Source: an uncultured Flavobacteriaceae bacterium (GTDB lineage Bacteria > Bacteroidota > Bacteroidia > Flavobacteriales > Flavobacteriaceae). Taken from it: a stretch of DNA of 64,000 nt. Position 1 is the stretch's first letter. Each line of letters starts with the position of its first letter. The translations under genes and the position numbers were made by a program. Below the pieces are notes generated by a model. That model was not told where the DNA came from, did not search any database, and was given only the letters and a program-made list of their open reading frames with translations. The DNA is taken from positions 38,400 to 102,399 of the forward strand of contig CASIAE010000004.1 of assembly GCA_949372605.1 (NCBI GenBank), in the 5' to 3' direction. This document shows, in pieces, positions 1-64,000 of this stretch.

Positions 1-879
1 AATTGCAATTGCGGATCTAAAAGTGTCATAGACTTCAATGTTTTTAACGACAACATTTGTAAAACCACCATGACTTGCCGTACCAAATTTTATTGCACTT
101 GCACTGGATCGCACTTTACATTTGGCAATTAAAACCTGATCATTAATATGATCTGGTGAATGCGATTTTAAACAAATTCCGTCATCAGCAGCATTGACAA
201 AACTGTTGGTGATTCTAACATTGGTACAGTCCACAATGTCCATGCCGTCATTGTTCCAATAGTCGGTACTGTTTACGGTTATGTTGTCTATCTCCAAGTT
301 TTCGCACTGTTCATAGGTTTGAACCCAAGAGGAACCGTGTTGTATGGTAACTCCAGATACTTTGACGTCCTTACAACGCGTAAAATTAATTATTTCAACC
401 CGATGAAATTCATGGGGTCGCATTCTCTTGTAGTTATAATTGGGATCAATAAACGCTTTGGTGTGATGTAAACTGTCAAGGGCTAGTGCCAGTTCACGCC
501 CTTGTCCATCAATCGTTCCTTTTCCTGTTATTGAAAAAGAAGAGACATTGTCTGCAATCAGTAAGGCTTTATTCCCACTCAATTTTCGGTATTGATAAGG
601 GTCTACAGTTCCTAATAAAACAGCGTCTTCTTCGAAATGAACTTCAACCCCAGACTTTAGTTCGATTGTACCAGACAAGAAATTACCTTTTGGGAAAATG
701 ACTTTTCCGTTTTTGAGGGAAGCGGCCTTGTCAATCGCTTTCTGAATGGATTTAGTATTGAGTGTTTTTCCATCCCCTATAGCCCCAAATTGTTCAATAG
801 AGACGGCTTTTGAGCTTTGCCCTATGACGAGAGTGGTGGTAATGAAAAATATAAAAATTGGTTTGTAAAATGGTTTCAT
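1..879 (-). CDS. GH28-family (polygalacturonase-like) secreted enzyme, C-terminus cut by window edge
   Basis: Open frame of 293 codons running off the left edge; it is absent from the ORF track because it has no stop here. The ATG is at 877-879. Residues 1-20 form a signal peptide ending near VIGQ. The segment SIEQFGAIGDGKT is the usual start of a pectate-lyase-type beta-helix. Family-28 motifs follow: NNDGMD (about 209-214), DDGICLK (about 232-238) and a SHGG segment (about 269-272) corresponding to the GHG motif. GH28 enzymes hydrolyse galacturonide or rhamnose-containing pectin-like linkages, and marine versions occur in clusters for uronic-acid/rhamnose glycans. The sulfatase-rhamnosidase on the same strand upstream supports such a role; the substrate is inferred. 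Confidence 0.85.
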   Translation of the reverse strand, partial: MKPFYKPIFIFFITTTLVIGQSSKAVSIEQFGAIGDGKTLNTKSIQKAIDKAASLKNGKVIFPKGNFLSGTIELKSGVEVHFEEDAVLLGTVDPYQYRKLSGNKALLIADNVSSFSITGKGTIDGQGRELALALDSLHHTKAFIDPNYNYKRMRPHEFHRVEIINFTRCKDVKVSGVTIQHGSSWVQTYEQCENLEIDNITVNSTDYWNNDGMDIVDCTNVRITNSFVNAADDGICLKSHSPDHINDQVLIAKCKVRSSASAIKFGTASHGGFTNVVVKNIEVYDTFRSAIAI

Positions 880-909
880 GCTTGGTTTTTTAAATTTGAA
901 ACATAATAA

Positions 910-1289
910 TTAATTGCAAATAATTATGGAAATTGATTTGCTGGGGGTAGGTCTATAGGCAAGGCACACGACACATTTTGGATTCTCCGGACTTTTATTT
1001 ATAATAAAATCAAATTTTCTCCTTCTTCAATTCCACTTGGAAAATCACAAACGTTTTGTAAAGCAAAAACGTCATTATAAACAGTGCCTGTCATTTCGTC
1101 TACCCATTCGCTTTCTATTAGATCTTTATCAATTTCACCGCTAACAAGCTGAATGGTATAGTTCAAACAAATCCCTTTGATGGCCAGTTTTCCCCTAAGT
1201 AAATTTGCACTACAATCGCTATTGTTCTCTTCATTTGAACATTGTATAAAGGCAAACATTATTAATAGAAAAGAGAGTAATTTTTTCAT
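910..1289 (-). CDS. small lipoprotein, apparent single-base frameshift near the 3-prime end
   Basis: The ORF track gives 96 aa (999-1289). Residues 1-17 are a lipoprotein signal with lipobox FIQC. The tracked frame ends abruptly at ENLILL. Adding one T in the TTATT stretch near 1002 continues the frame as FINKSPENPKCVVC and then LAYRPTPSKS, stopping at 910-912; the corrected length is 126 aa and the span plus one base divides by three. The restored Cys-rich tail looks native. No function is known to me; it would be an outer-membrane or periplasmic lipoprotein. The frameshift could be a sequencing error. Confidence 0.55.
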
Positions 1290-1447
1290 TTATTTTAAAT
1301 AAAACATATAAAGTAAACATTTTTTAATGATTAAAATTCATCTTGAAATAAACTTTTTTTAAATTTCATTAAATGATCATTTTTGCCCAAAAACACTAAA
1401 AAACAGACAAAATTGATCAGAAAACGTCAAAAAATCAAAAAAAGATA

Positions 1448-1894
1448 TTAAAAAATACTGAGAATTGTTGAGATGTTATTGTTAAAATCAATCCTTTCCC
1501 CCAATTTTTTACCCAATAACAACCTTCCAATAGGACTTTGTGGTGAAATACAATAACAGCGCTCATCCTCCAGTTTACATTCACCTATTGAAATGGCAAT
1601 ATAGTAGTTTGCTTTATTGGTTATTACCAAAGAACCGACGCCTACAATGACTGAAGAATGATTGTTTTTTAAGGCTAATATTTTTCTGTAATTGGTTTCA
1701 GTTTCTGCCAATTGTATCCCTAATTTTTCTCGCTCTAATTGAATCATTGCACGTCCTGTTTCGTGCTTGTCTCCAGCACTACTTTTACTTTCAGAATCTA
1801 AAGCCTCGGATAGCCCTTGTATTCTTTTTTCAAAACCTTTTAATTTTTCAAGCAAATTGGCAACACAATAATTGTAAATTTCTTCTTTATCCAT
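1448..1894 (-). CDS. GreA/GreB-family transcription elongation factor-like protein
   Basis: 148 aa. The N-terminal half (about 1-75) is a charged antiparallel coiled-coil (EKRIQGLSEALDSE ... AMIQLEREKLG). The C-terminal half ends in SPIGRLLLGKKLGERIDF, the characteristic GreA/GreB C-terminal strand region (SPIGRALLGKK type). GreA/B rescue backtracked RNA polymerase. This short, divergent type is frequent in Flavobacteriia and is often left as hypothetical. The acidic tip pair that promotes cleavage is not clearly conserved here, so a modulatory rather than classical cleavage-factor role is possible. It lies just downstream of a terminator for the SnoaL lipoprotein gene and probably has its own promoter. 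Confidence 0.65.
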   Translation of the reverse strand: MDKEEIYNYCVANLLEKLKGFEKRIQGLSEALDSESKSSAGDKHETGRAMIQLEREKLGIQLAETETNYRKILALKNNHSSVIVGVGSLVITNKANYYIAISIGECKLEDERCYCISPQSPIGRLLLGKKLGERIDFNNNISTILSIF

Positions 1895-1906
1895 TTTTAA
1901 TAAAAA

Positions 1907-1927
1907 AACCCTCCTTTAAGGAGGGTT
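1907..1927 (-). terminator. rho-independent terminator of the SnoaL-like lipoprotein gene
   Basis: A perfect inverted repeat AACCCTCC-TTTAA-GGAGGGTT. The A-run on the plus-strand left side reads as a U-tract for minus-strand transcription. It lies 67 bp past the stop of the 1995-2507 gene and just upstream of the GreA-like gene. Confidence 0.8.
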
Positions 1928-1994
1928 CAAAATAAATCTATTTTTCTTCATTCAAACACTCTTGAGTGAAAATATTTTTAATCTTAGGAAGTGA

Positions 1995-2507
1995 CTATTC
2001 AGCAGCTTCTTCTGCAACAACTGCTTCGTCAGCAGCAACGGCTATCATCATTCCGCTAGCATCGAAAAAGTCACCTGATTCGTAAACCTTACCTTCTTTT
2101 GCATTAAAGTAGTGGTAAGAATCTAAGGAAAAGCTTTTTCCAGTAGCAATACTAACTCCTTTCCAAGTTCCGTAAACTCTAACACTTCCATCAGGCGTAA
2201 GTGTCGTTTCGTCAACACCAGGAAGCCAAATTGCATCTTCAAAAGTAACATCCTTAAAGTTTGTCATGTAAAATTCTGCATCAATAAGAACTTTATCATA
2301 GCCAATTTTTCCGACGCCATACATTGGGGATTGGTGCTCAATTTCTTCGTGAATTAATGATTTAAAAAGCTCAAAGTTGGTTGGAGAAGCATAAGACATT
2401 AGCATTTTTTGAGCTACTTCTTTGTTAGTATTGTAGAGGCTTAAATCTTGCTTTACATCACAAGAAACAAATAAAACGGTAATAGCAATTAATAAATAAT
2501 TTTTCAT
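1995..2507 (-). CDS. SnoaL/NTF2-like secreted lipoprotein
   Basis: 170 aa with a lipoprotein signal (lipobox FVSC, Cys16). The body resembles SnoaL/NTF2-like proteins: an N-terminal helix segment (SYASPTNFELFKSLIH), the central EIEHQSPMYGVGKIGYD and late strands (VRVYGTWKG, SFSLDSYHYFN). The tail is an unusual Ala/Glu/Val-rich stretch (AADEAVVAEEAAE). Such folds bind small ligands or act as small isomerases, but nothing here identifies a substrate. It probably sits in the outer membrane facing the periplasm. It is monocistronic, with a clear terminator downstream. Confidence 0.6.
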   Translation of the reverse strand: MKNYLLIAITVLFVSCDVKQDLSLYNTNKEVAQKMLMSYASPTNFELFKSLIHEEIEHQSPMYGVGKIGYDKVLIDAEFYMTNFKDVTFEDAIWLPGVDETTLTPDGSVRVYGTWKGVSIATGKSFSLDSYHYFNAKEGKVYESGDFFDASGMMIAVAADEAVVAEEAAE

Positions 2508-2755
2508 TTTTCATTTTTTTAATTAAGTATTCAATGCAATTTGGGATTTAATTCTTGAATTTTCGCTTGTTATTGAGGTGTTTATATTAATTCATTTCTT
2601 TTATTGATGTTAAATCTTTACTCACTTTCACAATATTTAACTAATAATAAAACAAACACTTAATCCTACTCCACAGTTTTTGAGTTTGTCAAATGCCCAA
2701 AGCCAATCATTGTTGGAAATAAGATATCAAATAAAGAACAAGCTACAAGGATTGT

Positions 2756-3951
2756 TTATTTGACCAAAATGGGTTGTGTCCAGGCTTGCTCAAGTTCTCC
2801 CTCTAAATAGGGGTTTTCTTTTAAAACATTAGAGTTTATTTTTGCTCTAACAATGAGGTCTTTTTTTTCATAAACATATTCGGCAGCAGTGCCTTTAACT
2901 CTTTTTAATTCTTCCATGTTTTCACTGCCTTCTCGATAGCCCATAAAAATGATTTCATAAATAATATCCGCTTTTGAATCTACTTCAATGGAAAGTTTTT
3001 TCTCGGTAGCATTTATCTTTTTTAAAGAAACCCCAGAAGAAGAATAAAAATCTCCAGCTTCCATTGCTTCAATCAAACTTGCAGGGTCTAATCTTTTTGA
3101 ATTAACCATTACCCATCCTCTTCCAGGGTTACTATGATCAGATGATTTTATGTGATACTTGTGGCTGTCATCAGTAGCAATCCCAAGAAGCAACGGTTTC
3201 TTCTCATTGTAATAAGAAATATTTATCAGGTCCCACATGGTTTCTATACCAAGTGCGTTTCATCTCCCTCATTATGGACTGCAGGATGACCGTTGTAGAG
3301 TTCAAAAAACCTTTCTCCATTCAATTTTTTTAAATCCTCTGTATTGATGCCATAGCCAAAGTTGGGGTGGTTGATGTGGGCAAACATCGGGATATTAAAC
3401 TTTTTTCTTTGGGCATGAACAGCATCCAAAGTTTGCTGCATCACCTCATAAACGGAATTCCCTTTGATAGGTTCAATTTTTTCTTGAATGTTAGTAACAT
3501 TAATATGGACAGGCTTTTTCCCAAAAGAGGAAGTTACCTCTTCGGACCGGATAATTAGAAACGAATCCTGGACATCAAGTTTTGATTTATACTCCTCAAA
3601 AGTTTTTAGTCGAACAGAAGTTCCACTAGAATCAATTTTTGATTCTACCCAGTCGCCAAACCTTTTTTGATATTTTTCTAGTGCATTATTTTTTTTGTCT
3701 GATTCTTTCAATTTGTACCAGTTATCTCCTGCAGCGATTGTGTTATGGTCAGAGAGCGCGATGAATTGGTAGTCGTTGTCTTTATACCATTGAATGATCA
3801 TTTCGGGGAAGTCATCTCCATCACTCCAAAAAGAATGGGTATGTAGATTCCCTTTTTGCCAATGCTGTTCTGGGACAGCTGTATTACATGAAAAAAGCAA
3901 CGCAAAAATGAATAAGATTGAAGCGAAACTTAAATATTTTAAGAAAGACAT
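2756..3951 (-). pseudogene. PHP-domain (polymerase/histidinol phosphatase-like) lipoprotein, one-base frameshift
   Basis: Two ORFs (3244-3951 and 2756-3238) are halves of one gene. Part 1 has a lipoprotein signal (LFSC) and PHP metal-binding motifs NLHTHSFWSDG, LSDHNT and HINHPN. It ends after HNEGDETHLV. Adding one G to the GG at about 3248 gives HLGIETMWD and joins part 2 in frame; 1196+1 bases equal 399 codons (398 aa). PHP proteins are metal-dependent phosphoesterases, and secreted versions sit in many glycan clusters. Part 2 carries a C-terminal beta-rich region. The gene is probably intact in the organism, or only recently broken. Confidence 0.75.
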
Positions 3952-4154
3952 AATTTTAATAGAATAAAGGTTTTGGTTAAAACTACAAAAAATTTAATAA
4001 CGGGAAACACCAGCATTAAAGCAAGCGAATCTGTTTTTAAGCATAAACGGATATCAGAAAAAAAAGTAAGGATTGGGTCTTGAGTTTCAGGGATTACTGT
4101 TTTAAAATTACCTTCGTAAAACCTAAAATATTTATTGTTAATTTAGAAATTTTT

Positions 4155-7100
4155 TTAAAATGAATTTATCTTTAATTGAATGACATGCTTCCCAGGAGAG
4201 AGCCTTATGGATTCGAGAAGCAGCAGGAACTTTTTGACCGTTGTGAATCAAGTCTTTCCCTTTCCATATCAATGAGTGAAAACTCAGCCAACATATTCCC
4301 TGGGATTTCGATTTCATAGGTTTGCAGCCTTTTCCCGACGTAAGTATATTTCCCTTTGATGGTTCCTCTGACGGTTGGAACTGCAATCTCACTAGATTTT
4401 AATTTACTCATTTGAGGTTTAATACTTGCGATCGCAAAACCTGCTGTTTGTGGCTTAATCCCCCATAATCCTCTTGGGATTGCGTTGGCTGGCACAGCTC
4501 CCCATGCGTGGTTCCAGTCCAAGTTGTTTTTAAATTTCAAGTCCCAAGCTTCTAAAGTAATCGTAGATCCAACACGAATCATATTGTACCAACTTCTCTC
4601 TTCGATACTTGATAATAATTCTAGGGCGTAATCTGCTTCCCCTGCATTATAGAGTCCGTCCATTAAGAATTGAGAACCATAAACACTACAGGCCATCCCT
4701 CGAGATTTAATAAATTCTAAGACAGAATTTAAATGTTCTTTAGGAACCATACCGAATGCCAAAGGCATCATGTTGGCATGTAATGAGGCATGGTCAGTCC
4801 CTATTCCGTCAACATAAATACCACGATCTTTATCAAACATGTTATCATTGAATGCTTTTTTGACTTTAGCAGCTCTTAATTCAAAATCTAAAACCTCCTT
4901 TGTTTTTCCTAATATTTTTGCAAACTCAGCCATGATCTTCATGTTCTCATAAAAAAAGGCATTGATGACAGTATTGTATGGCTGGAAAACAAAACCATCC
5001 CGTTCTCCCAAATTATTTGGGTCTCCACCCCAACCTGCAGAAGGCCAATCAACGATGTCAGTAAGCGGTTTTTTATAACCTTTTTTGAATCCCAACTTAT
5101 ACATGAATTCTGGAGTTACTTTTTCCGAAGTGATCAAACCCAGCTTCATTAGATAACTCAAAAAGTGTTTTATGTTTTAATTGCTCGTAATACTTTTCAA
5201 TAAGTTCGGTATTCCCCGTATACATATAATCAGCATAAAACATTAAGGCCACATGTTGTTGCCACTCTGTAGGCCAAGTTGGATGTTCCATGAAATATTC
5301 TATGGTGCGTCTAGCCAATTGCATACTCTCTGTCCGTAGTATAGTGGCTGAGTTGATTTAGATAGGCATCTGCTTCATAAGGAATTCGTTCTCTATCTCC
5401 ATCCACATATAAACCGTTAAAAGTGGTTGCTTTTATGGAGTATTTACATAAATCCCAAACTTGATTTAAAACATCGTTATCACTTTTAAACTCACTGGCG
5501 TTTTCATCCCAATAGGTATGATGGGCCAACTGATCAAAGTCATTTGCAGAAATGGGCGCTTGAGCACCCTCAATTTCTACATACCTAAATGGCATCAAAA
5601 CAGGAAACCCTTTTGGCAACGCAATGGCCTTATTGGGTGTTGTATTTTTTTTGTCTGGTTTTATAGCGAGTTGATATTTTGTCTTTCCTGGTATTACTTC
5701 AACTTTAATTTCTTGATAACGAATATGACTTTTACGAAATGGAGTTCTGTTGATGTTTTTACCTTTTGATTCTTCTCCAATTCTTACTGTTAAGGTATGT
5801 GGCGTTTTTGCTTTGTAGTTAAAATTGATTGTGGCAAATGCGGCTTTACCAAAATCAATAAAATAAAAATCACCACGATTTTCAAAGCATACTGGTTTGA
5901 TTTTACTGACAACAAATTTATTTTCAGAGGAAATCATATAATTCTCTTGCTTTCCAGTTGTAAATTTTTGAACCTCTGAATAGTCAACCAAACGATTTTC
6001 TTCGTCCCAAATCCGAACTTTCCAATAATAAGTTCTATCAACTTCTAATGGTGTTCCATTATATTCGACATTGGTTGAGGCCAATGATCGTATTTTTTTG
6101 CTGTCCCAGGCATCTCCATTGTTTGTATCGATACTGGCCTGACTAGAAGCTACTAAAATTTGATAAGCCGATTGGAATTTAGATCCCAAAGGCACAGCCC
6201 AACCAAACTCTGGATTTAGATCAATGATCTCAACATTTGTATTTGGTTCTCTGATCAGTTCTAACGTTAAATCGGTAGGAGCCGATCGATATTCATTGCT
6301 GTTTTTTGCAATTAACTTGTCCAATTGCGTGCGAAGTTTGTCTGCAACTACTTTATGCTTTTTCTTTCCGATGAGATTATTGACTTCTTTTGGATCCCTC
6401 TTTAAATCATAGAGTTCTTCAATGGTTTTGTCGTTAACATATCTAAAATATTTCCAATTTTTAGTTCTCACCCCTTCACTGGGTGGAATTTCACTAAAAT
6501 CCCAAAGGTGTTCTATAAGAACGGTGTCTCTGCTGATTGTACTCGTTTCATTTCTCACCAAGGGCATTAAATTTTTTCCTTGCCATGTATCAGGAATTGC
6601 TACCCCTGCAATTGCTGCAATGGTGGAGGGCACATCAATATTTAATACCATCTCGTCAATAGCTCTGTTTTTGGCCACTCTCGGATCGTAAATTATCAGT
6701 GGAACCCGAATCGAATTATCATACATTAGCCACTTTCCAGCCATTTGTCGGTCTCCTAAAAAATAGCCGTTATCTCCCATAACAATAATCACGGTGTTTT
6801 TATCTAAACCTTTTTCTTTTAGTTTTTTTCGAATTTTAGCAATTTCTAAATCTATTCCAGAAATCATCCGATAATAGCCTTTTAAGCTGCGCTGATATTT
6901 TTCTGGAGTATTATATCTCCAAGCCCAACGCAAACGATTAAATCCCTTCCTTACGATCTCAGGCAATGCTTTGAAATACTGGTCAGCTCCCAATGCAGGC
7001 GCAGGGATTGTTGTATCAGTTAATAATTCTTCGGTCGTATTTTGCCAGAAATATTGCGCTTCAGCAGGATCATGCGCATGTGGAGCGCTAAAACTTAAAG

Positions 7101-7686
7101 ACAAGCAAAATGGCTTTTTATTTTCGATATTATTGTCAATAAAGTCGATTGCTTTTTGACCGGTATATCTTGTTAAGTGAACAGTGTCTTTACCAATTGT
7201 TTTATAAAAATAGCCCCTTTTATCGTTATATTTATTATTTCTATCATACGACTCGTATTGATCAAACTGTTTGTCTAAATCTGAGTATCGCACACCATAT
7301 TTTCCATAAAAACCGGTATGATAACCATTCTCTTTAAGTAGTGTAGGGTAAGAATTAGCCATATATTCCTCACGTATATTTCCAGTTTGAAAATTAAAAT
7401 TGTGAGCTCGTTCATGTAAGCCCGTTAAAATACTTGCCCTACTTGCAGCACAAATAGGGGTGGTTACAATCGCGGACTTAAAATAAGTGCCTGACTTAGC
7501 CAAATCATCCATTTCTGGAGTTTCAACAAACTTATTCCCTGCATAACCAACCGCATCAAAGCGCTGATCATCTGTGAGGATGAAAATAACATTCGGTTTT
7601 TCGGCCTTGACTTTTTGTTGAGCACTAAGGCTACTTAAGCCACAGAAAACGCTTAATAGTCCGAGTAATAGATTGCGGATATCCAT
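4155..7686 (-). pseudogene. bifunctional S1 sulfatase - GH78 alpha-L-rhamnosidase fusion, four +1 frameshifts
   Basis: The 791-aa ORF (5311-7686) starts with a signal peptide, then an S1 sulfatase domain (about 28-480) with FILTDDQR and the formylglycine motif CAASR (Cys about 82), then GH78 N-terminal modules. The GH78 catalytic region ([14 protein letters not shown]) lies near its end. The rest is split over ORFs 5097-5324, 4205-5161 and 4138-4392. Removing one base from each of four short runs (GG near 5321, TTT near 5147, AAA near 4266, GG near 4193) restores [42 protein letters not shown] and HKLSPGKHVI. The span minus four bases is exactly 1176 codons. A sulfatase-GH78 fusion is known from the ulvan locus of Formosa agariphila. 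The predicted role is to desulfate and then release rhamnose from sulfated rhamno-oligosaccharides in the periplasm. Confidence 0.85.
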
Positions 7687-7805
7687 AGATTTATTTATTA
7701 AAGCATATTTAATTCCTCTAAATTAAAAAAAAATAAATAAGATTTGTTTTTAGATTTATTTAATGCAGAATAAGCTAGGGATATAAGAACAGTTAGGAAG
7801 AGGAT

Positions 7806-7994
7806 TTAATTGGCTCGATTTGAACTTTTTTTGTCAGGAATTCTACCGTAATTACCCGATCCATCATAATCTAGTGTGTCTTCTTGAATCGGTTTTTTAT
7901 GATCATTGACCGATTTCTTCGAATCAATAAATACCCCAGCGACAAACATGGCAAAAACAGCGATTCCGAAACCAAAAATTATTAAAATACTCAT
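7806..7994 (-). CDS. small membrane protein (62 aa)
   Basis: Residues 1-23 (SILIIFGFGIAVFAMFVAGVFI) form one transmembrane helix, followed by a polar cytoplasmic or periplasmic tail rich in Lys and Asp. The start codon overlaps the stop of the preceding 53-aa gene (ATGA), so the two are translationally coupled. No family was recognised. The pair sits between two sulfatase genes on the same strand and may belong to that operon. Confidence 0.5.
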   Translation of the reverse strand: MSILIIFGFGIAVFAMFVAGVFIDSKKSVNDHKKPIQEDTLDYDGSGNYGRIPDKKSSNRAN

Positions 7995-8152
7995 TTTTTA
8001 ATTTGTTTAAAATATCCACCAGCAGCTAAAATTGAAGGAACCCAAATCCCAACATAAAGACCTTCATCATTTTGCCCACTGAACCAAAGATAAATTGAAA
8101 ACAGAAAGCTTAAAAAAGCGGAACCTAATATCAAATAGTCTGAATTTTTCAT
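7991..8152 (-). CDS. small membrane protein (53 aa), too short for the ORF track
   Basis: Reads MKNSDYLILGSAFLSF and ends AAGGYFKQIKK. Two hydrophobic segments (about 6-23 and 33-46) are separated by a polar loop (SGQNDEGLY). Its TGA overlaps the ATG of the 62-aa gene. The two-helix layout with a one-base-overlap partner suggests a small two-subunit membrane accessory; the function is unknown. Confidence 0.5.
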   Translation of the reverse strand: MKNSDYLILGSAFLSFLFSIYLWFSGQNDEGLYVGIWVPSILAAGGYFKQIKK

Positions 8153-8220
8153 TGTCTTGGTTTTATCTGTAAATATAATAAATGTTATAACATCTATAAA
8201 AATTAGACTTTAAGTTGCTA

Positions 8221-9831
8221 TTAATCTGCACTTAAAAGCGCTTCATTTTGTTCGGGTCTAAAGTCGGTTTCATTGACCCAAACGTGATCCATTATTTCCC
8301 CTTTAAGAAATCGCTCATAGAACCTGATTTGTTTAGGCATGATTGGATAATTATCAAACACATCACCTTTCTCCAAGACCCTTGGGTCTTCTTGCTCAAT
8401 TAGGTTTTGAATTAGGAGTTTGGACCAGTGATTTTTTTGTTCCTCAAAACGAGCATCAGCGGCAATGTTTGTCATGCAGTAGGGGTCTGATTTTAAATCA
8501 TAAAACTCTTCAGCTGTTCTTCTCCCAAAAGACAATTCCCAGAGGTGATGATTTTCTGTCTGATAAGCATCTAGAATTTGTGTTTTAGTTGGGCTACCGT
8601 CACAGTCTAAATATCCTGTTTCTGGCCTACCTGTTGGCCACCTGTCTGGTTTAAAATTTTTAAAATAGACGAATTCATCCGAAATAATTCCCCTAATGGG
8701 ATAGCCTACATCATTGGGTCTACCAGTGTCATGTCGCTCTTTCCCCACCAAGACATAGTCCCGGTTACCCTCTACACGACCCTCTTTTTCAGATTTAAAT
8801 ATGGGAAATAAACTTTTTCCTGTAATGGGTTGCATTCCACTTATCTGTTCTTCAATACCTGCCGCTTCTAAAAAAGTGGCTGCAAAATCAATATTACTCA
8901 CATAATCTGAGATGGTCCTCCCAGGTTTGTTGATTCCATCTGCCCACATAATAGCCAAGGGCATGTGCGTAGAAAAAGGATATTCTTGTGCCTTACTTCT
9001 TGGGAAAGGCATCCCGTTGTCAGAAGTAACGATGATCAGGGTGTTTTCCAACATTCCTTTTTCTTCAAGAACTTTTAGTATACTTCCCAGGTGCTGGTCA
9101 AAGTATTCAATTTCAAAAGCATAGTCCAGCATGTCATTTCGAATGATTTCATTGTCCATCCAATAGTCAGGAACTTTGTCGATATCAACTAGTTTTTTAT
9201 TTCCTTTCTTCACTCCCGATTGGAACTCATAAGCACGATGAGGCTCTATACCGCCATACCAAAAAGCAAAAGGTTCATCGGAAGTGTCATTCAAAAACAA
9301 CTCAAAATTCCGAGCATAATCTATGTTACTGATTTTGTTCGTAGGGGGAGTGGTTTTTAAGGAGGAATAGTTGATTCCGATCAGTTCTCTGGGTTGTCCG
9401 TTAGTTTTTTCAATTACACCGGGTGCCCACCCTTTTGCAGTTCTACCCGTGCTGTATCCGGCTGTTTTGAGTGCTTCAAAAACAGTTTTGAATTTATTTG
9501 GAAAATAACCAACATGACTAGCCGCTTCTTCCAGTTGCCATGAATTTCTTCCAGTGAGAATTGCTGATCTTGAAGGCGCACATTTTGCATTGCAAGTATA
9601 GGCATTCATAAAAAGTAGTCCTGAATTTGCAATGCGGTCAAAATTAGGAGTTTTCACCCAATCGGCCCCATAGGCCCCAGCATGAGGGAAGGACTGATCA
9701 TCGGCAATACAAATTAATATATTGGGCCTTTTAAACTCTTCTTTTTTGGCGCAGGAGATTATATTTATTAATACAAATAGACAAATAAAATATTGTTTTA
9801 ATGTAATCATAGTTTTTTTCTGAATAGACAA
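8221..9831 (-). CDS. S1-family sulfatase, lipoprotein (heparan N-sulfatase-like)
   Basis: 536 aa from the tracked start. The likelier start is the internal Met at about 9810, which gives a clean lipoprotein signal with lipobox IISC. The sulfatase core starts at RPNILICIADDQ (Asp pair for calcium), has the formylglycine motif CAPSRSAILTG, and the later metal-site motif TSDNGMPFPRSK. The C-terminal region carries RPETGYLDCDGSPT and FYDLKSDPYCMTNIA, typical of the heparan-sulfatase-like branch of S1. Activity needs an anaerobic-type sulfatase-maturing enzyme, which is not in this window. It lies on the same strand as the sulfatase-GH78 fusion, with only two tiny genes between. Exact sulfate position and sugar are unknown. 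Confidence 0.9.
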   Translation of the reverse strand: MSIQKKTMITLKQYFICLFVLINIISCAKKEEFKRPNILICIADDQSFPHAGAYGADWVKTPNFDRIANSGLLFMNAYTCNAKCAPSRSAILTGRNSWQLEEAASHVGYFPNKFKTVFEALKTAGYSTGRTAKGWAPGVIEKTNGQPRELIGINYSSLKTTPPTNKISNIDYARNFELFLNDTSDEPFAFWYGGIEPHRAYEFQSGVKKGNKKLVDIDKVPDYWMDNEIIRNDMLDYAFEIEYFDQHLGSILKVLEEKGMLENTLIIVTSDNGMPFPRSKAQEYPFSTHMPLAIMWADGINKPGRTISDYVSNIDFAATFLEAAGIEEQISGMQPITGKSLFPIFKSEKEGRVEGNRDYVLVGKERHDTGRPNDVGYPIRGIISDEFVYFKNFKPDRWPTGRPETGYLDCDGSPTKTQILDAYQTENHHLWELSFGRRTAEEFYDLKSDPYCMTNIAADARFEEQKNHWSKLLIQNLIEQEDPRVLEKGDVFDNYPIMPKQIRFYERFLKGEIMDHVWVNETDFRPEQNEALLSAD

Positions 9832-10703
9832 TCCTGCCTATAAATTTGGAATAACTAAGGTAATAAATAATTTTAGAGGATTTCAAATTTCAGAATTTAC
9901 TGAAGAGTTTTACCTTTAGATTTTATTACAAAGCTTTATGCTTTCAATTAGATAATTTACTATGGCTGTCTCAAATATTGACCAAACAAAGCTGTTGCTT
10001 CTTTTTGAACATGATACAATCAATAAACCTTCTTTATTTCCAAAAGCTAATGCCAAATCCTGATATTTGGGCTGGCGAAATCATATTGTGACTATAATCC
10101 CCTTAATTATTACAGCTGATTTTTATCTTTTAGTTGTTATCTTTAATGAATTCGACCCAAAACACCTCATGAATTCTTCTTTCATCCTTGTCTTATTTCT
10201 GCTCTTAGTTGTTTTTATATTTTCTAAAAATATTTTTCCACTTTTGTCAATTGGACTTAAATGAATTAAGTCTGCTTTTTTGACATTACAATTCTGTCTC
10301 CTCTGGAAATCACAGTACATATAATATTTGTCATCATCCAGATTAAATAATTTTTATATAAAACGCTAAGTGGTGTGCTTTCACTTTTTTGAATATAACC
10401 CACCTAAAGGTATTCGGAGTAGCATTTAGACATAGACTTTCCGGTGTTTTTAACCAATCTGACTTTCCGTATATAAATTTACGAGGAAGATCTTTTTCAA
10501 TCAACTGAAATAGTGACTTATAAGCTAAACCCTCTAGTTTAATAAATTAAATTAGGTAGTAATATTGGATCTCTTCAACCTAAGTTTAAAATATTTATTA
10601 CATTTAAATATTTAAAAATCAACATAATGAAACAAGGTATTAGCAGATCTATCGAGTATTAAATTGAATTTTTAGTTCTTCATGAAATTTAAATATCAAT
10701 ATA
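9832..10703. other. long intergenic region between divergent sulfatase and PQQ dehydrogenase genes
   Basis: 872 bp without a convincing complete gene. It must hold both divergent promoters. The two small tracked ORFs (10067-10264 plus, 10123-10320 minus) overlap each other and look like chance or remnants. A minus-strand gene stub is listed separately. The last 130 bp hold an AT-rich leader (AAGTTTAAAATATTTATTA) that recurs at 21.8 kb. Confidence 0.5.
10343..10540 (-). pseudogene. C-terminal stub of an unidentified protein
   Basis: About 65 codons without a stop, ending at 10343-10345. The translation includes LAYKSLFQLIEKDLPRKF, then YGKSDWLKTPESLCLNATPN. Residue composition is protein-like rather than random, but no start codon is present. 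I do not recognise the family. It is probably the 3-prime remnant of a gene lost by deletion. Confidence 0.25.
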
Positions 10704-12842
10704 ATGAAAACACTTAAAAAACGACTTTTCGGATTTTTTAGATTTACAGTCAAGACTTTAAAACTAATGGGGCTGATTCTTTTAATTTCGTGTAAAAATG
10801 AAACTATAGGTGACTTTAAAACTTGGAAGGTTTATAGCGGTGATTCTTCAGGATCAAAATATTCAAATTTATCCCAGATAAATACTACTAATGCAAAACA
10901 ACTTAAATTACTTTGGGAGCACGAGATTTATGATAAAGAAGAAATTCATAAAGATGGGATTCAATGTAACCCAATCATTATAAAAAACCGAATGTTTGTG
11001 ATTGGTCCCGATATGAAAGTACATTCAATTAATGCTGCTGATGGAAATTTGAATTGGAGCTTTGATCCTTTTCCTGAAAAAAAATATTCAGGTAATTCAA
11101 GGGGAGTAACTTATTTTGATGATAGAAAAAATGGAAGACTTTTTTTTGTTGCCGCTTCTTCTCTTTATTGTATTGATGCCATAACCGGAAAAGCCATTTC
11201 CTCTTTTGGAACTGATGGAAAAGTATCACTCAAAAAGGGTTTTGAAGAAAAAGCCGAACAATTATTTATCACTGCTTCTACTCCTGGAATAGTTTATGAA
11301 AACTTATTAATATTGGGTTCTAGAGTATTGGACGGCGCCAATCAAAAAACTATGCCTGGGAATATCAGGGCATTCAATGTTTATTCAGGTGCTATTGAAT
11401 GGGAATTTCATACCATTCCTCGACCAGGAGAGTTGGGTTATGATACATGGCCCACAGATTCCTGGAAAAATGAATACATTTCAGTCAACAGTTGGAGTGG
11501 ATTCACCCTGGATAAAGAAAACGAAATGTTATTTTTTGGGACAGGTTCACCATCTTATGATCACTGGGGTGGCAATCGAATTGGCGATAATCTTTTTGGA
11601 AATTGTATACTAGCACTCAATGCTAATAATGGAGAGCGGATATGGCACTTTCAGACGGTACATCACGACTTATGGGATTACGATATTCCCTGCCCTCCGA
11701 ATTTAGTTGAATTAAAATCAAATGGAAAGCTTTTAAAGGGAATAGCACAACCCACTAAAACAGGTCAACTTTTTGTTCTGGATCGATTTACAGGGTCACC
11801 AATTTATCCTATCCGAGAAGTGCCAGTAATTAAAAGTGATATTCCCGGAGAAGTGGCTTCAAAAACACAACCTTTTACAGTACCAGAACTTATCTATGGT
11901 AAAATAAATATAGATAAAAATTCTCTAAATAAAATAGAAGGCTTCGAAAACCAATCTATCAAAGATTCTCTCCAGAGCATGATTTATGGACAACTTTATC
12001 TACCTCCTTCTCGAAAGCCCACGATAGTATTCCCTCAATTCAACGGAGGAACTGATTGGGGAGGTGCGGCATACGACCCACTAGACAGATCGCTCTATGT
12101 CAATACTAGTAACGAACCTGAATGGTTTTCAATGCTAAATTTATCGAAAGATCAAGAAACATCTTCTTATAATTACGGGAAACAACTTTTTAATTCCAAT
12201 TGTAATGTGTGCCACAATAAAGATAAAAACAACATCCTCAGTCAGCTCAGTTTAAAAGATCAATCTTATATCAAAACTATCCTGAGAAAAGGAAAAGGTG
12301 TAATGCCTGCATTTCCCAATTTTGATAATACATCTCTTGATGCACTCTCTAATTATATCATCGGTATGGGAAAAGACAAAATCATTGAGATCGACAATGA
12401 TGAAAAGTTTTTTGAAATTCCATGGGTAGCAAATGGCCATCTAGAGTTAAAAACCAAAAGTGGATACCCCATTAATGAACCCCCCTGGGGAACCTTATCT
12501 AAGATTGACTTGGATGCCGGAAAAATAGATTGGCAAATACCTTTGGGCACCTATCCAGAACTTGAAAAAATGGGATACCCCCCAACAGGCACATTCAATA
12601 TGGGGGGTCCATTGGTTACAGCAGGTAAATTAATTTTTATAGGAGCTGCTTCGGATGAACGCTTCAGGGCTTTTGATAAATTGAGCGGTAAGCTAGTCTG
12701 GGAGTATCAATTAGAAGCTGGGGGCTATGCAACTCCCGCATCCTATGAAATAAACGGAAAACAATACGTCGTCATAGCAGGGGGTGGAAATGGAAAGCCA
12801 GGAACCAAGGGGGGAAACAAAATCTATTGTTTCGGACTTTAA
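10704..12842 (+). CDS. PQQ-dependent dehydrogenase with inserted cytochrome c domain, lipoprotein
   Basis: 712 aa. The N-terminus is a lipoprotein signal (LILLISCK, Cys about 30). The body is an eight-bladed quinoprotein propeller: W-K-VYSGDSSGSKYSNLSQI, many LDxxTGK-like docking turns (AITGKAISSFG, DRFTGSPIYPI, DKLSGKLVWEY) and the C-terminal AGGGNGKPGTKGG. A c-type haem motif CNVCH sits at about residue 499 with a candidate axial Met in KGVMPAF. This matches membrane-bound glucose-dehydrogenase-type quinohaemoproteins, which oxidise aldoses or alcohols outside the cytoplasm and pass electrons via haem to the respiratory chain. PQQ synthesis genes are not in the window. It opens a same-strand run with the Asp-box protein, aldolase and symporter. 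The substrate is unknown. Confidence 0.88.
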   Translation: MKTLKKRLFGFFRFTVKTLKLMGLILLISCKNETIGDFKTWKVYSGDSSGSKYSNLSQINTTNAKQLKLLWEHEIYDKEEIHKDGIQCNPIIIKNRMFVIGPDMKVHSINAADGNLNWSFDPFPEKKYSGNSRGVTYFDDRKNGRLFFVAASSLYCIDAITGKAISSFGTDGKVSLKKGFEEKAEQLFITASTPGIVYENLLILGSRVLDGANQKTMPGNIRAFNVYSGAIEWEFHTIPRPGELGYDTWPTDSWKNEYISVNSWSGFTLDKENEMLFFGTGSPSYDHWGGNRIGDNLFGNCILALNANNGERIWHFQTVHHDLWDYDIPCPPNLVELKSNGKLLKGIAQPTKTGQLFVLDRFTGSPIYPIREVPVIKSDIPGEVASKTQPFTVPELIYGKINIDKNSLNKIEGFENQSIKDSLQSMIYGQLYLPPSRKPTIVFPQFNGGTDWGGAAYDPLDRSLYVNTSNEPEWFSMLNLSKDQETSSYNYGKQLFNSNCNVCHNKDKNNILSQLSLKDQSYIKTILRKGKGVMPAFPNFDNTSLDALSNYIIGMGKDKIIEIDNDEKFFEIPWVANGHLELKTKSGYPINEPPWGTLSKIDLDAGKIDWQIPLGTYPELEKMGYPPTGTFNMGGPLVTAGKLIFIGAASDERFRAFDKLSGKLVWEYQLEAGGYATPASYEINGKQYVVIAGGGNGKPGTKGGNKIYCFGL

Positions 12843-13060
12843 GAACTCACTAAAGATGATATGGCTAAGGTTTAATAAAAAGACCAATAAGGTTGTCTAA
12901 TATAACAAACCTTTAGTTAAAAGCTAATGATAAAATACAAGTTATAATTATAGTGTGTTTTAAATATATAAACTTATTCAAAAAATTTAAGTTTTAAGTA
13001 TAAATAAGATAATATAAAATCAAAAATCCCAGAACTTAATTAACAAACCAATATCTTAAA

Positions 13061-14320
13061 GTGAAAATAAAAGGAAGAAGACAAAGCTCTGAAAAATCAA
13101 AGTTATCAGGTAAAAAATCATTGAAAATGAAAGAAGATAAAATCAAGGGTCGGAATATTACCAGTGAGATATTTAACATATTTGTAATGACACTAATAAT
13201 GCAAGCTACAACTGGTCTTTCGCAAACGGACGGTATGAAAATACAACATGAAATTGTCTTTGGCGAGGATGATAAATATGGGGGGTGGCCTGCTAATCAT
13301 GGCATATGGACCTGGGGGGATGAAATCTTAGTTGGATTTGTAGAGGCATCCTATAAGGCATCTAATAAAGGGTTGCATAGCTATGATATTTCAACAGCTA
13401 GAAATAAATATGCCAGAAGCTTTGATGGTGGTGTTACTTGGGGAATTACAGATGCTTTTGAAGCTGGTCAGAAAGCATGGGGCTATGATAATAGTATTCC
13501 TCCCGAAAAGGCCGTAAAGCCAAAATTAATAACAAAACCAGTAGTAGATTTTACCAACCCGAACTTTCTTTTAACTTTCTTAAGACACAATAATAATGAT
13601 GGCCCAACTCATTTCTATTATTCAACCGATAAAGGGAAATCGTGGGAAGGTGCATTTAAATTTCCGGATTTAGGAATCTCTGGTATTGCTAATCGAACAG
13701 ATTATGTTGTAGATGGGAAGCAATCGTTAACTGTGTTTGTAACTACAGCTAAATCCAATAAGAAAGAAGGAAGAGTTGCAATGGTAAGAACTGTTAATGG
13801 TGGACTTACATGGAAACTTGAGTCATGGATTACCCATGAACATGGTGGCTTTGATATTATGCCCTCTTCAGTGCGAATTTCCGATACAGAATTACTTACG
13901 ACCATCCGAACCCGAACTGAAGGTGGCTTAGATTTGATATCCGGCTATCGTTCAAAAGACTGTGGGAAAACCTGGAAAAGACTCAAAGACCCTGTTCCTT
14001 ATACGGGAAGTGCAGGTTCTCCTCCAGCTTTACTTAAATTAAAGGATGGCCGCTTAGTTTTGGGCTATATATACCGGAGTGAAAATGGCTCAAGAGCACA
14101 TGTAAGGTTCAGTAAAGACAACGGAGAAACTTGGGGTGATGAAATAACACTCCGGAGTGGAGATGGGGCAAATAGGGATGTGGGATATCCAAAAATAACA
14201 CAAAGATCCGATGGGAAACTAGTAATGGTATACTATTGGAACCACGAACTATTAGAAGGTTCAAAGCCATATAGGTTTATTACTGCCACAATTTTTGACC
14301 CACCCACATTTAAAAATTAA
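13061..14320 (+). CDS. secreted sialidase-superfamily (BNR/Asp-box) propeller protein
   Basis: The tracked start at 13061 is GTG. An ATG at 13127 gives a better N-terminus, leading into a hydrophobic segment (IFVMTLIMQATTGLSQ), so the mature protein probably begins after that. At least five Asp boxes (S-x-D-x-G-x-T-W type) are visible: SFDGGVTWG, STDKGKSWEG, TVNGGLTWKL, SKDCGKTWKR and SKDNGETWGDE, spaced as in a six-bladed propeller. The fold is that of GH33-like sialidases. The classical RIP motif and a full Arg triad are not obvious, so true sialidase activity is uncertain; other glycosidases or lyases use the same fold. It lies between the PQQ dehydrogenase and a NanA/DapA aldolase. Confidence 0.8.
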   Translation: MKIKGRRQSSEKSKLSGKKSLKMKEDKIKGRNITSEIFNIFVMTLIMQATTGLSQTDGMKIQHEIVFGEDDKYGGWPANHGIWTWGDEILVGFVEASYKASNKGLHSYDISTARNKYARSFDGGVTWGITDAFEAGQKAWGYDNSIPPEKAVKPKLITKPVVDFTNPNFLLTFLRHNNNDGPTHFYYSTDKGKSWEGAFKFPDLGISGIANRTDYVVDGKQSLTVFVTTAKSNKKEGRVAMVRTVNGGLTWKLESWITHEHGGFDIMPSSVRISDTELLTTIRTRTEGGLDLISGYRSKDCGKTWKRLKDPVPYTGSAGSPPALLKLKDGRLVLGYIYRSENGSRAHVRFSKDNGETWGDEITLRSGDGANRDVGYPKITQRSDGKLVMVYYWNHELLEGSKPYRFITATIFDPPTFKN

Positions 14321-14338
14321 ATTAATTTGATATCGTAG

Positions 14339-14525
14339 ATGAAATATAGAAACTACTATTAAGCAAATCCTTTATTTCTTTCCAATCCTTAATCTAATGA
14401 TTCTCGCTTCTAAAGAGAAAACCACAACTATTTTGGAAAATGCAAATTCCACCGATATTACAGACAACTTTAGTTTGTCCCCTTTATCAGAACTAGGTTG
14501 TAAACCCAAACAAATTATAACTTAA
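14339..14525 (+). pseudogene. possible frameshifted small exported peptide or 5-prime gene stub
   Basis: Reads MKYRNYY then a stop. Removing one T near 14360 would continue with KQILYFFPILNLMILASKEK and an additional 34 residues up to a TAA at 14523, 61 aa in all. The hydrophobic N-terminus is signal-like. It could be a small secreted peptide or the start of a truncated gene. The evidence is composition only. Confidence 0.25.
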
Positions 14526-14535
14526 AAAATAATTA

Positions 14536-15456
14536 ATGAAACGAATTTTCAAAGGTGTCGTTCCCCCGATGTTAACCCCACTATTATCAAACTGGACATT
14601 AGATTATAATAGAGTAAAAAAATTAATAGATCATTTAATAGATGGTGGCGTGCATGGAATATTTATTCTTGGCACGACTGGCGAATCCACAAGCTTAAGT
14701 TATCAAACCAGAAGAGATTTGATAGAGCGAACGTCTGAATATATTAACGGTAGAATTCCATTTCTGGTCGGTATAACAGATACGTCAATTGAGGAAAGTC
14801 TGAGTTTAGCTTCTTTAGCTTTAGACTCCGGTGCAGAGGCTGTAGTAGCTACACCCCCTTTTTATTTTCATTTGGGACAAGAAGAATTATTTGAATATTA
14901 TTGGGACTTAGCCGATCTATCAAAGCTTCCTATATTTCTGTATAACATGCCCTCAATGACAAAGATCTCAATGGCCGTCGAAACGGCAGTTCGGCTATCT
15001 AAGCATCCGAATATAATCGGTTTGAAGGACAGCTCGGCAAACACAGTATATTTCCAAGCCTTAAAATACGCTATAAAAAGAAAGGATTTCGCTCTTTTCG
15101 TAGGTCCAGAAGAAATTATGGCTGAAACGGTCTTGATGGGAGGTAGTGGCGGTTTCAATGGTGGGGCCAACCTCTTTCCTAAGCTTTATGTTAAAATGTA
15201 TGAAGCTGCAATTGCACATGATTTTGAAACCATAAAGGTGTTACAAAAACAGATATTGGAAATTTCTTCGCTTTTGTATAACGTCGGTAAATTCAATTCC
15301 AGTTATTTAAAAGGGTTGAAAGGGGCGGCCTCACTTATTGATGTATGCAACAACTTTATGGCGCCTCCCTTAAAGCCCTTCATGGAAAAGGAGATGACTC
15401 AAATTGCAAATAGCATGAAACACATCCAATCTCATTTAAAAGACATTTCGCTATAA
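14536..15456 (+). CDS. DapA/NanA-superfamily aldolase (2-keto acid or N-acetylneuraminate lyase-like)
   Basis: 306 aa, full length for the class I (beta/alpha)8 aldolases. It has the carboxylate-binding motif GTTGES (about 45-50), the Tyr of LYNMPS (about 136) and the Schiff-base Lys in NIIGLKDSS (about 164). The Arg that follows YNVPxR in true dihydrodipicolinate synthases is Met here (YNMPSMT), arguing against lysine biosynthesis. The GFNGGANLFP region is usual in catabolic members acting on 2-keto-3-deoxy sugar acids or sialic acid. It lies 44 bp before an SSS symporter gene and follows an Asp-box protein, suggesting uptake and cleavage of an acidic sugar. The exact substrate cannot be read from the sequence. 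Confidence 0.85.
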   Translation: MKRIFKGVVPPMLTPLLSNWTLDYNRVKKLIDHLIDGGVHGIFILGTTGESTSLSYQTRRDLIERTSEYINGRIPFLVGITDTSIEESLSLASLALDSGAEAVVATPPFYFHLGQEELFEYYWDLADLSKLPIFLYNMPSMTKISMAVETAVRLSKHPNIIGLKDSSANTVYFQALKYAIKRKDFALFVGPEEIMAETVLMGGSGGFNGGANLFPKLYVKMYEAAIAHDFETIKVLQKQILEISSLLYNVGKFNSSYLKGLKGAASLIDVCNNFMAPPLKPFMEKEMTQIANSMKHIQSHLKDISL

Positions 15457-15500
15457 AGTGAACTTTAAATCTGAATGACAAATAACGATAACAAAGCAGA

Positions 15501-16976
15501 ATGAATACTATTGACATCATTGTTTTTTTAACCTATACAATTGGAATAGCCCTTTTTGGGAGTTCTTTTTTCAAGAAGAGCAGAACATCTTCGTCTTTTA
15601 CTCTTGGCAATAATGATATTCCAAGATGGGTAGTAACTATGTCAATATTTGCGACCTTTGTAAGTAGCATAAGTTATATCGCTTTGCCCGGTAATGCATT
15701 CCAATCAAATTGGAACGCTTTTGCGTTTAGTTTGTCCTTACCTATTGCTTCTGTAATTGCGGCAAAGTATTTTGTTCCTTTATACCGAAAGATAAATAGT
15801 CCTTCAGCATACACCTTTATGGAACAACGTTTCGGTCCTTGGGCTAGAATTTATGTTTCCCTTTGTTATTTACTCACCCAGTTTATGCGAATAGGAACCA
15901 TCTTATACCTGCTTGCTTTAACGCTGAATGCAGTTACGGGTTGGGACTTAGCGACAATAATTGTTTTTACAGGACTAATAGTGGCCATATATTCTATGTT
16001 GGGCGGTATTTCAGCAGTATTATGGACAGATGCGATACAAGGTGTTATTCTAATTGCGGGCGCATTAGCATGCGCTGCATATATACTATTCTCAATGCCA
16101 GAGGGCCCCGGTCAGGTATTTACAATAGCTGTTGAAAACAAAAAATTTGGATTAGGTAGTTTCGATATGGACTTGTCGAAACCTACGTTTTGGGTCGTTT
16201 TGGTCTATGGAATATTCATAAACATTCAAAACTATGGTATTGACCAGAATTATGTGCAACGTTATATGGCGTCAAAGACTGAAAAGGATGCGAAACGCTC
16301 GGTATTGATAGGAGGTTTAATATATGTTCCTGTTTCAGCACTTTTTCTTTTTATTGGAACTGCCCTTTTTGCTTACTATGATTCAGTGGCTTCACTCCCT
16401 ATGGAACTTCAAGACGTATCAAAGAGCGATAGAGTGTTTCCGCATTTTATTGTAAATGTTCTTCCAGTTGGTTTAAGTGGGCTTTTGGTGGCATCAATTT
16501 TTGCCGCTGGCATGAGTACTATTTCAACTAGCTTCAACAGTTCCGCTACTGTTTTTCTTACTGATTATTACAACAAATATTTTAAGAAGACCGCTTCAAA
16601 TAAAGAAAGTCTGAGGGTATTATACATTTCGTCGCTAATAATTAGTGTTGTAGGCATCGCAATCGCCATTGCGATGATAAATGTTAAAAGTGCCCTAGAT
16701 GCCTGGTGGATGCTCGCCTCTGTTTTTAGTGGAGGCATGTTGGGGCTTTTCCTTTTGGCGGTTTTTTCTAAAAACAAGAATGTTGTGGGAGCTATAGTAG
16801 GAGTAACTATAGGATTAACTCTGATTCTTTGGTTAAGTCTCTCCAGAGTTTTCTTGGACGAAGACGCCCTCGGTTATAAGTTCCACACTTATCTAACTAT
16901 CGTTTTTGGTACTGCGGCTATTTTTTTAGTAGGGTTTCTGATTTCTCTTTTTTCATCAAAAAAAGACAATAATTAA
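15501..16976 (+). CDS. SSS-family sodium:solute symporter
   Basis: 491 aa with about 13 hydrophobic helices. The N-terminus has the family pattern IVFLTYTIGIALFGSSFF, then TLGNNDIPRWVVTMSIFATFVSSISYIA, which holds the first sodium-site helix. The mid-region GGISAVLWTDAIQGVILIAG and the later ASIFAAGMSTISTSFNSSATV are classic SSS signatures. Family members import sugars, sialic acid, amino acids or carboxylates with sodium. Adjacency to the aldolase (44 bp) points to an acidic sugar. It is probably the last gene of the plus-strand unit, as the next genes are convergent. Confidence 0.9.
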   Translation: MNTIDIIVFLTYTIGIALFGSSFFKKSRTSSSFTLGNNDIPRWVVTMSIFATFVSSISYIALPGNAFQSNWNAFAFSLSLPIASVIAAKYFVPLYRKINSPSAYTFMEQRFGPWARIYVSLCYLLTQFMRIGTILYLLALTLNAVTGWDLATIIVFTGLIVAIYSMLGGISAVLWTDAIQGVILIAGALACAAYILFSMPEGPGQVFTIAVENKKFGLGSFDMDLSKPTFWVVLVYGIFINIQNYGIDQNYVQRYMASKTEKDAKRSVLIGGLIYVPVSALFLFIGTALFAYYDSVASLPMELQDVSKSDRVFPHFIVNVLPVGLSGLLVASIFAAGMSTISTSFNSSATVFLTDYYNKYFKKTASNKESLRVLYISSLIISVVGIAIAIAMINVKSALDAWWMLASVFSGGMLGLFLLAVFSKNKNVVGAIVGVTIGLTLILWLSLSRVFLDEDALGYKFHTYLTIVFGTAAIFLVGFLISLFSSKKDNN

Positions 16977-17435
16977 GTCCGGAAAATAGTTTCAAAACAT
17001 AACAATTCATTAGCATACATCTAATTTACGTAAAAATCGAAAAAAAAGTATACGAAAGCGAAAAGAATCAATTTATCTTATATCCTTGAAAAGTTAAAAT
17101 TAACCACTTAATTAAGTGGATACCTTATTCATTCGACAAAACCATTTTTCTCCTGTCAGGTAATAGTTAGCCGATGATATTCGAAACCATGATAGTCATG
17201 TTAACCCTTCATTATTTGAGAAAAAAGAGTAGTTGGGTAATCATATAATCTGAATAGAAGAAGAAACCCTCTGCTATTCGGACTTTACCTAAAACAGATT
17301 AAAAACTGAGGTAATATATTCAAGATAGATTATTTACAGGCAGAATCATTATGTTAGTTCGATAATTGCCAGACGCAAGTTTGAATTATTTACATTTACT
17401 TGGTATGTTGGTTTTTGTGATGTATTCAGGGGCTT
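16977..17435. other. intergenic region between convergent SSS and Nramp-like genes
   Basis: 459 bp, AT-rich. I see no coding frame. The only marked structure is the 16-bp palindrome listed separately. It is unusually long for a gap between convergent genes and may contain decayed sequence. Confidence 0.4.
17104..17119. repeat. perfect 16-bp palindrome CCACTTAATTAAGTGG
   Basis: A perfect dyad with no loop, so it looks more like a protein-binding site than a terminator. It lies between convergent genes, not in an obvious promoter, so its role is unclear. Confidence 0.4.
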
Positions 17436-18677
17436 CTATGTAAATTCAAGAATTGCAAACCAGGTTGATATAAAAGAAAAAAGAATAACAGCAATAATGG
17501 ACAAATTTTCACTAATCCCGGCCACATGAGCATCCATCAGCCTTTTTTTGTTTATTAAAATAAAAATAGGAATCGCAACCGCTGGTAAAATACAAGCCTG
17601 AAAAGCTTGTGAAAATATCATAAGGGCCGGTGGCCGGTGTTCCATAAAAACTGTTCCGAATGCAAATAGCAAAGTAAACAATATGATTAATCGTGATTGT
17701 GGAGTACGTATGTCTCTTGATGTGCCTCTAAAATCTGCAATAAGCCAGGGGGCAATCAAAACAATTGGGAATATAGTGGATATACCAGCCCCAGCAATTC
17801 CAATAATTAATATAAAAGCTGCAAACTTGCCCCCAATCGGCTCAAAAAGATGAATCATTTCCACAGTATTTTCCAGCTTCAATCCTGATAAATGAAGTGT
17901 GCCTGCGGAAACTGCCATTATTATTCCACTTAGAAAAAGCATCATGGAGGCAGATACCAAAGAATCTTTTTTTTCTTTTTTTAAATCATTTACTGTCCAT
18001 CCCTTCTCAACTACAATGGTACTTCTGATGATAAAAACGGCCGCCGAACATGTTGTGCCAGAAATGGCTGCGACCAAACCAAAAGCTCCGGGTGTATCTG
18101 GAATACTTGGAACAATCCCTGCTATTAATGTCGACAAACTAGGTTTTACCATTATAAAAACAACCAAAAAGGACAGTCCCATGAGAGCTACCAAAACAGT
18201 TAGAACTTTCTCGAAAAAACTGTAGCGGCCAAACAAAATCAGGATATATAAAATAACAGAAAAAAATAAAATGATCCATCCTCTGTGAATAAATAGATCA
18301 TTAAATCCGATTCGAATCCCTTCTTGTACTAAATCGGCGACAATACCCATTACTCCCATCAGGGCTAATAACTCGCCAATAATAAGCGTTAATATAATAT
18401 ACATTGAAAGTACCGAGCCCCATTTTAATTCTTTTTTAAAATTGAATAAAGCGGTATTTCCCGTTACCAAGGTCACTTTTCCATATGCAACCATTAAAAT
18501 ATATGTAAAAAAACAAGAAAGTAGTAATGCCCAAAACAAACTCATCCCGTGTTCAGCTCCCGTTTTTGCCATTGTAGTTACGCTTCCCGTTCCTATGTTG
18601 TAACCTATAAGAAACAGACCTGGACCTAAGGCGCTTAGACCTATTATAATTTTTCTGTGTATTTTATAGTTTTTCAC
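17436..18677 (-). CDS. Nramp-related membrane transporter lacking canonical metal motifs
   Basis: 413 aa with about 11 transmembrane helices. The first helix region GPGLFLIGYNIGTGSVTT aligns with Nramp TM1, but the metal-binding DPGN signature is replaced by GYNIGTG. In TM6 the usual MPHN is replaced by SGTTCSAAVFIIRST. This puts it in a divergent Nramp-like clade whose cargo may not be Mn/Fe. It lies 72 bp downstream of the NagB-type gene on the same strand, likely one operon, so a role tied to sugar or amino-sugar use is plausible. Automated pipelines would call it a divalent metal transporter; I doubt that. Confidence 0.7.
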   Translation of the reverse strand: MKNYKIHRKIIIGLSALGPGLFLIGYNIGTGSVTTMAKTGAEHGMSLFWALLLSCFFTYILMVAYGKVTLVTGNTALFNFKKELKWGSVLSMYIILTLIIGELLALMGVMGIVADLVQEGIRIGFNDLFIHRGWIILFFSVILYILILFGRYSFFEKVLTVLVALMGLSFLVVFIMVKPSLSTLIAGIVPSIPDTPGAFGLVAAISGTTCSAAVFIIRSTIVVEKGWTVNDLKKEKKDSLVSASMMLFLSGIIMAVSAGTLHLSGLKLENTVEMIHLFEPIGGKFAAFILIIGIAGAGISTIFPIVLIAPWLIADFRGTSRDIRTPQSRLIILFTLLFAFGTVFMEHRPPALMIFSQAFQACILPAVAIPIFILINKKRLMDAHVAGISENLSIIAVILFSFISTWFAILEFT

Positions 18678-18749
18678 ACGTTTTAATTTTAATAACTATT
18701 TAATGAATACACCTTTGTAATCTGATATTTATATTGATTAACCCTAAAT

Positions 18750-19514
18750 TTATAAATCCTTTAACTTTGCTGCCGCAGCCAAATCCAAAAAAAGAAATGC
18801 ATTTGAGTGTCTTCTCAAAACGGAAGCTGGACAAGCTTCTGAAATGACACCTTCCAAGGCATCCTGAACCGCTTTTGCTTTACGAGTTTCGGGAGCTATA
18901 CAGCTAATCCGTTCAACATTCATTATCGCTTTAATTGTTAGAGTTAAGGCTTCTTTGGGCACTGCTTCTAATGTGTCAAACCAGCCTTCATTATATTGCT
19001 GCTGTCTACATTTTTGATCTAAAAAAACACTCTTTACAAGTTGTGAATCGTTAAAGTTTGCAACTCCAGGATCGTTGAAAGCAAGGTGCCCATTTTCGCC
19101 AATACCGATACAAGCTAAATTAATTGGGTGTTTGGATAAGGCATTAGAATAGCGTTTAATTTCATTGTGAATAGAAGGGGCATCTCCATTCAAATAAAAC
19201 ACCTTTTTTGGTTTTACGTGATCCAGTATTCGAGTTTTTAAATACTTTCTAAAACTTGCAGGGTGGTTGTCCGCGATACCAACATATTCATCCAAATGAA
19301 AAACAGTTATTTTATCCCAAGGGAGGACTTCTTTTTGAAGCTGTTCTAAAAAATAAAATTGAGAAGTTCCCGTTGCTAAAATTAATCGTGCATTTCCTTT
19401 GTCATTGATAATTTGGTTTAATGTGTCTGCAACATGTCGAGCTGACGCTTTTCCCATTTCCTCTAAGGTATCGTAAATAAATAATGACAAGGAGTTTACT
19501 TTCTTTGATTTCAA
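18750..19514 (-). CDS. nagB: glucosamine-6-phosphate deaminase family protein
   Basis: 254 aa, close to the family's usual length. Motifs: ILATGTSQFYFLEQL (phosphate loop; usually LxTGxTP), HLDEYVGI with the catalytic Asp-Glu pair, and GIGENGHLAFNDPG, matching the NagB GxGxxGHIAFNEP signature with its His. C-terminal EACPASVLRRHSNAFLFLD is also typical (PxSxLQxH). NagB converts GlcN6P to Fru6P and ammonia. No NagA or NanE is in the window, so the upstream path is missing or lies elsewhere, or the true substrate is a different amino-sugar phosphate. First gene of a pair with the Nramp-like transporter. Confidence 0.82.
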   Translation of the reverse strand: MKSKKVNSLSLFIYDTLEEMGKASARHVADTLNQIINDKGNARLILATGTSQFYFLEQLQKEVLPWDKITVFHLDEYVGIADNHPASFRKYLKTRILDHVKPKKVFYLNGDAPSIHNEIKRYSNALSKHPINLACIGIGENGHLAFNDPGVANFNDSQLVKSVFLDQKCRQQQYNEGWFDTLEAVPKEALTLTIKAIMNVERISCIAPETRKAKAVQDALEGVISEACPASVLRRHSNAFLFLDLAAAAKLKDL

Positions 19515-19630
19515 ATGATCTATTTTACTTATAATTTGGCTTGTGTAAGTTTAATATGTTTAGGCGTGACTTCGTAACTAAATAGCAAGTTAAGTGTTTA
19601 ATGAAATATTTTATTATTCCGAGTACTTTA

Positions 19631-20086
19631 TTAATCAATACTGATTTTTGAGTTAATCTCAATCCAGTATCCTTGAGGATCCCTTAACCATATCTGTTTT
19701 ATTCCATCTTTTCTACTCTGAACAACCCCAGCCTCTAATTTGTAATTAGTAAAGACAATATTATTCTTTTTTAAATGATCAATAAATTTGTCAAAATCTA
19801 CTGGACTAAACGCCATATGGATTTGTTTTGGTGTTTTTTGTATTTCTTCATTCGAAAAAATAAGATGAATTTCTTTACCCTCATAGTTAGCAAGCCACCT
19901 GTGAGTATATTTTGTCCCAACCAGGGTTGGAATGTCTTTAAAGTCGAGAATATCTCTGTAAAAATCTCCAGTTATTTTTAAATTATTTACGGGTAATGCT
20001 TGGTGATCAAATTTCAGATTACTTTGCGATTTTACTGAAAATATTATTCCAAAAAGGGTGATAAATAATATAGTTATTCTTTTCAT
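19631..20086 (-). CDS. exported VOC-superfamily (glyoxalase-like) protein
   Basis: 151 aa. Residues 1-20 are a signal peptide (IILFITLFGIIFSVKSQ type), then one VOC module: FDHQALPVNNLKITGDFYRDI, a middle IHLIFSNEE and the closing IKQIWLRDPQGYWIEINS. This metal-binding fold is used by glyoxalases, dioxygenases and resistance proteins. Export to the periplasm is less usual. It contains one betaalphabetabetabeta pair, so a dimer is expected. Function unknown. Confidence 0.75.
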   Translation of the reverse strand: MKRITILFITLFGIIFSVKSQSNLKFDHQALPVNNLKITGDFYRDILDFKDIPTLVGTKYTHRWLANYEGKEIHLIFSNEEIQKTPKQIHMAFSPVDFDKFIDHLKKNNIVFTNYKLEAGVVQSRKDGIKQIWLRDPQGYWIEINSKISID

Positions 20087-20245
20087 AGAATTGATTTTAA
20101 TTCACAATATACAAATTCTAAATTATTTTTATACATGATCGCTAAAATCAATGCAGTCTTTGGATGGAAGCCGTTGATGATAAGAAGTATGGTGGTTCTA
20201 TCTTGCGTTTTTATACATCTAGTTTATAAATACAATAACAACACT

Positions 20246-20386
20246 ATGGGCAGGATAGCAGGACAACCAAATAAACTTACCACAGAAGTAAAAAACAAAT
20301 TACAGACAGTATTGGATGAGGTAGTGTCACAGTTTGACCATAATTCTATGACTACAGACCAAAAAATAAATCTATTTTCCTTTTAG
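20246..20386 (+). pseudogene. 5-prime fragment of a phage-like small protein fused to dispersed repeat I
   Basis: Begins MGRIAGQPNKLTTEVKNKL and continues to DQKINLFSF before a stop. The tail after DQ is inside repeat copy A, so the gene seems to have been cut and joined to the repeat. The tracked ORF (from 20135) extends further upstream without a clear start. It has a similar style to the GRPKGSGNKS protein at 35.4 kb. The parent gene resembles small terminase- or DNA-packaging-associated proteins, a weak resemblance. Confidence 0.3.
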
Positions 20387-20421
20387 GGATATACTGGTGA
20401 AATGGGTATGTAACCTAATCC
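20361..20421 (+). repeat. dispersed repeat I, copy A (partial)
   Basis: Contains ATAAATCTATTTTCCTTTT, GGGATATACTGGTGAAATGG and then ACCTAATCC. It lacks the 5-prime half (CCAACCTAAAACTCTCAA) seen in copies B, C and D. It lies 3-prime of the minus-strand GH43-like gene. Confidence 0.75.
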
Positions 20422-20475
20422 CTGCTATTCTCTAATCCCTATTCAACCCCCTTTTGTAGGTTTTGTTATGTCAAC

Positions 20476-21534
20476 TCATTTTGTTAAATTTTTCGATGTT
20501 GCTAATGCAATCACTCTACCACTATCACCTACGGCATTGTAAAAATGGTAGACAATATCCTTCCATTTTATTACCCAAGGCTTGTGTGCGTATTTATTAT
20601 CAAAATTTTCAGATGGTGCTATTAAGTCTTCTCCATCCCAATCTGTCCAATTTATTAAATCGTATGAGCAGGCAAATCTTTCAAAAGCACCGGGTTTCCA
20701 AAACGCCCCAAAATAAAACATTACGTAAATATCACCGATTTTTGTAATCTGTGCATCACCACAAATGCCTTTTCCTCTCGTGACAACAGGGTTTTCTCCA
20801 TATCGTTTCCACGCAATCATATCGTCAGATACTGCCATTGCAATGCTTTCGTAGTCGGTAGTATCTCCCTTAGCGTTATAATACATAACGAAGGGATGTC
20901 CTGTATGTTTGCTACTATCGCGAATGACTAAGCTTTTGTAGATGGTTTTGTTCTCAAACCAACGAACATCTTCATCTTCGGGAGATAAAATAGGAGAATT
21001 ATTTGTATTCCATTCGTCAGCTTCGGTTAAAGTAGTGGAATTTGCCAAGCCAATTTTTAATGTGCCGGTCTCATATCCTGCCGCGTTTCCTCCCAAGTAG
21101 GTCATCCAGTATTTGTCTTGATAATTTTCTACTGAATAATCACCACCCCAATCGGTGCTAATAAGTGACACGTATCCAGCTTTTTGGTTGGCATCCCATG
21201 TATTTTCTGTAAACGACAATATTTTTCCTTTCGATTTCCAATTGAGCAAATCATCACTTACTGATAACCAAGTTTCATAACCTTGACCATCAAAAACAAT
21301 GTAAGTCATATACCAGAGGTCATTTTCGCGAAAGATGGTTGGACTGTCAACCATCTTTGTCGAATCAGGATGTTGAACAACGACTCCATATTTAAATGGA
21401 GTTTTAATCTCATTGAAAACTGCCTCCATTTCTTCTTGAAGTACTAACTTATTTATTGAAGTATCTATTTGATTGCAACTAAATAATAATATTACTGTCA
21501 TTGAAATTAAGGATAGATTGAATATTGTTTTCAT
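20476..21534 (-). CDS. GH43/GH130-like five-bladed propeller glycosidase, lipoprotein
   Basis: 352 aa with a lipoprotein signal (ILLFSC, Cys20). The blades follow the pattern of GH43/GH117/GH130-type propellers: VDSPTIFRENDLWYMTYI (candidate catalytic base Asp), WLSVSDDLLNWKSKGKIL, DYSVENYQDKYWMTYLGG, IAMAVSDDMIAWKRYGENPV, GDAQITKIGDIYVMFY and AHKPWVIKWKDIVYHFYNA. Such enzymes act on arabinose, xylose, galactose or mannose linkages in the periplasm. The exact family cannot be fixed by eye. It is divergent from the ECF-sigma/SusCD unit, with repeat copy B in between, and likely belongs to the same glycan locus. Confidence 0.75.
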   Translation of the reverse strand: MKTIFNLSLISMTVILLFSCNQIDTSINKLVLQEEMEAVFNEIKTPFKYGVVVQHPDSTKMVDSPTIFRENDLWYMTYIVFDGQGYETWLSVSDDLLNWKSKGKILSFTENTWDANQKAGYVSLISTDWGGDYSVENYQDKYWMTYLGGNAAGYETGTLKIGLANSTTLTEADEWNTNNSPILSPEDEDVRWFENKTIYKSLVIRDSSKHTGHPFVMYYNAKGDTTDYESIAMAVSDDMIAWKRYGENPVVTRGKGICGDAQITKIGDIYVMFYFGAFWKPGAFERFACSYDLINWTDWDGEDLIAPSENFDNKYAHKPWVIKWKDIVYHFYNAVGDSGRVIALATSKNLTK

Positions 21535-21691
21535 GTTTACAGTAATTAATACACTTCAAAATTATATAAAAAATAAAGAGTGGGGCTTAATTCTAGAAAA
21601 GATGCAAAGCACACCACCTATTCCAGAAAATGAGTATTAAACTTAAAAGACCTTAACTGGCTCTCTACTGTCAGTTAATAGACAGTTGAAA

Positions 21692-21799
21692 CCCCAAAAA
21701 ATCCAACCTAAAACTCTCAATTCAACACCCCACCCCTTCAAAATAATTCTATTTTCCTTTTGGGGATACGCTGGTGAAATGGGTGTATAGACTAATTCC
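21692..21799 (+). repeat. dispersed repeat I, copy B (full length)
   Basis: Starts CCCCAAAAAATCCAACCTAA, continues CAACACCCCACCCCTTCAAA, then TATTTTCCTTTTGGGGAT and GCTGGTGAAATGGGTGTATA. One frame is open across the unit and ends FSFWGYAGEMGV-stop. CCCC...TATTTTCCTTTTGGGG can fold as an imperfect hairpin. Confidence 0.85.
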
Positions 21800-21940
21800 T
21801 GCTCAACCCAAGTTTAAAATATTTATTATATTTAAATTATTAAAACCCACTAGTAAGTTTTGAGAATATTATTCTTACTTACATATTAAAAATAAATATT
21901 GATTTTTTCTGTGAGTTTAGATGTTTTTTAAAATGTAAAC

Positions 21941-22502
21941 TTGAGTAAAAAAAACAAAATACTACATATCGATAATGAACAACATCTAAAAAAAACCTTT
22001 GTAAGCATCTATGAAGAGAATTTTGAAAGATTGATTCGTTATGCTTTCTCTATAACTAAAGAAAGGGGCTTAGCTGAGGATGTAGTTTCCGAAGTTTTTA
22101 CCAATTTATGGGATAAAAGACACCGGCTAAATAAAATAAGAGAGATAAAATTTTATCTTAATACATCGGTAAGAAACCAAGCCATTAATATAATAACAAA
22201 GAACGCTAAACTACCCGTATCAAAAATAAGTAATGAATTTATAGATTATAATACCCCCATAGACATTATTGATCCTGAAAAGTTATTAATGGGAAAAGAA
22301 TTAGAAGAAATAGTCTCTAAAATGGTTTCTAACTTACCTCCTCAAGCAGGCTAAAGTTTATAATTTATCCCGAAATGAAAAATCCAATGAACAGATTTCA
22401 ATTGAAATGAGAATCTCAAAGAGAACGGTAGAAAACCATCTTTACAGTGGATTAAAAAAACTTAAAGAAGCAATGAGTAAATATTTTGAATCAGAAGATT
22501 GA
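21941..22502 (+). pseudogene. ECF (FecI-like) sigma factor, one-base frameshift between regions 2 and 4
   Basis: The tracked ORF (TTG start at 21941) gives regions 1-2: YEENFERLIRYAFSIT and AEDVVSEVFTNLWDKR. It ends at NLPPQAG. Removing one base near 22352 continues in frame as KVYNLSRNEKSNEQIS and ISKRTVENHLYSGLKKL (region 4 helix-turn-helix), stopping at 22500-22502. The corrected 187 codons are normal for a Bacteroidota ECF sigma factor. It should be held by the FecR-like protein encoded 304 bp downstream and turn on SusC/SusD upon glycan binding. If the frameshift were real, regulation would be broken; error is likelier given the other indels. Confidence 0.8.
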
Positions 22503-22806
22503 ATATTCATTTAAAAATGGTCAATTTTTTAGGGTTAAATATTTAAAGTCCATTTCCTGTTTTCTGAAGATCATTTTCATTAAGCACCCTCATGTTTCAA
22601 AAATTAATAAGCAATTGTTTTAATCATTTGTATCAAACGATTAAAGAATTTAACAACCACAAGACTAAACATATTTCAATAAAATCAACTTTTTTATGTT
22701 ATTTTTTTATTAAAAACAATGTATTTATGATTTTTTCGTAAATATGTGATGGGCACTAAGTATTTAAGAACAAAAAAGACTCTATATAATTAACAGATAA
22801 AGCTAA
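22503..22806. other. gap between ECF sigma and FecR genes
   Basis: 304 bp, very AT-rich. No coding frame or repeat recognised. It may carry the fecR-susCD promoter recognised by the ECF sigma; I could not identify the boxes. Confidence 0.35.
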
Positions 22807-23976
22807 ATGGAAAAACTTCTTTATAAATATCTTAACAACAAGCTGACTGAAGATGAAGTTAAAGAACTTCAAGCATGGCTAAAAAAGGATAAGGATAACC
22901 TTAGGGTTTTTGAGAATATCGTTGGAGATTGGAATTTATCGAACAATTACATTGATAATACCAAAGAAAAAGTCCTTTCTCAAATTCTAAGTCAAAACAA
23001 ATCAATTGCTAAAGAGACATCTATTCATAGAACGTTATGGAGCGGGGCTGCTAAAAAAATTGCCATAGCTGCAGCAGCTGTAATTGCCTTGTCTGTTTTG
23101 AACTTATATGATTTTGGTTTTAATAGTGATGAAAGCTCGGTTGTTGACACTTTTCAGGCGATTGAATCCGGAAAATCTAAGGCAATACTTACACTTGATA
23201 ATGGTAAAAAAATAGATTTAGTAGAAGAGCAAAACCTCAATTTGGAATCGGACGGAACTACCATTATTGGGGGAGGAAATTCCATCACTTACTTCAATAA
23301 AACATCTGACTCAAAAAAACAAAAATACAATTCACTAAAAACACCTCGAGGGGGGGAATTTTTTATTACCCTATCAGATAGCACCAAAGTTTGGTTAAAT
23401 GCTGAATCCGAGCTCAAATATCCTCTGGTTTTTTTAGGGGATAAAAGAACAGTTGAGTTGAAGGGTGAAGCCTTTTTTGAGGTGGCCCCCAATCAAAATA
23501 TACCATTTCAAGTTGTTTCTGGGGATCAAATTATCGAGGTACTTGGAACATCATTCAATGTTTCTTCCTATCAAGATGACACAGAAGTGGTTACCACCCT
23601 TATTGAGGGAAAGGTTAAAGTAAATCAAAAATTTGGAGACAAAAAAAGTATTATTCTATCTCCTAATGAACAGAGTATATTAAATAAGGAAACCCTTAAA
23701 ATAGAGAGTTTTAAAATTGATCCAGCTCATTTTACATCATGGAAGTCAGGGAAATTTTATTTCCGACAACAGAAATTGAAAGATATTACCAAAGTATTAT
23801 CTAGGTGGTATGATGTAGAAATCTTCTTTGTTGATTCTGCTTCAGAAAATAAACGATTTACGGGTAGATTTAAGAGGTATGAAAATTTTGATCATGTTCG
23901 ATCAATAATTGAATTAACTGAAGAAGTAACTTTTGTCAAAAAAGGGAAAACAGTAATAATTAAGCAACGAAAATAA
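22807..23976 (+). CDS. FecR-family anti-sigma/signal-transducing protein
   Basis: 389 aa. N-terminal cytoplasmic part (1-80) with YLNNKLTEDEVKELQAWL, one membrane helix around 80-100 (IAIAAAAVIALSVLNLY), then the FecR periplasmic domain: RGGEFFITLSDSTKVWLNAE, ELKGEAFFEVAPN and VLGTSFNVSSY. The C-terminal DUF4974-like domain (FYFRQQKLKDITKVLSRWYD) contacts the STN domain of SusC. It relays substrate-bound SusC status to the ECF sigma factor. The order sigma-FecR-SusC-SusD is the standard trans-envelope signalling arrangement. Confidence 0.92.
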   Translation: MEKLLYKYLNNKLTEDEVKELQAWLKKDKDNLRVFENIVGDWNLSNNYIDNTKEKVLSQILSQNKSIAKETSIHRTLWSGAAKKIAIAAAAVIALSVLNLYDFGFNSDESSVVDTFQAIESGKSKAILTLDNGKKIDLVEEQNLNLESDGTTIIGGGNSITYFNKTSDSKKQKYNSLKTPRGGEFFITLSDSTKVWLNAESELKYPLVFLGDKRTVELKGEAFFEVAPNQNIPFQVVSGDQIIEVLGTSFNVSSYQDDTEVVTTLIEGKVKVNQKFGDKKSIILSPNEQSILNKETLKIESFKIDPAHFTSWKSGKFYFRQQKLKDITKVLSRWYDVEIFFVDSASENKRFTGRFKRYENFDHVRSIIELTEEVTFVKKGKTVIIKQRK

Positions 23977-24075
23977 TTTTTAAATAAGTGTAAAAAAAAG
24001 GGAATGGTGGAACATTCCCTCTCAAATCTAGTACAATGCCTATTAAAACAATGTTTAACTAAACAAATCAAATTT

Positions 24076-27000
24076 ATGAAAAAGTATGATGCCCTGAATA
24101 TTTTCGGGCGAAAAAATTTAATCCAAATTATGCGATTATCTGTAGTCTTCTATTTTTTTTCAATTACCCCCGCTATTAGCGCTTACTCTCAGACAGAATT
24201 AACAATTCGCTTGAGCAACGTTGAAGTGGGACAGGTGATTGATGAAATTATGAATCAAAGCGAATATGATTTCTTTTATAGCTCTGAATTATTTGCAGGT
24301 TTACCAAAGGTAACGATCAATTTAGAAAAAGTATTTCTTGATAAAATCTTGAGAAATATTTTACCAAATAATTTCATTTTTGAAATTCGTGACAAAGAGG
24401 TCATAATCAAGAAAAATCCAAAAAACCTTTCACCTAATTCAATTGAGGTAAACCAAGAAGAACAAAAAAGAACAATCAGTGGAACGATTTCTGATTCTGA
24501 TGGTAGCCCTCTACCAGGGGCATCTATTTTGGAAGTGGGTACAGAAAATGGAACAACTTCAGATTTTGACGGAAAATTTACAATGCAATTAGAAAATGAA
24601 GACGCAGTGTTGGAAGCTTCATTTATTGGTTTTGAAACGACTGAGCTTATTGTAGGATCATCTGATAATGTGAGTATTTCCATGAATGCTGAAGATTCGT
24701 TTTTGAATGAAGTTGTAATTACATCTTTGGGGATTTCTAGAGAAAAAAAATCACTTGGATATGCTGTAACTACAGTTGATGGAGATAATGTTAATACAAT
24801 TAAGGATAATAACTTAGCAAGTTCACTTACGGGTAAAGTTGCAGGATTGCAGATAACAGGAGCAGGATCTATGGGTTCTGGTTCAAGAATCACAATACGT
24901 GGTAACAATTCGTTAGGCGGAAATTCTCAGGCACTTATTGTTGTGGATGGTATGCCTATCAATTCTTCTTTACCATTGAGTAGGGAGGGTAATCAGAGAG
25001 AGCGTGGAGCTAATGATTCAGGTGGACAACCAAGCTTCGAGCCGAGTATTTCTGGTGGTGGTATTACTGATATTAACCCAGATGATGTTGAAACTATCTC
25101 TGTACTTAGGGGACCCAGTGCAGCAGCACTTTATGGTTCAAGAGCTGGTAATGGAGTAATACTTATTACAACAAAAAAGGGTTCGCGCGATAATAAAATT
25201 GGGGTAACATTAAAAACAAACCTATATGCAGATACTCCTATGTTTTTACCAGATTTTCAAAATCAATATGGTCAAGGTTCATTGGGGGCTCCAAATTTAG
25301 ATCGCTCCGCCGGCACCTGGGTTGCTGAGTCATGGGGAGGGAAACTAGATGGTTCTCAGCAACCATACTATGATGGGACAACAAAACCCTATAGCGCACA
25401 ACCAAATAACGTTGAAAACTTTTTTAGAACAGGAATGCGAGCAATTACAACTCTTTCTGTTGACAAAGGATCAGATGCTGGCTCTATTCGATTTTCTTAC
25501 ACCAATAACTCTTCCGAATCAATTGTAGAAAATTCGGATTTAAACAGCCATAATTTTAATTTAAGGGCAGTAGCCAATGTTTCTGATAAATTAACTCTTG
25601 ATACTAAAGCTACCTATTTTACCCAAGAAGTCAAAAACAGGGCATCTACAACTGGAGCTCAAGGTAGCATGGCTTTCTTATATCGTATGCCAAGGAATGT
25701 TGCGATTGATGGTTTGCGTGATTATCAAAAGAAAAATCCGTCAACACCAGAGGATTTTGCAGTGAGTTCTTATGGTGACCAAGAAGGAAACCCTTTCTGG
25801 CAAACTCTTCATGATGAAACTAATGTCCGCAGAAATAGATTTTTAGGCTATGTTAAAATAAATTATGAGTTTACAGACTGGCTCAGTGCGTTTGCGCGTG
25901 TAGGTGCTGATGTTACTAACGTAAGAGAGAACACTCTCTATAAGCCAGGACATCACTTTATAACTACTGGGTCAATGAGCCTTGGAGAAAGCACATTTAA
26001 CGAGTTAAACTCTGAATTCTTGGTAACTGCAAAGCATCAGTTTACAGATAAAATAAGCGTTATAGCTAACGTAGGTGGTAACTTATCTAAAAGGAGTTCT
26101 GAAGGAATGATGGTTTATGGTTCTGATTTTAAAGTTCCAACGAAGTTTTTCATGTCGAACTTAAATTTGGTTGCTGCACCTGAAGAAGCACCTCAGGCCA
26201 TTAAAAAAGTAAACTCTTTCTACGGGGCTTTAAATTTAGCGTACGATAACTTCTTGTACCTAGATGTATCTGCTCGTAACGATTGGTCATCTACTTTAAG
26301 TGAAAATAATAGATCCTTCTTTTATAGTTCTGCGAGTTTATCCGCGATACTCAATAAATTTATTGACCCAGAGCAGAATTTTTTCAATCTTTTTAAAGTT
26401 CGTGCTAGTATAGCTGAGGTTGGTAATGATACCGATCCTTACCAGCTAGCCCAAACATATGACGTTCCTGGTAAAGGCTACCTTGGACTAACTTCTCTGA
26501 GCAACAAACCAATTAAATTAAACGCAGATTTAAAGCCTGAAACGGTAACTTCTTCCGAATTTGGATTAGAATTAGTCATGCTTAATAATAAAGTTTCCTT
26601 GGATGTAACTGTTTATAATACGGAAACTAAAGATTTAATCTTTGATGTTCCAGTGCCAGCATCTACAGGTTTTTTGTTTAATAGATCAAATATTGGTTTG
26701 GTAACTAACAATGGTCTGGAGATTTCACTTGGTGCAGCCTTAATCGACAATAATGATCTTTCTTGGAACACTTCACTTTTTTACTCCAAAAATGAAAATA
26801 AGATTGAAGAGTTAATTGATGGACTTGATAAGTTTGTATACAACACTTCCACTGACGGTAATTTAACTGTTGGTGCAACTAAAGGTGGGAGCATAGGTGA
26901 TATGTATGGTAGAGTTTTTACTGGTGAAACCGATGCAGGTGGTTTACCACTTGGATCAGCGGGTGCAACAGAACTATTAGGAAATGCACAACCTGATTTC

Positions 27001-27504
27001 TTAGCCGGATGGTCTAACACTATTAAGTACAAAGATTTCTCTATGAGTTTCTTAATTGATGCTCGCATAGGTGGTCAAATTTATTCACAAACCTCCGCTG
27101 ACTTAGACAGATATGGTGTGTCAGAAAGAAGCTTACAATACCGTGATACAGGAATAACTGTAAGTGGGACTAATACAGGATCAGGTTCTGCAAATACGGA
27201 AAGTATTTCTAGTGAAGAATATTGGACATCAATGTCTGAAATTTCTGGCAACTATGTTTATGACCAGGACAATATAAGATTTAGAGAATTATCTATTGGG
27301 TATAATGTTCCTAATGTGTCTTCGATTGGACTTGAGAGTGCAAACATTCAATTAGTGGGTAGAAATTTATTCTTCTTCTCTAAAAGTGCTGAAGACATTG
27401 ATCCTGAAGCCATGTTAGGTACAACAATTGGAGTGCAAGGTATGTCACACAACGCAATGCCTACCCTAAGAAGTTTGGGCTTGAATTTAACTTTGAATTT
27501 TTAA
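24076..27504 (+). CDS. SusC/RagA-family TonB-dependent outer-membrane transporter with STN domain
   Basis: The tracked ORF starts at 24004, but the Met at 24076 (MKKYDALNIFGRKN) gives a proper N-terminus and signal (VVFYFFSITPAISAYSQ); about 1142 aa. Domains in order: STN (about 45-120, LSNVEVGQVIDEIM), CarboxypepD-reg-like (ISGTISDSDGSPLPGASI), TonB plug (SLTGKVAGLQI, IVVDGMPI, VLRGPSAAALYGSRAGNGVI) and a 22-strand barrel ending GLNLTLNF. The STN domain shows it signals to FecR and the ECF sigma. It forms a lidded pair with SusD for oligosaccharide import. Start choice is by signal peptide. Confidence 0.95.
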   Translation: MKKYDALNIFGRKNLIQIMRLSVVFYFFSITPAISAYSQTELTIRLSNVEVGQVIDEIMNQSEYDFFYSSELFAGLPKVTINLEKVFLDKILRNILPNNFIFEIRDKEVIIKKNPKNLSPNSIEVNQEEQKRTISGTISDSDGSPLPGASILEVGTENGTTSDFDGKFTMQLENEDAVLEASFIGFETTELIVGSSDNVSISMNAEDSFLNEVVITSLGISREKKSLGYAVTTVDGDNVNTIKDNNLASSLTGKVAGLQITGAGSMGSGSRITIRGNNSLGGNSQALIVVDGMPINSSLPLSREGNQRERGANDSGGQPSFEPSISGGGITDINPDDVETISVLRGPSAAALYGSRAGNGVILITTKKGSRDNKIGVTLKTNLYADTPMFLPDFQNQYGQGSLGAPNLDRSAGTWVAESWGGKLDGSQQPYYDGTTKPYSAQPNNVENFFRTGMRAITTLSVDKGSDAGSIRFSYTNNSSESIVENSDLNSHNFNLRAVANVSDKLTLDTKATYFTQEVKNRASTTGAQGSMAFLYRMPRNVAIDGLRDYQKKNPSTPEDFAVSSYGDQEGNPFWQTLHDETNVRRNRFLGYVKINYEFTDWLSAFARVGADVTNVRENTLYKPGHHFITTGSMSLGESTFNELNSEFLVTAKHQFTDKISVIANVGGNLSKRSSEGMMVYGSDFKVPTKFFMSNLNLVAAPEEAPQAIKKVNSFYGALNLAYDNFLYLDVSARNDWSSTLSENNRSFFYSSASLSAILNKFIDPEQNFFNLFKVRASIAEVGNDTDPYQLAQTYDVPGKGYLGLTSLSNKPIKLNADLKPETVTSSEFGLELVMLNNKVSLDVTVYNTETKDLIFDVPVPASTGFLFNRSNIGLVTNNGLEISLGAALIDNNDLSWNTSLFYSKNENKIEELIDGLDKFVYNTSTDGNLTVGATKGGSIGDMYGRVFTGETDAGGLPLGSAGATELLGNAQPDFLAGWSNTIKYKDFSMSFLIDARIGGQIYSQTSADLDRYGVSERSLQYRDTGITVSGTNTGSGSANTESISSEEYWTSMSEISGNYVYDQDNIRFRELSIGYNVPNVSSIGLESANIQLVGRNLFFFSKSAEDIDPEAMLGTTIGVQGMSHNAMPTLRSLGLNLTLNF

Positions 27505-27515
27505 TATTTAACAAA

Positions 27516-29213
27516 ATGAAAAATAAAATTATATTACTTTACAGTAGTCTTATATTAGTTTCAACGCTGTCTTGTACAGATGACTTCAATGAAATCAATC
27601 AACAACCTAATGCACTTTCTACAGAAGATGTAAGTGCCAAGTTTTTTGTTACTAATATTCAACAGAAGCTTTTAAGGCCTACAATGATACCTCTATGGTT
27701 TGGAGACGTAATACATCCTGATCAATTTTCTGGTTATGCATCAAATGGATGGGCTGGATCTGATTGGAATGGCGATTTAGGATGGGTATACAGCAGTTTT
27801 TATACTGACCTAGGTTGTTGGGACTGGCTTGCTAATTACAATAGTGATTTAACTTCATACTTGAACAATGTTGGTAAAGGTGGCACTTTAGAGGATGAAA
27901 TGTATTATGCTCTTGGGTTAATAAATAAAGGGTTTTACTATCAACAATTTACAGAAGCCTTTGGAATGATACCATATTCAGAAGCATCTGATCCAAAGAT
28001 AACATTACCCAAGTATGATGATCAAATCGATATTTACAAAGGTATAATTGCTGATCTTGATGAAGCCATTACTATTATTGGAAGTAATAATGAAGCTGGT
28101 AGTGGATTTGGTATACTTCGTGAAAATGATGTAGTATTTAATGGAAATATGCAAAACTGGAAAAAAGCTGCAAACAGTTTAAAGTTGCGAATAGCACTAC
28201 GTGCCCACGGCGGTGTGGGAGAGGATTTTTCTGCAACTACTGCTGCTGAAGCAATTTCATCAGGTGTATTAGCTGATGATGATGCTTTATTTAAAGGTTA
28301 TGCTGAAGAGGCAGATATATGGGGGGGTTCTTCATCATATGGAGATGTTTGGCATGCTTTTGCTACTAGTCAATGGAAAACTACTGAGGCGATGATAAAC
28401 ATCTTAAAAAATAGTGATGATCCAAGACTATCTAAGATAGCTAAACCTAGTGTTGGTGGAACAATGAAAATCGTGAAGCCAATTGAAGGTGATGGTGTTC
28501 CTCTAATAGCTGATCATGTTGCTTTTCTCAAAAGCACTCTTGATAAAGCTGGACTTGTTTTAGATACAGATTATACTTGGACAGAAACGGCTGCTGATTT
28601 GACCATCACCATGCCAGAAAATACTAATTATGTAGGTATGCCTTCACGTTTAAGCGGAAAGCTTAAGGGCTACATGCCGGATGAATTATTTTCTGACCCA
28701 GCGGACAGAATAACTCAAAAAACAAATGAAGGTAAGCCATTATTCCCAACAATTTTAATGACATCTGCTGATTCACATTTTATGATAGCAGAGGCAATTG
28801 TTAAAGGACTCGCCTCTGGTGATGCTAATACTTACTATCAACTAGGTTTAGATAAAGCGATGGCTATTTGGGAAACAGATACTGATACTGATTTTTTAGC
28901 TTCTAATATGGGCTCATTGACTGGAACTAATGAAGAAATGCTTGAGAAAATAGCAACGCAACGTTGGTTAGTTAATTATACCAACGGTTACGAAGGTTGG
29001 TCTATCGTTAGAGATACTGGATATCCCACTTCAGCTGTCATAACATCTGATAATAACGATATAGTGAGTTTTGCTGGAGAAATGAATGGAAAACAGTCAC
29101 AAAGGTTAAGATATGGCACCAGCACCTATAGTTCAAACGGAGCTAATGTAAATGCTGCTGTGGCTAAACAAGGTCCTGATAACATGACAACTAAATTATG
29201 GTTTGCAAAATAA
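27516..29213 (+). CDS. SusD/RagB-family glycan-binding lipoprotein
   Basis: 565 aa, 11 bp after SusC. Lipobox STLSC (Cys20) and the SusD-like start DDFNEINQQPNALSTEDV. It belongs to the SusD-like_2/SusD-RagB branch (NWKKAANSLKLRIALR; the late MIAEAIVKGLASGD; NGYEGWSIVRDTGYP). It binds oligosaccharides at the cell surface and closes over the SusC barrel. A strong terminator follows, ending the unit. Confidence 0.93.
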   Translation: MKNKIILLYSSLILVSTLSCTDDFNEINQQPNALSTEDVSAKFFVTNIQQKLLRPTMIPLWFGDVIHPDQFSGYASNGWAGSDWNGDLGWVYSSFYTDLGCWDWLANYNSDLTSYLNNVGKGGTLEDEMYYALGLINKGFYYQQFTEAFGMIPYSEASDPKITLPKYDDQIDIYKGIIADLDEAITIIGSNNEAGSGFGILRENDVVFNGNMQNWKKAANSLKLRIALRAHGGVGEDFSATTAAEAISSGVLADDDALFKGYAEEADIWGGSSSYGDVWHAFATSQWKTTEAMINILKNSDDPRLSKIAKPSVGGTMKIVKPIEGDGVPLIADHVAFLKSTLDKAGLVLDTDYTWTETAADLTITMPENTNYVGMPSRLSGKLKGYMPDELFSDPADRITQKTNEGKPLFPTILMTSADSHFMIAEAIVKGLASGDANTYYQLGLDKAMAIWETDTDTDFLASNMGSLTGTNEEMLEKIATQRWLVNYTNGYEGWSIVRDTGYPTSAVITSDNNDIVSFAGEMNGKQSQRLRYGTSTYSSNGANVNAAVAKQGPDNMTTKLWFAK

Positions 29214-29244
29214 TGTTTTATAATATTATGTTTTAATCATTGGT

Positions 29245-29274
29245 AAAAGAGGGCTCATAAGCCCTCTTTTTTTT
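29245..29274 (+). terminator. rho-independent terminator of the sigma-FecR-SusCD unit
   Basis: AAAAGAGGGCT-CATA-AGCCCTCTTTT, an 11-bp stem followed by a T-run, 32 bp after the SusD stop. Confidence 0.92.
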
Positions 29275-29322
29275 GGATTAGATGCTTAAAAGTTGTTACT
29301 GCTTTAACAAAGACTAATAAAT

Positions 29323-29478
29323 TATAACACACAAGAATATACTCTCTCAAACGAGAATCTTAAGGCAACCATTTCAGACTTTAATAACTCTTTAAGTACT
29401 ATTAGAGAAGAGTTAAAGACTTGTGTTTCTAGTCTAACTGCGATTCAAACTTCATTAACAGTTCGAGAAAAATTATAA
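29323..29478 (+). pseudogene. coiled-coil stub without start codon
   Basis: Open frame reading YTLSNENLKATISDFNNSLS, then CVSSLTAIQTSLTVREKL and a stop. The heptad-like pattern is coiled-coil, like the stub at 52.6 kb (SIQSNISNLQVSISSINSS). No start codon. A remnant of a larger surface or phage-tail type protein is likely. Confidence 0.3.
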
Positions 29479-29568
29479 AAATTCAACTTGTCTGCTTCAC
29501 TTCCTTTTCCAAGAAATATAAAAACATATTCTACATTTACCTAATTACAAAATTAAAAGCATAAAAAA

Positions 29569-30501
29569 ATGAAGAATAAATTTAGAACAATGACAAAAAA
29601 TATTTTTGTGTTATTAATTTTAACGGCACTACTATTTGGTTGTCGTGAAGATGATACAACTAAACCAGATGATAAGGAGTACAATTGCATCAATACGAAT
29701 CATTCTGGCCATACAACAATTGTACATGAAGGAGTAACTAGAGAATACATCCTGTATATACCTACGTCATATGACAGCAATACTCCTAGCCCATTGATAA
29801 TTAATTTTCATGGTTATGGAGGTTGTGCCTCAAATTTTTCAAGCGCAGTTGGTGATTTAAATTCGTTGGCTGACAGTGAAAATTTCATTGTAGCATACCC
29901 TCAGGCTGTTGTTGGCAAAAAAGGAGATGTATACTGGAATCCAGAAGACAACGGAATTCAAAACATAGAGGAAAATGATGTTTTTTTTACAGAGCAGCTC
30001 ATCGAAGATATCAGCAATGAATATAATGTTAATTCATCCAAAGTATATGCAACAGGATATTCCAATGGAGGTATGATGTCTTATGGTCTTGCATGCTCTA
30101 AAGGAGACCTAATTGCCGCAGTAGGAATTATGTCAGGAATCATGCTTGAACAAACATGCGATGTAAACAAGTATACCTCGGTCATACATTTTCATAGTAC
30201 TTCTGATAACGTACTCCCTTTCGATGGCAATCAGGATTATCAATCCGTTTCCGATGTGGTGAATTTCTGGTTAAGTCATAATGGCATTCCAGCTTCCAAT
30301 CTCGTTACAATAGAATTCAATGATGGTGACATGGAACGTGAATCGTATACAGGTGGAAACGAAAATACATCAGTTGTTTTATATACAGATTACAAAGAAC
30401 ACGATAAAGGTGGTCATGTATGGTTTAGTGGTGACATAGATGGAAACAGTCCAAACCAAATACTGTGGGATTTTTTGTCCTCTTACTCTCTTGATGATTA
30501 G
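29569..30501 (+). CDS. CE1/PHB-depolymerase-like esterase, lipoprotein
   Basis: 310 aa. Lipobox LLFGC (Cys about 26). The alpha/beta hydrolase core follows: SPLIINFHGYGGCASNF (oxyanion-hole HG), nucleophile elbow GYSNGGMMSYG (Ser about 165), acidic residue in HSTSDNVLPFDG and catalytic His in KGGHVWFSG. This matches LpqC/feruloyl-esterase-like proteins that remove acetyl or feruloyl groups from polysaccharides. Its place right after SusCD suggests de-esterification of the imported glycan. The substrate is inferred. Confidence 0.85.
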   Translation: MKNKFRTMTKNIFVLLILTALLFGCREDDTTKPDDKEYNCINTNHSGHTTIVHEGVTREYILYIPTSYDSNTPSPLIINFHGYGGCASNFSSAVGDLNSLADSENFIVAYPQAVVGKKGDVYWNPEDNGIQNIEENDVFFTEQLIEDISNEYNVNSSKVYATGYSNGGMMSYGLACSKGDLIAAVGIMSGIMLEQTCDVNKYTSVIHFHSTSDNVLPFDGNQDYQSVSDVVNFWLSHNGIPASNLVTIEFNDGDMERESYTGGNENTSVVLYTDYKEHDKGGHVWFSGDIDGNSPNQILWDFLSSYSLDD

Positions 30502-30775
30502 GATTCATATTTCACTTATAAAAATATTGATTTAATAACATTGCCTTAAATATTTGAGTTTGGAAATTGAAGACAAAGCAATGAGGTTAAGGTAATCAGA
30601 ATTAATATATGTGATAAACAATACTTATAAACAATAGCATTCCTAAACGAAGCTATTGCTAATAGTCAAAATATTAATTAAGTAATGTTATTTAAATATT
30701 ATTAAATACATATCATTAGTGCAGTTGCTGCCGTAGGAGTTTCATGCTTGTATAATTTCAGTTTATCTAACCCTT

Positions 30776-31798
30776 CTACTCCTCTTTTAAAACTTCCTTA
30801 ATGGAATACTTTTCCCAGGCTTTCAATACTCTGATTGTCTTATTGGGGTTCCGTTTTTCTATCTCCTTGAAGGCTTGTCCCAAGTCACTACTGTATTTCC
30901 AGTTGAATATTAGGTTGGTGGTTTTCAATTCATCGCCTAAAGAAGTTGTAAAATCATCCCAATGAATTGGAACCAATACCTCTGCTTTTAAAGGATCAAT
31001 CAAGTGTTCTTGGTAACCGTTGATATAGGATGCATCCATGGTTTCTAATCCTGCGATAGAAAGAAACAATATATCGGCATCAAAGTCAGTGGGAAGGCTG
31101 CCTTCCCGATAACCAGCACTTGCTTGAATGGCGAATTTCAATCCTTCATAGTCTACTAAAATGGTATAACTATCGCCTTCTTTGTAATCAAAAATGGAAG
31201 CAGGTGGATGGAGCGGGGCGCTTATTTCATTTTCCAATAAAACTTTCCTTTGTGCTGCATCGGGATACTGCCAGTGCTTGGACTTTACCACTTGAATCTT
31301 GAATTTCCCAACTGAATACTGGCTATCCCATTGTGGGGTCATCATCTGTTCTTCATCCAAGCCATGGCCTCTTCCAATATTGAGGGTAGAGGAAGACCCC
31401 CATAATTCGGCCTTGGTCATGTCTGCGACAAGAGCTGCATCCATGGCGTGATCAAAATGGGAATGCACAGGAATGATCATGTCCAAATTGTCGATTCCTG
31501 CCTTTTCCAAGCATTTCTGGATTACTGCTTTATTGGGTTTAACCTGACCAAACACTACTTCTGTGGCACTTGGCCGAGTAAAGAACGCATCTGTCATCCA
31601 AGCATTTTCTCCATCATCAAACAAAAGATTGGTGTTGCCCAAAAAGGTGACCGTAAAGGGTAGAGGAGTATCCATTTTCTTTTCCAAACCATAGCGACTT
31701 AGTTCCGCTGGTCTAGGACGGATATTCCATAAGACCAAGACACTTAGACTGCTCAATAACAGAAAAGCACCAAGGCCATAAAGTATTTTTTTGATCAT
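30776..31798 (-). CDS. membrane-anchored metallo-beta-lactamase-fold hydrolase
   Basis: 340 aa. An N-terminal helix (LYGLGAFLLLSSLSVLVLW) anchors it. The metal site HSHFDHAMDAAL is the HxHxDH motif (about 112-117); a further metal-ligand region is PIHWDDF near the C-terminus. FTVTFLGNTNLLFDDGENAWMTD is the usual first strand pair of UlaG/NAPE-PLD-like enzymes. These hydrolyse phosphodiesters or lactones; the substrate is unknown. Base composition is somewhat more GC-rich than the neighbours, hinting at a separate origin. Confidence 0.8.
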   Translation of the reverse strand: MIKKILYGLGAFLLLSSLSVLVLWNIRPRPAELSRYGLEKKMDTPLPFTVTFLGNTNLLFDDGENAWMTDAFFTRPSATEVVFGQVKPNKAVIQKCLEKAGIDNLDMIIPVHSHFDHAMDAALVADMTKAELWGSSSTLNIGRGHGLDEEQMMTPQWDSQYSVGKFKIQVVKSKHWQYPDAAQRKVLLENEISAPLHPPASIFDYKEGDSYTILVDYEGLKFAIQASAGYREGSLPTDFDADILFLSIAGLETMDASYINGYQEHLIDPLKAEVLVPIHWDDFTTSLGDELKTTNLIFNWKYSSDLGQAFKEIEKRNPNKTIRVLKAWEKYSIKEVLKEE

Positions 31799-31940
31799 GC
31801 TATTGAAGGTCTTGTTTATGGTTAGTTGCGTGTATTAAACACTAAAGTTAATATCATTTTAAGCGTTGACAAGAAACGGCTCTTGTAATTGTGTGAGTTT
31901 AAGTGAGTATTTGTAAGATTTATTTTATTGTTTTAGTTTT

Positions 31941-32126
31941 ATGAGTGATGCACTCAAGGTAAATAAAAAGCTATCTACTTTAATTGATGCAGAACTAAAA
32001 TAAACTAATGACGTTGGCCTAGATTACAATGATTTAATAAATGACTTTGAGGAAAAATTGATGTTATGGGAAAAAGAAATAAGAAAAGGGGTAGATATCA
32101 TATCGAATTATAACTGCTTCCAATGA
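31941..32126 (+). pseudogene. small ORF with an in-frame stop
   Basis: Reads MSDALKVNKKLSTLIDAELK, a TAA at 32001, then in the same frame TNDVGLDYNDLINDFEEKLM and ten more codons before NYNCFQ-stop. The continuous protein-like frame after the stop suggests a recently broken small gene of about 61 codons. It is directly followed by repeat I copy C. Family unknown. Confidence 0.35.
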
Positions 32127-32140
32127 AAAAAATAGACATT

Positions 32141-32245
32141 CAAAAAACCAACCCAAAACTCTCAATTTAACACCCCACCACTTTAAAATAAATCTATTTT
32201 CCTTTTGGGGATGTGCTGGTGAAATGGGTATATAAGCCTAATCCC
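32141..32245 (+). repeat. dispersed repeat I, copy C (full length)
   Basis: CCAACCCAAAACTCTCAATT, ACACCCCACCACTTTAAAAT, AAATCTATTTTCCTTTTGGG, then GCTGGTGAAATGGGTATATA and CCTAATCCC. The frame ending FSFWGCAGEMGI-stop is open here too. Confidence 0.85.
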
Positions 32246-32320
32246 AAGCGTGTCGATTCGATCTACAATTTAATTATCGTACTTTAGCGAATTGAGTCTT
32301 AACAAAAACAATCTCGTGTC

Positions 32321-33971
32321 ATGAGTGTAAAAAAAACCATAATATCTCTTTTATCGTTGGGGGTGACGCTTCCCCTACTACTCTATATTTTAGTCAATAT
32401 TTTTGCAGGTGCGGGAAGGAAAAATGGACCAGCCAATCGATCATGGAAATATTGAAATTCCCACGCAACGTACATTCTCTTTCCATAAAAATTCAGAACT
32501 AAAACAAAACATTCTTGACGGGTGGACGTCTAAAACACCTGAAGACTGGAAGCCAGATGAGAAGGTAAATCTAAAAAATGCGCGAATTGTAATCAGTTGT
32601 TTGTTGGAAGGCAAAAGAGTAAAAGAGATGAACCGATATCTGATGCGTCAAAAGGCAGTAGGTCACCCAGGTTCACCGTGGTTGCTCTACCCCCTTGGAG
32701 ACTATGACTTTAATGCCATGGCATTTACAGCTTTACTTTATCTCTTTGGCGAAAAGCCTGATTTGTTATACCCCAAAACAAGGGAGCATCTATTGAATCA
32801 TATACTTACCATAGAGGGGGATGAATTTCGGAGGAATGTGGGTTATCTGTTTTTGGAAGACTCTGAAAATCATATTTTAATGACTGAAGGTTCACGTTAT
32901 TTAAAAAATCAATGGCTCAGGAATCACGGGAACACAGCTCCAGAATACGATAATAAAACCAATGGTGTAGAGAAAAAGTTAATATTTTTTTTGGAGGAAA
33001 TAGACACATATGGATTCTATGAATTCAATTCAGCACCCTATCTGGGCTATACCTATTGTGCACTTTTAAACCTCAATGAATTTGCCTCTGGTGAAATTCG
33101 ATCTCTAGCCGGTGAATTATTAGATCGACTCAATTGGCAATACGCCATAAGTAGTTACAAGTTCAAACATTTCCCTCCAAACCGAAGAAGGTTCGGTAAG
33201 AGTTTTAAGAAAAATATTGATTCAGACTATCACACGGTGATGCTTAAGGTTTGGGCCAGTCTATATGATGAATCATTGTCAGTTGATATGTCTAGAGGAC
33301 AACACCATGCACTATGGGCTACATTTGTGTCATACAAACCAGCTGACAAAGTTATTGAATGGGTTTTAAATAAACCCAAACCCTATTTTATAAAAATGGG
33401 ACATGGATACAATTCATGCCCAGAAATTCTCTCGGGTGACCAGGGGTATTTACTATCTGCGGGAGGAGCAAATCAGGGGAGACGCTCACTGATTGTTGCC
33501 AAACCCATTATGCTATTTCTAGACGATGATGCATCGGAAATGGGGGAGGCGTTTCACATGTTTGGTCCAGGAGATGATTTTGTCGATTGGAACAATACGG
33601 GAGTATATCATGACTTTGCTTGTGCAAAAGGGAAAGTGCGAATCCCCGAAGGAAAAAACTCCGCAACTTCATCAGGGAACTGGCAGATATTTGCCATTAC
33701 TGAAGGTGTTTTTCTGGCAACATACTCAAAAAAAGAATTAGGTTTGATGGTAATTGTCCGAACCGACTCCCCAGAAAATGCTTTAGAAAAAGTGATTGAG
33801 AATAATTTGGATGAAGAGCTATTAAAGACTCGTTTTATTCATCCCAATGGTAATTTGATTGAATATGATTTAGATGCTCCAAAAGATCAATGGGTTATTA
33901 ACAATGTAAATAAAAAAACCGTGAATAGGAATTTCGACCAATGGCTTTTTTTTGAAAGTTTAAGTTTTTAA
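32321..33971 (+). pseudogene. unknown membrane-anchored alpha-helical protein, one-base frameshift near the start
   Basis: The tracked ORF starts at a TTG (32403). An ATG at 32321 opens a frame with a membrane helix (SLLSLGVTLPLLLYILVNIF) that reaches the A5 run near 32426; removing one A joins GAGRK to MDQPIDHGNIEIP, giving exactly 550 codons (549 aa). The body has Trp/Tyr-rich helical repeats (WLLYPLGDYDFNAMAFTALL, APYLGYTYCALLNLNEFA) like an (alpha/alpha)6 toroid. The second half is beta-rich. That layout resembles polysaccharide lyases or unsaturated-sugar hydrolases, but I recognise no family. The N-terminal anchor means it works outside the cytoplasm. Confidence 0.7.
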
Positions 33972-34032
33972 AAGGGGTTTAAAATCGGATTAAGCTTCTC
34001 AGCATATTAAATAAACTTATAAAAAAACAGTT

Positions 34033-34848
34033 TCATGGATGTTTATTATCGTTTAATAGACTTTTTATTTCTTTTACGACTAAAGGTAGAGCAGGAGCTT
34101 GAATTCCGTGACCATATCCTCCTAAAATAACATGTTTAACATTTTGATGACCTACAACTTTAAGCATGCGCATCATGTATGCATTTTCTTCTGTTCTTCC
34201 CAGCATCTCTAACTCTGGGTCACCAGTATATAGAACAATTGGTGGTGCGTCAGATTTTACATGAAATAGAGGAGCGAAACGATCAATTATAGGTTGAGTT
34301 TTAGGAATGTTTTGTTCAGCTCTTACTGTGAAATGTGTTATGGTGTGTCCGGTAAGTGGCAATAAGGCAAAAATGTCATTTGAGTCAATTTGATGAACTT
34401 GCAGATAGCTTTTATCTAAACCGACCATCAAAGTCAAATAGCCCCCAGCTGAGCTTCCACTAATGATTATTCTAGAAGCGTCTCCTCCATAACTTGATAT
34501 ATTTTTAAATGCCCAACCCACCGCAGCAGCAGCATCTTCAATATAGGTAGGAGCTTTCACTTTTGGGTGGAGGCGATAGTTCACCGCTATAACAGCAATT
34601 CCCTGTTCTTTTAATTCTTTGGGTACTGATTTATTTCCAAATGTTAATCCTCCTCCATGAAACCAAACGACTGTTGGAAATTTTTTTAAATTTCTAGGGT
34701 AATATAGATCCAATTTACATCTTTCTTTTTTGTATGTATTAGATGAATTATCTTCATAATAATAAATATTTTCTTTTAAAACGTATTCTTGTTCTTGAGC
34801 ATATAAAGTAAATGATATTAATAAAAATAATAGGATTAGTCTTTTCAT
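34033..34848 (-). CDS. secreted alpha/beta hydrolase (BD-FAE / carboxylesterase type)
   Basis: 271 aa from the Met at 34848; the tracked start at 34872 is inside a leader motif (ATATCTAATAACCAACACTATG) that also precedes 44082 and 55428, so 34848 is preferred. Signal peptide LILLFLLISFTLYAQ. The oxyanion motif is WFHGGGLTFGNKS, the nucleophile elbow GSSAGGYLTL, with Asp in YTGDPELE and His in GGYGHGIQAP. This is the HSL/BD-FAE group, which deacylates xylan- or pectin-like sugars. Monocistronic. Confidence 0.85.
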   Translation of the reverse strand: MKRLILLFLLISFTLYAQEQEYVLKENIYYYEDNSSNTYKKERCKLDLYYPRNLKKFPTVVWFHGGGLTFGNKSVPKELKEQGIAVIAVNYRLHPKVKAPTYIEDAAAAVGWAFKNISSYGGDASRIIISGSSAGGYLTLMVGLDKSYLQVHQIDSNDIFALLPLTGHTITHFTVRAEQNIPKTQPIIDRFAPLFHVKSDAPPIVLYTGDPELEMLGRTEENAYMMRMLKVVGHQNVKHVILGGYGHGIQAPALPLVVKEIKSLLNDNKHP

Positions 34849-34872
34849 AGTGTTGGTTATTAGATATTTCAT

Positions 34873-35284
34873 ATAATAAGAGCAACCCCCAATCGGCCTG
34901 TCTCTCCGCTTGGTAAAACCCTAACTACTATATAAACAAGTGATTAGAGGGGGTAAAACTTGTTTGATTACCGTAACTCTAGTAAAACTAAACAGTCAAA
35001 AAAATTCAATAGTAATTTTTAATTGTTACTAATCTACTCAAATAATGTCGGTTTTCTTTTGATAAGAGATATTAGTATGTGTAATAGTGAGGTTTTGATT
35101 GCTTTTATGTGTTGAATTTAATAGTAAAATTGGAGAAAGGTAGACTATTACTACAAAATTAGATGTTTAAATATAGAAATAAATATGTTTACAATGTGTT
35201 ACACTATGCATTGATATGCAATACGGGCTTGACTTGATAGAGGGTTGTGTCGTGTCTTAATGGATATAATTTAAAAGATAACCT
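34873..35284. other. intergenic region
   Basis: 412 bp, AT-rich. Apart from the esterase leader at its left end I see no gene, repeat or hairpin I can support. Confidence 0.4.
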
Positions 35285-35416
35285 ATGGAATATTTAGACG
35301 AAATAATAAGCATGAGGGTCAAGCCTTCTGAAAAAGAAAAGATCAAATCAAGAGCAGCTGAACAAAAAATGAAGGTTTTTTCATATATAAGACTCAAGCT
35401 CTGTGAAGATCTCTAA
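35285..35416 (+). CDS. ribbon-helix-helix MobC-like fragment (43 aa)
   Basis: Too short for the ORF track. Reads MEYLDEIISMRVKPSEKEKI and on to QKMKVFSYIRLKLCEDL. The pattern beta-strand (MRVKPSEKE) - helix (KIKSRAAEQ) - turn (KMKVFSYIR) fits the RHH DNA-binding domain of plasmid-mobilisation (MobC/NikA) proteins. Full proteins are over 100 aa, so this is either a stand-alone RHH or a truncated copy. It precedes another mobile-element-like ORF by 16 bp. Confidence 0.4.
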   Translation: MEYLDEIISMRVKPSEKEKIKSRAAEQKMKVFSYIRLKLCEDL

Positions 35417-35432
35417 TTCATATTAAAATAAT

Positions 35433-35759
35433 ATGTACAAGAGAGAATGCATTATAAGAAAATTAAAGTCAAAGATGCCGTTTAAATCTGGACACGAACT
35501 TTCGAAAGGTAGACCTAAGGGGTCAGGAAACAAGTCAAGCGAGGTTTTCAAAAAGACCGATGCTGTGCTCACGGAAAATAATATTAAGCTAGTGCAGAAT
35601 GATCTGGATCAGATGCAACCTAGAGATAGAGTTGCTGCAATACTTCAGTTTATGAAGTTTGTCATCCCAACTCAAGAGGCAGTTGAAATAGAAGATGACA
35701 GCCAGGATACAAGAAGCGACTATATAAAGTTCGGAGGGTTTTTTTATGTGAAAAAGTGA
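35433..35759 (+). CDS. phage/mobile-element-like small protein
   Basis: 108 aa tracked; the Met at 35475 (MPFKSGHELSKGRPKGSGNK) is the likelier start, giving 94 aa. The N-terminal Gly/Lys/Arg-rich segment followed by a helical QNDLDQMQPRDRVAAILQFM is the layout of DUF5681-like or terminase-small-subunit-like proteins common in Bacteroidota prophages. The last residues (KFGGFFYVKK) look out of frame with the rest and may be junction sequence. No other phage genes are adjacent. Confidence 0.45.
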   Translation: MYKRECIIRKLKSKMPFKSGHELSKGRPKGSGNKSSEVFKKTDAVLTENNIKLVQNDLDQMQPRDRVAAILQFMKFVIPTQEAVEIEDDSQDTRSDYIKFGGFFYVKK

Positions 35760-35843
35760 CATATGTCATTTTTTAAATATCTCAATAATTATAATTTTAT
35801 GTGTAAATCAAATTTATAGTAATTTGGTTTGGTTATGTTTAAG

Positions 35844-35870
35844 CCCTCTGGTGGTTCGGAGGGTTTTTTT
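35844..35870 (+). terminator. terminator-like hairpin CCCTC-N10-GAGGG plus T7
   Basis: CCCTCTGGTGGTTCGGAGGG followed by seven T. An almost identical hairpin (TGGTCGTTCG loop) is at 56061, so it is a recurrent terminator type. Confidence 0.7.
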
Positions 35871-35903
35871 ATATATTGTATTTCAATCTAAAAAACATAT
35901 ATC

Positions 35904-36199
35904 ATGAAAAACATTGAAGACATTGCAATTTCAATCTTTGCAATAATTGGATTTGTTGCAATAATTACTGGTTTTACCAATCAAGCTGAACAGTCTGCGC
36001 AGCCAACATATGGAACACCAGAAAGTCACGTGTGGGAACTTGTAGTTGGGCCTACTTCTTCAGGTGATAGTAGGCTTGGTTATATAATAAAATTACTTGT
36101 GAAGTAAGAAAATATTCAAGAACTTGGCTATCAATTAAAGGTGTTGACTCAAGAACAGAGGCAAAATCTTACATTGTTACTCAAGAAGTTTCTTTCTAA
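35904..36199 (+). pseudogene. small membrane protein, one-base frameshift
   Basis: The tracked 67-aa ORF begins MKNIEDIAISIFAIIGFVA, an N-terminal membrane helix. After GDSRLGYI the tracked frame degenerates. Adding one base near 36085 continues as NKITCEVRKYSRTWLSIKG and ends TQEVSF; the corrected length is exactly 99 codons. The soluble part (HVWELVVGPTSSGDSR) looks like a small secreted domain. Family unknown. Confidence 0.5.
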
Positions 36200-36226
36200 A
36201 ATGAAAAACAAAACTAACCCTGAAAC

Positions 36227-36370
36227 TTAGTCAATTAAATTATTTACTAAAGCTAGTATTTTGTTTAAAGAAGTACTTTGTGTTTTTAGGCTGGAATCAT
36301 CATCTTTATAGTAAGCATTGAAAGTTAATAGTAATATTTCTATCAATAATAATTTAATTTTTTCATTCAT
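36227..36370 (-). CDS. possible 47-aa exported peptide
   Basis: Reads MNEKIKLLLIEILLLTFNAY then a polar tail (KDDDSSLKTQSTSLNKI). The hydrophobic N-terminus is signal-like, and the frame is clean, but there is no other support. It would be divergent from the Crp/Fnr gene. Confidence 0.25.
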   Translation of the reverse strand: MNEKIKLLLIEILLLTFNAYYKDDDSSLKTQSTSLNKILALVNNLID

Positions 36371-36450
36371 TTAGTCGTTGTTTTAAATTACAATTAACTT
36401 CTTGTATGAGGAATAAACATATTGATTATAGGTTCTCATATATCGTTGGT

Positions 36451-36458
36451 TATCTTTG
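36451..36458 (+). promoter_or_regulatory. Bacteroidota-type -7 box (TATCTTTG)
   Basis: Matches the TAnnTTTG consensus 23 bp upstream of the Crp/Fnr start codon (TTG, 36481). A TTG -33 element is present upstream but at looser spacing than usual. Confidence 0.35.
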
Positions 36459-36480
36459 TTACTTATTTCGATTATAGAAT

Positions 36481-37050
36481 TTGCAACAAATAAAGTTTTA
36501 CTTAGATCAAATAGCGATCATATCTGAAGTAGATTGGTTTTTTTTTAAATCAAAGTTGCAACGTCGTATCATTTTAAAGAAATCGATTATTTTAAAAGCT
36601 ACTGAAATTGAAAATAATGTCTCATTTATAGAATCTGGCGTTGTTCGGTTATACATTCCTAAAGAAGATCCAGAAAAAGAAATTACCTTTGGCTTTAGTT
36701 TTAAAAATCAGTTTGTAAGTGCCTATGATTCTTTTTTAACACAAACACCTTCAGCCTATCAACTTCAGGCGCTTTCACAGACTACTTTATTGAGTATTTC
36801 CTATGAAGATTTACAATTGGTTTATAGAAGTACTCAAATAGGAAACCTAGTTGGCAGATTAATTGCAGAACGTCTTTTTTTGATAAAATCTAGCCGTGAA
36901 CAAAACTTACTTAACCTTTCTGCAGAAGAACGTTATCTTAGGTTATTCAAAGAAAGGCCAGAGCTTTTAAAAGTAATTCCTTTAAAATACATCAGCTCTT
37001 ATATTGGTGTTACTGCACAAGCTTTAAGCAGAATAAGAAAACGTTTATAA
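36481..37050 (+). CDS. Crp/Fnr-family transcriptional regulator
   Basis: 189 aa, TTG start. Cyclic-nucleotide-binding-like beta-roll (about 25-120: ILKKSIILKATEIENNVSFI, GVVRLYIPKED, QFVSAYDSF) followed by a helix-turn-helix (YLRLFKERPELLKVIPL..YISSYIGVTAQALSRIRKRL). It has no cysteines for an iron-sulfur cluster in the tract seen and lacks an obvious cAMP site, as is common in Flavobacteriia. It lies 62 bp before the acyl desaturase gene on the same strand, so it probably controls it, for example in response to a redox or lipid cue. The effector is unknown. Confidence 0.88.
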   Translation: MQQIKFYLDQIAIISEVDWFFFKSKLQRRIILKKSIILKATEIENNVSFIESGVVRLYIPKEDPEKEITFGFSFKNQFVSAYDSFLTQTPSAYQLQALSQTTLLSISYEDLQLVYRSTQIGNLVGRLIAERLFLIKSSREQNLLNLSAEERYLRLFKERPELLKVIPLKYISSYIGVTAQALSRIRKRL

Positions 37051-37112
37051 TACCTGTTTATTGACTTCGGTTCATTGTTTGGCTTGAAACATTAAACTAA
37101 ATTTGAAAAAAA

Positions 37113-37835
37113 ATGTTAATTTTTATTTTTACTTTATTACTGTGGTATGGTGGATTATTTTTTCAATCTTTCTTCTTACATCGTTATGCTGCGCACCAAT
37201 TATTTACAATGTCTAAAACTATGGAACGCATTACGTTTGTTTTGACGTGGGTTTTTCAAGGTTCTAGTTATTTAAGTGCTTATGGTTATGGAATCATGCA
37301 TAGAATGCATCACGCATATACCGATACTGACAAAGATCCCCACTCACCCTCTCACGATGCAAATTTATTTGCAATGATGTGGAAAACAAAAACAATCTAT
37401 GAAGATATTAATCAACAACGAATTGAAATCGATGAGCGTTTTATCAAAAATGTTCCGCAATGGAAAGGTTTTGATCAGTTTGCAAGTTCTCAATTTTCTC
37501 GATTGCTTTGGATTGCCATTTATATAACATTCTTTTTTTTATTTGTTACTAGCTGGTGGCAATGGTTATTATTGCCAGTAATCTTGTTAATGGCTCCAAT
37601 ACATGGTGTAATTATTAATTGGTTTGGTCATATTTATGGCTATGTAAATTATACCATCAAAAATACAAGTAAAAATCTCTTTCATTTTGATTTTTTAATG
37701 ATGGGTGAAGGGTATCATAACAACCATCATAATAACGCAAGCAACGCTAATTTTGGTGTTAAATGGCATGAGATTGATGTTACATATCTAATTATAAGAT
37801 TATTAAATGCAGTTGGTTGTATCCAATTAAAATAG
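37113..37835 (+). CDS. membrane fatty-acid (acyl-CoA/acyl-lipid) desaturase
   Basis: 240 aa, somewhat short for the family. The three His boxes are clear: HRYAAH (about 23-28), HRMHHAYTD (about 63-71) and HNNHHNN near the C-terminus. Hydrophobic segments flank them (LIFIFTLLLWYGGLFFQSFF; ITFFFLFVTSWWQWLLLPVIL). It is a di-iron oxygenase that introduces a cis double bond in an acyl chain to keep the membrane fluid in the cold. It is cotranscribed with, or next to, a Crp/Fnr regulator. Confidence 0.92.
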   Translation: MLIFIFTLLLWYGGLFFQSFFLHRYAAHQLFTMSKTMERITFVLTWVFQGSSYLSAYGYGIMHRMHHAYTDTDKDPHSPSHDANLFAMMWKTKTIYEDINQQRIEIDERFIKNVPQWKGFDQFASSQFSRLLWIAIYITFFFLFVTSWWQWLLLPVILLMAPIHGVIINWFGHIYGYVNYTIKNTSKNLFHFDFLMMGEGYHNNHHNNASNANFGVKWHEIDVTYLIIRLLNAVGCIQLK

Positions 37836-38078
37836 CTTCTTTAAGCTTATTTTCATTATCTGACGTCTTTATAAAGATTTAAACACAGGAGACATGATTA
37901 TTCCCCTCACGTATTCACAAATCCCCTTAACAACCACTCCCTAAAACCACTACAAAATAATCTTGTGTTAGATCAGTGAGATCGATTAGGATGTGTTTGG
38001 ATTGTATAAATTGGTATAAAAGAAAAACATTTTTCATTTTTGATTCAGATTAGTCAGATTTGCTCTTATTTTTATCCT

Positions 38079-38801
38079 ATGAAAAATATATCTATTCTTA
38101 TAATCTTTATTAGTTGCTTTTTAACCTCCACTGAATCAGTAGCACAAGGAGATGAAAAAGACGTAAAATATAACTACAAAAGAGGAGATTTTAATGGCAT
38201 AGGGAAATGGTATATGGGAAGAGAAATTGCCTATGTAATGGGGTTTCAAGGAATTAATTGGTTGGAGAGGTCTGAAAGGGAAAAAGAAGAGGATGTTTCT
38301 GCATTGATAGAAAACATGAAGATTGAAGCTGATGATACTATTGCAGATATTGGTGCAGGTTCTGGATATCATGTCTTTAAGATGGCACCATTGGCTGAAA
38401 ATGGTTTGGTTTATGCTGTCGATATTCAACCCGAAATGTTGAATGCGATTAAATTAAAAAATAAGTCAACGGGGATCTTGAATGTTGAAACAATTCTTGG
38501 ATCTGACAAAAGTATCAATTTACCTAAGCACTCGCTCGATAAAGTTTTATTGGTAGATGTCTATCATGAATTTAGTTATCCTGTTGAAATGATTGAGTCT
38601 ATAAAAAATGCTTTAAAACCTAATGGGTTATTGTTTTTAATAGAATATAGGGGTGAAGATTCAAATGTCCCAATTAAAAAAATCCACAAAATGACAGAAA
38701 GACAATCTGTTTTAGAGATGGAGTCAGCTGGATTGAAGTTAAAAGAAAACATTGATAATCTTCCTTGGCAGCACTGTATGATTTTTGAGAAGAATCAATA
38801 A
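38079..38801 (+). CDS. exported class I SAM-dependent methyltransferase
   Basis: The tracked ORF starts at 38040, but the Met at 38079 begins a signal peptide (ISILIIFISCFLTSTESVAQ). 240 aa. SAM motif I is DIGAGSGYHVFKMA, followed by the acidic residue in YAVDIQPEML, motif II/III LPKHSLDKVLLVDVYHEF and PNGLLFLIEYRG. Methyltransferases with signal peptides are odd because SAM is cytoplasmic, but they are frequent in Bacteroidota. The substrate is unknown. It has no evident operon partner. Confidence 0.8.
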   Translation: MKNISILIIFISCFLTSTESVAQGDEKDVKYNYKRGDFNGIGKWYMGREIAYVMGFQGINWLERSEREKEEDVSALIENMKIEADDTIADIGAGSGYHVFKMAPLAENGLVYAVDIQPEMLNAIKLKNKSTGILNVETILGSDKSINLPKHSLDKVLLVDVYHEFSYPVEMIESIKNALKPNGLLFLIEYRGEDSNVPIKKIHKMTERQSVLEMESAGLKLKENIDNLPWQHCMIFEKNQ

Positions 38802-38864
38802 AATATTGGGAGATTATATTACATATCAAATCCCATCCCCCTGTTTATTAATTAATCAGTAAAC

Positions 38865-39017
38865 TTAAAGCGCCCAAGCTCTTCCACCAGTTGCTTCTTT
38901 TAGGAATACACATCCTTTTTGTTCTTCCGGAGCGGGAGCATAAGCCATAACGATTTCGCCAATTACTTCAGAATTCTTAAAGGCAGATACCGCAAAACTT
39001 CTCAAGCTTCTAAAGAG
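38865..39017 (-). pseudogene. C-terminal stub of an unidentified protein
   Basis: Open frame ending GGRAWAL-stop. It reads LRSFAVSAFKNSEVIGEIVM, then APAPEEQKGCVFLKEAT. It is protein-like, but has no start and abuts the sulfatase stop at 39024. It is probably the 3-prime end of a gene whose front was replaced. Confidence 0.35.
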
Positions 39018-39023
39018 TTTGAA

Positions 39024-40589
39024 TTAGTTGTTTATTCTTAAATCTTCATTCAGACGGTAAAAAGCACCCTCAATATCACGCTCACCTGTTTCTGCTTTTA
39101 CATCCTTTAGGAATTTATTTAGTTCAGTTTCAAGTTCCTTTACTTTTTTAGGATACTTCTCAAGCAGATTTATGTTTTCGCCGATGTCATTTGCAAGATT
39201 AAATAATTCGACCTTCGGCGTATTCTCATACTTCGTCTCCTTGGACCAATATTTAATTAATTTGAATTCGCCTTTTATAATCGCACTGCGCGGCGCACGA
39301 TGCGACGATTGATGAAAGATCAATACTTCACTGTTTCGCTCAACGGTTTCAATACTTTCGTCGTGAAGAAGAGGAACCAAACTTCCACCGTCAATTTCCT
39401 CAGGCATTTCTACTTTGTTCCCTGCCAACTCGGCAAAAGTGGGAAGAAAGTCTAAACCTGAAACAGGTATTTCGCTTACCCGCCCAGCTTTAATGCCTGG
39501 ACCGAAAACAATAAAAGGAACACGTAATCCTCCCTCGTAAAACGAATGTTTTCCATCGCGCAACGGGAAATTTCTTTGATGAATTTCAGTAAATTTCCCA
39601 TCCACTAATTCTTTGTTCTCATCAACAAAACCCATTTGATACAAAGCCGGCGTACCACCGTTGTCACCCATCAGAAAAATATAGGTGTTGTTTTCAATTC
39701 CCATCTCTTTTACAAAATTGAGAATTTTCCCTACCCCTTCATCCAGATCTTTTAGCATAGCTGCAAACTCCGGATTGGAATGACGCTCACCTACTGGTTT
39801 ATTATTAAAGTATTCAATGGTCTCTTTTTTCGAAATTAATGAAACATGCGCAGCATAATGAGAGAGTTGCACATAAAATGGTTTGTCTTCCGAAATACTC
39901 TCTTTCATATATTTCATTGCGCGATTGGTAATTCCAAAAATATCCTTTGGATTTTCATCGCTCCAATAGTAACAACCTTTGCCAGACCTTCGCATATTTG
40001 TCGGATTCTTAATCTTATTGTCAATTAAGTATTTATCGAGCATTTTGGTATAAGTTTTAAAGTCAAGATATTCGTCGCTAAACATTTCGCCACCGGCATT
40101 TGAGCTCATTCCTTCATCGTAGTCGAAACCGGCATCTTTTGGTTCCATTGCAATGTGCCATTTCCCAAAATGTGCCGTTTTATAATCGGGATTTGCCTTT
40201 TTTATTGCTCGTGGAATAGTAAGCCAGTCGGTAGTTTTTTTATACCAGTCGGTATCTTTGTTATATAGATGCCGGGCTGCATTTTGACCAAACATCATGC
40301 TATTACGGGTTGGTGAACAGATTGGGTTGGGAGCATAACCTTGTGTAAACAACACACCCATTTTTGCCAACTTATCCATGTTGGGTGTTTCGTAGAAATC
40401 ACTTTTCGACTCTGGAATATTAGGATTAGCGAGGTGCGAAACACTTGTCCAGCCCTGATCATCAGTTAGAATAAATATAATATTAGGGCTTATTTGCGCT
40501 GTTTTCGTCTGAGCGATACCCATAAACGAACTTAATACCTCCACAATGAAAACGATTAGAACAAGATTGGCCTTACTTAGTTTCATCAC
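39024..40589 (-). CDS. S1-family sulfatase (arylsulfatase A-like)
   Basis: 521 aa with a signal peptide (VLIVFIVEVLSSFMGIAQ). The core starts [14 protein letters not shown], has the formylglycine motif ICSPTRNSMM (C-x-P-T-R, Thr in place of the common Ser), FGKWHIA (Lys/His site) and MGDNGGTPALY. The C-terminal domain has VELFNLANDIGENINL, typical of this branch. It probably removes a sulfate ester from a marine glycan in the periplasm. Codon use looks less AT-biased than neighbours (for example GCGCGGCGCACG stretch), hinting at a different source from nearby genes. Confidence 0.9.
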   Translation of the reverse strand: MMKLSKANLVLIVFIVEVLSSFMGIAQTKTAQISPNIIFILTDDQGWTSVSHLANPNIPESKSDFYETPNMDKLAKMGVLFTQGYAPNPICSPTRNSMMFGQNAARHLYNKDTDWYKKTTDWLTIPRAIKKANPDYKTAHFGKWHIAMEPKDAGFDYDEGMSSNAGGEMFSDEYLDFKTYTKMLDKYLIDNKIKNPTNMRRSGKGCYYWSDENPKDIFGITNRAMKYMKESISEDKPFYVQLSHYAAHVSLISKKETIEYFNNKPVGERHSNPEFAAMLKDLDEGVGKILNFVKEMGIENNTYIFLMGDNGGTPALYQMGFVDENKELVDGKFTEIHQRNFPLRDGKHSFYEGGLRVPFIVFGPGIKAGRVSEIPVSGLDFLPTFAELAGNKVEMPEEIDGGSLVPLLHDESIETVERNSEVLIFHQSSHRAPRSAIIKGEFKLIKYWSKETKYENTPKVELFNLANDIGENINLLEKYPKKVKELETELNKFLKDVKAETGERDIEGAFYRLNEDLRINN

Positions 40590-40776
40590 TCAGCTTATTT
40601 TTTGTTTTGAGTCTTAAAAATTCAATCTACAAATCATTGATGTCATTAGCTTCCTAAAAAATAAATTATTCTAAAACTTTATGCTTATTTTTAATAGATG
40701 CGACAGAACCGGGCTGGGGGTCTTTTAACTCTCCGGCGTGAACACATAAGGTTCTAAAATCAGCTTTTGTTTTAAT

Positions 40777-41331
40777 TTATTCTTCAATCCATGAGACAAC
40801 ACTAGGATCATCTGGAAGTGTACTTGGAGAAACCACCATTGCCAAACGACCATCTGCGTTAATTAGATATTTCTGGAAATTCCATGAAACACTTGAATCT
40901 AAAACTCCATTTTTACTCTTTTTAGTCAAAAACTCATACACTGGATGCATTTTTTTCCCTTTAACAGAAATCTTACTCATCATTGGGAAAGTCACTCCAT
41001 AATTTCTTTTGCAAAAAACAGCAATCTCTTCATCTGATCCAGGTTCTTGAAACATAAAATTATTTGCAGGAAAACCTACAATAACAAAATCTTTATCGCC
41101 GTACTTATCATAAATCGCTTGTAATTTTTTGTACTGTGGAGTTAATCCACATTTAGAAGCAGTATTCACAACCATTATTTTTTTCCCTTTTAAAGAACTA
41201 AAGTCAAATTCTTCTCCCTCTAGGTTTTGAACTGTAAATTGGTAAATCGTTGTATCACCTGCTTCCTTTTGACCTCTAGCTGATAGTGTTGCAATCATAA
41301 TAAATAACGGTATTAAGCTTCTTAACTTCAT
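40777..41331 (-). CDS. glutathione peroxidase-family thiol peroxidase, exported
   Basis: 184 aa. N-terminal signal (SLIPLFIMIATLSARGQ). GPx signature: VVNTASKCGLTPQYKKL with catalytic Cys about 61 in place of selenocysteine, VGFPANNFMFQEPGS (Gln/Asn/Trp set) and SWNFQKYLINADG. Such Cys-GPx enzymes reduce peroxides with thioredoxin-like donors. The exported location suggests protection of the periplasm or envelope lipids. Single gene. Confidence 0.9.
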   Translation of the reverse strand: MKLRSLIPLFIMIATLSARGQKEAGDTTIYQFTVQNLEGEEFDFSSLKGKKIMVVNTASKCGLTPQYKKLQAIYDKYGDKDFVIVGFPANNFMFQEPGSDEEIAVFCKRNYGVTFPMMSKISVKGKKMHPVYEFLTKKSKNGVLDSSVSWNFQKYLINADGRLAMVVSPSTLPDDPSVVSWIEE

Positions 41332-41600
41332 AGTCAGTAATTTTATTTAAATATCGCTGTTTTATTGTTAAGATAAAAATTAAATAAGCGTCTTAGACTA
41401 ATTCTGCAGAAAGGTCTTCTTCAATAAGCGCAGTGCATCTTGGCACAAGATAATCCAGTGAACCAGATTTGAACCAAAGCCAATTGTAGTTTCAATACTT
41501 CAATTTCTCCAGCCATTTTCACCTCAAGTTTAACAAAACTAAAGTAATTATCCTGTGGGATTGAATATTATTACAAGTTCTCAACCACTTTAAAGAATAG

Positions 41601-41709
41601 CAGAGATTAGGTTATATACTCATTTCACCAGCATATCCCCAAAGGAAAATATATTTATTTTGAAGGGGTGGGGTGTTAAATTGAGAGTTTTAGGTTGGAT
41701 TTTTTGGGT
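41601..41709 (-). repeat. dispersed repeat I, copy D (full length, inverted)
   Basis: Plus strand reads GGTTATATACTCATTTCACC, GCATATCCCCAAAGGAAAAT, then GAAGGGGTGGGGTGTTAAAT and TTGAGAGTTTTAGGTTGGAT. It is the reverse complement of copies B and C. One base is missing in the T-run relative to them. Confidence 0.85.
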
Positions 41710-41711
41710 TT

Positions 41712-41885
41712 ACACCCAAATAAAAGGGGGTAATTGGAACCCAGATATCCTAAGTAAAATAGGTGGTTTAGAGCCATACGACTCATAAAATCCTTGGGCA
41801 CACTAATTTCAAGCACTTTTTGGCTTTACATATATCTAAAGTCCTCAGGTTTAGGCTATAACATCTTTACAGAAATAATGCAAGA
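41712..41885 (-). repeat. dispersed repeat II, copy 1
   Basis: Includes AAATAGGTGGTTTAGAGCCA, CCTTGGGCACACTAATTTCA and GGCTTTACATATATCTAAAG, then AGTCCTCAGGTTTAGGC. Copy 2 is at 46190; the first 90 bp also recur, diverged, at 58140. Non-coding as far as I can see. It directly follows repeat I here and at 58.1 kb. Confidence 0.75.
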
Positions 41886-41981
41886 AAAATACATAAAGAC
41901 ATTAATTTTGCGCATTGGAATAAGATTCTTTGTTAGCTAATTGCAAAACAATTCTTTATATTAATTGAACTATACATAATA

Positions 41982-42905
41982 ATGAATTTTAGAAGTTTAG
42001 CATCAATATTTTCTTGTGTCTTAGTTATACTTGGACTAATATTATATTCCCCTGATATTCCAGTTTCAGATTTAAAAAGTAAGTACGCTAATCAACATTC
42101 AAAATTTATTAAAATTGACGGAATGAATGTTCATTATCGTGACCAAGGGAAAGGTGAGACTATTATTTTATTACACGGGACAGGGGCTTCTTTGCATACT
42201 TGGGACAAATGGACAGATAAATTAAAAAATAGCTATCGCGTAATTAGATTGGATCTTCCAGCATATGGATTAACTGGGCCTCACCCTGAGAATAAATACT
42301 CTATTTCTGAATATTCTGAATTTCTTAACTCATTTGTAAATCAACTAAAACTAAATAATTTTATTCTATCAGGAAATTCACTTGGAGGATCAATCTCATG
42401 GTACTATGCTTCTATTTACCCTGAAAAGGTTCAGCTTTTAAACTTATTAAGCCCTGGAGGATTTTTAAAAAAAGACAACAGAAGTCCTTTAGTAATTAAA
42501 CTAGCAAGAGCACCTGTAATTAATAAAATACTCAGATACGTTACCCCTAGATTTTTCATAAAAAATACTTTAAAAGAAGTTTACTATGACAAAAACAAAT
42601 TAACAGATCTTAAAATTGATACCTATAGGGATATGATTTTAAGAGAGAATAATAGGGAATCGTTTATTAGCAGATCGCTTTTAAAACCTAAAGACCATAC
42701 GAATAGGCTCAAGCTAATTTCAGCTCCTACGCAAATTATATGGGGGAATGAAGACGCTTGGATACCTGTTTCTAATTCTAAGTTTTTCAAGGATGCAATA
42801 GCAAACGTTAGGATCGACATAATGCATGAAACTGGTCACATTCCAATGGAAGAAAGACCATTAGAAAGCTTGGATTTATTATTAAATTTTATAAATAGTA
42901 ATTAA
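41982..42905 (+). CDS. alpha/beta hydrolase, membrane-anchored
   Basis: 307 aa. N-terminal membrane helix (ASIFSCVLVILGLILYS). The fold motifs are IILLHGTGASLHTWDKW (oxyanion HG), nucleophile elbow SGNSLGGSISW (Ser about 131), PTQIIWGNEDAWIPVS (Asp) and HETGHIPMEE (His). It belongs to the general alpha/beta-hydrolase-1 family (haloperoxidase/epoxide-hydrolase-like); the substrate is unknown. It is flanked by repeat I copies D and E. Confidence 0.85.
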   Translation: MNFRSLASIFSCVLVILGLILYSPDIPVSDLKSKYANQHSKFIKIDGMNVHYRDQGKGETIILLHGTGASLHTWDKWTDKLKNSYRVIRLDLPAYGLTGPHPENKYSISEYSEFLNSFVNQLKLNNFILSGNSLGGSISWYYASIYPEKVQLLNLLSPGGFLKKDNRSPLVIKLARAPVINKILRYVTPRFFIKNTLKEVYYDKNKLTDLKIDTYRDMILRENNRESFISRSLLKPKDHTNRLKLISAPTQIIWGNEDAWIPVSNSKFFKDAIANVRIDIMHETGHIPMEERPLESLDLLLNFINSN

Positions 42906-43034
42906 CCCAATAACTATAATATTGATTCTCCGTTTTCATCTGTAGTTAGAACTTTATAGATATAATTCACGAAGAAGTTGAGCGCCAATAACCAATTTAC
43001 CAGCTCAATTAATTAATGATAGGTTTTTAAAAGT

Positions 43035-43105
43035 AATTAGGCTACACAACCATTTCACCAGCGTATCCCCAAAAGGGAAATAGACTTATTTTGAAGGGGT
43101 TTAGT
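43035..43105 (-). repeat. dispersed repeat I, copy E (partial, inverted)
   Basis: CATTTCACCAGCGTATCCCC, AAAAGGGAAATAGACTTATT, then TTGAAGGGG. The outer part (GGGGTGTTAAATTGAGAG) is missing; the unit runs straight into the ORF at 43091. Confidence 0.8.
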
Positions 43106-43423
43106 CTTAAAAATAAGTTTGAATTAAACGATAGAATAGAAGGTGTAATGTTTTTGGACAAACACCTAAGGAGGGTTTTTAGTTGTAATGTTGTAGAAAA
43201 GGAATATAATATTAGTTTGACTTCTAAAGAAAAACCATTACGTTGTACTGAGAAATTTATTTATAATGACTTGAAACATAAAATAGTCTTCCCTAACTCC
43301 AATGGTTTAATTAAAATTAATGGAAATGATTTTGAAATTTTAATTGTTGTAGTGATTGATGATTCATACAAGTCTGGATATATAAATAAGACACTAAAGA
43401 AGGACTTTATCAAAAAAAGTTAG
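43091..43423 (+). CDS. hypothetical protein starting inside repeat I
   Basis: 110 aa. No signal peptide or family recognised. Beta-rich, with LTSKEKPLRCTEKFIYNDLK and IKINGNDFEILIVVVIDDSY. Its first codons (TTGAAGGGG) lie in repeat copy E, so its original 5-prime end was probably lost, and this may be a fragment. Confidence 0.4.
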   Translation: MKGFSLKNKFELNDRIEGVMFLDKHLRRVFSCNVVEKEYNISLTSKEKPLRCTEKFIYNDLKHKIVFPNSNGLIKINGNDFEILIVVVIDDSYKSGYINKTLKKDFIKKS

Positions 43424-43550
43424 GGAAAACAATAACTGTAAAACTTGATTGTATATGAGTAAAAAATATTCGGTTGGAAGTTTATATGTCGCATTAGTCG
43501 TTATTTGACTATTTTTATGTAATTGACTACTTTCATGTAAAAAATCATGA

Positions 43551-43838
43551 ATGGTTTTCAAAATCAGACTCAATTACGGGTTAGAGACCATCTTAAAACT
43601 AGTTCCTGTTGATTATCTATTAAAATCAAATAACCTTTCTCAAATTGGATTTATAGCACAAGACCTAAAACCGATAGTTCCAGAGGCAGTAAATGGAACA
43701 GAAGGAGACATAGAAAAGGGAGAAACCTTGGGAATAACTTACACCACATTAATCCCAATACTAACGAAGGCAATTCAGGAGTTAAAAAAAGAAAATGAAG
43801 ACCTCAAAAAACGAATTGATGCGTTAGAGAATAAATAA
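43551..43838 (+). pseudogene. C-terminal fragment of an S74 (intramolecular chaperone) tail-fibre-type protein
   Basis: 95 aa. LNYGLETILKLVPVDYLLKS, SQIGFIAQDLKPIVPEAV and ITYTTLIPILTKAIQEL, then a coiled-coil ending IDALENK, match the endosialidase-type (peptidase S74) chaperone domain that ends phage tail fibres and bacterial surface proteins. The catalytic Ser-Asp region upstream (SDxRLK) is absent, so this is only the 3-prime end. The parent protein was a long surface fibre. Confidence 0.7.
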
Positions 43839-43899
43839 TCCAAATTGATATCATAAAACAGTAACGTCACTAATAAGCTTTACTGGCGTTTTCTTTTAG

Positions 43900-43946
43900 A
43901 CCACAGGCATATCCTCTTCAGTAAGTTCAGGTATTTCTAGTCTTCT
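43900..43946 (-). repeat. dispersed repeat III (orphan C-terminal peptide tail), copy 1
   Basis: On the minus strand it reads LEIPELTEEDMPVV-stop. Other copies: 45451, 46031, 46143, 53330. No upstream gene body is attached. Confidence 0.65.
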
Positions 43947-44081
43947 TAAATAAGTCAGATGGAGAATATTCACTCGTAAAGAAAGCAGTGTAATATATCT
44001 TAGAACATTATTTACAGGGAGAGTAGCTGATAAGGCTAGTTTAAATTATTCCCTATATTTAAACATCTAATAATCAACATT

Positions 44082-44834
44082 ATGAAAAAAGCTTTATTAA
44101 CTAACCCTGCATTCAGATATGTTTTTGAGATATTTGTGATTGTATTCTCTGTAACGATATCTTTTTTCATACAAGACGTTTTAAACGATAGAGAAAAAAT
44201 AGAACATAAAAACAAGGGACTTAAAGGCGTATTGAGAGACCTCGAACAAGACAAAAAGAATTTTGTTTATACATCTAATGTAATTTCAACTAGAATTAAA
44301 TTGACAGAAGATATTTTGGAAGGGAATACATCAAATCAAAATCTTCTGTCAGTGATGTTGACTTGGGGGTTTACAGGTCAAAATTCAAATTTTAAATCTC
44401 TAATCTCAACAGGAGCTGTTGAATATATCGATAATGATTCTTTGACTTTGGAATTAACTAAATATTATGAGCAGTCTTATAAAGTGTTAAACGATACATC
44501 CGAACAATATGTAAAACACTATTTGGAACTTTCAGGATTTATGAGAACAAATTATCCTGTAAATTCAATGGACAAATTGCAAATTAAAAATGGTAAAATA
44601 GATTATGATGGATTTCAAAATGTAATTTCATTTAAATACAATGATAAAACTATCAATCAGCTTCAGGATGATTTTAGATTTAATAATTATCTATACCAAT
44701 TAAAAAAAACCAAATTATTTTATTTAATGTTTTATGAAAATGCCATAAATCAAATTGACAAATTATCAAAAATAATTATGACTGAATTAAACCTAAAAGA
44801 ACCAATCAAATCCATTAAGCATAAAAACCCATAG
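44082..44834 (+). CDS. DUF6090-family membrane-anchored protein
   Basis: 250 aa. An N-terminal helix (YVFEIFVIVFSVTISFFIQD) is followed by LNDREKIEHKNKGLKGVLRD and a helical soluble part, including ISTGAVEYIDNDSLTLELTKYYEQ. This arrangement matches the DUF6090 family found in Bacteroidota. The function is unknown. It has the leader TAAACATCTAATAATCAACA just before ATG, shared with other genes here. Confidence 0.65.
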   Translation: MKKALLTNPAFRYVFEIFVIVFSVTISFFIQDVLNDREKIEHKNKGLKGVLRDLEQDKKNFVYTSNVISTRIKLTEDILEGNTSNQNLLSVMLTWGFTGQNSNFKSLISTGAVEYIDNDSLTLELTKYYEQSYKVLNDTSEQYVKHYLELSGFMRTNYPVNSMDKLQIKNGKIDYDGFQNVISFKYNDKTINQLQDDFRFNNYLYQLKKTKLFYLMFYENAINQIDKLSKIIMTELNLKEPIKSIKHKNP

Positions 44835-44995
44835 GATTAAAAGCTTCAAGTAGCCTTAAAGAATCCTTTAACAAAAATGAAACAAGCTACAAATGATGTA
44901 AGTGAAGACTTGCTGTTTTTTATTTATTAAGCTCTTGCATTTGTTTTTTTTAATTGTTTTTTTATGTTTGAATATTATTAATAATTCAATTACAA

Positions 44996-45430
44996 ATGAT
45001 TCCTATAAAGTTACTTATGCATATAAATGCTCCCAAAGAAGAAGTTTTCAATGCTCTTACTGAGTCAGATAAACTTTCGAAATGGTATACTACTATTGTT
45101 AAAGGAGAATTTAAGTTAAATGAAATTATCACTTTTGAATTTATAAATTTTGCAGAATTTAAATTTAAGGTAATTGCATTAATTCATAATGAATCTGTTC
45201 ATCTTGAAATTATAGAGTCTGGGTTAGATAATGTTGGACATGTAATGAAATATGAATTAGATGAAAACAATGGGAAAACAAGGGTTCGCTATACCTATGA
45301 AGGCTTTGCCGAAATGGATGATTCTTATTCAAATATGAATTATAGTTCTGCTAAATATTTAGAAAGTTTGAGACAGTATTGTCAAACAGGAAATGGTGAG
45401 GCTTTTGGCTCTTCTTCTTATAGAGCTTAA
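44996..45430 (+). CDS. SRPBCC/AHSA1-like ligand-binding protein
   Basis: 144 aa. LMHINAPKEEVFNALTESDKLSKWYT is the first strand and helices of the START/AHSA1 (Bet v 1-like) fold; later strands are visible (VHLEIIESGLDNV, TRVRYTYEGFAEMD) and the C-terminal helix SAKYLESLRQYCQTG. Such proteins bind hydrophobic ligands or assist Hsp90-like chaperones; the ligand is unknown. Cytoplasmic. Repeat III lies 20 bp after its stop. Confidence 0.75.
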   Translation: MIPIKLLMHINAPKEEVFNALTESDKLSKWYTTIVKGEFKLNEIITFEFINFAEFKFKVIALIHNESVHLEIIESGLDNVGHVMKYELDENNGKTRVRYTYEGFAEMDDSYSNMNYSSAKYLESLRQYCQTGNGEAFGSSSYRA

Positions 45431-45450
45431 TTTGAATTAAAATAATTGAC

Positions 45451-45488
45451 TAAATCATCGGCATATCATCTTCATTAAGTTCGGGAAG
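45451..45488 (-). repeat. dispersed repeat III, copy 2
   Basis: On the minus strand: LPELNEDDMPMI-stop. It lies 20 bp after the SRPBCC stop codon, in convergent sense. Confidence 0.6.
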
Positions 45489-45558
45489 AAAAAAACTGAG
45501 TAGAGATATTGTAGAGTTTACTTTATATTAGCATTCTATTAATCATAAATCAAATAAG

Positions 45559-45990
45559 ATGAACGAATTTGAAATATTAAGTGTTTCGCAAGCACAATTC
45601 CAACAGAACGCTTCCTATACTATAGCAGTTTTTATTTTATTAGCAATAAATTTTTATCTGGTTAGAAGAAGTCGTGAATTAAATTTTCCTACTTATGGTA
45701 AAGCAATGATATCTTTCTTCTCATTAATATCTGTTTATGGTGGAATTCAAGTTGCTACATTTTTAAGAGCATTTCAGCATAATACTGCGCTTAATTTAAA
45801 GCAACTTAAAGAATCAGGAACTCCAATATCTGAAGTAAGCGAGGCATCAATTGAGTTTTTTGGTAATCCTTCAGCTCCATTTAGCGCTGGAATACCTGAT
45901 ATTCCTCAAATTATTTTTTATGTAGTTATTCTATTAATTTTAATGGTAGGAATTTGGGGCAAAGCACCAGATGGCGCATACACTAAATAA
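45559..45990 (+). CDS. hypothetical multi-helix membrane protein
   Basis: 143 aa with three predicted membrane helices (YTIAVFILLAINFYLV, ISFFSLISVYGGIQVATFL and IPQIIFYVVILLILMVGIWG). Short polar loops, one with NPSAPFSAGIPD. No family recognised. It is followed 40 bp later by repeat III. Confidence 0.55.
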   Translation: MNEFEILSVSQAQFQQNASYTIAVFILLAINFYLVRRSRELNFPTYGKAMISFFSLISVYGGIQVATFLRAFQHNTALNLKQLKESGTPISEVSEASIEFFGNPSAPFSAGIPDIPQIIFYVVILLILMVGIWGKAPDGAYTK

Positions 45991-46030
45991 TTTCATTTCA
46001 AAACTTTATCTTTATGATAGGTTTTTTTAT

Positions 46031-46182
46031 GTCATCGGCATATCCTCTTCAGTAAGTTCAGGTATTTCTAGTCCTCTGGTGAAGCAAAAATTTTTGAATC
46101 AATTTTTCATTCTTAGTGAATAGTAATCGGAGGTTTTTTTTAAATCACAGGCATATCATCTTCAATAAGTTCAGGAGGAAAA
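46031..46182 (-). repeat. dispersed repeat III, copies 3 and 4 in tandem
   Basis: Two tails read on the minus strand: one ends GLEIPELTEEDMPMT-stop, the other FPPELIEDDMPVI-stop. Between them CCTCTGGTGAAG...ATCGGAGGTTTTTTTT forms a long-loop hairpin with T-run on the plus strand. The same block is found at 53330-53430. Confidence 0.65.
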
Positions 46183-46189
46183 GTGAAAT

Positions 46190-46325
46190 AGGGGGTTTAG
46201 AGCTATACGACTGATAGAACCCTTGGGCACAGTAGTTCCAACCACTTCTTGGCTTTACATATATCTTAATATATTTAAAGTCCTCCGGTTTAGGCAATAA
46301 CATATTTATAGAAATAATACATAGA
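46190..46325 (-). repeat. dispersed repeat II, copy 2
   Basis: AGGGGGTTTAGAGCTATACG, CCTTGGGCACAGTAGTTCCA, GGCTTTACATATATCTTAAT and AAAGTCCTCCGGTTTAGGC. It matches copy 1 with about 12 extra bases (ATATATTTAAAG area). Confidence 0.75.
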
Positions 46326-46900
46326 CCATTTGATAATAGACTTAAACAACAATTATGAAATTCAATAACGAAATAGGGATTACGACATTGATAGCATGGT
46401 TTTAAAGGTCATATAACTATGGAAAGACCAAAAAAACAATTAAACAGTAAAACTTTTTTTAAGCAAACCAAAATATTCTATTTTTGACTCATTTTGGTCA
46501 ATTTTATCTATTTTTTGATCAATTTTAAGTGTTTATAGTCATCTTTTACTCTTTTTTTAAATTTTAATTATTCATATATCTAGAGACAAAAGGTTATACC
46601 TGTAGCGGTATTTTAGACCCCTAGACAAAAAGAGTATAAAAACAGGTGCTTAGACCCAATGATAGTGAAGGATTGAAGGGTGGTGAACTCATGCGATTTA
46701 AAAATTCCGTAAAAGCGTTTTTAGGAAACGTATTATCATATAAAGTATTCTATTTGTATTTAATTTTATTATTTTGATAAAATGTCAAAATCTCTCTTTC
46801 CATGCTTCCTTTTAAACCTGTTTTAACTTTAGTCTTCGTTTGCAAAGACAAAAGCTTATTTAAATTTCCGGCCAATTAATGGCTCCAAAAATTAAGATAC

Positions 46901-48457
46901 ATGAACATAAATATAGTAAACACTTTTACATCCGAATTACCTGCAGACTCTAATTTAGGAAACTCAAGAAGACAAGTTACCGAGGCAGTATTCTCTTATG
47001 CAAATCCGAAGAAACCGAAAGCCCCAAAAGTGATGCACGTTTCGCAAGAAATGGCTTTTGAATTAAATATTTCCGAAGAAGAAACAACGTCAGAATTCTT
47101 TAAAAATATCTTTACAGGAAATGAAGTATACCCTAAGACAAAACCATTTTCTATGTGTTATGGCGGACATCAATTTGGAAATTGGGCGGGACAATTAGGA
47201 GACGGAAGAGCCATTAACTTGTTTGAAGTTGAACATCAAAACAAAAATTGGAAAGTACAATTAAAGGGTGCTGGCGATACGCCATATTCAAGAACTGCAG
47301 ATGGTTTAGCTGTTTTGCGTTCCTCTATTAGAGAATATTTATGCAGTGAAGCAATGTATCATTTAGGTGTTCCAACAACTCGTGCTTTATCATTAAGTTT
47401 GTCTGGAGATGATGTTTTACGTGATATTCTATATGATGGGAATCCAGCATATGAAAAAGGCGCAATTGTTTCCAGAATTTCTCCGAGTTTTTTACGCTTT
47501 GGGAATTATGAAATTTTTACAGCTAGAAAAGATGTGGAAAATTTAAAAAGTTTGGTTGATTACACAATTAAACATCATTTTTCACATTTAGGAGAACCAT
47601 CGAAAAAAAACTACATCAACTTTTTTGCGGCCATTTCAGAACGCACATTAGAGATGATTATTCATTGGCAACGCGTAGGTTTTGTTCATGGAGTTATGAA
47701 TACCGATAACATGTCCATTTTAGGTTTAACGATCGATTTTGGACCTTATGGATGGTTAGAAGGTTTTGATTTTGGCTGGACTCCAAACACAACAGATCGC
47801 GTACATAAAAGATACCGATATGGAAATCAACCAAATATAGGTTTATGGAATTTGTATCAATTGGCAAATGCGATATATCCAATAATTCAAGAAGTTGAAC
47901 CTCTAGAAACCATTTTAGAAAAATATAAAAATGATTTTGAAGAGAAATCTTTACAGATGATGAAATCAAAATTAGGGTTGTTTACTTCAGATAAAAATGA
48001 TGTAGAATTGATTCAGAATTTAGAAGACAACTTACAATTAGTAGAAACAGATATGACTATTTTCTTTAGAAACTTGAGTCGTTTTACTAATAAAAAAGGA
48101 AGTTTACAATTGATTGAAAAAGCATTTTATGATTTTAATGCTGTTGCTAAAGAAGTGAAAAATAAATGGGCGTTTTGGTTTTTAAATTATGAGATTAGAC
48201 TTCAGCAAGAAGAAATTTCATCCGAAGAAAGAAAACAAAAAATGGATGCTGTAAATCCTAAATATGTATTAAGAAATTACATGTCTCAATTAGCGATTGA
48301 CGCAGCAGATGAGGGAGATTATTCTTTAATTGACGAATTATTTAACCTTTTAAAAAAACCATATACTGAGCAATCAGAAAATGAAAAATGGTTTGCAAAA
48401 AGACCAGAATGGGCAAGAGATAAAGTGGGTTGTTCTATGTTATCTTGTAGTTCATAA
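46901..48457 (+). CDS. selO: SelO/YdiU-family protein adenylyltransferase (pseudokinase fold)
   Basis: 518 aa, normal for bacterial SelO. Motifs: CYGGHQFGNWAGQLGDGRA (ATP-binding loop), LKGAGDTPYSRTADGLAVLR, SSIREYLCSEAMYHLGVPTT, then HGVMNTDNMSILGLTIDFGP (catalytic Asn and DFG metal-binding Asp). The C-terminal Cys-containing tail VGCSMLSCSS is typical; in eukaryotes the penultimate region carries selenocysteine. SelO transfers AMP to Ser/Thr/Tyr of redox-related proteins and helps survive oxidative stress. Monocistronic, with a long upstream gap. Confidence 0.95.
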   Translation: MNINIVNTFTSELPADSNLGNSRRQVTEAVFSYANPKKPKAPKVMHVSQEMAFELNISEEETTSEFFKNIFTGNEVYPKTKPFSMCYGGHQFGNWAGQLGDGRAINLFEVEHQNKNWKVQLKGAGDTPYSRTADGLAVLRSSIREYLCSEAMYHLGVPTTRALSLSLSGDDVLRDILYDGNPAYEKGAIVSRISPSFLRFGNYEIFTARKDVENLKSLVDYTIKHHFSHLGEPSKKNYINFFAAISERTLEMIIHWQRVGFVHGVMNTDNMSILGLTIDFGPYGWLEGFDFGWTPNTTDRVHKRYRYGNQPNIGLWNLYQLANAIYPIIQEVEPLETILEKYKNDFEEKSLQMMKSKLGLFTSDKNDVELIQNLEDNLQLVETDMTIFFRNLSRFTNKKGSLQLIEKAFYDFNAVAKEVKNKWAFWFLNYEIRLQQEEISSEERKQKMDAVNPKYVLRNYMSQLAIDAADEGDYSLIDELFNLLKKPYTEQSENEKWFAKRPEWARDKVGCSMLSCSS

Positions 48458-48583
48458 AACAATACGAAATTAGGATTAAGAAATAAGCACATAGTGCTTA
48501 GAACGATATTAAATATTCACTTATATAAATAATTAAATGTAGTTGTACGTCTTCATACCTAAGTGGACTAATTTTGTGTCAAT

Positions 48584-50806
48584 TTAAAGCCAGTAGGTAA
48601 CCTTTAGATTTATGCTTCTTACCCTTGGAACCCAAGGTGATCCGTCCCTTACCAAATAGTTGTTGTTATAGACCAAAAATAAGTTTGAAAGCCCGTTAAA
48701 CCGCCATTGCAGCCTAGAGTTGATGCCAAAATTTTCGGACTGTGAGTTAAACTGGATCAGGGTTGCCCAATAGAGTGTTTTGGTAAAAGAAAAATCGAAT
48801 TTTGGACCTACCAACCACAGTTTTGCAGTTTTGTTAAGGTGATCCAGTTGGATGGCGTCGTAATTTATTTTGATGCTGGTCAACAATGTGGGTTGGAATC
48901 GTATAAAGAAGCTATTTTCAAAAGAATATTTTGTTCCGTTATAGAATTTTCCATAGTTCTGGACCACTTCAAAGTAAAAGTTTTTGGCAGGATTAGAAGA
49001 ATAGTTGATTTCAAAAATTCTGCTGTGGTAGGTTTGTCCACCCAGCAAAGGGCTGTCTTTGTTTATCCCCGTTGGATCAAAATCATTGGGCAGGTATTCG
49101 TTGGCATTAAAGAGCCGCATTCCCAGTGTACTTTGATTGGTGTAGACCGTTAATAATCGAATTAGAAAATTGTTTTCAAGAAAATCTTCCCCAGACGAAT
49201 TTAACTTAAACCACAACCAGTGGTTATAGGAAAACCTGTAATAATTTACTTTACCTTTTTTGGGATAAATTTTATACGCATAGTAGGGAGCAAATTTAGA
49301 AACCCCAATCCTGCGAAGAATTCCCAAGTCAGTTCTAAAGTCGTCTCCCAAATAGGAATATTCAAAATTAACTTCACTTTGTAGTGTTTCTCGGGTCAAC
49401 CGAACCCCACCACTAAAACCGTTTTCGTTTTTTAAAGGGCTAAAGGAGTTGTAGGTAAAAAACCTACCGTTCCATTTGTTATCCACAGAATTGAGGTCAT
49501 ATTCCAGCCCCACCATTCGATTGTAGGTGTCATTGGCATCCACAAAGTCATAATCTTTGGCGTTTTCTCGATTGATGAATAAAAATTTTAGTGCAGATCG
49601 GTTAAACACTTTTTGATTTAGGGACAGTACTGTATTGAGGTTGGAGGGAATTTCATTGGCGATGTCATCGTTGGTGAGCATGCTCAGGAAGCCAAGCTTT
49701 AATCCATTGGAAACTTTACCATTCAATCGCAATCCACCAATGATATCATTTTCGATCAAATTACCGTCTATGTCCCTGGCCAAACCTATCCGACGAGTAA
49801 AAAAAGGAGTGATGGTTCGTATGGCTCCAAAATTCGAAAAAAGATCACTGTTTTGTATGAAAAACTGTCTTTTTTCAGGGAGTTTAATTTCAAATCTCCT
49901 GAGATTTACAAACTCTTCATCCACCTCTACCTGAGAAAAATCGGGATTATAAGTCAAATCCAAATTAAGTCCATTTCCTATAGGTATTTTTACGTCCCCC
50001 CCCACAGCGATATTTTCTGTTTTATTGTTTTCTTCAACATTATTTTGGGTAATGGCGTTTAAGAAAGGGATTAAAGAGATGTTGGCATTGGATTTCCCCA
50101 GCGGCTTTTCAAAGTTAATCTTACCCATAAAGGCCAGATTGTAGTCTTTAAACTGCTGGGGGATTTTGACCCAGCTGGTCCTTTGGTATTCGGAGGTGTC
50201 GAACCTGAAAAAATTAAACCGCCAAGAGTCTACTCCTTTGGGAAAATTTAGGGTGGCGAGTGGAATTTTCATCTCAATAATGTAATAACCAGGATAGGTT
50301 TGTCCCTCTACATCAAATTTGGCATCCCAGGTTCTGTTGATGTCATTTTGGGGGGTACTCACCCCACCATTGGAAACCAGTATATCACTCTTAACCCCCC
50401 TCATGTTGGAACCAAACATATAGGCGATGTTTCCATCGCTAAATGTATCAAACAAAAAATTTATTTTATCTGCTGCTACCCCACTAAAATCCCATTTTAG
50501 TGATGGAATGATGTAGTCGTCTGAAACCGAAAAAGCCTTACACAACAGATAGAGGTTCTTATCATCGAAGAGCAATTTTAGTTGGGTTGGATTGTTAAAG
50601 TCTGTGGTTACATCTGGAAAGTGTCTCCATCCCGCGTAGGTGGAGTCTGCCATTTTCCATGCATCTTCCATATCGTTGCCATCCACAGTGATTTCGGAAG
50701 TTGTGAATTTAACTTCCATTTCTGGGAAGGCATCTTGTGCCACCCCTGTAACAACAAAGAATAATAAAAGAAGTTGGGGCCCTAAAAAATAAAGATTGTT
50801 TTTCAA
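48584..50806 (-). CDS. DUF5916 protein with N-terminal CBM9-like domain
   Basis: 740 aa. Signal peptide LLLLFFVVTGVAQ. Residues about 30-220 form a family-9 carbohydrate-binding-like domain (TVDGNDMEDAWKMADS, LLFDDKNLYLLCKAFS, WRFNFFR). The remainder is a DUF5916 outer-membrane-like barrel (LPEKRQFFIQNSDLF, RRIGLARDIDG, many alternating aromatic strands, final SINLKVTYWL with C-terminal aromatic). This family is widespread in marine Bacteroidota; its role is unsolved but the binding domain links it to glycans. It is convergent with selO. Confidence 0.9.
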   Translation of the reverse strand: MKNNLYFLGPQLLLLFFVVTGVAQDAFPEMEVKFTTSEITVDGNDMEDAWKMADSTYAGWRHFPDVTTDFNNPTQLKLLFDDKNLYLLCKAFSVSDDYIIPSLKWDFSGVAADKINFLFDTFSDGNIAYMFGSNMRGVKSDILVSNGGVSTPQNDINRTWDAKFDVEGQTYPGYYIIEMKIPLATLNFPKGVDSWRFNFFRFDTSEYQRTSWVKIPQQFKDYNLAFMGKINFEKPLGKSNANISLIPFLNAITQNNVEENNKTENIAVGGDVKIPIGNGLNLDLTYNPDFSQVEVDEEFVNLRRFEIKLPEKRQFFIQNSDLFSNFGAIRTITPFFTRRIGLARDIDGNLIENDIIGGLRLNGKVSNGLKLGFLSMLTNDDIANEIPSNLNTVLSLNQKVFNRSALKFLFINRENAKDYDFVDANDTYNRMVGLEYDLNSVDNKWNGRFFTYNSFSPLKNENGFSGGVRLTRETLQSEVNFEYSYLGDDFRTDLGILRRIGVSKFAPYYAYKIYPKKGKVNYYRFSYNHWLWFKLNSSGEDFLENNFLIRLLTVYTNQSTLGMRLFNANEYLPNDFDPTGINKDSPLLGGQTYHSRIFEINYSSNPAKNFYFEVVQNYGKFYNGTKYSFENSFFIRFQPTLLTSIKINYDAIQLDHLNKTAKLWLVGPKFDFSFTKTLYWATLIQFNSQSENFGINSRLQWRFNGLSNLFLVYNNNYLVRDGSPWVPRVRSINLKVTYWL

Positions 50807-51302
50807 AATTTCTTTTCTAATTTCCTGTTTTTGGATTTCAGTAAAAATAATTACACATAAAATTAAACAATTGAAATTGAAAAGCCATTAGAAAGTATTA
50901 AACAGGTGAAGGGTTGTAGCTTTGAAATGCCAAACGCCCCATTTTTTCAACGTTAGGCTTCATTAAATATCAGATAGAATGATTAATGTACATATATAAA
51001 TCAGAATTTAAATAAATTCGAAAATAACATTATATTATGAAGTGTGTAAGTTTTAATAACAGAGGGAAAATAATGAAGAAGTTTATTTCATATACTTTAC
51101 TTTTATATGTCATTTTAGTAAAGTTATCTGTAAATTTTATAACTACAATAAACCCATCTCCATACTCTTGTGTTGTTCTGTTAAATGGTGAAAAGTATAG
51201 AATTAAACCCTATTTTTAATTTCTCATGGTAATAAAATTGATCTAAGTTTTTAAAAAAATTAAATTATAATTTACAAAATCAATAAAACTGTAAACCCAT
51301 TT
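50807..51302. other. intergenic region with a small ORF
   Basis: 496 bp between divergent DUF5916 and CBM9-like genes. It contains the possible 48-aa exported peptide at 51073. No other feature seen. Confidence 0.4.
51073..51219 (+). CDS. possible 48-aa exported peptide
   Basis: Starts MKKFISYTLLLYVILVKLSV, a signal- or anchor-like stretch, then SPYSCVVLLNGEKYRIKPYF. The tracked ORF starts 36 bp upstream. It may be the front of a truncated gene. Confidence 0.3.
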   Translation: MKKFISYTLLLYVILVKLSVNFITTINPSPYSCVVLLNGEKYRIKPYF

Positions 51303-52385
51303 ATGCTAATTAATTTATTCAAATATTGTTCTTTATTATTTCTAGCCTTTAATTCTTGTTCTAAGTCGCAAAGAGACAATAAGGAAGTGAATTTGCCGAA
51401 ATTACCAAAAAACTATGTGGCGAATTATACAAATCAAGAAATCACTGTTGATGGAAAAGATGATGAGAAAGTATGGAAAGACAATGTTTGGACCGGACCC
51501 TTTATTGATATTGAGGGATTGAAAATCCCAAGGTTTGAGACCCGAATGAAAATGCTATGGGATAATACGAATCTTTATTTTTTTGCTAAAATGAGAGACC
51601 CGCACATTTGGGGAGATCTTATACAACGAGATACCGTTATTTTTTATAATAATGATTTTGAGATTTTTATTGATCCTAATGGAGACACCCACAATTATAT
51701 GGAGATTGAAGTCAATGCCTTGAATACTGTTTGGGATTTATTTTTAACCAAGCCCTATCGTAACCACCCTGTAGTTTTAAATCAATGGAACATCAAAGGT
51801 TTTCAATCAAATGTTCATGTATCTGGAACAATAAACGATGCCTCGGATATTGATCATTTTTGGGCTCTAGAAATTGCGATTCCTTGGGAATCATTGCTCG
51901 AAGCCGCGAATGGGAAGCAACCTCCAGAAGGTGAAACTTGGCGTTTAAATTTCTCTAGAGTTGAATGGGATTACGAATTAAAAAACAATAAATATTATCG
52001 CAAAAAAGATCCCCAAGGTAAAATTTTACCAGAATACAATTGGGTATGGAGTCCACAAGAAGTAATCAACATGCATGAACCCGAGAGGTGGGGATTTGTT
52101 TATTTTAATAAAAAATCTGAGACTAAAAATATCCCTCAGTTTAACTATCCCGAAGATGCTCAGCTTGTTTTATGGATGTATGAGTATTATAGAAAAGTTT
52201 TGCGTTCGTATGGAAATAAAACAAATCTTAATGTGAAGTTTCCTATTAAAATATCCTATGAAGGAAATGATTTAATTATGGAACAAATCAAAAATCCAAA
52301 AGGCTTTCTTTTAAAAGCTAAAAGCCCCAAAACTGAGATCACTTATTTAATTAATCAAGAGGGAAAACTAATTGTTGGAGAATAA
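51303..52385 (+). CDS. secreted CBM9-like carbohydrate-binding lipoprotein
   Basis: 360 aa. Lipobox AFNSC (Cys about 19). The family-9 binding domain follows: ITVDGKDDEKVWKDNVWTG, RMKMLWDNTNLYFFAKM, FYNNDFEIFIDPNGDTHNYM, EIAIPWESLLEA and WRLNFSRVEWDYE. The C-terminal 100 residues hold a helical region (LVLWMYEYYRKVLRSYG). Such lipoproteins occur next to glycan-degrading genes and may bind sugar ends. The plus-strand gene is followed by repeat I copy F. Confidence 0.82.
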   Translation: MLINLFKYCSLLFLAFNSCSKSQRDNKEVNLPKLPKNYVANYTNQEITVDGKDDEKVWKDNVWTGPFIDIEGLKIPRFETRMKMLWDNTNLYFFAKMRDPHIWGDLIQRDTVIFYNNDFEIFIDPNGDTHNYMEIEVNALNTVWDLFLTKPYRNHPVVLNQWNIKGFQSNVHVSGTINDASDIDHFWALEIAIPWESLLEAANGKQPPEGETWRLNFSRVEWDYELKNNKYYRKKDPQGKILPEYNWVWSPQEVINMHEPERWGFVYFNKKSETKNIPQFNYPEDAQLVLWMYEYYRKVLRSYGNKTNLNVKFPIKISYEGNDLIMEQIKNPKGFLLKAKSPKTEITYLINQEGKLIVGE

Positions 52386-52599
52386 AAAAGAGAGTCCTTA
52401 ATAAATAATTTTATCACTGGGAATGGCATCTACTTTATAATTTCCAAACTCGAAAACGCCTTTTAGGTTTGCAAGCACATACCAAAAGGAAAGTAGATTT
52501 AATTTGAAGGGGTGGGGTGTTAAATTGAAAGTTTTAGGTTGGATTTTTTGGCATTTTACCTCAAATACCTAATAGTTATTGCAAGATTTGTTGCCAATA
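52386..52599. other. gap holding repeat I copy F
   Basis: Repeat I copy F (52481-52551) lies between the CBM9-like gene and the DUF285 fragment. The flanks show nothing else. Confidence 0.5.
52481..52551 (-). repeat. dispersed repeat I, copy F (partial, inverted)
   Basis: CCAAAAGGAAAGTAGATTTA, TTGAAGGGGTGGGGTGTTAA, ATTGAAAGTTTTAGGTTGGA. It lacks the TTTCACCAGCGTATCCC end. Confidence 0.8.
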
Positions 52600-52604
52600 T
52601 GTTG

Positions 52605-53327
52605 CCAGAAGGGTAAATAAGAAACAACTGCTGTTTCTGGAAGCGTTGATGAATTAAATAATACTGACGATGGTTTAAGTGCAAATATATCGTCTATACA
52701 ATCGAATATAAGCAATCTACAGGTAAGTATTTCGAGTATTAACTCAAGTGTTTCTGTTTTAATAATATGATTACTGGTCTTTCTCTGCATTCAAATGGAG
52801 TGACTATAGTTGCTGATTCAAATGCTGTTCCTAGACAAACATATATTTTCAATGGAGCTACATTCTTAGTAGTTGATAACTCAACTATCGCTGCTAATAG
52901 ATTCGAAAGTATTGTAACAACTAGGGTTACTAATATGGCTTATCTATTTAGAGGTGTGACTTCATTCAATGGTGACATTAGCCATTGGGATACTTCGGCA
53001 GTAACTGATATGGATCAAATGTTTTTTATAGCTAATGCATTTAATCAGGACATAGGGAATTGGGATACTTCAGCAGTAACTAATATGAATCAAATGTTTG
53101 ACAGTGCTTCAGTATTCAATCAAAATATAGGCTCTTGGAATACTGCAGCAGTTACTAATATGGCTTATATGTTTCATAATGCAACATCATTCACTGGAAA
53201 TCTATCAGGTTGGTGTGTTCAAAATAACTTTAATTCTGAACCAGTTTTTTTTAAAGATAATGCCGATAATACTTGGGCAAATGATGCCTCAAAACAGCCT
53301 GACTGGGATGGTGCTTCTTGTCCGTAA
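52605..53327 (+). pseudogene. truncated DUF285 (BspA-like) surface protein with degraded coiled-coil front
   Basis: The tracked ORF (52767-53327, 186 aa) starts inside a domain (GATFLVVDNSTIAANRFESI) and then has three 25-residue DUF285 units such as WDTSAVTDMDQMFFIANAFN and WDTSAVTNMNQMFDSASVFN, ending with a capping WCVQNNFNSEPVFF. The sequence before 52767 reads VSGSVDELNNTDDGLS and SIQSNISNLQVSISSI, but in a different frame and without a start. The parent is a large surface protein like the one at 58-60 kb, of which this is the 3-prime portion. Confidence 0.65.
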
Positions 53328-53329
53328 TA

Positions 53330-53430
53330 CGTTCACATCCTCTTCAGTAAGTTCAGGCATTTCTAGTCCTCTGGTGAAGTAAAAAGCTTTGAATCAGTTT
53401 TTGATTCTTAGTAAATAGTAATCAGGGGTT
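53330..53430 (-). repeat. dispersed repeat III, copy 5
   Basis: Begins at the stop codon of the DUF285 fragment. ATCCTCTTCAGTAAGTTCAG, CTAGTCCTCTGGTGAAGT, then ATAGTAATCAGGGGTTTTTT match the block at 46031-46140. The peptide tail is altered here (ELTEEDVNVL). Confidence 0.65.
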
Positions 53431-53448
53431 TTTTTAACAAAACAATAA

Positions 53449-53472
53449 CACAAACCTCATAGGGGTTTTGTG
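53449..53472. terminator. weak terminator-like hairpin
   Basis: CACAAACC-CTCATAG-GGGTTTTGTG lies between the DUF285 fragment and the convergent DUF4038 gene; it could serve either strand. There is no strong U-tract. Confidence 0.35.
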
Positions 53473-53649
53473 CTTCTCGATTGTCTTATATATAGAACAG
53501 ATTTTATGTTTGAAATTTGTTTCATAAATACTTATTACGGTTTGGTTTCATATCCTTGTTAGCATTGTTAGCTGGGGGACTTACAAGCTCAACTTTCACT
53601 GGCTCCTTCTTAGTATAACGAGTTTGATAGACTTGATCAGTATTTGTTT

Positions 53650-55263
53650 TTAATTTACATTTTTAAGTTTTAAATAAAGCACCCAATCGCCTGGACCAGG
53701 TGCAATCAGATTTGACAGCCCCCCTTTTATGATTTCTGTATCTGTCCAGATTCCTGTTTCCGGATCGAACCATTTAAGCGAAAACTGAGCAATGGGAAGA
53801 GAGACAGAAACTGCTGGTATCGTTATATTCTCATTGGCATTCCTAATTTCCGCACTTTTTATTTTTGGAGACTCGGGCAAACCAATGGTATCAGGATTAG
53901 CAACGTAAATAATATATTCATTCTTGTTGTGAATACATTTAAATTGTTGGGGACTATTTCCAACGATTTTATCATTGGGGGACATATTTACAAGAGTAAG
54001 TCCGGTTTCATTAAAAAATTTGTGAATGTTATTAAAATCATTTGCACCTTCCAAACCAATATTAAAATAACCTTGCATGCCTTTAATGCTATCATTATCA
54101 AAGGCTTCAAAGGTTTTTATTCCTCCATAAGTGGCATGACCTCCTGATAAGAGTGACGACCACATTAAACGGCGGTAAAAGTAGCGGGGATATTCCGGCT
54201 CGCGATATCTCTCATAACGATCCTCATCATTTACAATAGGGTCTGATCCAATTACACGATATTTAGCTATTGTTCTGCCATCAATCTCATCCAAACTTTC
54301 AAATGTAATTATATCTGACCACTCGGAATCTATAAACGAATACCCCATAAACCGAGATTGGTGATTGGTAATTAATGTTTTCCAAGGTTCTCTGCGGACC
54401 ATATCCAATCCAATCTTGTCAATATTCTTATCAAGAATTCTTCTTTCGGTAAGTTTTACACCTTCGGATACAATCTCCCTATCATTAGATATACACCAAA
54501 TAATATTTGGATAGGCTGAAAATCTGGCTTGTGCATATCGTAGCATTGAAAATGAAAGTGAATCACCAGCAAAGTATCTTTTTAATTCATCCGTATCTTC
54601 TCCAAATGGAATTAATTGCAAAATTATTTCCGGATAGTTTTCGAAGGCAAAAGCGATTCTTCTATCCATTTCCTGCCAATAAGTAAGATTGAGTGAAGTT
54701 CGTTCATCGTTAAAAAGTGCCTCAACGTTGCTCCTAGACCTACAAAACCATGTTCGTATTTTTGTAAATCCCAACCGCCCAGCATGATCGATGTACTCCT
54801 GCCATTTCTGTTCGGTATCAGTCAAATATCGATAACCTGTATCACCAATATGTAAAAACCAATCACCATTGTGGTAAGAAAACTGAAACGGATCTTCAGC
54901 ATTTATTTGAAGTTTTCCTCTAAGGGATGATTCTTTTACCTCAAAATCTCCTTTCTTCCTTTTAAAAGTATCATCTCCCTTTAGTTCCCATTTCCAATGT
55001 CCAATTTGATTGCAGTAAACCCTGACCTTATAATTTTCTCCATCATAAAAACCATCTACTTTTACTTTATTTCCGTTTGGTTGAGTAAAAATGACTTCGG
55101 GAAACAAGAATCTAGTTTGAGGATTTGATTCAAATGAAATTTCTAACATGCCAAATTTTTTGTAATAGGGCAGATTGCTTGCATTAACCTGCGATGCTGC
55201 AAACATCAAAAACAATATAGGGTATATTAGTTGAGCGTAATTCCGGATAATTATACGAATCAT
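53650..55263 (-). CDS. DUF5060-DUF4038 glycoside hydrolase-like secreted protein
   Basis: The tracked ORF starts at 55332, but the Met at 55263 gives a signal peptide (LIYPILFLMFAASQVNAS); 537 aa. The N-terminal beta-sandwich (about 30-110: FEVIFTQPNGNKVKVDGFYD-like, GHWKWELKG) is DUF5060. The TIM-barrel (about 120-430) is DUF4038-like: FLHIGDTGYRYL, IIWCISNDREI (candidate catalytic Glu), HATYGGIKTFEAFD. A C-terminal sandwich carries WFDPETGIWTD. DUF4038 includes the GH140 apiosidases. It probably cleaves a side chain of the target glycan. Confidence 0.82.
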   Translation of the reverse strand: MIRIIIRNYAQLIYPILFLMFAASQVNASNLPYYKKFGMLEISFESNPQTRFLFPEVIFTQPNGNKVKVDGFYDGENYKVRVYCNQIGHWKWELKGDDTFKRKKGDFEVKESSLRGKLQINAEDPFQFSYHNGDWFLHIGDTGYRYLTDTEQKWQEYIDHAGRLGFTKIRTWFCRSRSNVEALFNDERTSLNLTYWQEMDRRIAFAFENYPEIILQLIPFGEDTDELKRYFAGDSLSFSMLRYAQARFSAYPNIIWCISNDREIVSEGVKLTERRILDKNIDKIGLDMVRREPWKTLITNHQSRFMGYSFIDSEWSDIITFESLDEIDGRTIAKYRVIGSDPIVNDEDRYERYREPEYPRYFYRRLMWSSLLSGGHATYGGIKTFEAFDNDSIKGMQGYFNIGLEGANDFNNIHKFFNETGLTLVNMSPNDKIVGNSPQQFKCIHNKNEYIIYVANPDTIGLPESPKIKSAEIRNANENITIPAVSVSLPIAQFSLKWFDPETGIWTDTEIIKGGLSNLIAPGPGDWVLYLKLKNVN

Positions 55264-55335
55264 TGGTTTAAAATTAATCTTAAATATCTGATTTGAAAAA
55301 TTTATAGCGAACATAGTTCGGTCACAGTACAAGAA

Positions 55336-55428
55336 CTATTCAGTTGAGTTCAAGTTACAATAATCCCGGCCATATAGCCCAAAATAAATCACTGGGACAA
55401 ACAAAAATATAATTAGTAGCTTTTTCAT
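55336..55428 (-). pseudogene. 5-prime gene stub (signal peptide only)
   Basis: Reads MKKLLIIFLFVPVIYFG and 13 further residues to a stop. The upstream leader ATATTTAAATATCTAATAATC-like is shared with 44082 and 34848, so this is a real translation start whose gene body is lost. Confidence 0.4.
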
Positions 55429-55580
55429 AATGTTGATTATTAGATATTTAAATATATGAAAAGATAATTAAGATTAATCTATCATAAAAAAACCTGTTGG
55501 AGTCAGGGGGACCCAGATGTAAATGGTTGACTACACAAACAGATTGTCGAGTTTGGATAAAATCACTGCAACTGTCGGTG

Positions 55581-55644
55581 ACACTCTTAATTTAAATCAC
55601 ACAACCGACACTTCTTCGACTGCACTTTTAATTTTAATACTCAT
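55581..55644 (-). repeat. dispersed repeat IV, copy 1
   Basis: ACTCTTAATTTAAATCACAC then CTGCACTTTTAATTTTAATA and CTCAT. Copy 2 is at 61171. On the minus strand it opens with ATGAGTATTAAAATTAAAAG (MSIKIKSA), as if it were a gene start. Confidence 0.7.
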
Positions 55645-55648
55645 CAAA

Positions 55649-55837
55649 CTATTTGTTTTTTGTAAAGTAATTATTTTTCCAAAGGAAGAACATTATTAAA
55701 AAAGTTGCTGTAAAAAAGTATTGAGAAGGTTCATTAAATGGGTCTAGGAAGTTAGTTTTATCGTCAACATCTGAAATTCCAATAAGAAACAAAATGATTG
55801 CTGTGATAAAAGGGAAATGCTTTAAATGCTTTTTCAT
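55649..55837 (-). CDS. small membrane protein (62 aa)
   Basis: Two hydrophobic segments (FPFITAIILFLIGI, about 8-21; YFFTATFLIMFFLW, about 40-53) separated by a polar loop SDVDDKTNFLDPFNEPS. No family recognised. It has an independent gene context with no close partner. Confidence 0.5.
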   Translation of the reverse strand: MKKHLKHFPFITAIILFLIGISDVDDKTNFLDPFNEPSQYFFTATFLIMFFLWKNNYFTKNK

Positions 55838-56313
55838 ACCCTAAAGGTAAAAAATCTGTTTAGTTTACATTAGAGAATTCAGCTTTACTTTCATTCGGAA
55901 TCTCGATTGAATATAATTAAGGTTTAGTATACGAAAACTAATATCTCGTCTATTTTTTCGTTTTTCACAAAAAACTATTTTTAGGTTTACTTCGAATTTC
56001 TAAGTTATATAACAAATCCATACAATTTGTTTAAAAATAAGATTTTCATTTGTTTGATTTAACCCTCTGGTCGTTCGGAGGGTTTTTTTATTTCTTAATT
56101 GCACTTAAATTGCATTTCAACACTCTTTTTCATTCGTCGATTAATGACATCAAAACCGTCTAAATCTTCAAAAAACGTCAGATAATGAAAATAATATTTT
56201 TCACATAAAAAACCTACCCAATGAGGGCAGAAGTCAAACAGAAAAAAAAGTTGTCCACTTATCCATATCGTTTAATGAAACATTTCCGAATCGGAGTTAT
56301 TTTAATGCTAAAA
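55838..56313. other. intergenic region with an orphan terminator
   Basis: 476 bp. The terminator at 56061 reads on the plus strand, although no plus-strand gene is upstream, so a gene was probably deleted here. Otherwise AT-rich without features. Confidence 0.45.
56061..56089 (+). terminator. orphan rho-independent terminator
   Basis: AACCCTC-TGGTCGTTCG-GAGGGTT then a T-run. It is almost the same hairpin as at 35844. No plus-strand gene precedes it. Confidence 0.75.
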
Positions 56314-56763
56314 TCAATCAATAATTGCTAAACCTTCCGCAACTATAGATTTGGTGATTTTAGGATGTTTTATTTTTGAGATAAAGTCCTCTGACTCTTC
56401 TGCGTCATAGGCATAATGTTTAAGCTGAGAAACTGAAATAGTATCAGTCTTTATTTTACCATTGACTACTATATTCTTTCCGCTTATTCCTTTTTTAGGA
56501 ACAAAAAATGAATAGTCTTTAAAAGTAACAAACATCTCCTCAGAGTTTGTGATTATTTTCACCCAACAACCTTTTTTTGGACAACTTGAAATAATTTTTC
56601 CTTCAGTTAAAAAATTTGATGATTTAGTTTTATCATAATTTTCAGATGATGGTAATTTAAACTCATTTCCATAAAAATTTATCTCATAGCTTTTTAATGA
56701 TTTAACAGTTTGAGAAAAAGAAATCATTGGAATTATAAGTAACAGAAGTAGTAGTTTTTTCAT
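56314..56763 (-). CDS. DUF4920-family secreted protein
   Basis: 149 aa. Signal peptide LLLLLLIIPMISFSQ. The body, YEINFYGNEFKLP, EGKIISSCPKKGCWVKIIT, MFVTFKDYSFFVPK and GKIKTDTISVSQLKHYAYDA, matches DUF4920, a small OB-like beta-barrel family of Bacteroidota with the CPKKGCW motif (two Cys that may bind metal or form a disulfide). The function is unknown; it is periplasmic. It is monocistronic. Confidence 0.82.
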   Translation of the reverse strand: MKKLLLLLLIIPMISFSQTVKSLKSYEINFYGNEFKLPSSENYDKTKSSNFLTEGKIISSCPKKGCWVKIITNSEEMFVTFKDYSFFVPKKGISGKNIVVNGKIKTDTISVSQLKHYAYDAEESEDFISKIKHPKITKSIVAEGLAIID

Positions 56764-56824
56764 AGTGTTAAGGATTAAGTATTTAAATACATAGAAATTT
56801 AATTAAAATTAATTGAATCTCATA

Positions 56825-57172
56825 TTATGGCTTTTTAATAAAGGATTCTATTACTGAATTAATCTCTATTTCTTCTTTAATGGAATCATCAAAAAGATGT
56901 TCATACAGTAACTTATTATTTACTTTATCCTCAAGTCTAAGATTTTTATTTCTCTCATATACTTCATCCCATTTTGAACGAACGATTGCCCACTTATCAT
57001 TATAATCTTTCCACCATTTTGAAGCAACCTCGCAAAGGCTATCATCTACTTTTACGTAGGTGTTGTATCCCTTTTCTTCAGCAATAACAAAATCTTCTTT
57101 ACCAGTCTCACGTATGATCTTTTTATTGTCCTGATCGTATGATGGTGACCAGTGAATACACTGTGTTTTGAC
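56825..57172 (-). pseudogene. gene fragment without start codon
   Basis: An uninterrupted 115-codon frame, not in the ORF track because it has no start. It reads SPSYDQDNKKIIRETGKEDF, VKVDDSLCEVASKWWKDYND and RSKWDEVYERNKNL, ending IESFIKKP-stop. The composition (charged, Trp-rich) is clearly protein-like. The family is unknown. A TAA just upstream shows the 5-prime part was lost. Confidence 0.5.
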
Positions 57173-57202
57173 TTAATGAAGAGGATATACCGATGATATA
57201 AA

Positions 57203-57232
57203 AAACCCTCATAGAATTAACTAAAAGGGTTT
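57203..57232 (-). terminator. terminator of the 57253-57939 gene
   Basis: AAAAACCCT...AGGGTTTT inverted repeat, with a plus-strand A-run that reads as a U-tract on the minus strand; 20 bp after the stop. Confidence 0.65.
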
Positions 57233-57252
57233 TAATTTATGGTAAAAAATAA

Positions 57253-57939
57253 TTAATGCCTTTTAATAAGGACCCTGGTAAATGTTTTTGAGTACTCTAT
57301 ATTATCAAGTACTTTTGTAAATTCCGCAAAGGCTGCAGCGTCATTTTTACTTTGCGGGCCAAAATTAAATGCTGCGTTTAAATCAGAGTAAGTAGTATAA
57401 ATATATAAACTTTCACCATTCTCTGTTCCATGAACAATTTGTCCCATTGCAACAAATCCGTCAAATTTATATGATTTTATGAGTTTTCCAAAAGCCTGAG
57501 TTAATGAGTTTAATTGAGTGTTTTTTGCTTTAAAAACCCATGCTTGTCCAATAGGATATGAAGTTTCAGAACCATTATTAATTAAATCTCTTCCAGCAGC
57601 AGATCTAGCGCTTTTTATATAATTGTTCATTTTAGAAATGTATAAATCCCAATCATCTCCTTTTAGTGAGTTTCTGAAATCAGCAAGAGATTTAGAAGAT
57701 TCACTAGTAATGCTGATAATATGCGTAGCTTTTTCACTTGCCCCTTTTAAAGGTATAGAAGAAAATGCAACCGTTACATTTGATGGCTTTGAATGATTTG
57801 AATAGAAACCATCAACAAGATCTGCTACAGTTGAAGCATTTTTTGAATCTACTTCTAATAAAACATCATACCAGAATATATTTTGCGAAAACACAAAAGA
57901 AGATACAAGTAAGAATAATAATAAAATTGATTTTTTCAT
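57253..57939 (-). CDS. hypothetical secreted protein (228 aa)
   Basis: Signal peptide LLLFLLVSSFVFSQ. The mature part has a two-fold repeated alpha/beta pattern, FWYDVLLEVDSKNASTVADL with HIISITSESSKSLADFRNSL, then AWVFKAKNTQLNSLTQAFGK with SLYIYTTYSDLNAAFNF, reminiscent of dimeric alpha/beta-barrel (ferredoxin-like) domains in tandem. No family is known to me. It has its own terminator. Confidence 0.6.
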   Translation of the reverse strand: MKKSILLLFLLVSSFVFSQNIFWYDVLLEVDSKNASTVADLVDGFYSNHSKPSNVTVAFSSIPLKGASEKATHIISITSESSKSLADFRNSLKGDDWDLYISKMNNYIKSARSAAGRDLINNGSETSYPIGQAWVFKAKNTQLNSLTQAFGKLIKSYKFDGFVAMGQIVHGTENGESLYIYTTYSDLNAAFNFGPQSKNDAAAFAEFTKVLDNIEYSKTFTRVLIKRH

Positions 57940-58040
57940 TTTTAAATTGATTAGTGATTAATAAACTAAATTATAATTATTGAACCATTTAAAAAATGAC
58001 ATATGTCACGTTTTTGCATAAAAAACCTAGATGGATTAGG

Positions 58041-58139
58041 AGATTAGGTTATATACCCATTTCACCAGCGTATCCCCAAAAGGAAAATAGATTTATTTTG
58101 AAGGTGTGGGGTGTTAAATTGAGAGTTTTAGGGTTTAAT
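58041..58139 (-). repeat. dispersed repeat I, copy G (full length, inverted)
   Basis: ATTAGGTTATATACCCATTT, CACCAGCGTATCCCCAAAAG, GAAAATAGATTTATTTTGAA, then GTGTGGGGTGTTAAATTGAG. It is followed by a diverged repeat II segment (58140-58225). Confidence 0.85.
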
Positions 58140-58260
58140 CCCCAAATAAAAGTAGATAATTAGAACCCAGATGTCTCCAGTGAAATAGGTCGTTTAGAGA
58201 TAGATGACTCATAGAATACTTGGAGTGTGGTTTTTGCCTACTCAAGATGATATGCCTGTA

Positions 58261-60433
58261 TTAAGGACAAGTCCCCCACACCGGTCTGTTAACGTTTATT
58301 AGGGATGAACCTGGTGCAAAAGCAGTTGGTTCAGTTGTAATATTTGTGACACACCAACCTGTTAGGTTTTGATTGAAAGAAGTTGCCTGATTAAACATAT
58401 ACTCCATATCAGTCACTTTTGAGGTATCCCAATTCCCAATGTCTTGATTAAATAACGACGCTTGATTAAAGATATGTTTCATATCAGTAACATTAGAAGT
58501 ATTCCAACTTCCAACATCCTTATTGAAGGAAACCGCATTATCAAACATACTCTTCATATCAGTCACTTTTGAGGTATTCCAATTCCTGATGTCTTGATTA
58601 AAAGAAGTTGCCTGATTAAACATATAACCCATATTAGTCACACTTGAAGTATTCCAATTCCCTATATTTTGATCAAATGCTTTGGCATTAGAAAACATAT
58701 ACTCCATATCAGTAACTGTTGAGTATTCCAATTCCCAATGTCTTGATTAAATAACCGCAATCATATTAGTAACTTGAAGTATCCAACCTATATTGATTGA
58801 ATCTGTTGCTAAACATACCTGCATATTAGACACTGAGTATCCAACTTCCTATGTCTTGATTGAATGCTTTGCTGAAACATATTCCATATTAGTACTGAAG
58901 TATCCAATTCCATATCTTGATTGAATGCTGTTGCACGTTGAAACATATCGTCCATATTAGTCACACTAGAAGTATTCCAACTTCCCTATGTCTTGATTGA
59001 ATGATTCTGCTATAAGCAAACATATTACGTCATATTAGTCACACTTGAAGTATTCCAACTTCCAATGATTTTGATTAAATGCTGTTGCTTGATTGAAACA
59101 TATCGCTCCATATTAGTCACTTCTTGAGGTATCCCAATTCCCTATGTCTTGATTAAATGCAATTGCCTTATAAAACATACGCTGCCATATAAGTCACACT
59201 AGAAGTATTCCAACTTCCTATATCTTGATTGAATGCATTTGCTTGATCAAACATATCATTCATATCAGTCACTCTTGAAGTATTCCAAGAGCCTATATTT
59301 TGATTGAAAGAAGTTGCTGCATTAAACATAGCCCCATATTAGTAACTGCTGCAGTATCCCAATTCCCTATGTCTTGATTAAATGACGTTAGCTGTAAAAA
59401 ACATTAGAACTCCATATCAGTTACTGCTGCGAAGTATCCCAAAGACTAATATCAGCAGTTAAATGAAGTCTTACTTCTAAATAGATCAGCTCATATTAGT
59501 CACATGCGTTGTACATAAATTATAATTAGCTGCTGCAACTTGAGTTTTTATAGATGTATCATCCACCACCGTATAGGTTACTCCATTAATCACTTCTGTG
59601 TCTCCTACTGTTGCAGTAGGACATTTACAGATCTCGTTATCAAAATAAATTGACAACGCTACACCTACAACAACCGTTCTAGTTACAGAGGCGCTATTTC
59701 CAACAATATCAGAAACAGAATAGGTTATTGAATATGTTCCAGTCTTAGAATAATCAACCGTTCCTGAGGTTATTATTGAAGAGGTAAGGTCACCGTCTAT
59801 ATTATCTGTTGCGGTTGCTCCAGGGTCTGTAAAGGTAATTCCTGATCCAAGATAGACTGTAGATGATCCTGTTAATGTAATCATAGGAGCTGTGGTGTCT
59901 TTATTTACAACAACCGTTCTAGTTACAGAGGCGCTATTTCCGGTAGCATCTGAAATACTATAGCTTATCGTATAAGAGCCTGTAGATGAAGTGTCAACTG
60001 TTCCTGAGGTTATTATTGAAGACGTAAGATCACCATCTATATTATCCGTGGCAGTTGCTCCAGGGTCTGTAAAAGTGTTTCCTATGGTTAGCTCTATTGT
60101 AGATGATCCTGTTAATGTAATAGCCGGTAATATTACGTCTATCAAACTAAATGAAGCCGTAATGGTTTGGTCTGAACTAACCAGTATCGTTAGAGAACTA
60201 GTAGACGTACCATCAGACCATCCTGAAAAAAAATAATCTGAATCAGGCGTAGCAGTAATAGTTACTGTTTCTCCTAAAGAGTAAAGCCCTCCTGGCGAGC
60301 TTACCGATCCACCTGTTTCAGCAGAAAACTCTAGAGTGTATTTAATAGTATTATCTTCTATTGGATCGTGATTAAAACAACCATTGAATAACAACAATAC
60401 AAAAAGGGCTAACAATCTATTGATTCCAATCAT
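58261..60433 (-). pseudogene. large DUF285 (BspA-like) surface lipoprotein with two DUF5011 domains, repeat region riddled with indels
   Basis: The 5-prime part (ORF 59486-60433) has lipobox LFNGC, a Gly-rich bacterial repeat domain (AETGGSVSSPGGLYSLGE), two near-identical DUF5011 Ig-like domains (TFTDPGATATDNIDGDLTSS, about 90 aa each) and a linker with CKCPTATVGDTEVINGVTYT. Then about 15 tandem 25-residue DUF285 units run to the cap WCVTNITTEPTAF and WGTCP-stop. The last five units (ORF 58261-58731) keep an exact 75-nt period. Between 58743 and 59374 the unit spacing is irregular (about 50 to 78 nt) and every frame is broken. It is probably one intact gene of about 2.2 kb with a badly resolved repeat. 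A cell-surface adhesin role is inferred. Confidence 0.75.
58735..59480 (-). repeat. 75-nt tandem repeat block with irregular spacing
   Basis: The anchor TTGATT recurs at about 58743, 58793, 58856, 58917, 58993, 59071, 59149, 59225, 59300 and 59374. The expected period is 75 nt. Three of the gaps are 12-25 nt short and four are 1-3 nt long. The block encodes DUF285 units. Confidence 0.8.
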
Positions 60434-61122
60434 TGGTAAATAATGCTAATTCCTGTTAACACTCCTGCGTGTTTAATTGTGTATCCAAGTTCAGGGACAA
60501 GACCAAATTTGCCATATACTTTTATAGGGTAGGTAATCGATAGTGAATAATCTATCTCACTAAACTCATCTAATTGCTTTAAAGTATTTATAACATTCAA
60601 AGGATCTGAAAAGTCATAACCTTCAGCAAGTTGAGATACTGTAAAGTTTTTGTTTGTAAGTGATTCTTTTGGTCCGCTTCTAAAGCCCACTCCTAACTTT
60701 ACATTTAGGTTGCTTATAATGTTATATCCCAGGGTGAGCCAATAAGATCTTGTTAGAGAGGAATAACTTCCATTAAACCCCCTAGGCTTCCAAACAGCTC
60801 CATTATTATCAAACTTTTCTAAATACAGGAATTCATCTGATAATTGGAAACCCACGATGAATTTTTTATAATAAAAATCAATTGTAAAATGATAAGCGCC
60901 ATCATTAAATAATCCATCAACTTTAGGACCATAATATGGGTTAGGATATTTAGATTGTCCCTGAAATAGAATGCCTAAAGAGATTCCTTTAAAATCACCA
61001 GATGAGTCTGCTCTTTCAAGTAGTTTTGCTGGAGTAACGCTTTGAAAACCATTATTTTTTTTGGTTTGAGAAAATAAAAACAAAGGGAGTATCAGCATTA
61101 AAGTCAAACTCTTATTAAGCAT
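60430..61122 (-). CDS. hypothetical outer-membrane beta-barrel-like protein
   Basis: 230 aa. Signal peptide LTLMLILPLFLFSQ. The mature part has alternating aromatic strands (AYHFTIDFYYKKFIVGFQL, SYWLTLGYNIISNLNVKLGVGF, DYSLSITYPIKVYGKFGLVP) and ends with aromatic-flanked GISIIYQ, like a small outer-membrane barrel. Its stop overlaps the ATG of the DUF285 lipoprotein by 4 bp, so the two are coupled. It may be a partner for export or anchoring of that protein. Confidence 0.6.
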   Translation of the reverse strand: MLNKSLTLMLILPLFLFSQTKKNNGFQSVTPAKLLERADSSGDFKGISLGILFQGQSKYPNPYYGPKVDGLFNDGAYHFTIDFYYKKFIVGFQLSDEFLYLEKFDNNGAVWKPRGFNGSYSSLTRSYWLTLGYNIISNLNVKLGVGFRSGPKESLTNKNFTVSQLAEGYDFSDPLNVINTLKQLDEFSEIDYSLSITYPIKVYGKFGLVPELGYTIKHAGVLTGISIIYQ

Positions 61123-61170
61123 AATAAGATGTGGTTTTCATAGAATCTATTTACATCACAATATACCAAT

Positions 61171-61234
61171 ACTATCTTAATTTAAATCACACAACAGATT
61201 TAGCAGAACCTGCACTTTTAATTTTAATACTCAT
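61171..61234 (-). repeat. dispersed repeat IV, copy 2
   Basis: ACTATCTTAATTTAAATCAC, ACAACAGATTTAGCAGAACC, then GCACTTTTAATTTTAATACT and CAT. It matches 55581-55644 at both ends; the middle differs. Confidence 0.7.
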
Positions 61235-61297
61235 TCTCTTGAAGATTTCGTTAAATCATTAAATTAGTAGTTTAAACACCAAAAATAAATAAGCAAA

Positions 61298-62275
61298 ATG
61301 AAAAAACTTCTATTAATATTTTTGTATACAGCCTTAATAAGCGTATTATCAACTTGTACTTGTCTTGCTGGAGATAAAAAAATAAAAACACTTATTATCG
61401 ACGGGCAAAACAATCACGGTCAATGGCCCAAAATCACATATATGATGAAGGGTTACTTGGAAGAAACTGGTTTATTCACTGTAGATGTAGTTAGATCAGA
61501 TTTTACATGGAAAGGTGGTGACTTGATTGCGAAATATCCCATTGAAGGTTTAGAAGAAAAAATAGCTGTTGAAAAACCTGAAACTGATCCAAATTTCTCT
61601 CCTGATTTCTCAAAATATGATTTAGTTATATCAAATTTTGGATGGCGAGCAGCTCCATGGCCAGAGAGGACTCAAAAGGAATTCGAATCGTTTATTAGTA
61701 ATGGTGGAGGTCTTGTCGTTATCCATGCCGCTGATAATTCATATCCAGAATGGCCGGCTTTTAATAAGATGATAGGGCTTGGTGGCTGGGGAGGTCGAAA
61801 TGAAAAAGATGGCCCATATGTATATTATAATGATGCTGGTGAATTAATCAGAAATGTAGAAGCTGGTAAATGCGGGGGACATGGCCCACGAAGTGAATTT
61901 CAGATTCAAATAAGAAAAAATGACCATCCGATCACAAAAGATTTACCCGAAAAATGGATGCACAGCAAAGATGAATTATACAATTCTTTAAGGGGTCCTG
62001 CTGAAAACATGACAATACTAGCAACCGCATATTCTGATAAAGAAGAAAAAGGAACTGGTCGTCATGAACCAATATTGATGACTATTGAATATGGGAAAGG
62101 AAGAGTTTTTCATTCAACCCTAGGGCATGTAGATTATTCTGTAGCTTGTGTTGGATTTATCACTACGCTGCAACGAGGCGCTCAGTGGGCAGCTACCGGA
62201 AAAGTCAGCATAGAGATTCCTAAAGATTTTCCTACTGCAGTTCAATCAAGTAGTAGAGATTATCCTAAAGAATAG
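61298..62275 (+). CDS. ThuA-domain secreted protein
   Basis: 325 aa. Signal peptide ends near TCTCLAG. The ThuA (type 1 glutamine amidotransferase-like) fold: KTLIIDGQNNHGQWPKITYM, YDLVISNFGWRAAPWPERTQ, SNGGGLVVIHAADNSYPEWP, GGHGPRSEFQIQIRKNDHPI and GKGRVFHSTLGHVDYSV. ThuA proteins appear in trehalose and glycan utilisation clusters; the biochemical role is unsolved. The neighbouring sulfatase on the same strand supports a glycan role. Confidence 0.9.
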   Translation: MKKLLLIFLYTALISVLSTCTCLAGDKKIKTLIIDGQNNHGQWPKITYMMKGYLEETGLFTVDVVRSDFTWKGGDLIAKYPIEGLEEKIAVEKPETDPNFSPDFSKYDLVISNFGWRAAPWPERTQKEFESFISNGGGLVVIHAADNSYPEWPAFNKMIGLGGWGGRNEKDGPYVYYNDAGELIRNVEAGKCGGHGPRSEFQIQIRKNDHPITKDLPEKWMHSKDELYNSLRGPAENMTILATAYSDKEEKGTGRHEPILMTIEYGKGRVFHSTLGHVDYSVACVGFITTLQRGAQWAATGKVSIEIPKDFPTAVQSSSRDYPKE

Positions 62276-62749
62276 AAAGTGAATAATGACAACACCAAAT
62301 TTTCGTAACTTTAGATATGAGTCTAGTGTTTATGATGATAGACAAATACAGAGAGATTTTGATTATAGTGTAGTTGATAGAGTTGGTAAGTTTATATTAT
62401 TGATGGAATTCAGTTGAAAGAAGAATTTGCATGTTCAGCAAAAAAATCTTAATTATTTGATTATGATATAAATTTTTTTGATAAAAATGGTTTTTCTAAT
62501 GCATTTTAACCCTTTTTGAATTGGACTAAAAACACTAACGAAAAATGATTATTTTCTCGAATTTAAACCGATTATTTACAATAAAAAATATATTTTTTAA
62601 AGTCCAATGGATTTAAACCTATAAAATCTGAAATCAGAGATACTATTTTAATGAAAATTTAGATGATGTATAATTGATCAATTCCCAATGAAATTGATCA
62701 AATGATAGCTTATTTTAATAAATCCTATTTAGTTTAATATCTTAGAATT
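62276..62749. other. intergenic region before the right-edge sulfatase
   Basis: 474 bp. Holds a possible 43-aa ORF at 62286; the remainder is AT-rich and should contain the sulfatase promoter. Confidence 0.4.
62286..62417 (+). CDS. possible 43-aa ORF or gene stub
   Basis: Reads MTTPNFRNFRYESSVYDDRQ then FDYSVVDRVGKFILLMEFS-stop. Protein-like composition; likely the start of a truncated gene. Family unknown. Confidence 0.3.
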   Translation: MTTPNFRNFRYESSVYDDRQIQRDFDYSVVDRVGKFILLMEFS

Positions 62750-64000
62750 ATGAATAAAATTTTCAATATTTATATTATTCTGATCATTGTGACAGTTTTA
62801 TGGTTTGTTTCATCATGTGAATTGATGCCCCATAAAACAACTTCAATTAAAACGCAGACAAAAAAACCCAACATACTTTTATTAATGTCCGATAATCAGT
62901 CTGCTGAACATTTGGGTTGCTATGGTGATACATCTATAAAAACACCCCATATCGACAAGCTGGCAAAAAATGGGTTAATTTTCAATAACGCCTTTTGTTC
63001 AGCTCCATCATGTTCACCTGCTAGGGCTTCAATGCTAACTGGTCAGGACATTTGGAGCTTGGGAGAGGCAGCCAATCTTTGGAGCAGTTTCCCCAGAGTT
63101 AAGGTTTACTCCAAATTGATGGAGGAATCGGGTTATCATGTTGGGATTGAAGGTAAAGGTTGGGGGCCCGGAGATGAGACTGTAACGGGTTGGGAGCAAA
63201 ATCCTGGGGGAGTGAGGTACTATACTTTTGAGGAATTCTTTAATGAAACAGAAAAAGGTCAACCCTGGATGTATTGGTACAGTAGCAGGGACCCACATCG
63301 ACCTTACAAAAAAGAAGGATGGAAAAGTTCGGGTATCCAGCTCGATTCGATATATGTTCCGCCCTACCTTCCCGACAATGAAGCGGTGAGGAAAGACATT
63401 GCCGATTATTACAATGAAATTCAAAGATTTGATGAAGAAGTAGGTTCTTACATAGCCTTACTTAAAGAAATGGGACAGGTTGAAAACACTATAATTATTG
63501 TTTGTAGTGATAATGGTTGGCAAATGCCAAGAGGTTTGGCCAATTTATACGATTTTGGCACCAAAATTCCATTGATCATTTCTTGGCCAAAATTTTTCCC
63601 GCCAGGACGAAAAGTGGATGACTTTATCAACATTAAGGATTTTGCTCCTACCCTACTGGATCTCGCAAATATTCCCATACCTGAAGAGATGAATGCCCAG
63701 AGTTTCGCCGATATACTCACTTCCAATAAACAGGGTATAATCGATCCGAAAAGAGATCATGTCATCATGGCAAGAGAACGGCATGCCTTTGTTAGAAGAG
63801 GAGGACTAGGTTATCCTGGCCGGGCAATCAGAACAACCGATTACCTCTATATCAAAAATTACGAACCCAATCGGTGGCCTGCCGGAGATCCTCCTTTGTA
63901 TGGAGATGTGGATGCCCATATGTTGCATTACGAGGCTCCAACAAAAATCTATATGTTAGAAAATAAAAACTCAAAGCAAGTTAAACCATTATTTGATTTA
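62750..64000 (+). CDS. S1-family sulfatase, lipoprotein, C-terminus cut by window edge
   Basis: 417 codons open to the right edge, absent from the track because no stop lies in the window. ATG at 62750. Lipobox VSSC (Cys about 24). The core starts KPNILLLMSDNQSAEHLGCYG, then the formylglycine motif SCSPARASMLTG (Cys of C-S-P-A-R), DPHRPY (His metal site), CSDNGWQMPRGLANL (Asp-Asn pair) and RTTDYLYIKNYEPNRWP. The layout is similar to the sulfatase at 8221-9831, so both may act on related sulfated sugars. It follows the ThuA gene on the same strand. Confidence 0.9.
   Translation, partial: MNKIFNIYIILIIVTVLWFVSSCELMPHKTTSIKTQTKKPNILLLMSDNQSAEHLGCYGDTSIKTPHIDKLAKNGLIFNNAFCSAPSCSPARASMLTGQDIWSLGEAANLWSSFPRVKVYSKLMEESGYHVGIEGKGWGPGDETVTGWEQNPGGVRYYTFEEFFNETEKGQPWMYWYSSRDPHRPYKKEGWKSSGIQLDSIYVPPYLPDNEAVRKDIADYYNEIQRFDEEVGSYIALLKEMGQVENTIIIVCSDNGWQMPRGLANLYDFGTKIPLIISWPKFFPPGRKVDDFINIKDFAPTLLDLANIPIPEEMNAQSFADILTSNKQGIIDPKRDHVIMARERHAFVRRGGLGYPGRAIRTTDYLYIKNYEPNRWPAGDPPLYGDVDAHMLHYEAPTKIYMLENKNSKQVKPLFDL

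Follow-up and report, generated by a model that had tools for sequence, protein, structure and literature searches.

A 4.7-kb interval (41601-46325) of DNA from an uncultured Flavobacteriaceae bacterium is probably a decaying array of mobile gene cassettes belonging to an integron-like capture system of independent origin. With somewhat less assurance, we favor the broader view that this is a third kind of bacterial cassette capture, independent of integrons and of XerCD modules, in which the C-terminal codons of a recombinase are the recombination site and each captured cassette re-creates the C-terminus and stop codon, single genes being so stockpiled and exchanged among marine Flavobacteriales. 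The interval lies in a stretch of 64,000 nucleotides (the window), and its source assembly is 70% complete.

Small genes and repeats in the interval

An earlier reading of this DNA (the sequence-only reading) had described six small plus-strand ORFs of unrelated type, with repeats in the gaps. All six are present, and the hydrolase, S74 and SRPBCC identities stand; the assignment of 44082-44834 to DUF6090 is without support from Pfam or NCBIfam. The repeats are genuine and far above chance, with ~50 places in the same genome matching 41601-46325. The one of greatest concern here, C1, has a core of 25 bases (CAGGCATATCMTCTTCAGTAAGTTC) within a conserved block of ~38 bp.

41605-41880, plus strand: A, B and Bx repeats, probably repeats I and II of the sequence-only reading
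41982-42905, plus strand: alpha/beta hydrolase gene (PF00561, E=5e-24)
43036-43110, plus strand: partial A repeat
43091-43423, plus strand: ORF without a family in the profile search
43551-43838, plus strand: cassette gene, C-terminal Peptidase_S74 fragment (PF13884, E=4e-8; G018, a close relative of the window genome, has a 496-aa ORF there)
43899-43958, minus strand: remnant of a recombinase 3' end (LTYLRRLEIPELTEEDMPVV and stop), antisense to C1; a tail peptide of the sequence-only reading
43904-43928, plus strand: C1 site, core matched exactly, after the S74 fragment gene
43960-44087, plus strand: C2 repeat, a leader that runs from C1 as far as the 44082 gene's start codon; it precedes other genes in this genome's arrays too
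44082-44834, plus strand: cassette gene, 250-aa protein without a Pfam or NCBIfam assignment (partial DNA match of 89% in G018)
~44836-44860, plus strand: decayed C1 boundary lying between genes 44082 and 44996, recognized by eye (intact site there in G045, L146)
44996-45430, plus strand: cassette gene, AHSA1/SRPBCC (PF08327, E=2e-9; cassette common to G045, 82%, and G008, 78%)
45458-45482, plus strand: C1 site, 3 mismatches, after the SRPBCC gene
45559-45990, plus strand: cassette gene, 143-aa putative membrane protein with no family (in G018 a 95% DNA match extends through the C1 that follows)
46033-46083, minus strand: remnant of a recombinase 3' end (FTRGLEIPELTEEDMPM), antisense to C1
46035-46059, plus strand: C1 site, 2 mismatches, after the 143-aa membrane-protein gene
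46148-46172, plus strand: C1 site, 1 mismatch, closing a 113-bp unit without a gene
46182-46318, plus strand: partial B plus Bx repeat, immediately following the final C1
53330-53354, plus strand: C1 site beyond the reported interval, diverged (4 mismatches), downstream of a DUF285 gene

The four clear C1 copies in the window (43904, 45458, 46035 and 46148) lie between unrelated small genes. C1 is the repeat III of the sequence-only reading, which had placed it 20-60 bp after three stop codons; the distances are close to this, at 28 bp (stop at 45430), 45 bp (45990) and 66 bp (43838). The description of the whole interval as a cassette-like array holds for the part that carries C1; the left portion (41.6-43.1 kb) has other repeats (A/B), and its membership of a C1 array is unsupported. 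Several kinds of repeat accumulate in variable islands, often next to tRNA genes.

C1 follows genes and is arranged in arrays

In total, 154 copies of C1 were gathered from 13 genomes, with the conserved block spanning positions -7 to +32. At up to three mismatches, 20 mononucleotide-shuffled windows contained no match, and the reversed pattern gave none in every genome. C1 is positioned just 3' of gene stops: a same-strand gene lies upstream of 90 of 111 sites, at a median of 66 bp from stop to site. Arrays have mostly one gene per site (one, sometimes two, genes per cassette), and the sites share an orientation; adjacent sites are co-oriented in 77 of 89 pairs (p=9e-13 against 0.5; p=4e-4 against 0.7). 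C1 is located on chromosomal contigs. It was not found in 2.9 million viral contigs, the interval had no match in phage or plasmid collections, and a search of Rfam returned no match.

Sequence evidence for cassette exchange at C1

The sequence-only reading had taken the interval for a hotspot of gene capture, a view our comparisons support overall, and had proposed that gene content should differ while the repeat marks the breakpoints. Such differences are evident: for 47 of the 80 cassettes bounded by C1 a relative exists elsewhere, and in G041 and G045 an anchor 94.7% identical adjoins entirely different cassettes. Conserved gene order, the observation that would have spoken for stable residents, was not found; even in the closely related G018 the order differs, homologues of the interval genes lying on different contigs. 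Sequence was taken as stretches around repeats, and most of the data are MAGs, in which contigs break and may be mis-joined at repeats. Complete C1-to-C1 cassettes are common to different species at 91-98% DNA identity. Across species, cassettes are 90-100% identical where xerC is only 61-69% identical, and their order differs; the C1 core is near-identical over the same range of xerC identity.

The ancestry of the flanking DNA switches within the C1 core. For pairs of C1 sites that share an upstream gene (28 independent families), positions -20 to -8 match at 0.76 compared to a background of 0.37 (p<0.001), and the match is down to background by +22 to +28. For pairs that share a downstream gene (19 independent families), the left side is at background (0.38 versus 0.36), and positions +29 to +45 match at 0.61 versus 0.37 (p<0.001). 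The result was unchanged when limited to distant species, and variants of C1 move together with the upstream gene. Judged from these alignments, crossover is confined to a short core, between +2 and +21 of C1. Two observations count against the integron-like reading: some gene copies break at points other than C1, and dyad symmetry in C1 (16-nt arms, 7-nt centre) is not significant (P=0.23). Arrays, the orientation of their sites, crossover inside C1 and transfer between species can each be read directly from the compared genomes.

A tyrosine recombinase gene ends in C1

The antisense of C1 corresponds to the last residues (...MGHSSINVSLTYLRGLEIPELTEDDMPVV) and stop codon of a tyrosine recombinase. 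Intact genes of 347-352 aa with C1 within the 3' end are present in L220, L219, L213 and L217, and the 3' part only in L215. Convergent C1 cassettes adjoin the recombinase 3' end in three loci (L220, L219 and L215); in L213 a C1 array lies on the 3' side. Among 147 sites, 69% have a stop codon at the position of the recombinase stop, compared to 0-10% at other in-frame offsets. The convergent tail peptides that had been noticed without a gene body do exist, and the body, missing from the interval, is located in other genomes.

On the basis of profile and catalytic residues (Arg, Lys, Arg, His and Tyr) the protein belongs to the tyrosine recombinase family PF00589. Its Phage_integrase score of 37-44 bits is above the cut-off; Arg207, Lys235, Arg298, His321 and Tyr330 are invariant in the family, and the fold is that of a tyrosine recombinase. 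A point against the proposal is that Tyr replaces His in the usual HxxR motif.

The sequence-only reading had advised looking for a tyrosine recombinase linked to a repeat copy, and in relatives C1 is indeed the 3' end of such a gene; the enzyme is absent from this assembly (70% complete), where no C1-ending recombinase was found. Also counting against the proposal, genome-wide searches of the most C1-rich relatives with PF00589, in which the enzyme would score ~40 bits, returned XerC/XerD only from G043 and G045, and only XerC/XerD plus an unrelated integrase from G041. Serine recombinases are absent from G000, G042, G044 and G045. Integrase fragments of ICE/phage type lie beside C1 in L128, L036 and L138; their relatives in other genera are without nearby C1, and they are therefore treated as passengers. 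An HUH-like 92-aa ORF (PF23343, below cut-off) was rejected as the mobility enzyme, being present in several arrays and not general.

A model for cassette capture, and its alternatives

We propose that each cassette would comprise one gene, sometimes two, preceded by a leader and followed by a terminator and a single recombination site, C1. The platform would be the recombinase gene of ~350 codons, its final codons and stop themselves serving as a C1 site. The enzyme would recombine the C1 at the 3' end of its gene with that of a circular cassette, DNA being exchanged within the core, so that the inserted cassette would read convergently toward the recombinase gene; because the C1 half of the cassette carries the codons for ...DDMPVV and the stop, each insertion would rebuild the C-terminus and stop codon of the enzyme. 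Array sites would also be joined to each other: directly oriented sites would permit excision and shuffling, and cassettes also pass between species. We infer that the C1-ending recombinase catalyses exchange. The intermediate is presumably a circle, and the array in the window was presumably built by the C1 system before the recombinase was lost or left unassembled.

A different view, which we regard as unlikely, is that RecA-type general or microhomology recombination between dispersed repeats shuffles genes, with C1 merely the shared homology. On this view C1 would be the sole homology between otherwise unrelated neighbors, and crossovers would therefore fall inside it; any homology-driven exchange of unrelated cassettes would switch within the one sequence they have in common. 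Shuffling also affects longer repeats (A/B, C1+C2), some breakpoints lie outside C1, and several C1-rich assemblies yielded no recombinase. Nevertheless, the core is only 25-38 bp, near-identical between species with xerC at 61-69%, the sites are strongly co-oriented, and C1 coincides exactly with the 3' end of a tyrosine recombinase gene that cassettes adjoin.

There is only a slight chance that C1 serves the host XerC/XerD as a dif-like site of unusual kind, comparable to the dif modules of Acinetobacter plasmids (PMC13141974). No tyrosine recombinases other than XerC and XerD exceeded the cut-off in G000, G043 and G045; however, the chromosomal dif of these species was identified (TCTATAATTWAYATTATGTAAAATA), C1 is by inspection unlike it, and C1 coincides with the coding end of a different tyrosine recombinase. 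Marginally less credible again is the idea that dispersed small elements of MITE or REP type (C1, A, B and C2) have inserted behind terminators in islands poor in genes, gene turnover having other causes. While the piling up of various repeats in variable islands, often at tRNA genes, is in keeping with this, no sequence is conserved with C1 beyond 38 bp, which leaves no two-ended element; moreover, C1 variants travel with the upstream gene and ancestry switches inside C1. A true integron (IntI plus attC), or an integrase-less remnant of one, would likewise have shuffled, co-oriented arrays with a single small gene to each site, but its probability is close to nil given that IntI profile and attC folding were both negative: 40 relatives have no integron integrase above cut-off, the enzyme found scores 19.7-25.4 bits against a TIGR02249 cut-off of 265 (three full-length genes), and C1 lacks the folding of an attC hairpin, with a fold energy no better than that of shuffles (z 0.07 as DNA, 0.7 and 0.9 as RNA).

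Significance

Integrons are the textbook route by which bacteria stockpile single mobile genes. They are hardly known in Bacteroidetes; IntegronFinder 2.0 lists Salinibacter ruber as having a complete one (PMC9024848). If C1 arrays are indeed the work of a separate system with another enzyme and another site, in marine bacteria as widespread as the NS5 group and relatives, then the capture of cassettes would have arisen more than once in evolution. The spread of small accessory genes in ocean bacteria would become testable, as would the question of how a gene becomes a cassette, the latter because C1 sits right after the terminator. It would be an unusual design for a recombinase to have its own final codons as target and to survive each insertion through their restoration by the cassette.

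Comparison with known systems

Literature searches found no prior description of the C1 cassette system. Tycheposons and tRNA-adjacent islands of marine bacteria likewise have a tyrosine recombinase and variable cargo near tRNA genes; C1 arrays would differ in needing no tRNA target and in exchanging at C1 between cassettes.

With integrons (IntI/attI/attC) the C1 system shares a tyrosine recombinase platform, mostly one-gene cassettes each with one site in the same orientation, integrase-less arrays, and horizontal spread of cassettes. The C1-linked recombinase is nonetheless not IntI. The catalytic Lys is ~75 residues from HxxR in XerD and ~109 in IntI1; from Lys235 to Arg298 there are 63, a spacing that indicates no IntI-specific insertion. 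Unlike attC, C1 forms no imperfect hairpin, and C1 cassettes end in a terminator-like tract ahead of the site. The analogue of attI, which in integrons lies beside intI, would be the C1 within the 3' coding end of the recombinase gene, toward which cassettes read convergently.

In Acinetobacter plasmid dif (pdif) modules, too, short sites of double-stranded type bound small shuffling gene modules (PMC13141974); C1, in contrast, is not dif-like, is found on chromosomal contigs, is mostly co-oriented and is carried by a dedicated recombinase gene. Tandem accretion of CIMEs and IMEs resembles the C1 system in that integrase-less segments bounded by att sites pile up by site-specific recombination (PMC5704250). 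C1 units differ in being mostly single-gene, with one site each and many per locus, and the resident C1 site is formed by the recombinase gene's own 3' end.

C1 as a cassette boundary

The interval at window 41601-46325 holds repeats of several families, of which C1, a recombination-site-like repeat with the core CAGGCATATCMTCTTCAGTAAGTTC, is the informative one; the others (A, B, Bx and C2) are longer. The window contains the following C1 sites:

43904, clear copy
~44836-44860, decayed boundary
45458, clear copy
46035, clear copy
46148, clear copy
53330, diverged copy

The ORFs reported for this interval by the sequence-only reading are present, but neither its DUF6090 label for 44082-44834 (Pfam/NCBIfam) nor its inclusion of 41.6-43.1 kb in the array was borne out.

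Across 154 copies from 13 genomes, conservation runs from -7 to ~+32 relative to the C1 core and does not extend outside; a T-rich, terminator-like tract lies upstream. At 90 of 111 sites C1 shares its strand with the upstream gene (median distance 66 bp), and neighboring sites less than 4 kb apart are co-oriented in 77 of 89 cases (p=9e-13 against 0.5, p=4e-4 against 0.7). The clearest arrays (G041, contig C1, 155-163 kb; G042, contig C2, 950-956 kb; G044, contig C2, 279-283 kb; G-numbers denote related genomes) read gene, C1, gene, C1, mostly with single genes. These genes are unrelated: the matches of 101 of them spread over 50 Pfam families, the commonest with only four members. Together, these sequence features indicate that C1 is a cassette boundary.

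Repeat A (~103 bp; window 41605-41704) has ~30 further copies around variable islands (L012, L036, L038 and others; L-numbers denote stretches of the window's own genome or of related genomes). Some copies have the left part alone and some the right, and the repeat has CACCAGCGTATCCCC, a left half-core like that of C1. SelO (46901-48457), immediately to the right of the interval, has DNA matches in other genera only, with none in the same-genus relatives searched.

Movement of cassettes

Relatives were found elsewhere for 47 of 80 C1-to-C1 cassettes, several being C1-bounded at both ends in both places. Near-identical examples are:

G018 and G041, 1.6 kb, 98%
G043 and G041, 98%
G042 and G043, 543 bp, 100%

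Since xerC identity between the distant genomes compared is only 61-69% (the window's genome standing in for its close relative G018), the sharing of cassettes at 98-100% is horizontal transfer. The differing gene content anticipated among close strains was seen in the close relatives G041 and G045 (xerC 92.8%), where a 6.6-kb anchor (94.7% identical) borders wholly different cassettes. Nor is gene order conserved, as it would be for stable residents: in G018, which has 91-96% identity to the window's genome in shared flanks, the window's cassette genes have their homologues on separate contigs and differently ordered.

Two duplications were noted: a 1.5-kb gene segment with 99.3% identity and unrelated flanks (L009:16001-17497, L011:5584-7079), and a 560-aa putative glycoside-hydrolase-like gene of which two arrays in one genome carry copies 97.9% identical in DNA (window 53569-55566, L010:6969-8953).

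Position of the crossover

Pairs of C1 sites with a common upstream gene are alike left of the core and at background level by +22 to +28; pairs with a common downstream gene give the mirror image. Taking one pair per family (28 shared-upstream and 19 shared-downstream families), the match in the shared flank was 0.76 and 0.61, respectively, against a background of 0.37 (p<0.001 in each case), whereas the opposite flanks matched at background level or close to it. Distant species alone (17 and 8 families) repeat the pattern, with weak residual similarity on the right of shared-upstream pairs (p ~0.03). Ancestry thus switches between +2 and +21, inside C1, which fits a site-specific crossover. 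Homology-driven exchange confined to C1 is the main rival because it would yield the same switch; moreover, some gene copies break at points outside C1.

A recombinase ending in C1

The convergent tail peptides reported without a gene body are real: the antisense strand of most C1 copies ends in something like PELTEDDMPVV*. In L091 such a tail comes after YSFRHSGAIDIFKRTGSITKLQKAMGHSSINVSLTYLRGLE, a tyrosine recombinase's catalytic end. A search with this C-terminal sequence recovered, in relatives, intact genes with C1 within the 3' end, the recombinase with linked repeat that had been proposed.

Recombinase genes
L220 (G009), intact, 347 aa
L219 (G006), intact, 348 aa
L217 (G014), intact, 348 aa
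L213 (G377), intact, 352 aa
L215 (G120), 3' part at contig end
L041 (G004), changed end

In all but the last, C1 lies inside the final ~12 codons. In L220, L219 and L215 the gene is directly followed by a convergent cassette that has a C1 of its own; in L213 three same-strand genes separate it from a C1 array on the 3' side, and beside the L217 gene no array was seen. The hosts belong to three families of the order. ORF translations upstream of the recombinase start (L041:3128-3316, L217:8788-8988, L220:3700-3906) resemble read-through of tRNA 3' fragments without an ARAGORN call, possibly an old tRNA target of the element.

The protein matches the Phage_integrase profile at 37-44 bits. Arg207, Lys235, Arg298, His321 and Tyr330 are kept in all sequences aligned, XerC included, and the His of the HxxR motif is replaced by Tyr. 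The predicted structure (mean pLDDT 78, pTM 0.48) resembles Tn1549 integrase, XerA, IntI and lambda Int in fold, with the C1-encoded tail after the catalytic Tyr (residues 333-347, pLDDT <50).

On its left, the conserved block begins with the recombinase stop codon. Among 147 C1 sites without an attached intact recombinase gene, 69% have a stop at this position, against 0-10% at other in-frame offsets. With a crossover within the core, each incoming cassette would itself supply the last codons and the stop; from this geometry we infer that every insertion would rebuild the recombinase's end.

Distribution and neighbors

C1 is rare in the order (3 of 398 genomes at ≤1 mismatch). Exact matches among 84,980 species comprise 36 stretches, all from uncultured flavobacterial or other Bacteroidetes records and Ca. 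Arcticimaribacter forsetii. C1-bearing genomes of the named collection are records of uncultured Flavobacteriaceae, MS024-2A and Ca. Arcticimaribacter, the last two being names in use for the NS5 marine group (PMC9122927). Most assemblies compared are MAGs. The recombinase was not found in the window's flavobacterial assembly (1.39 Mb, 69.7% complete), and the PF00589 hits in the C1-richest genomes did not include it; these genomes may carry orphan arrays or rely on another enzyme.

Several arrays begin next to tRNA genes (L010:13571-13645, L035:3390, L128:9117-9191, L125:7563-8018), and the tRNA-Arg/thioesterase/nitronate monooxygenase locus has different arrays in the window's genome, G018 and G040. 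In L125, a phage-like ORF block (11018-17156), perhaps a small provirus or an island, lies between a C1 array and a tRNA-Gly/tRNA-Thr pair that is repeated (7861-8018, 17410-17567). Also recurrent in the arrays are small, basic proteins of the GRPKGSKN type without a known family (window 35433-35759, L010:6333-6605, L139:9781-9993, L145:7900-8187) and, in several of them, a 92-aa HUH-like ORF with a weak REP_ORF2-G2P match (L136:5180-5458, L138:5755-6033, L159:7247-7522, L163:5960-6235), possibly a remnant of ssDNA-phage replication.

Comparison with known systems

The viral collection contained no C1, and the interval had no counterpart in phage or plasmid collections. A dif module is rejected: TCTATAATTWAYATTATGTAAAATA, probably the chromosomal dif here (G043, contig C2, 698225; G044, contig C1, 900202; G041, contig C6, 136888; G040, contig C1, 1178442), differs from C1. 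Nor is this an integron: the integron-integrase model, whose cut-off is 265 bits, scores the recombinase at 20-25, and C1 shows no attC-like folding. Integron arrays orphaned of their integrase occur, and the C1-richest genomes may be alike in this respect.
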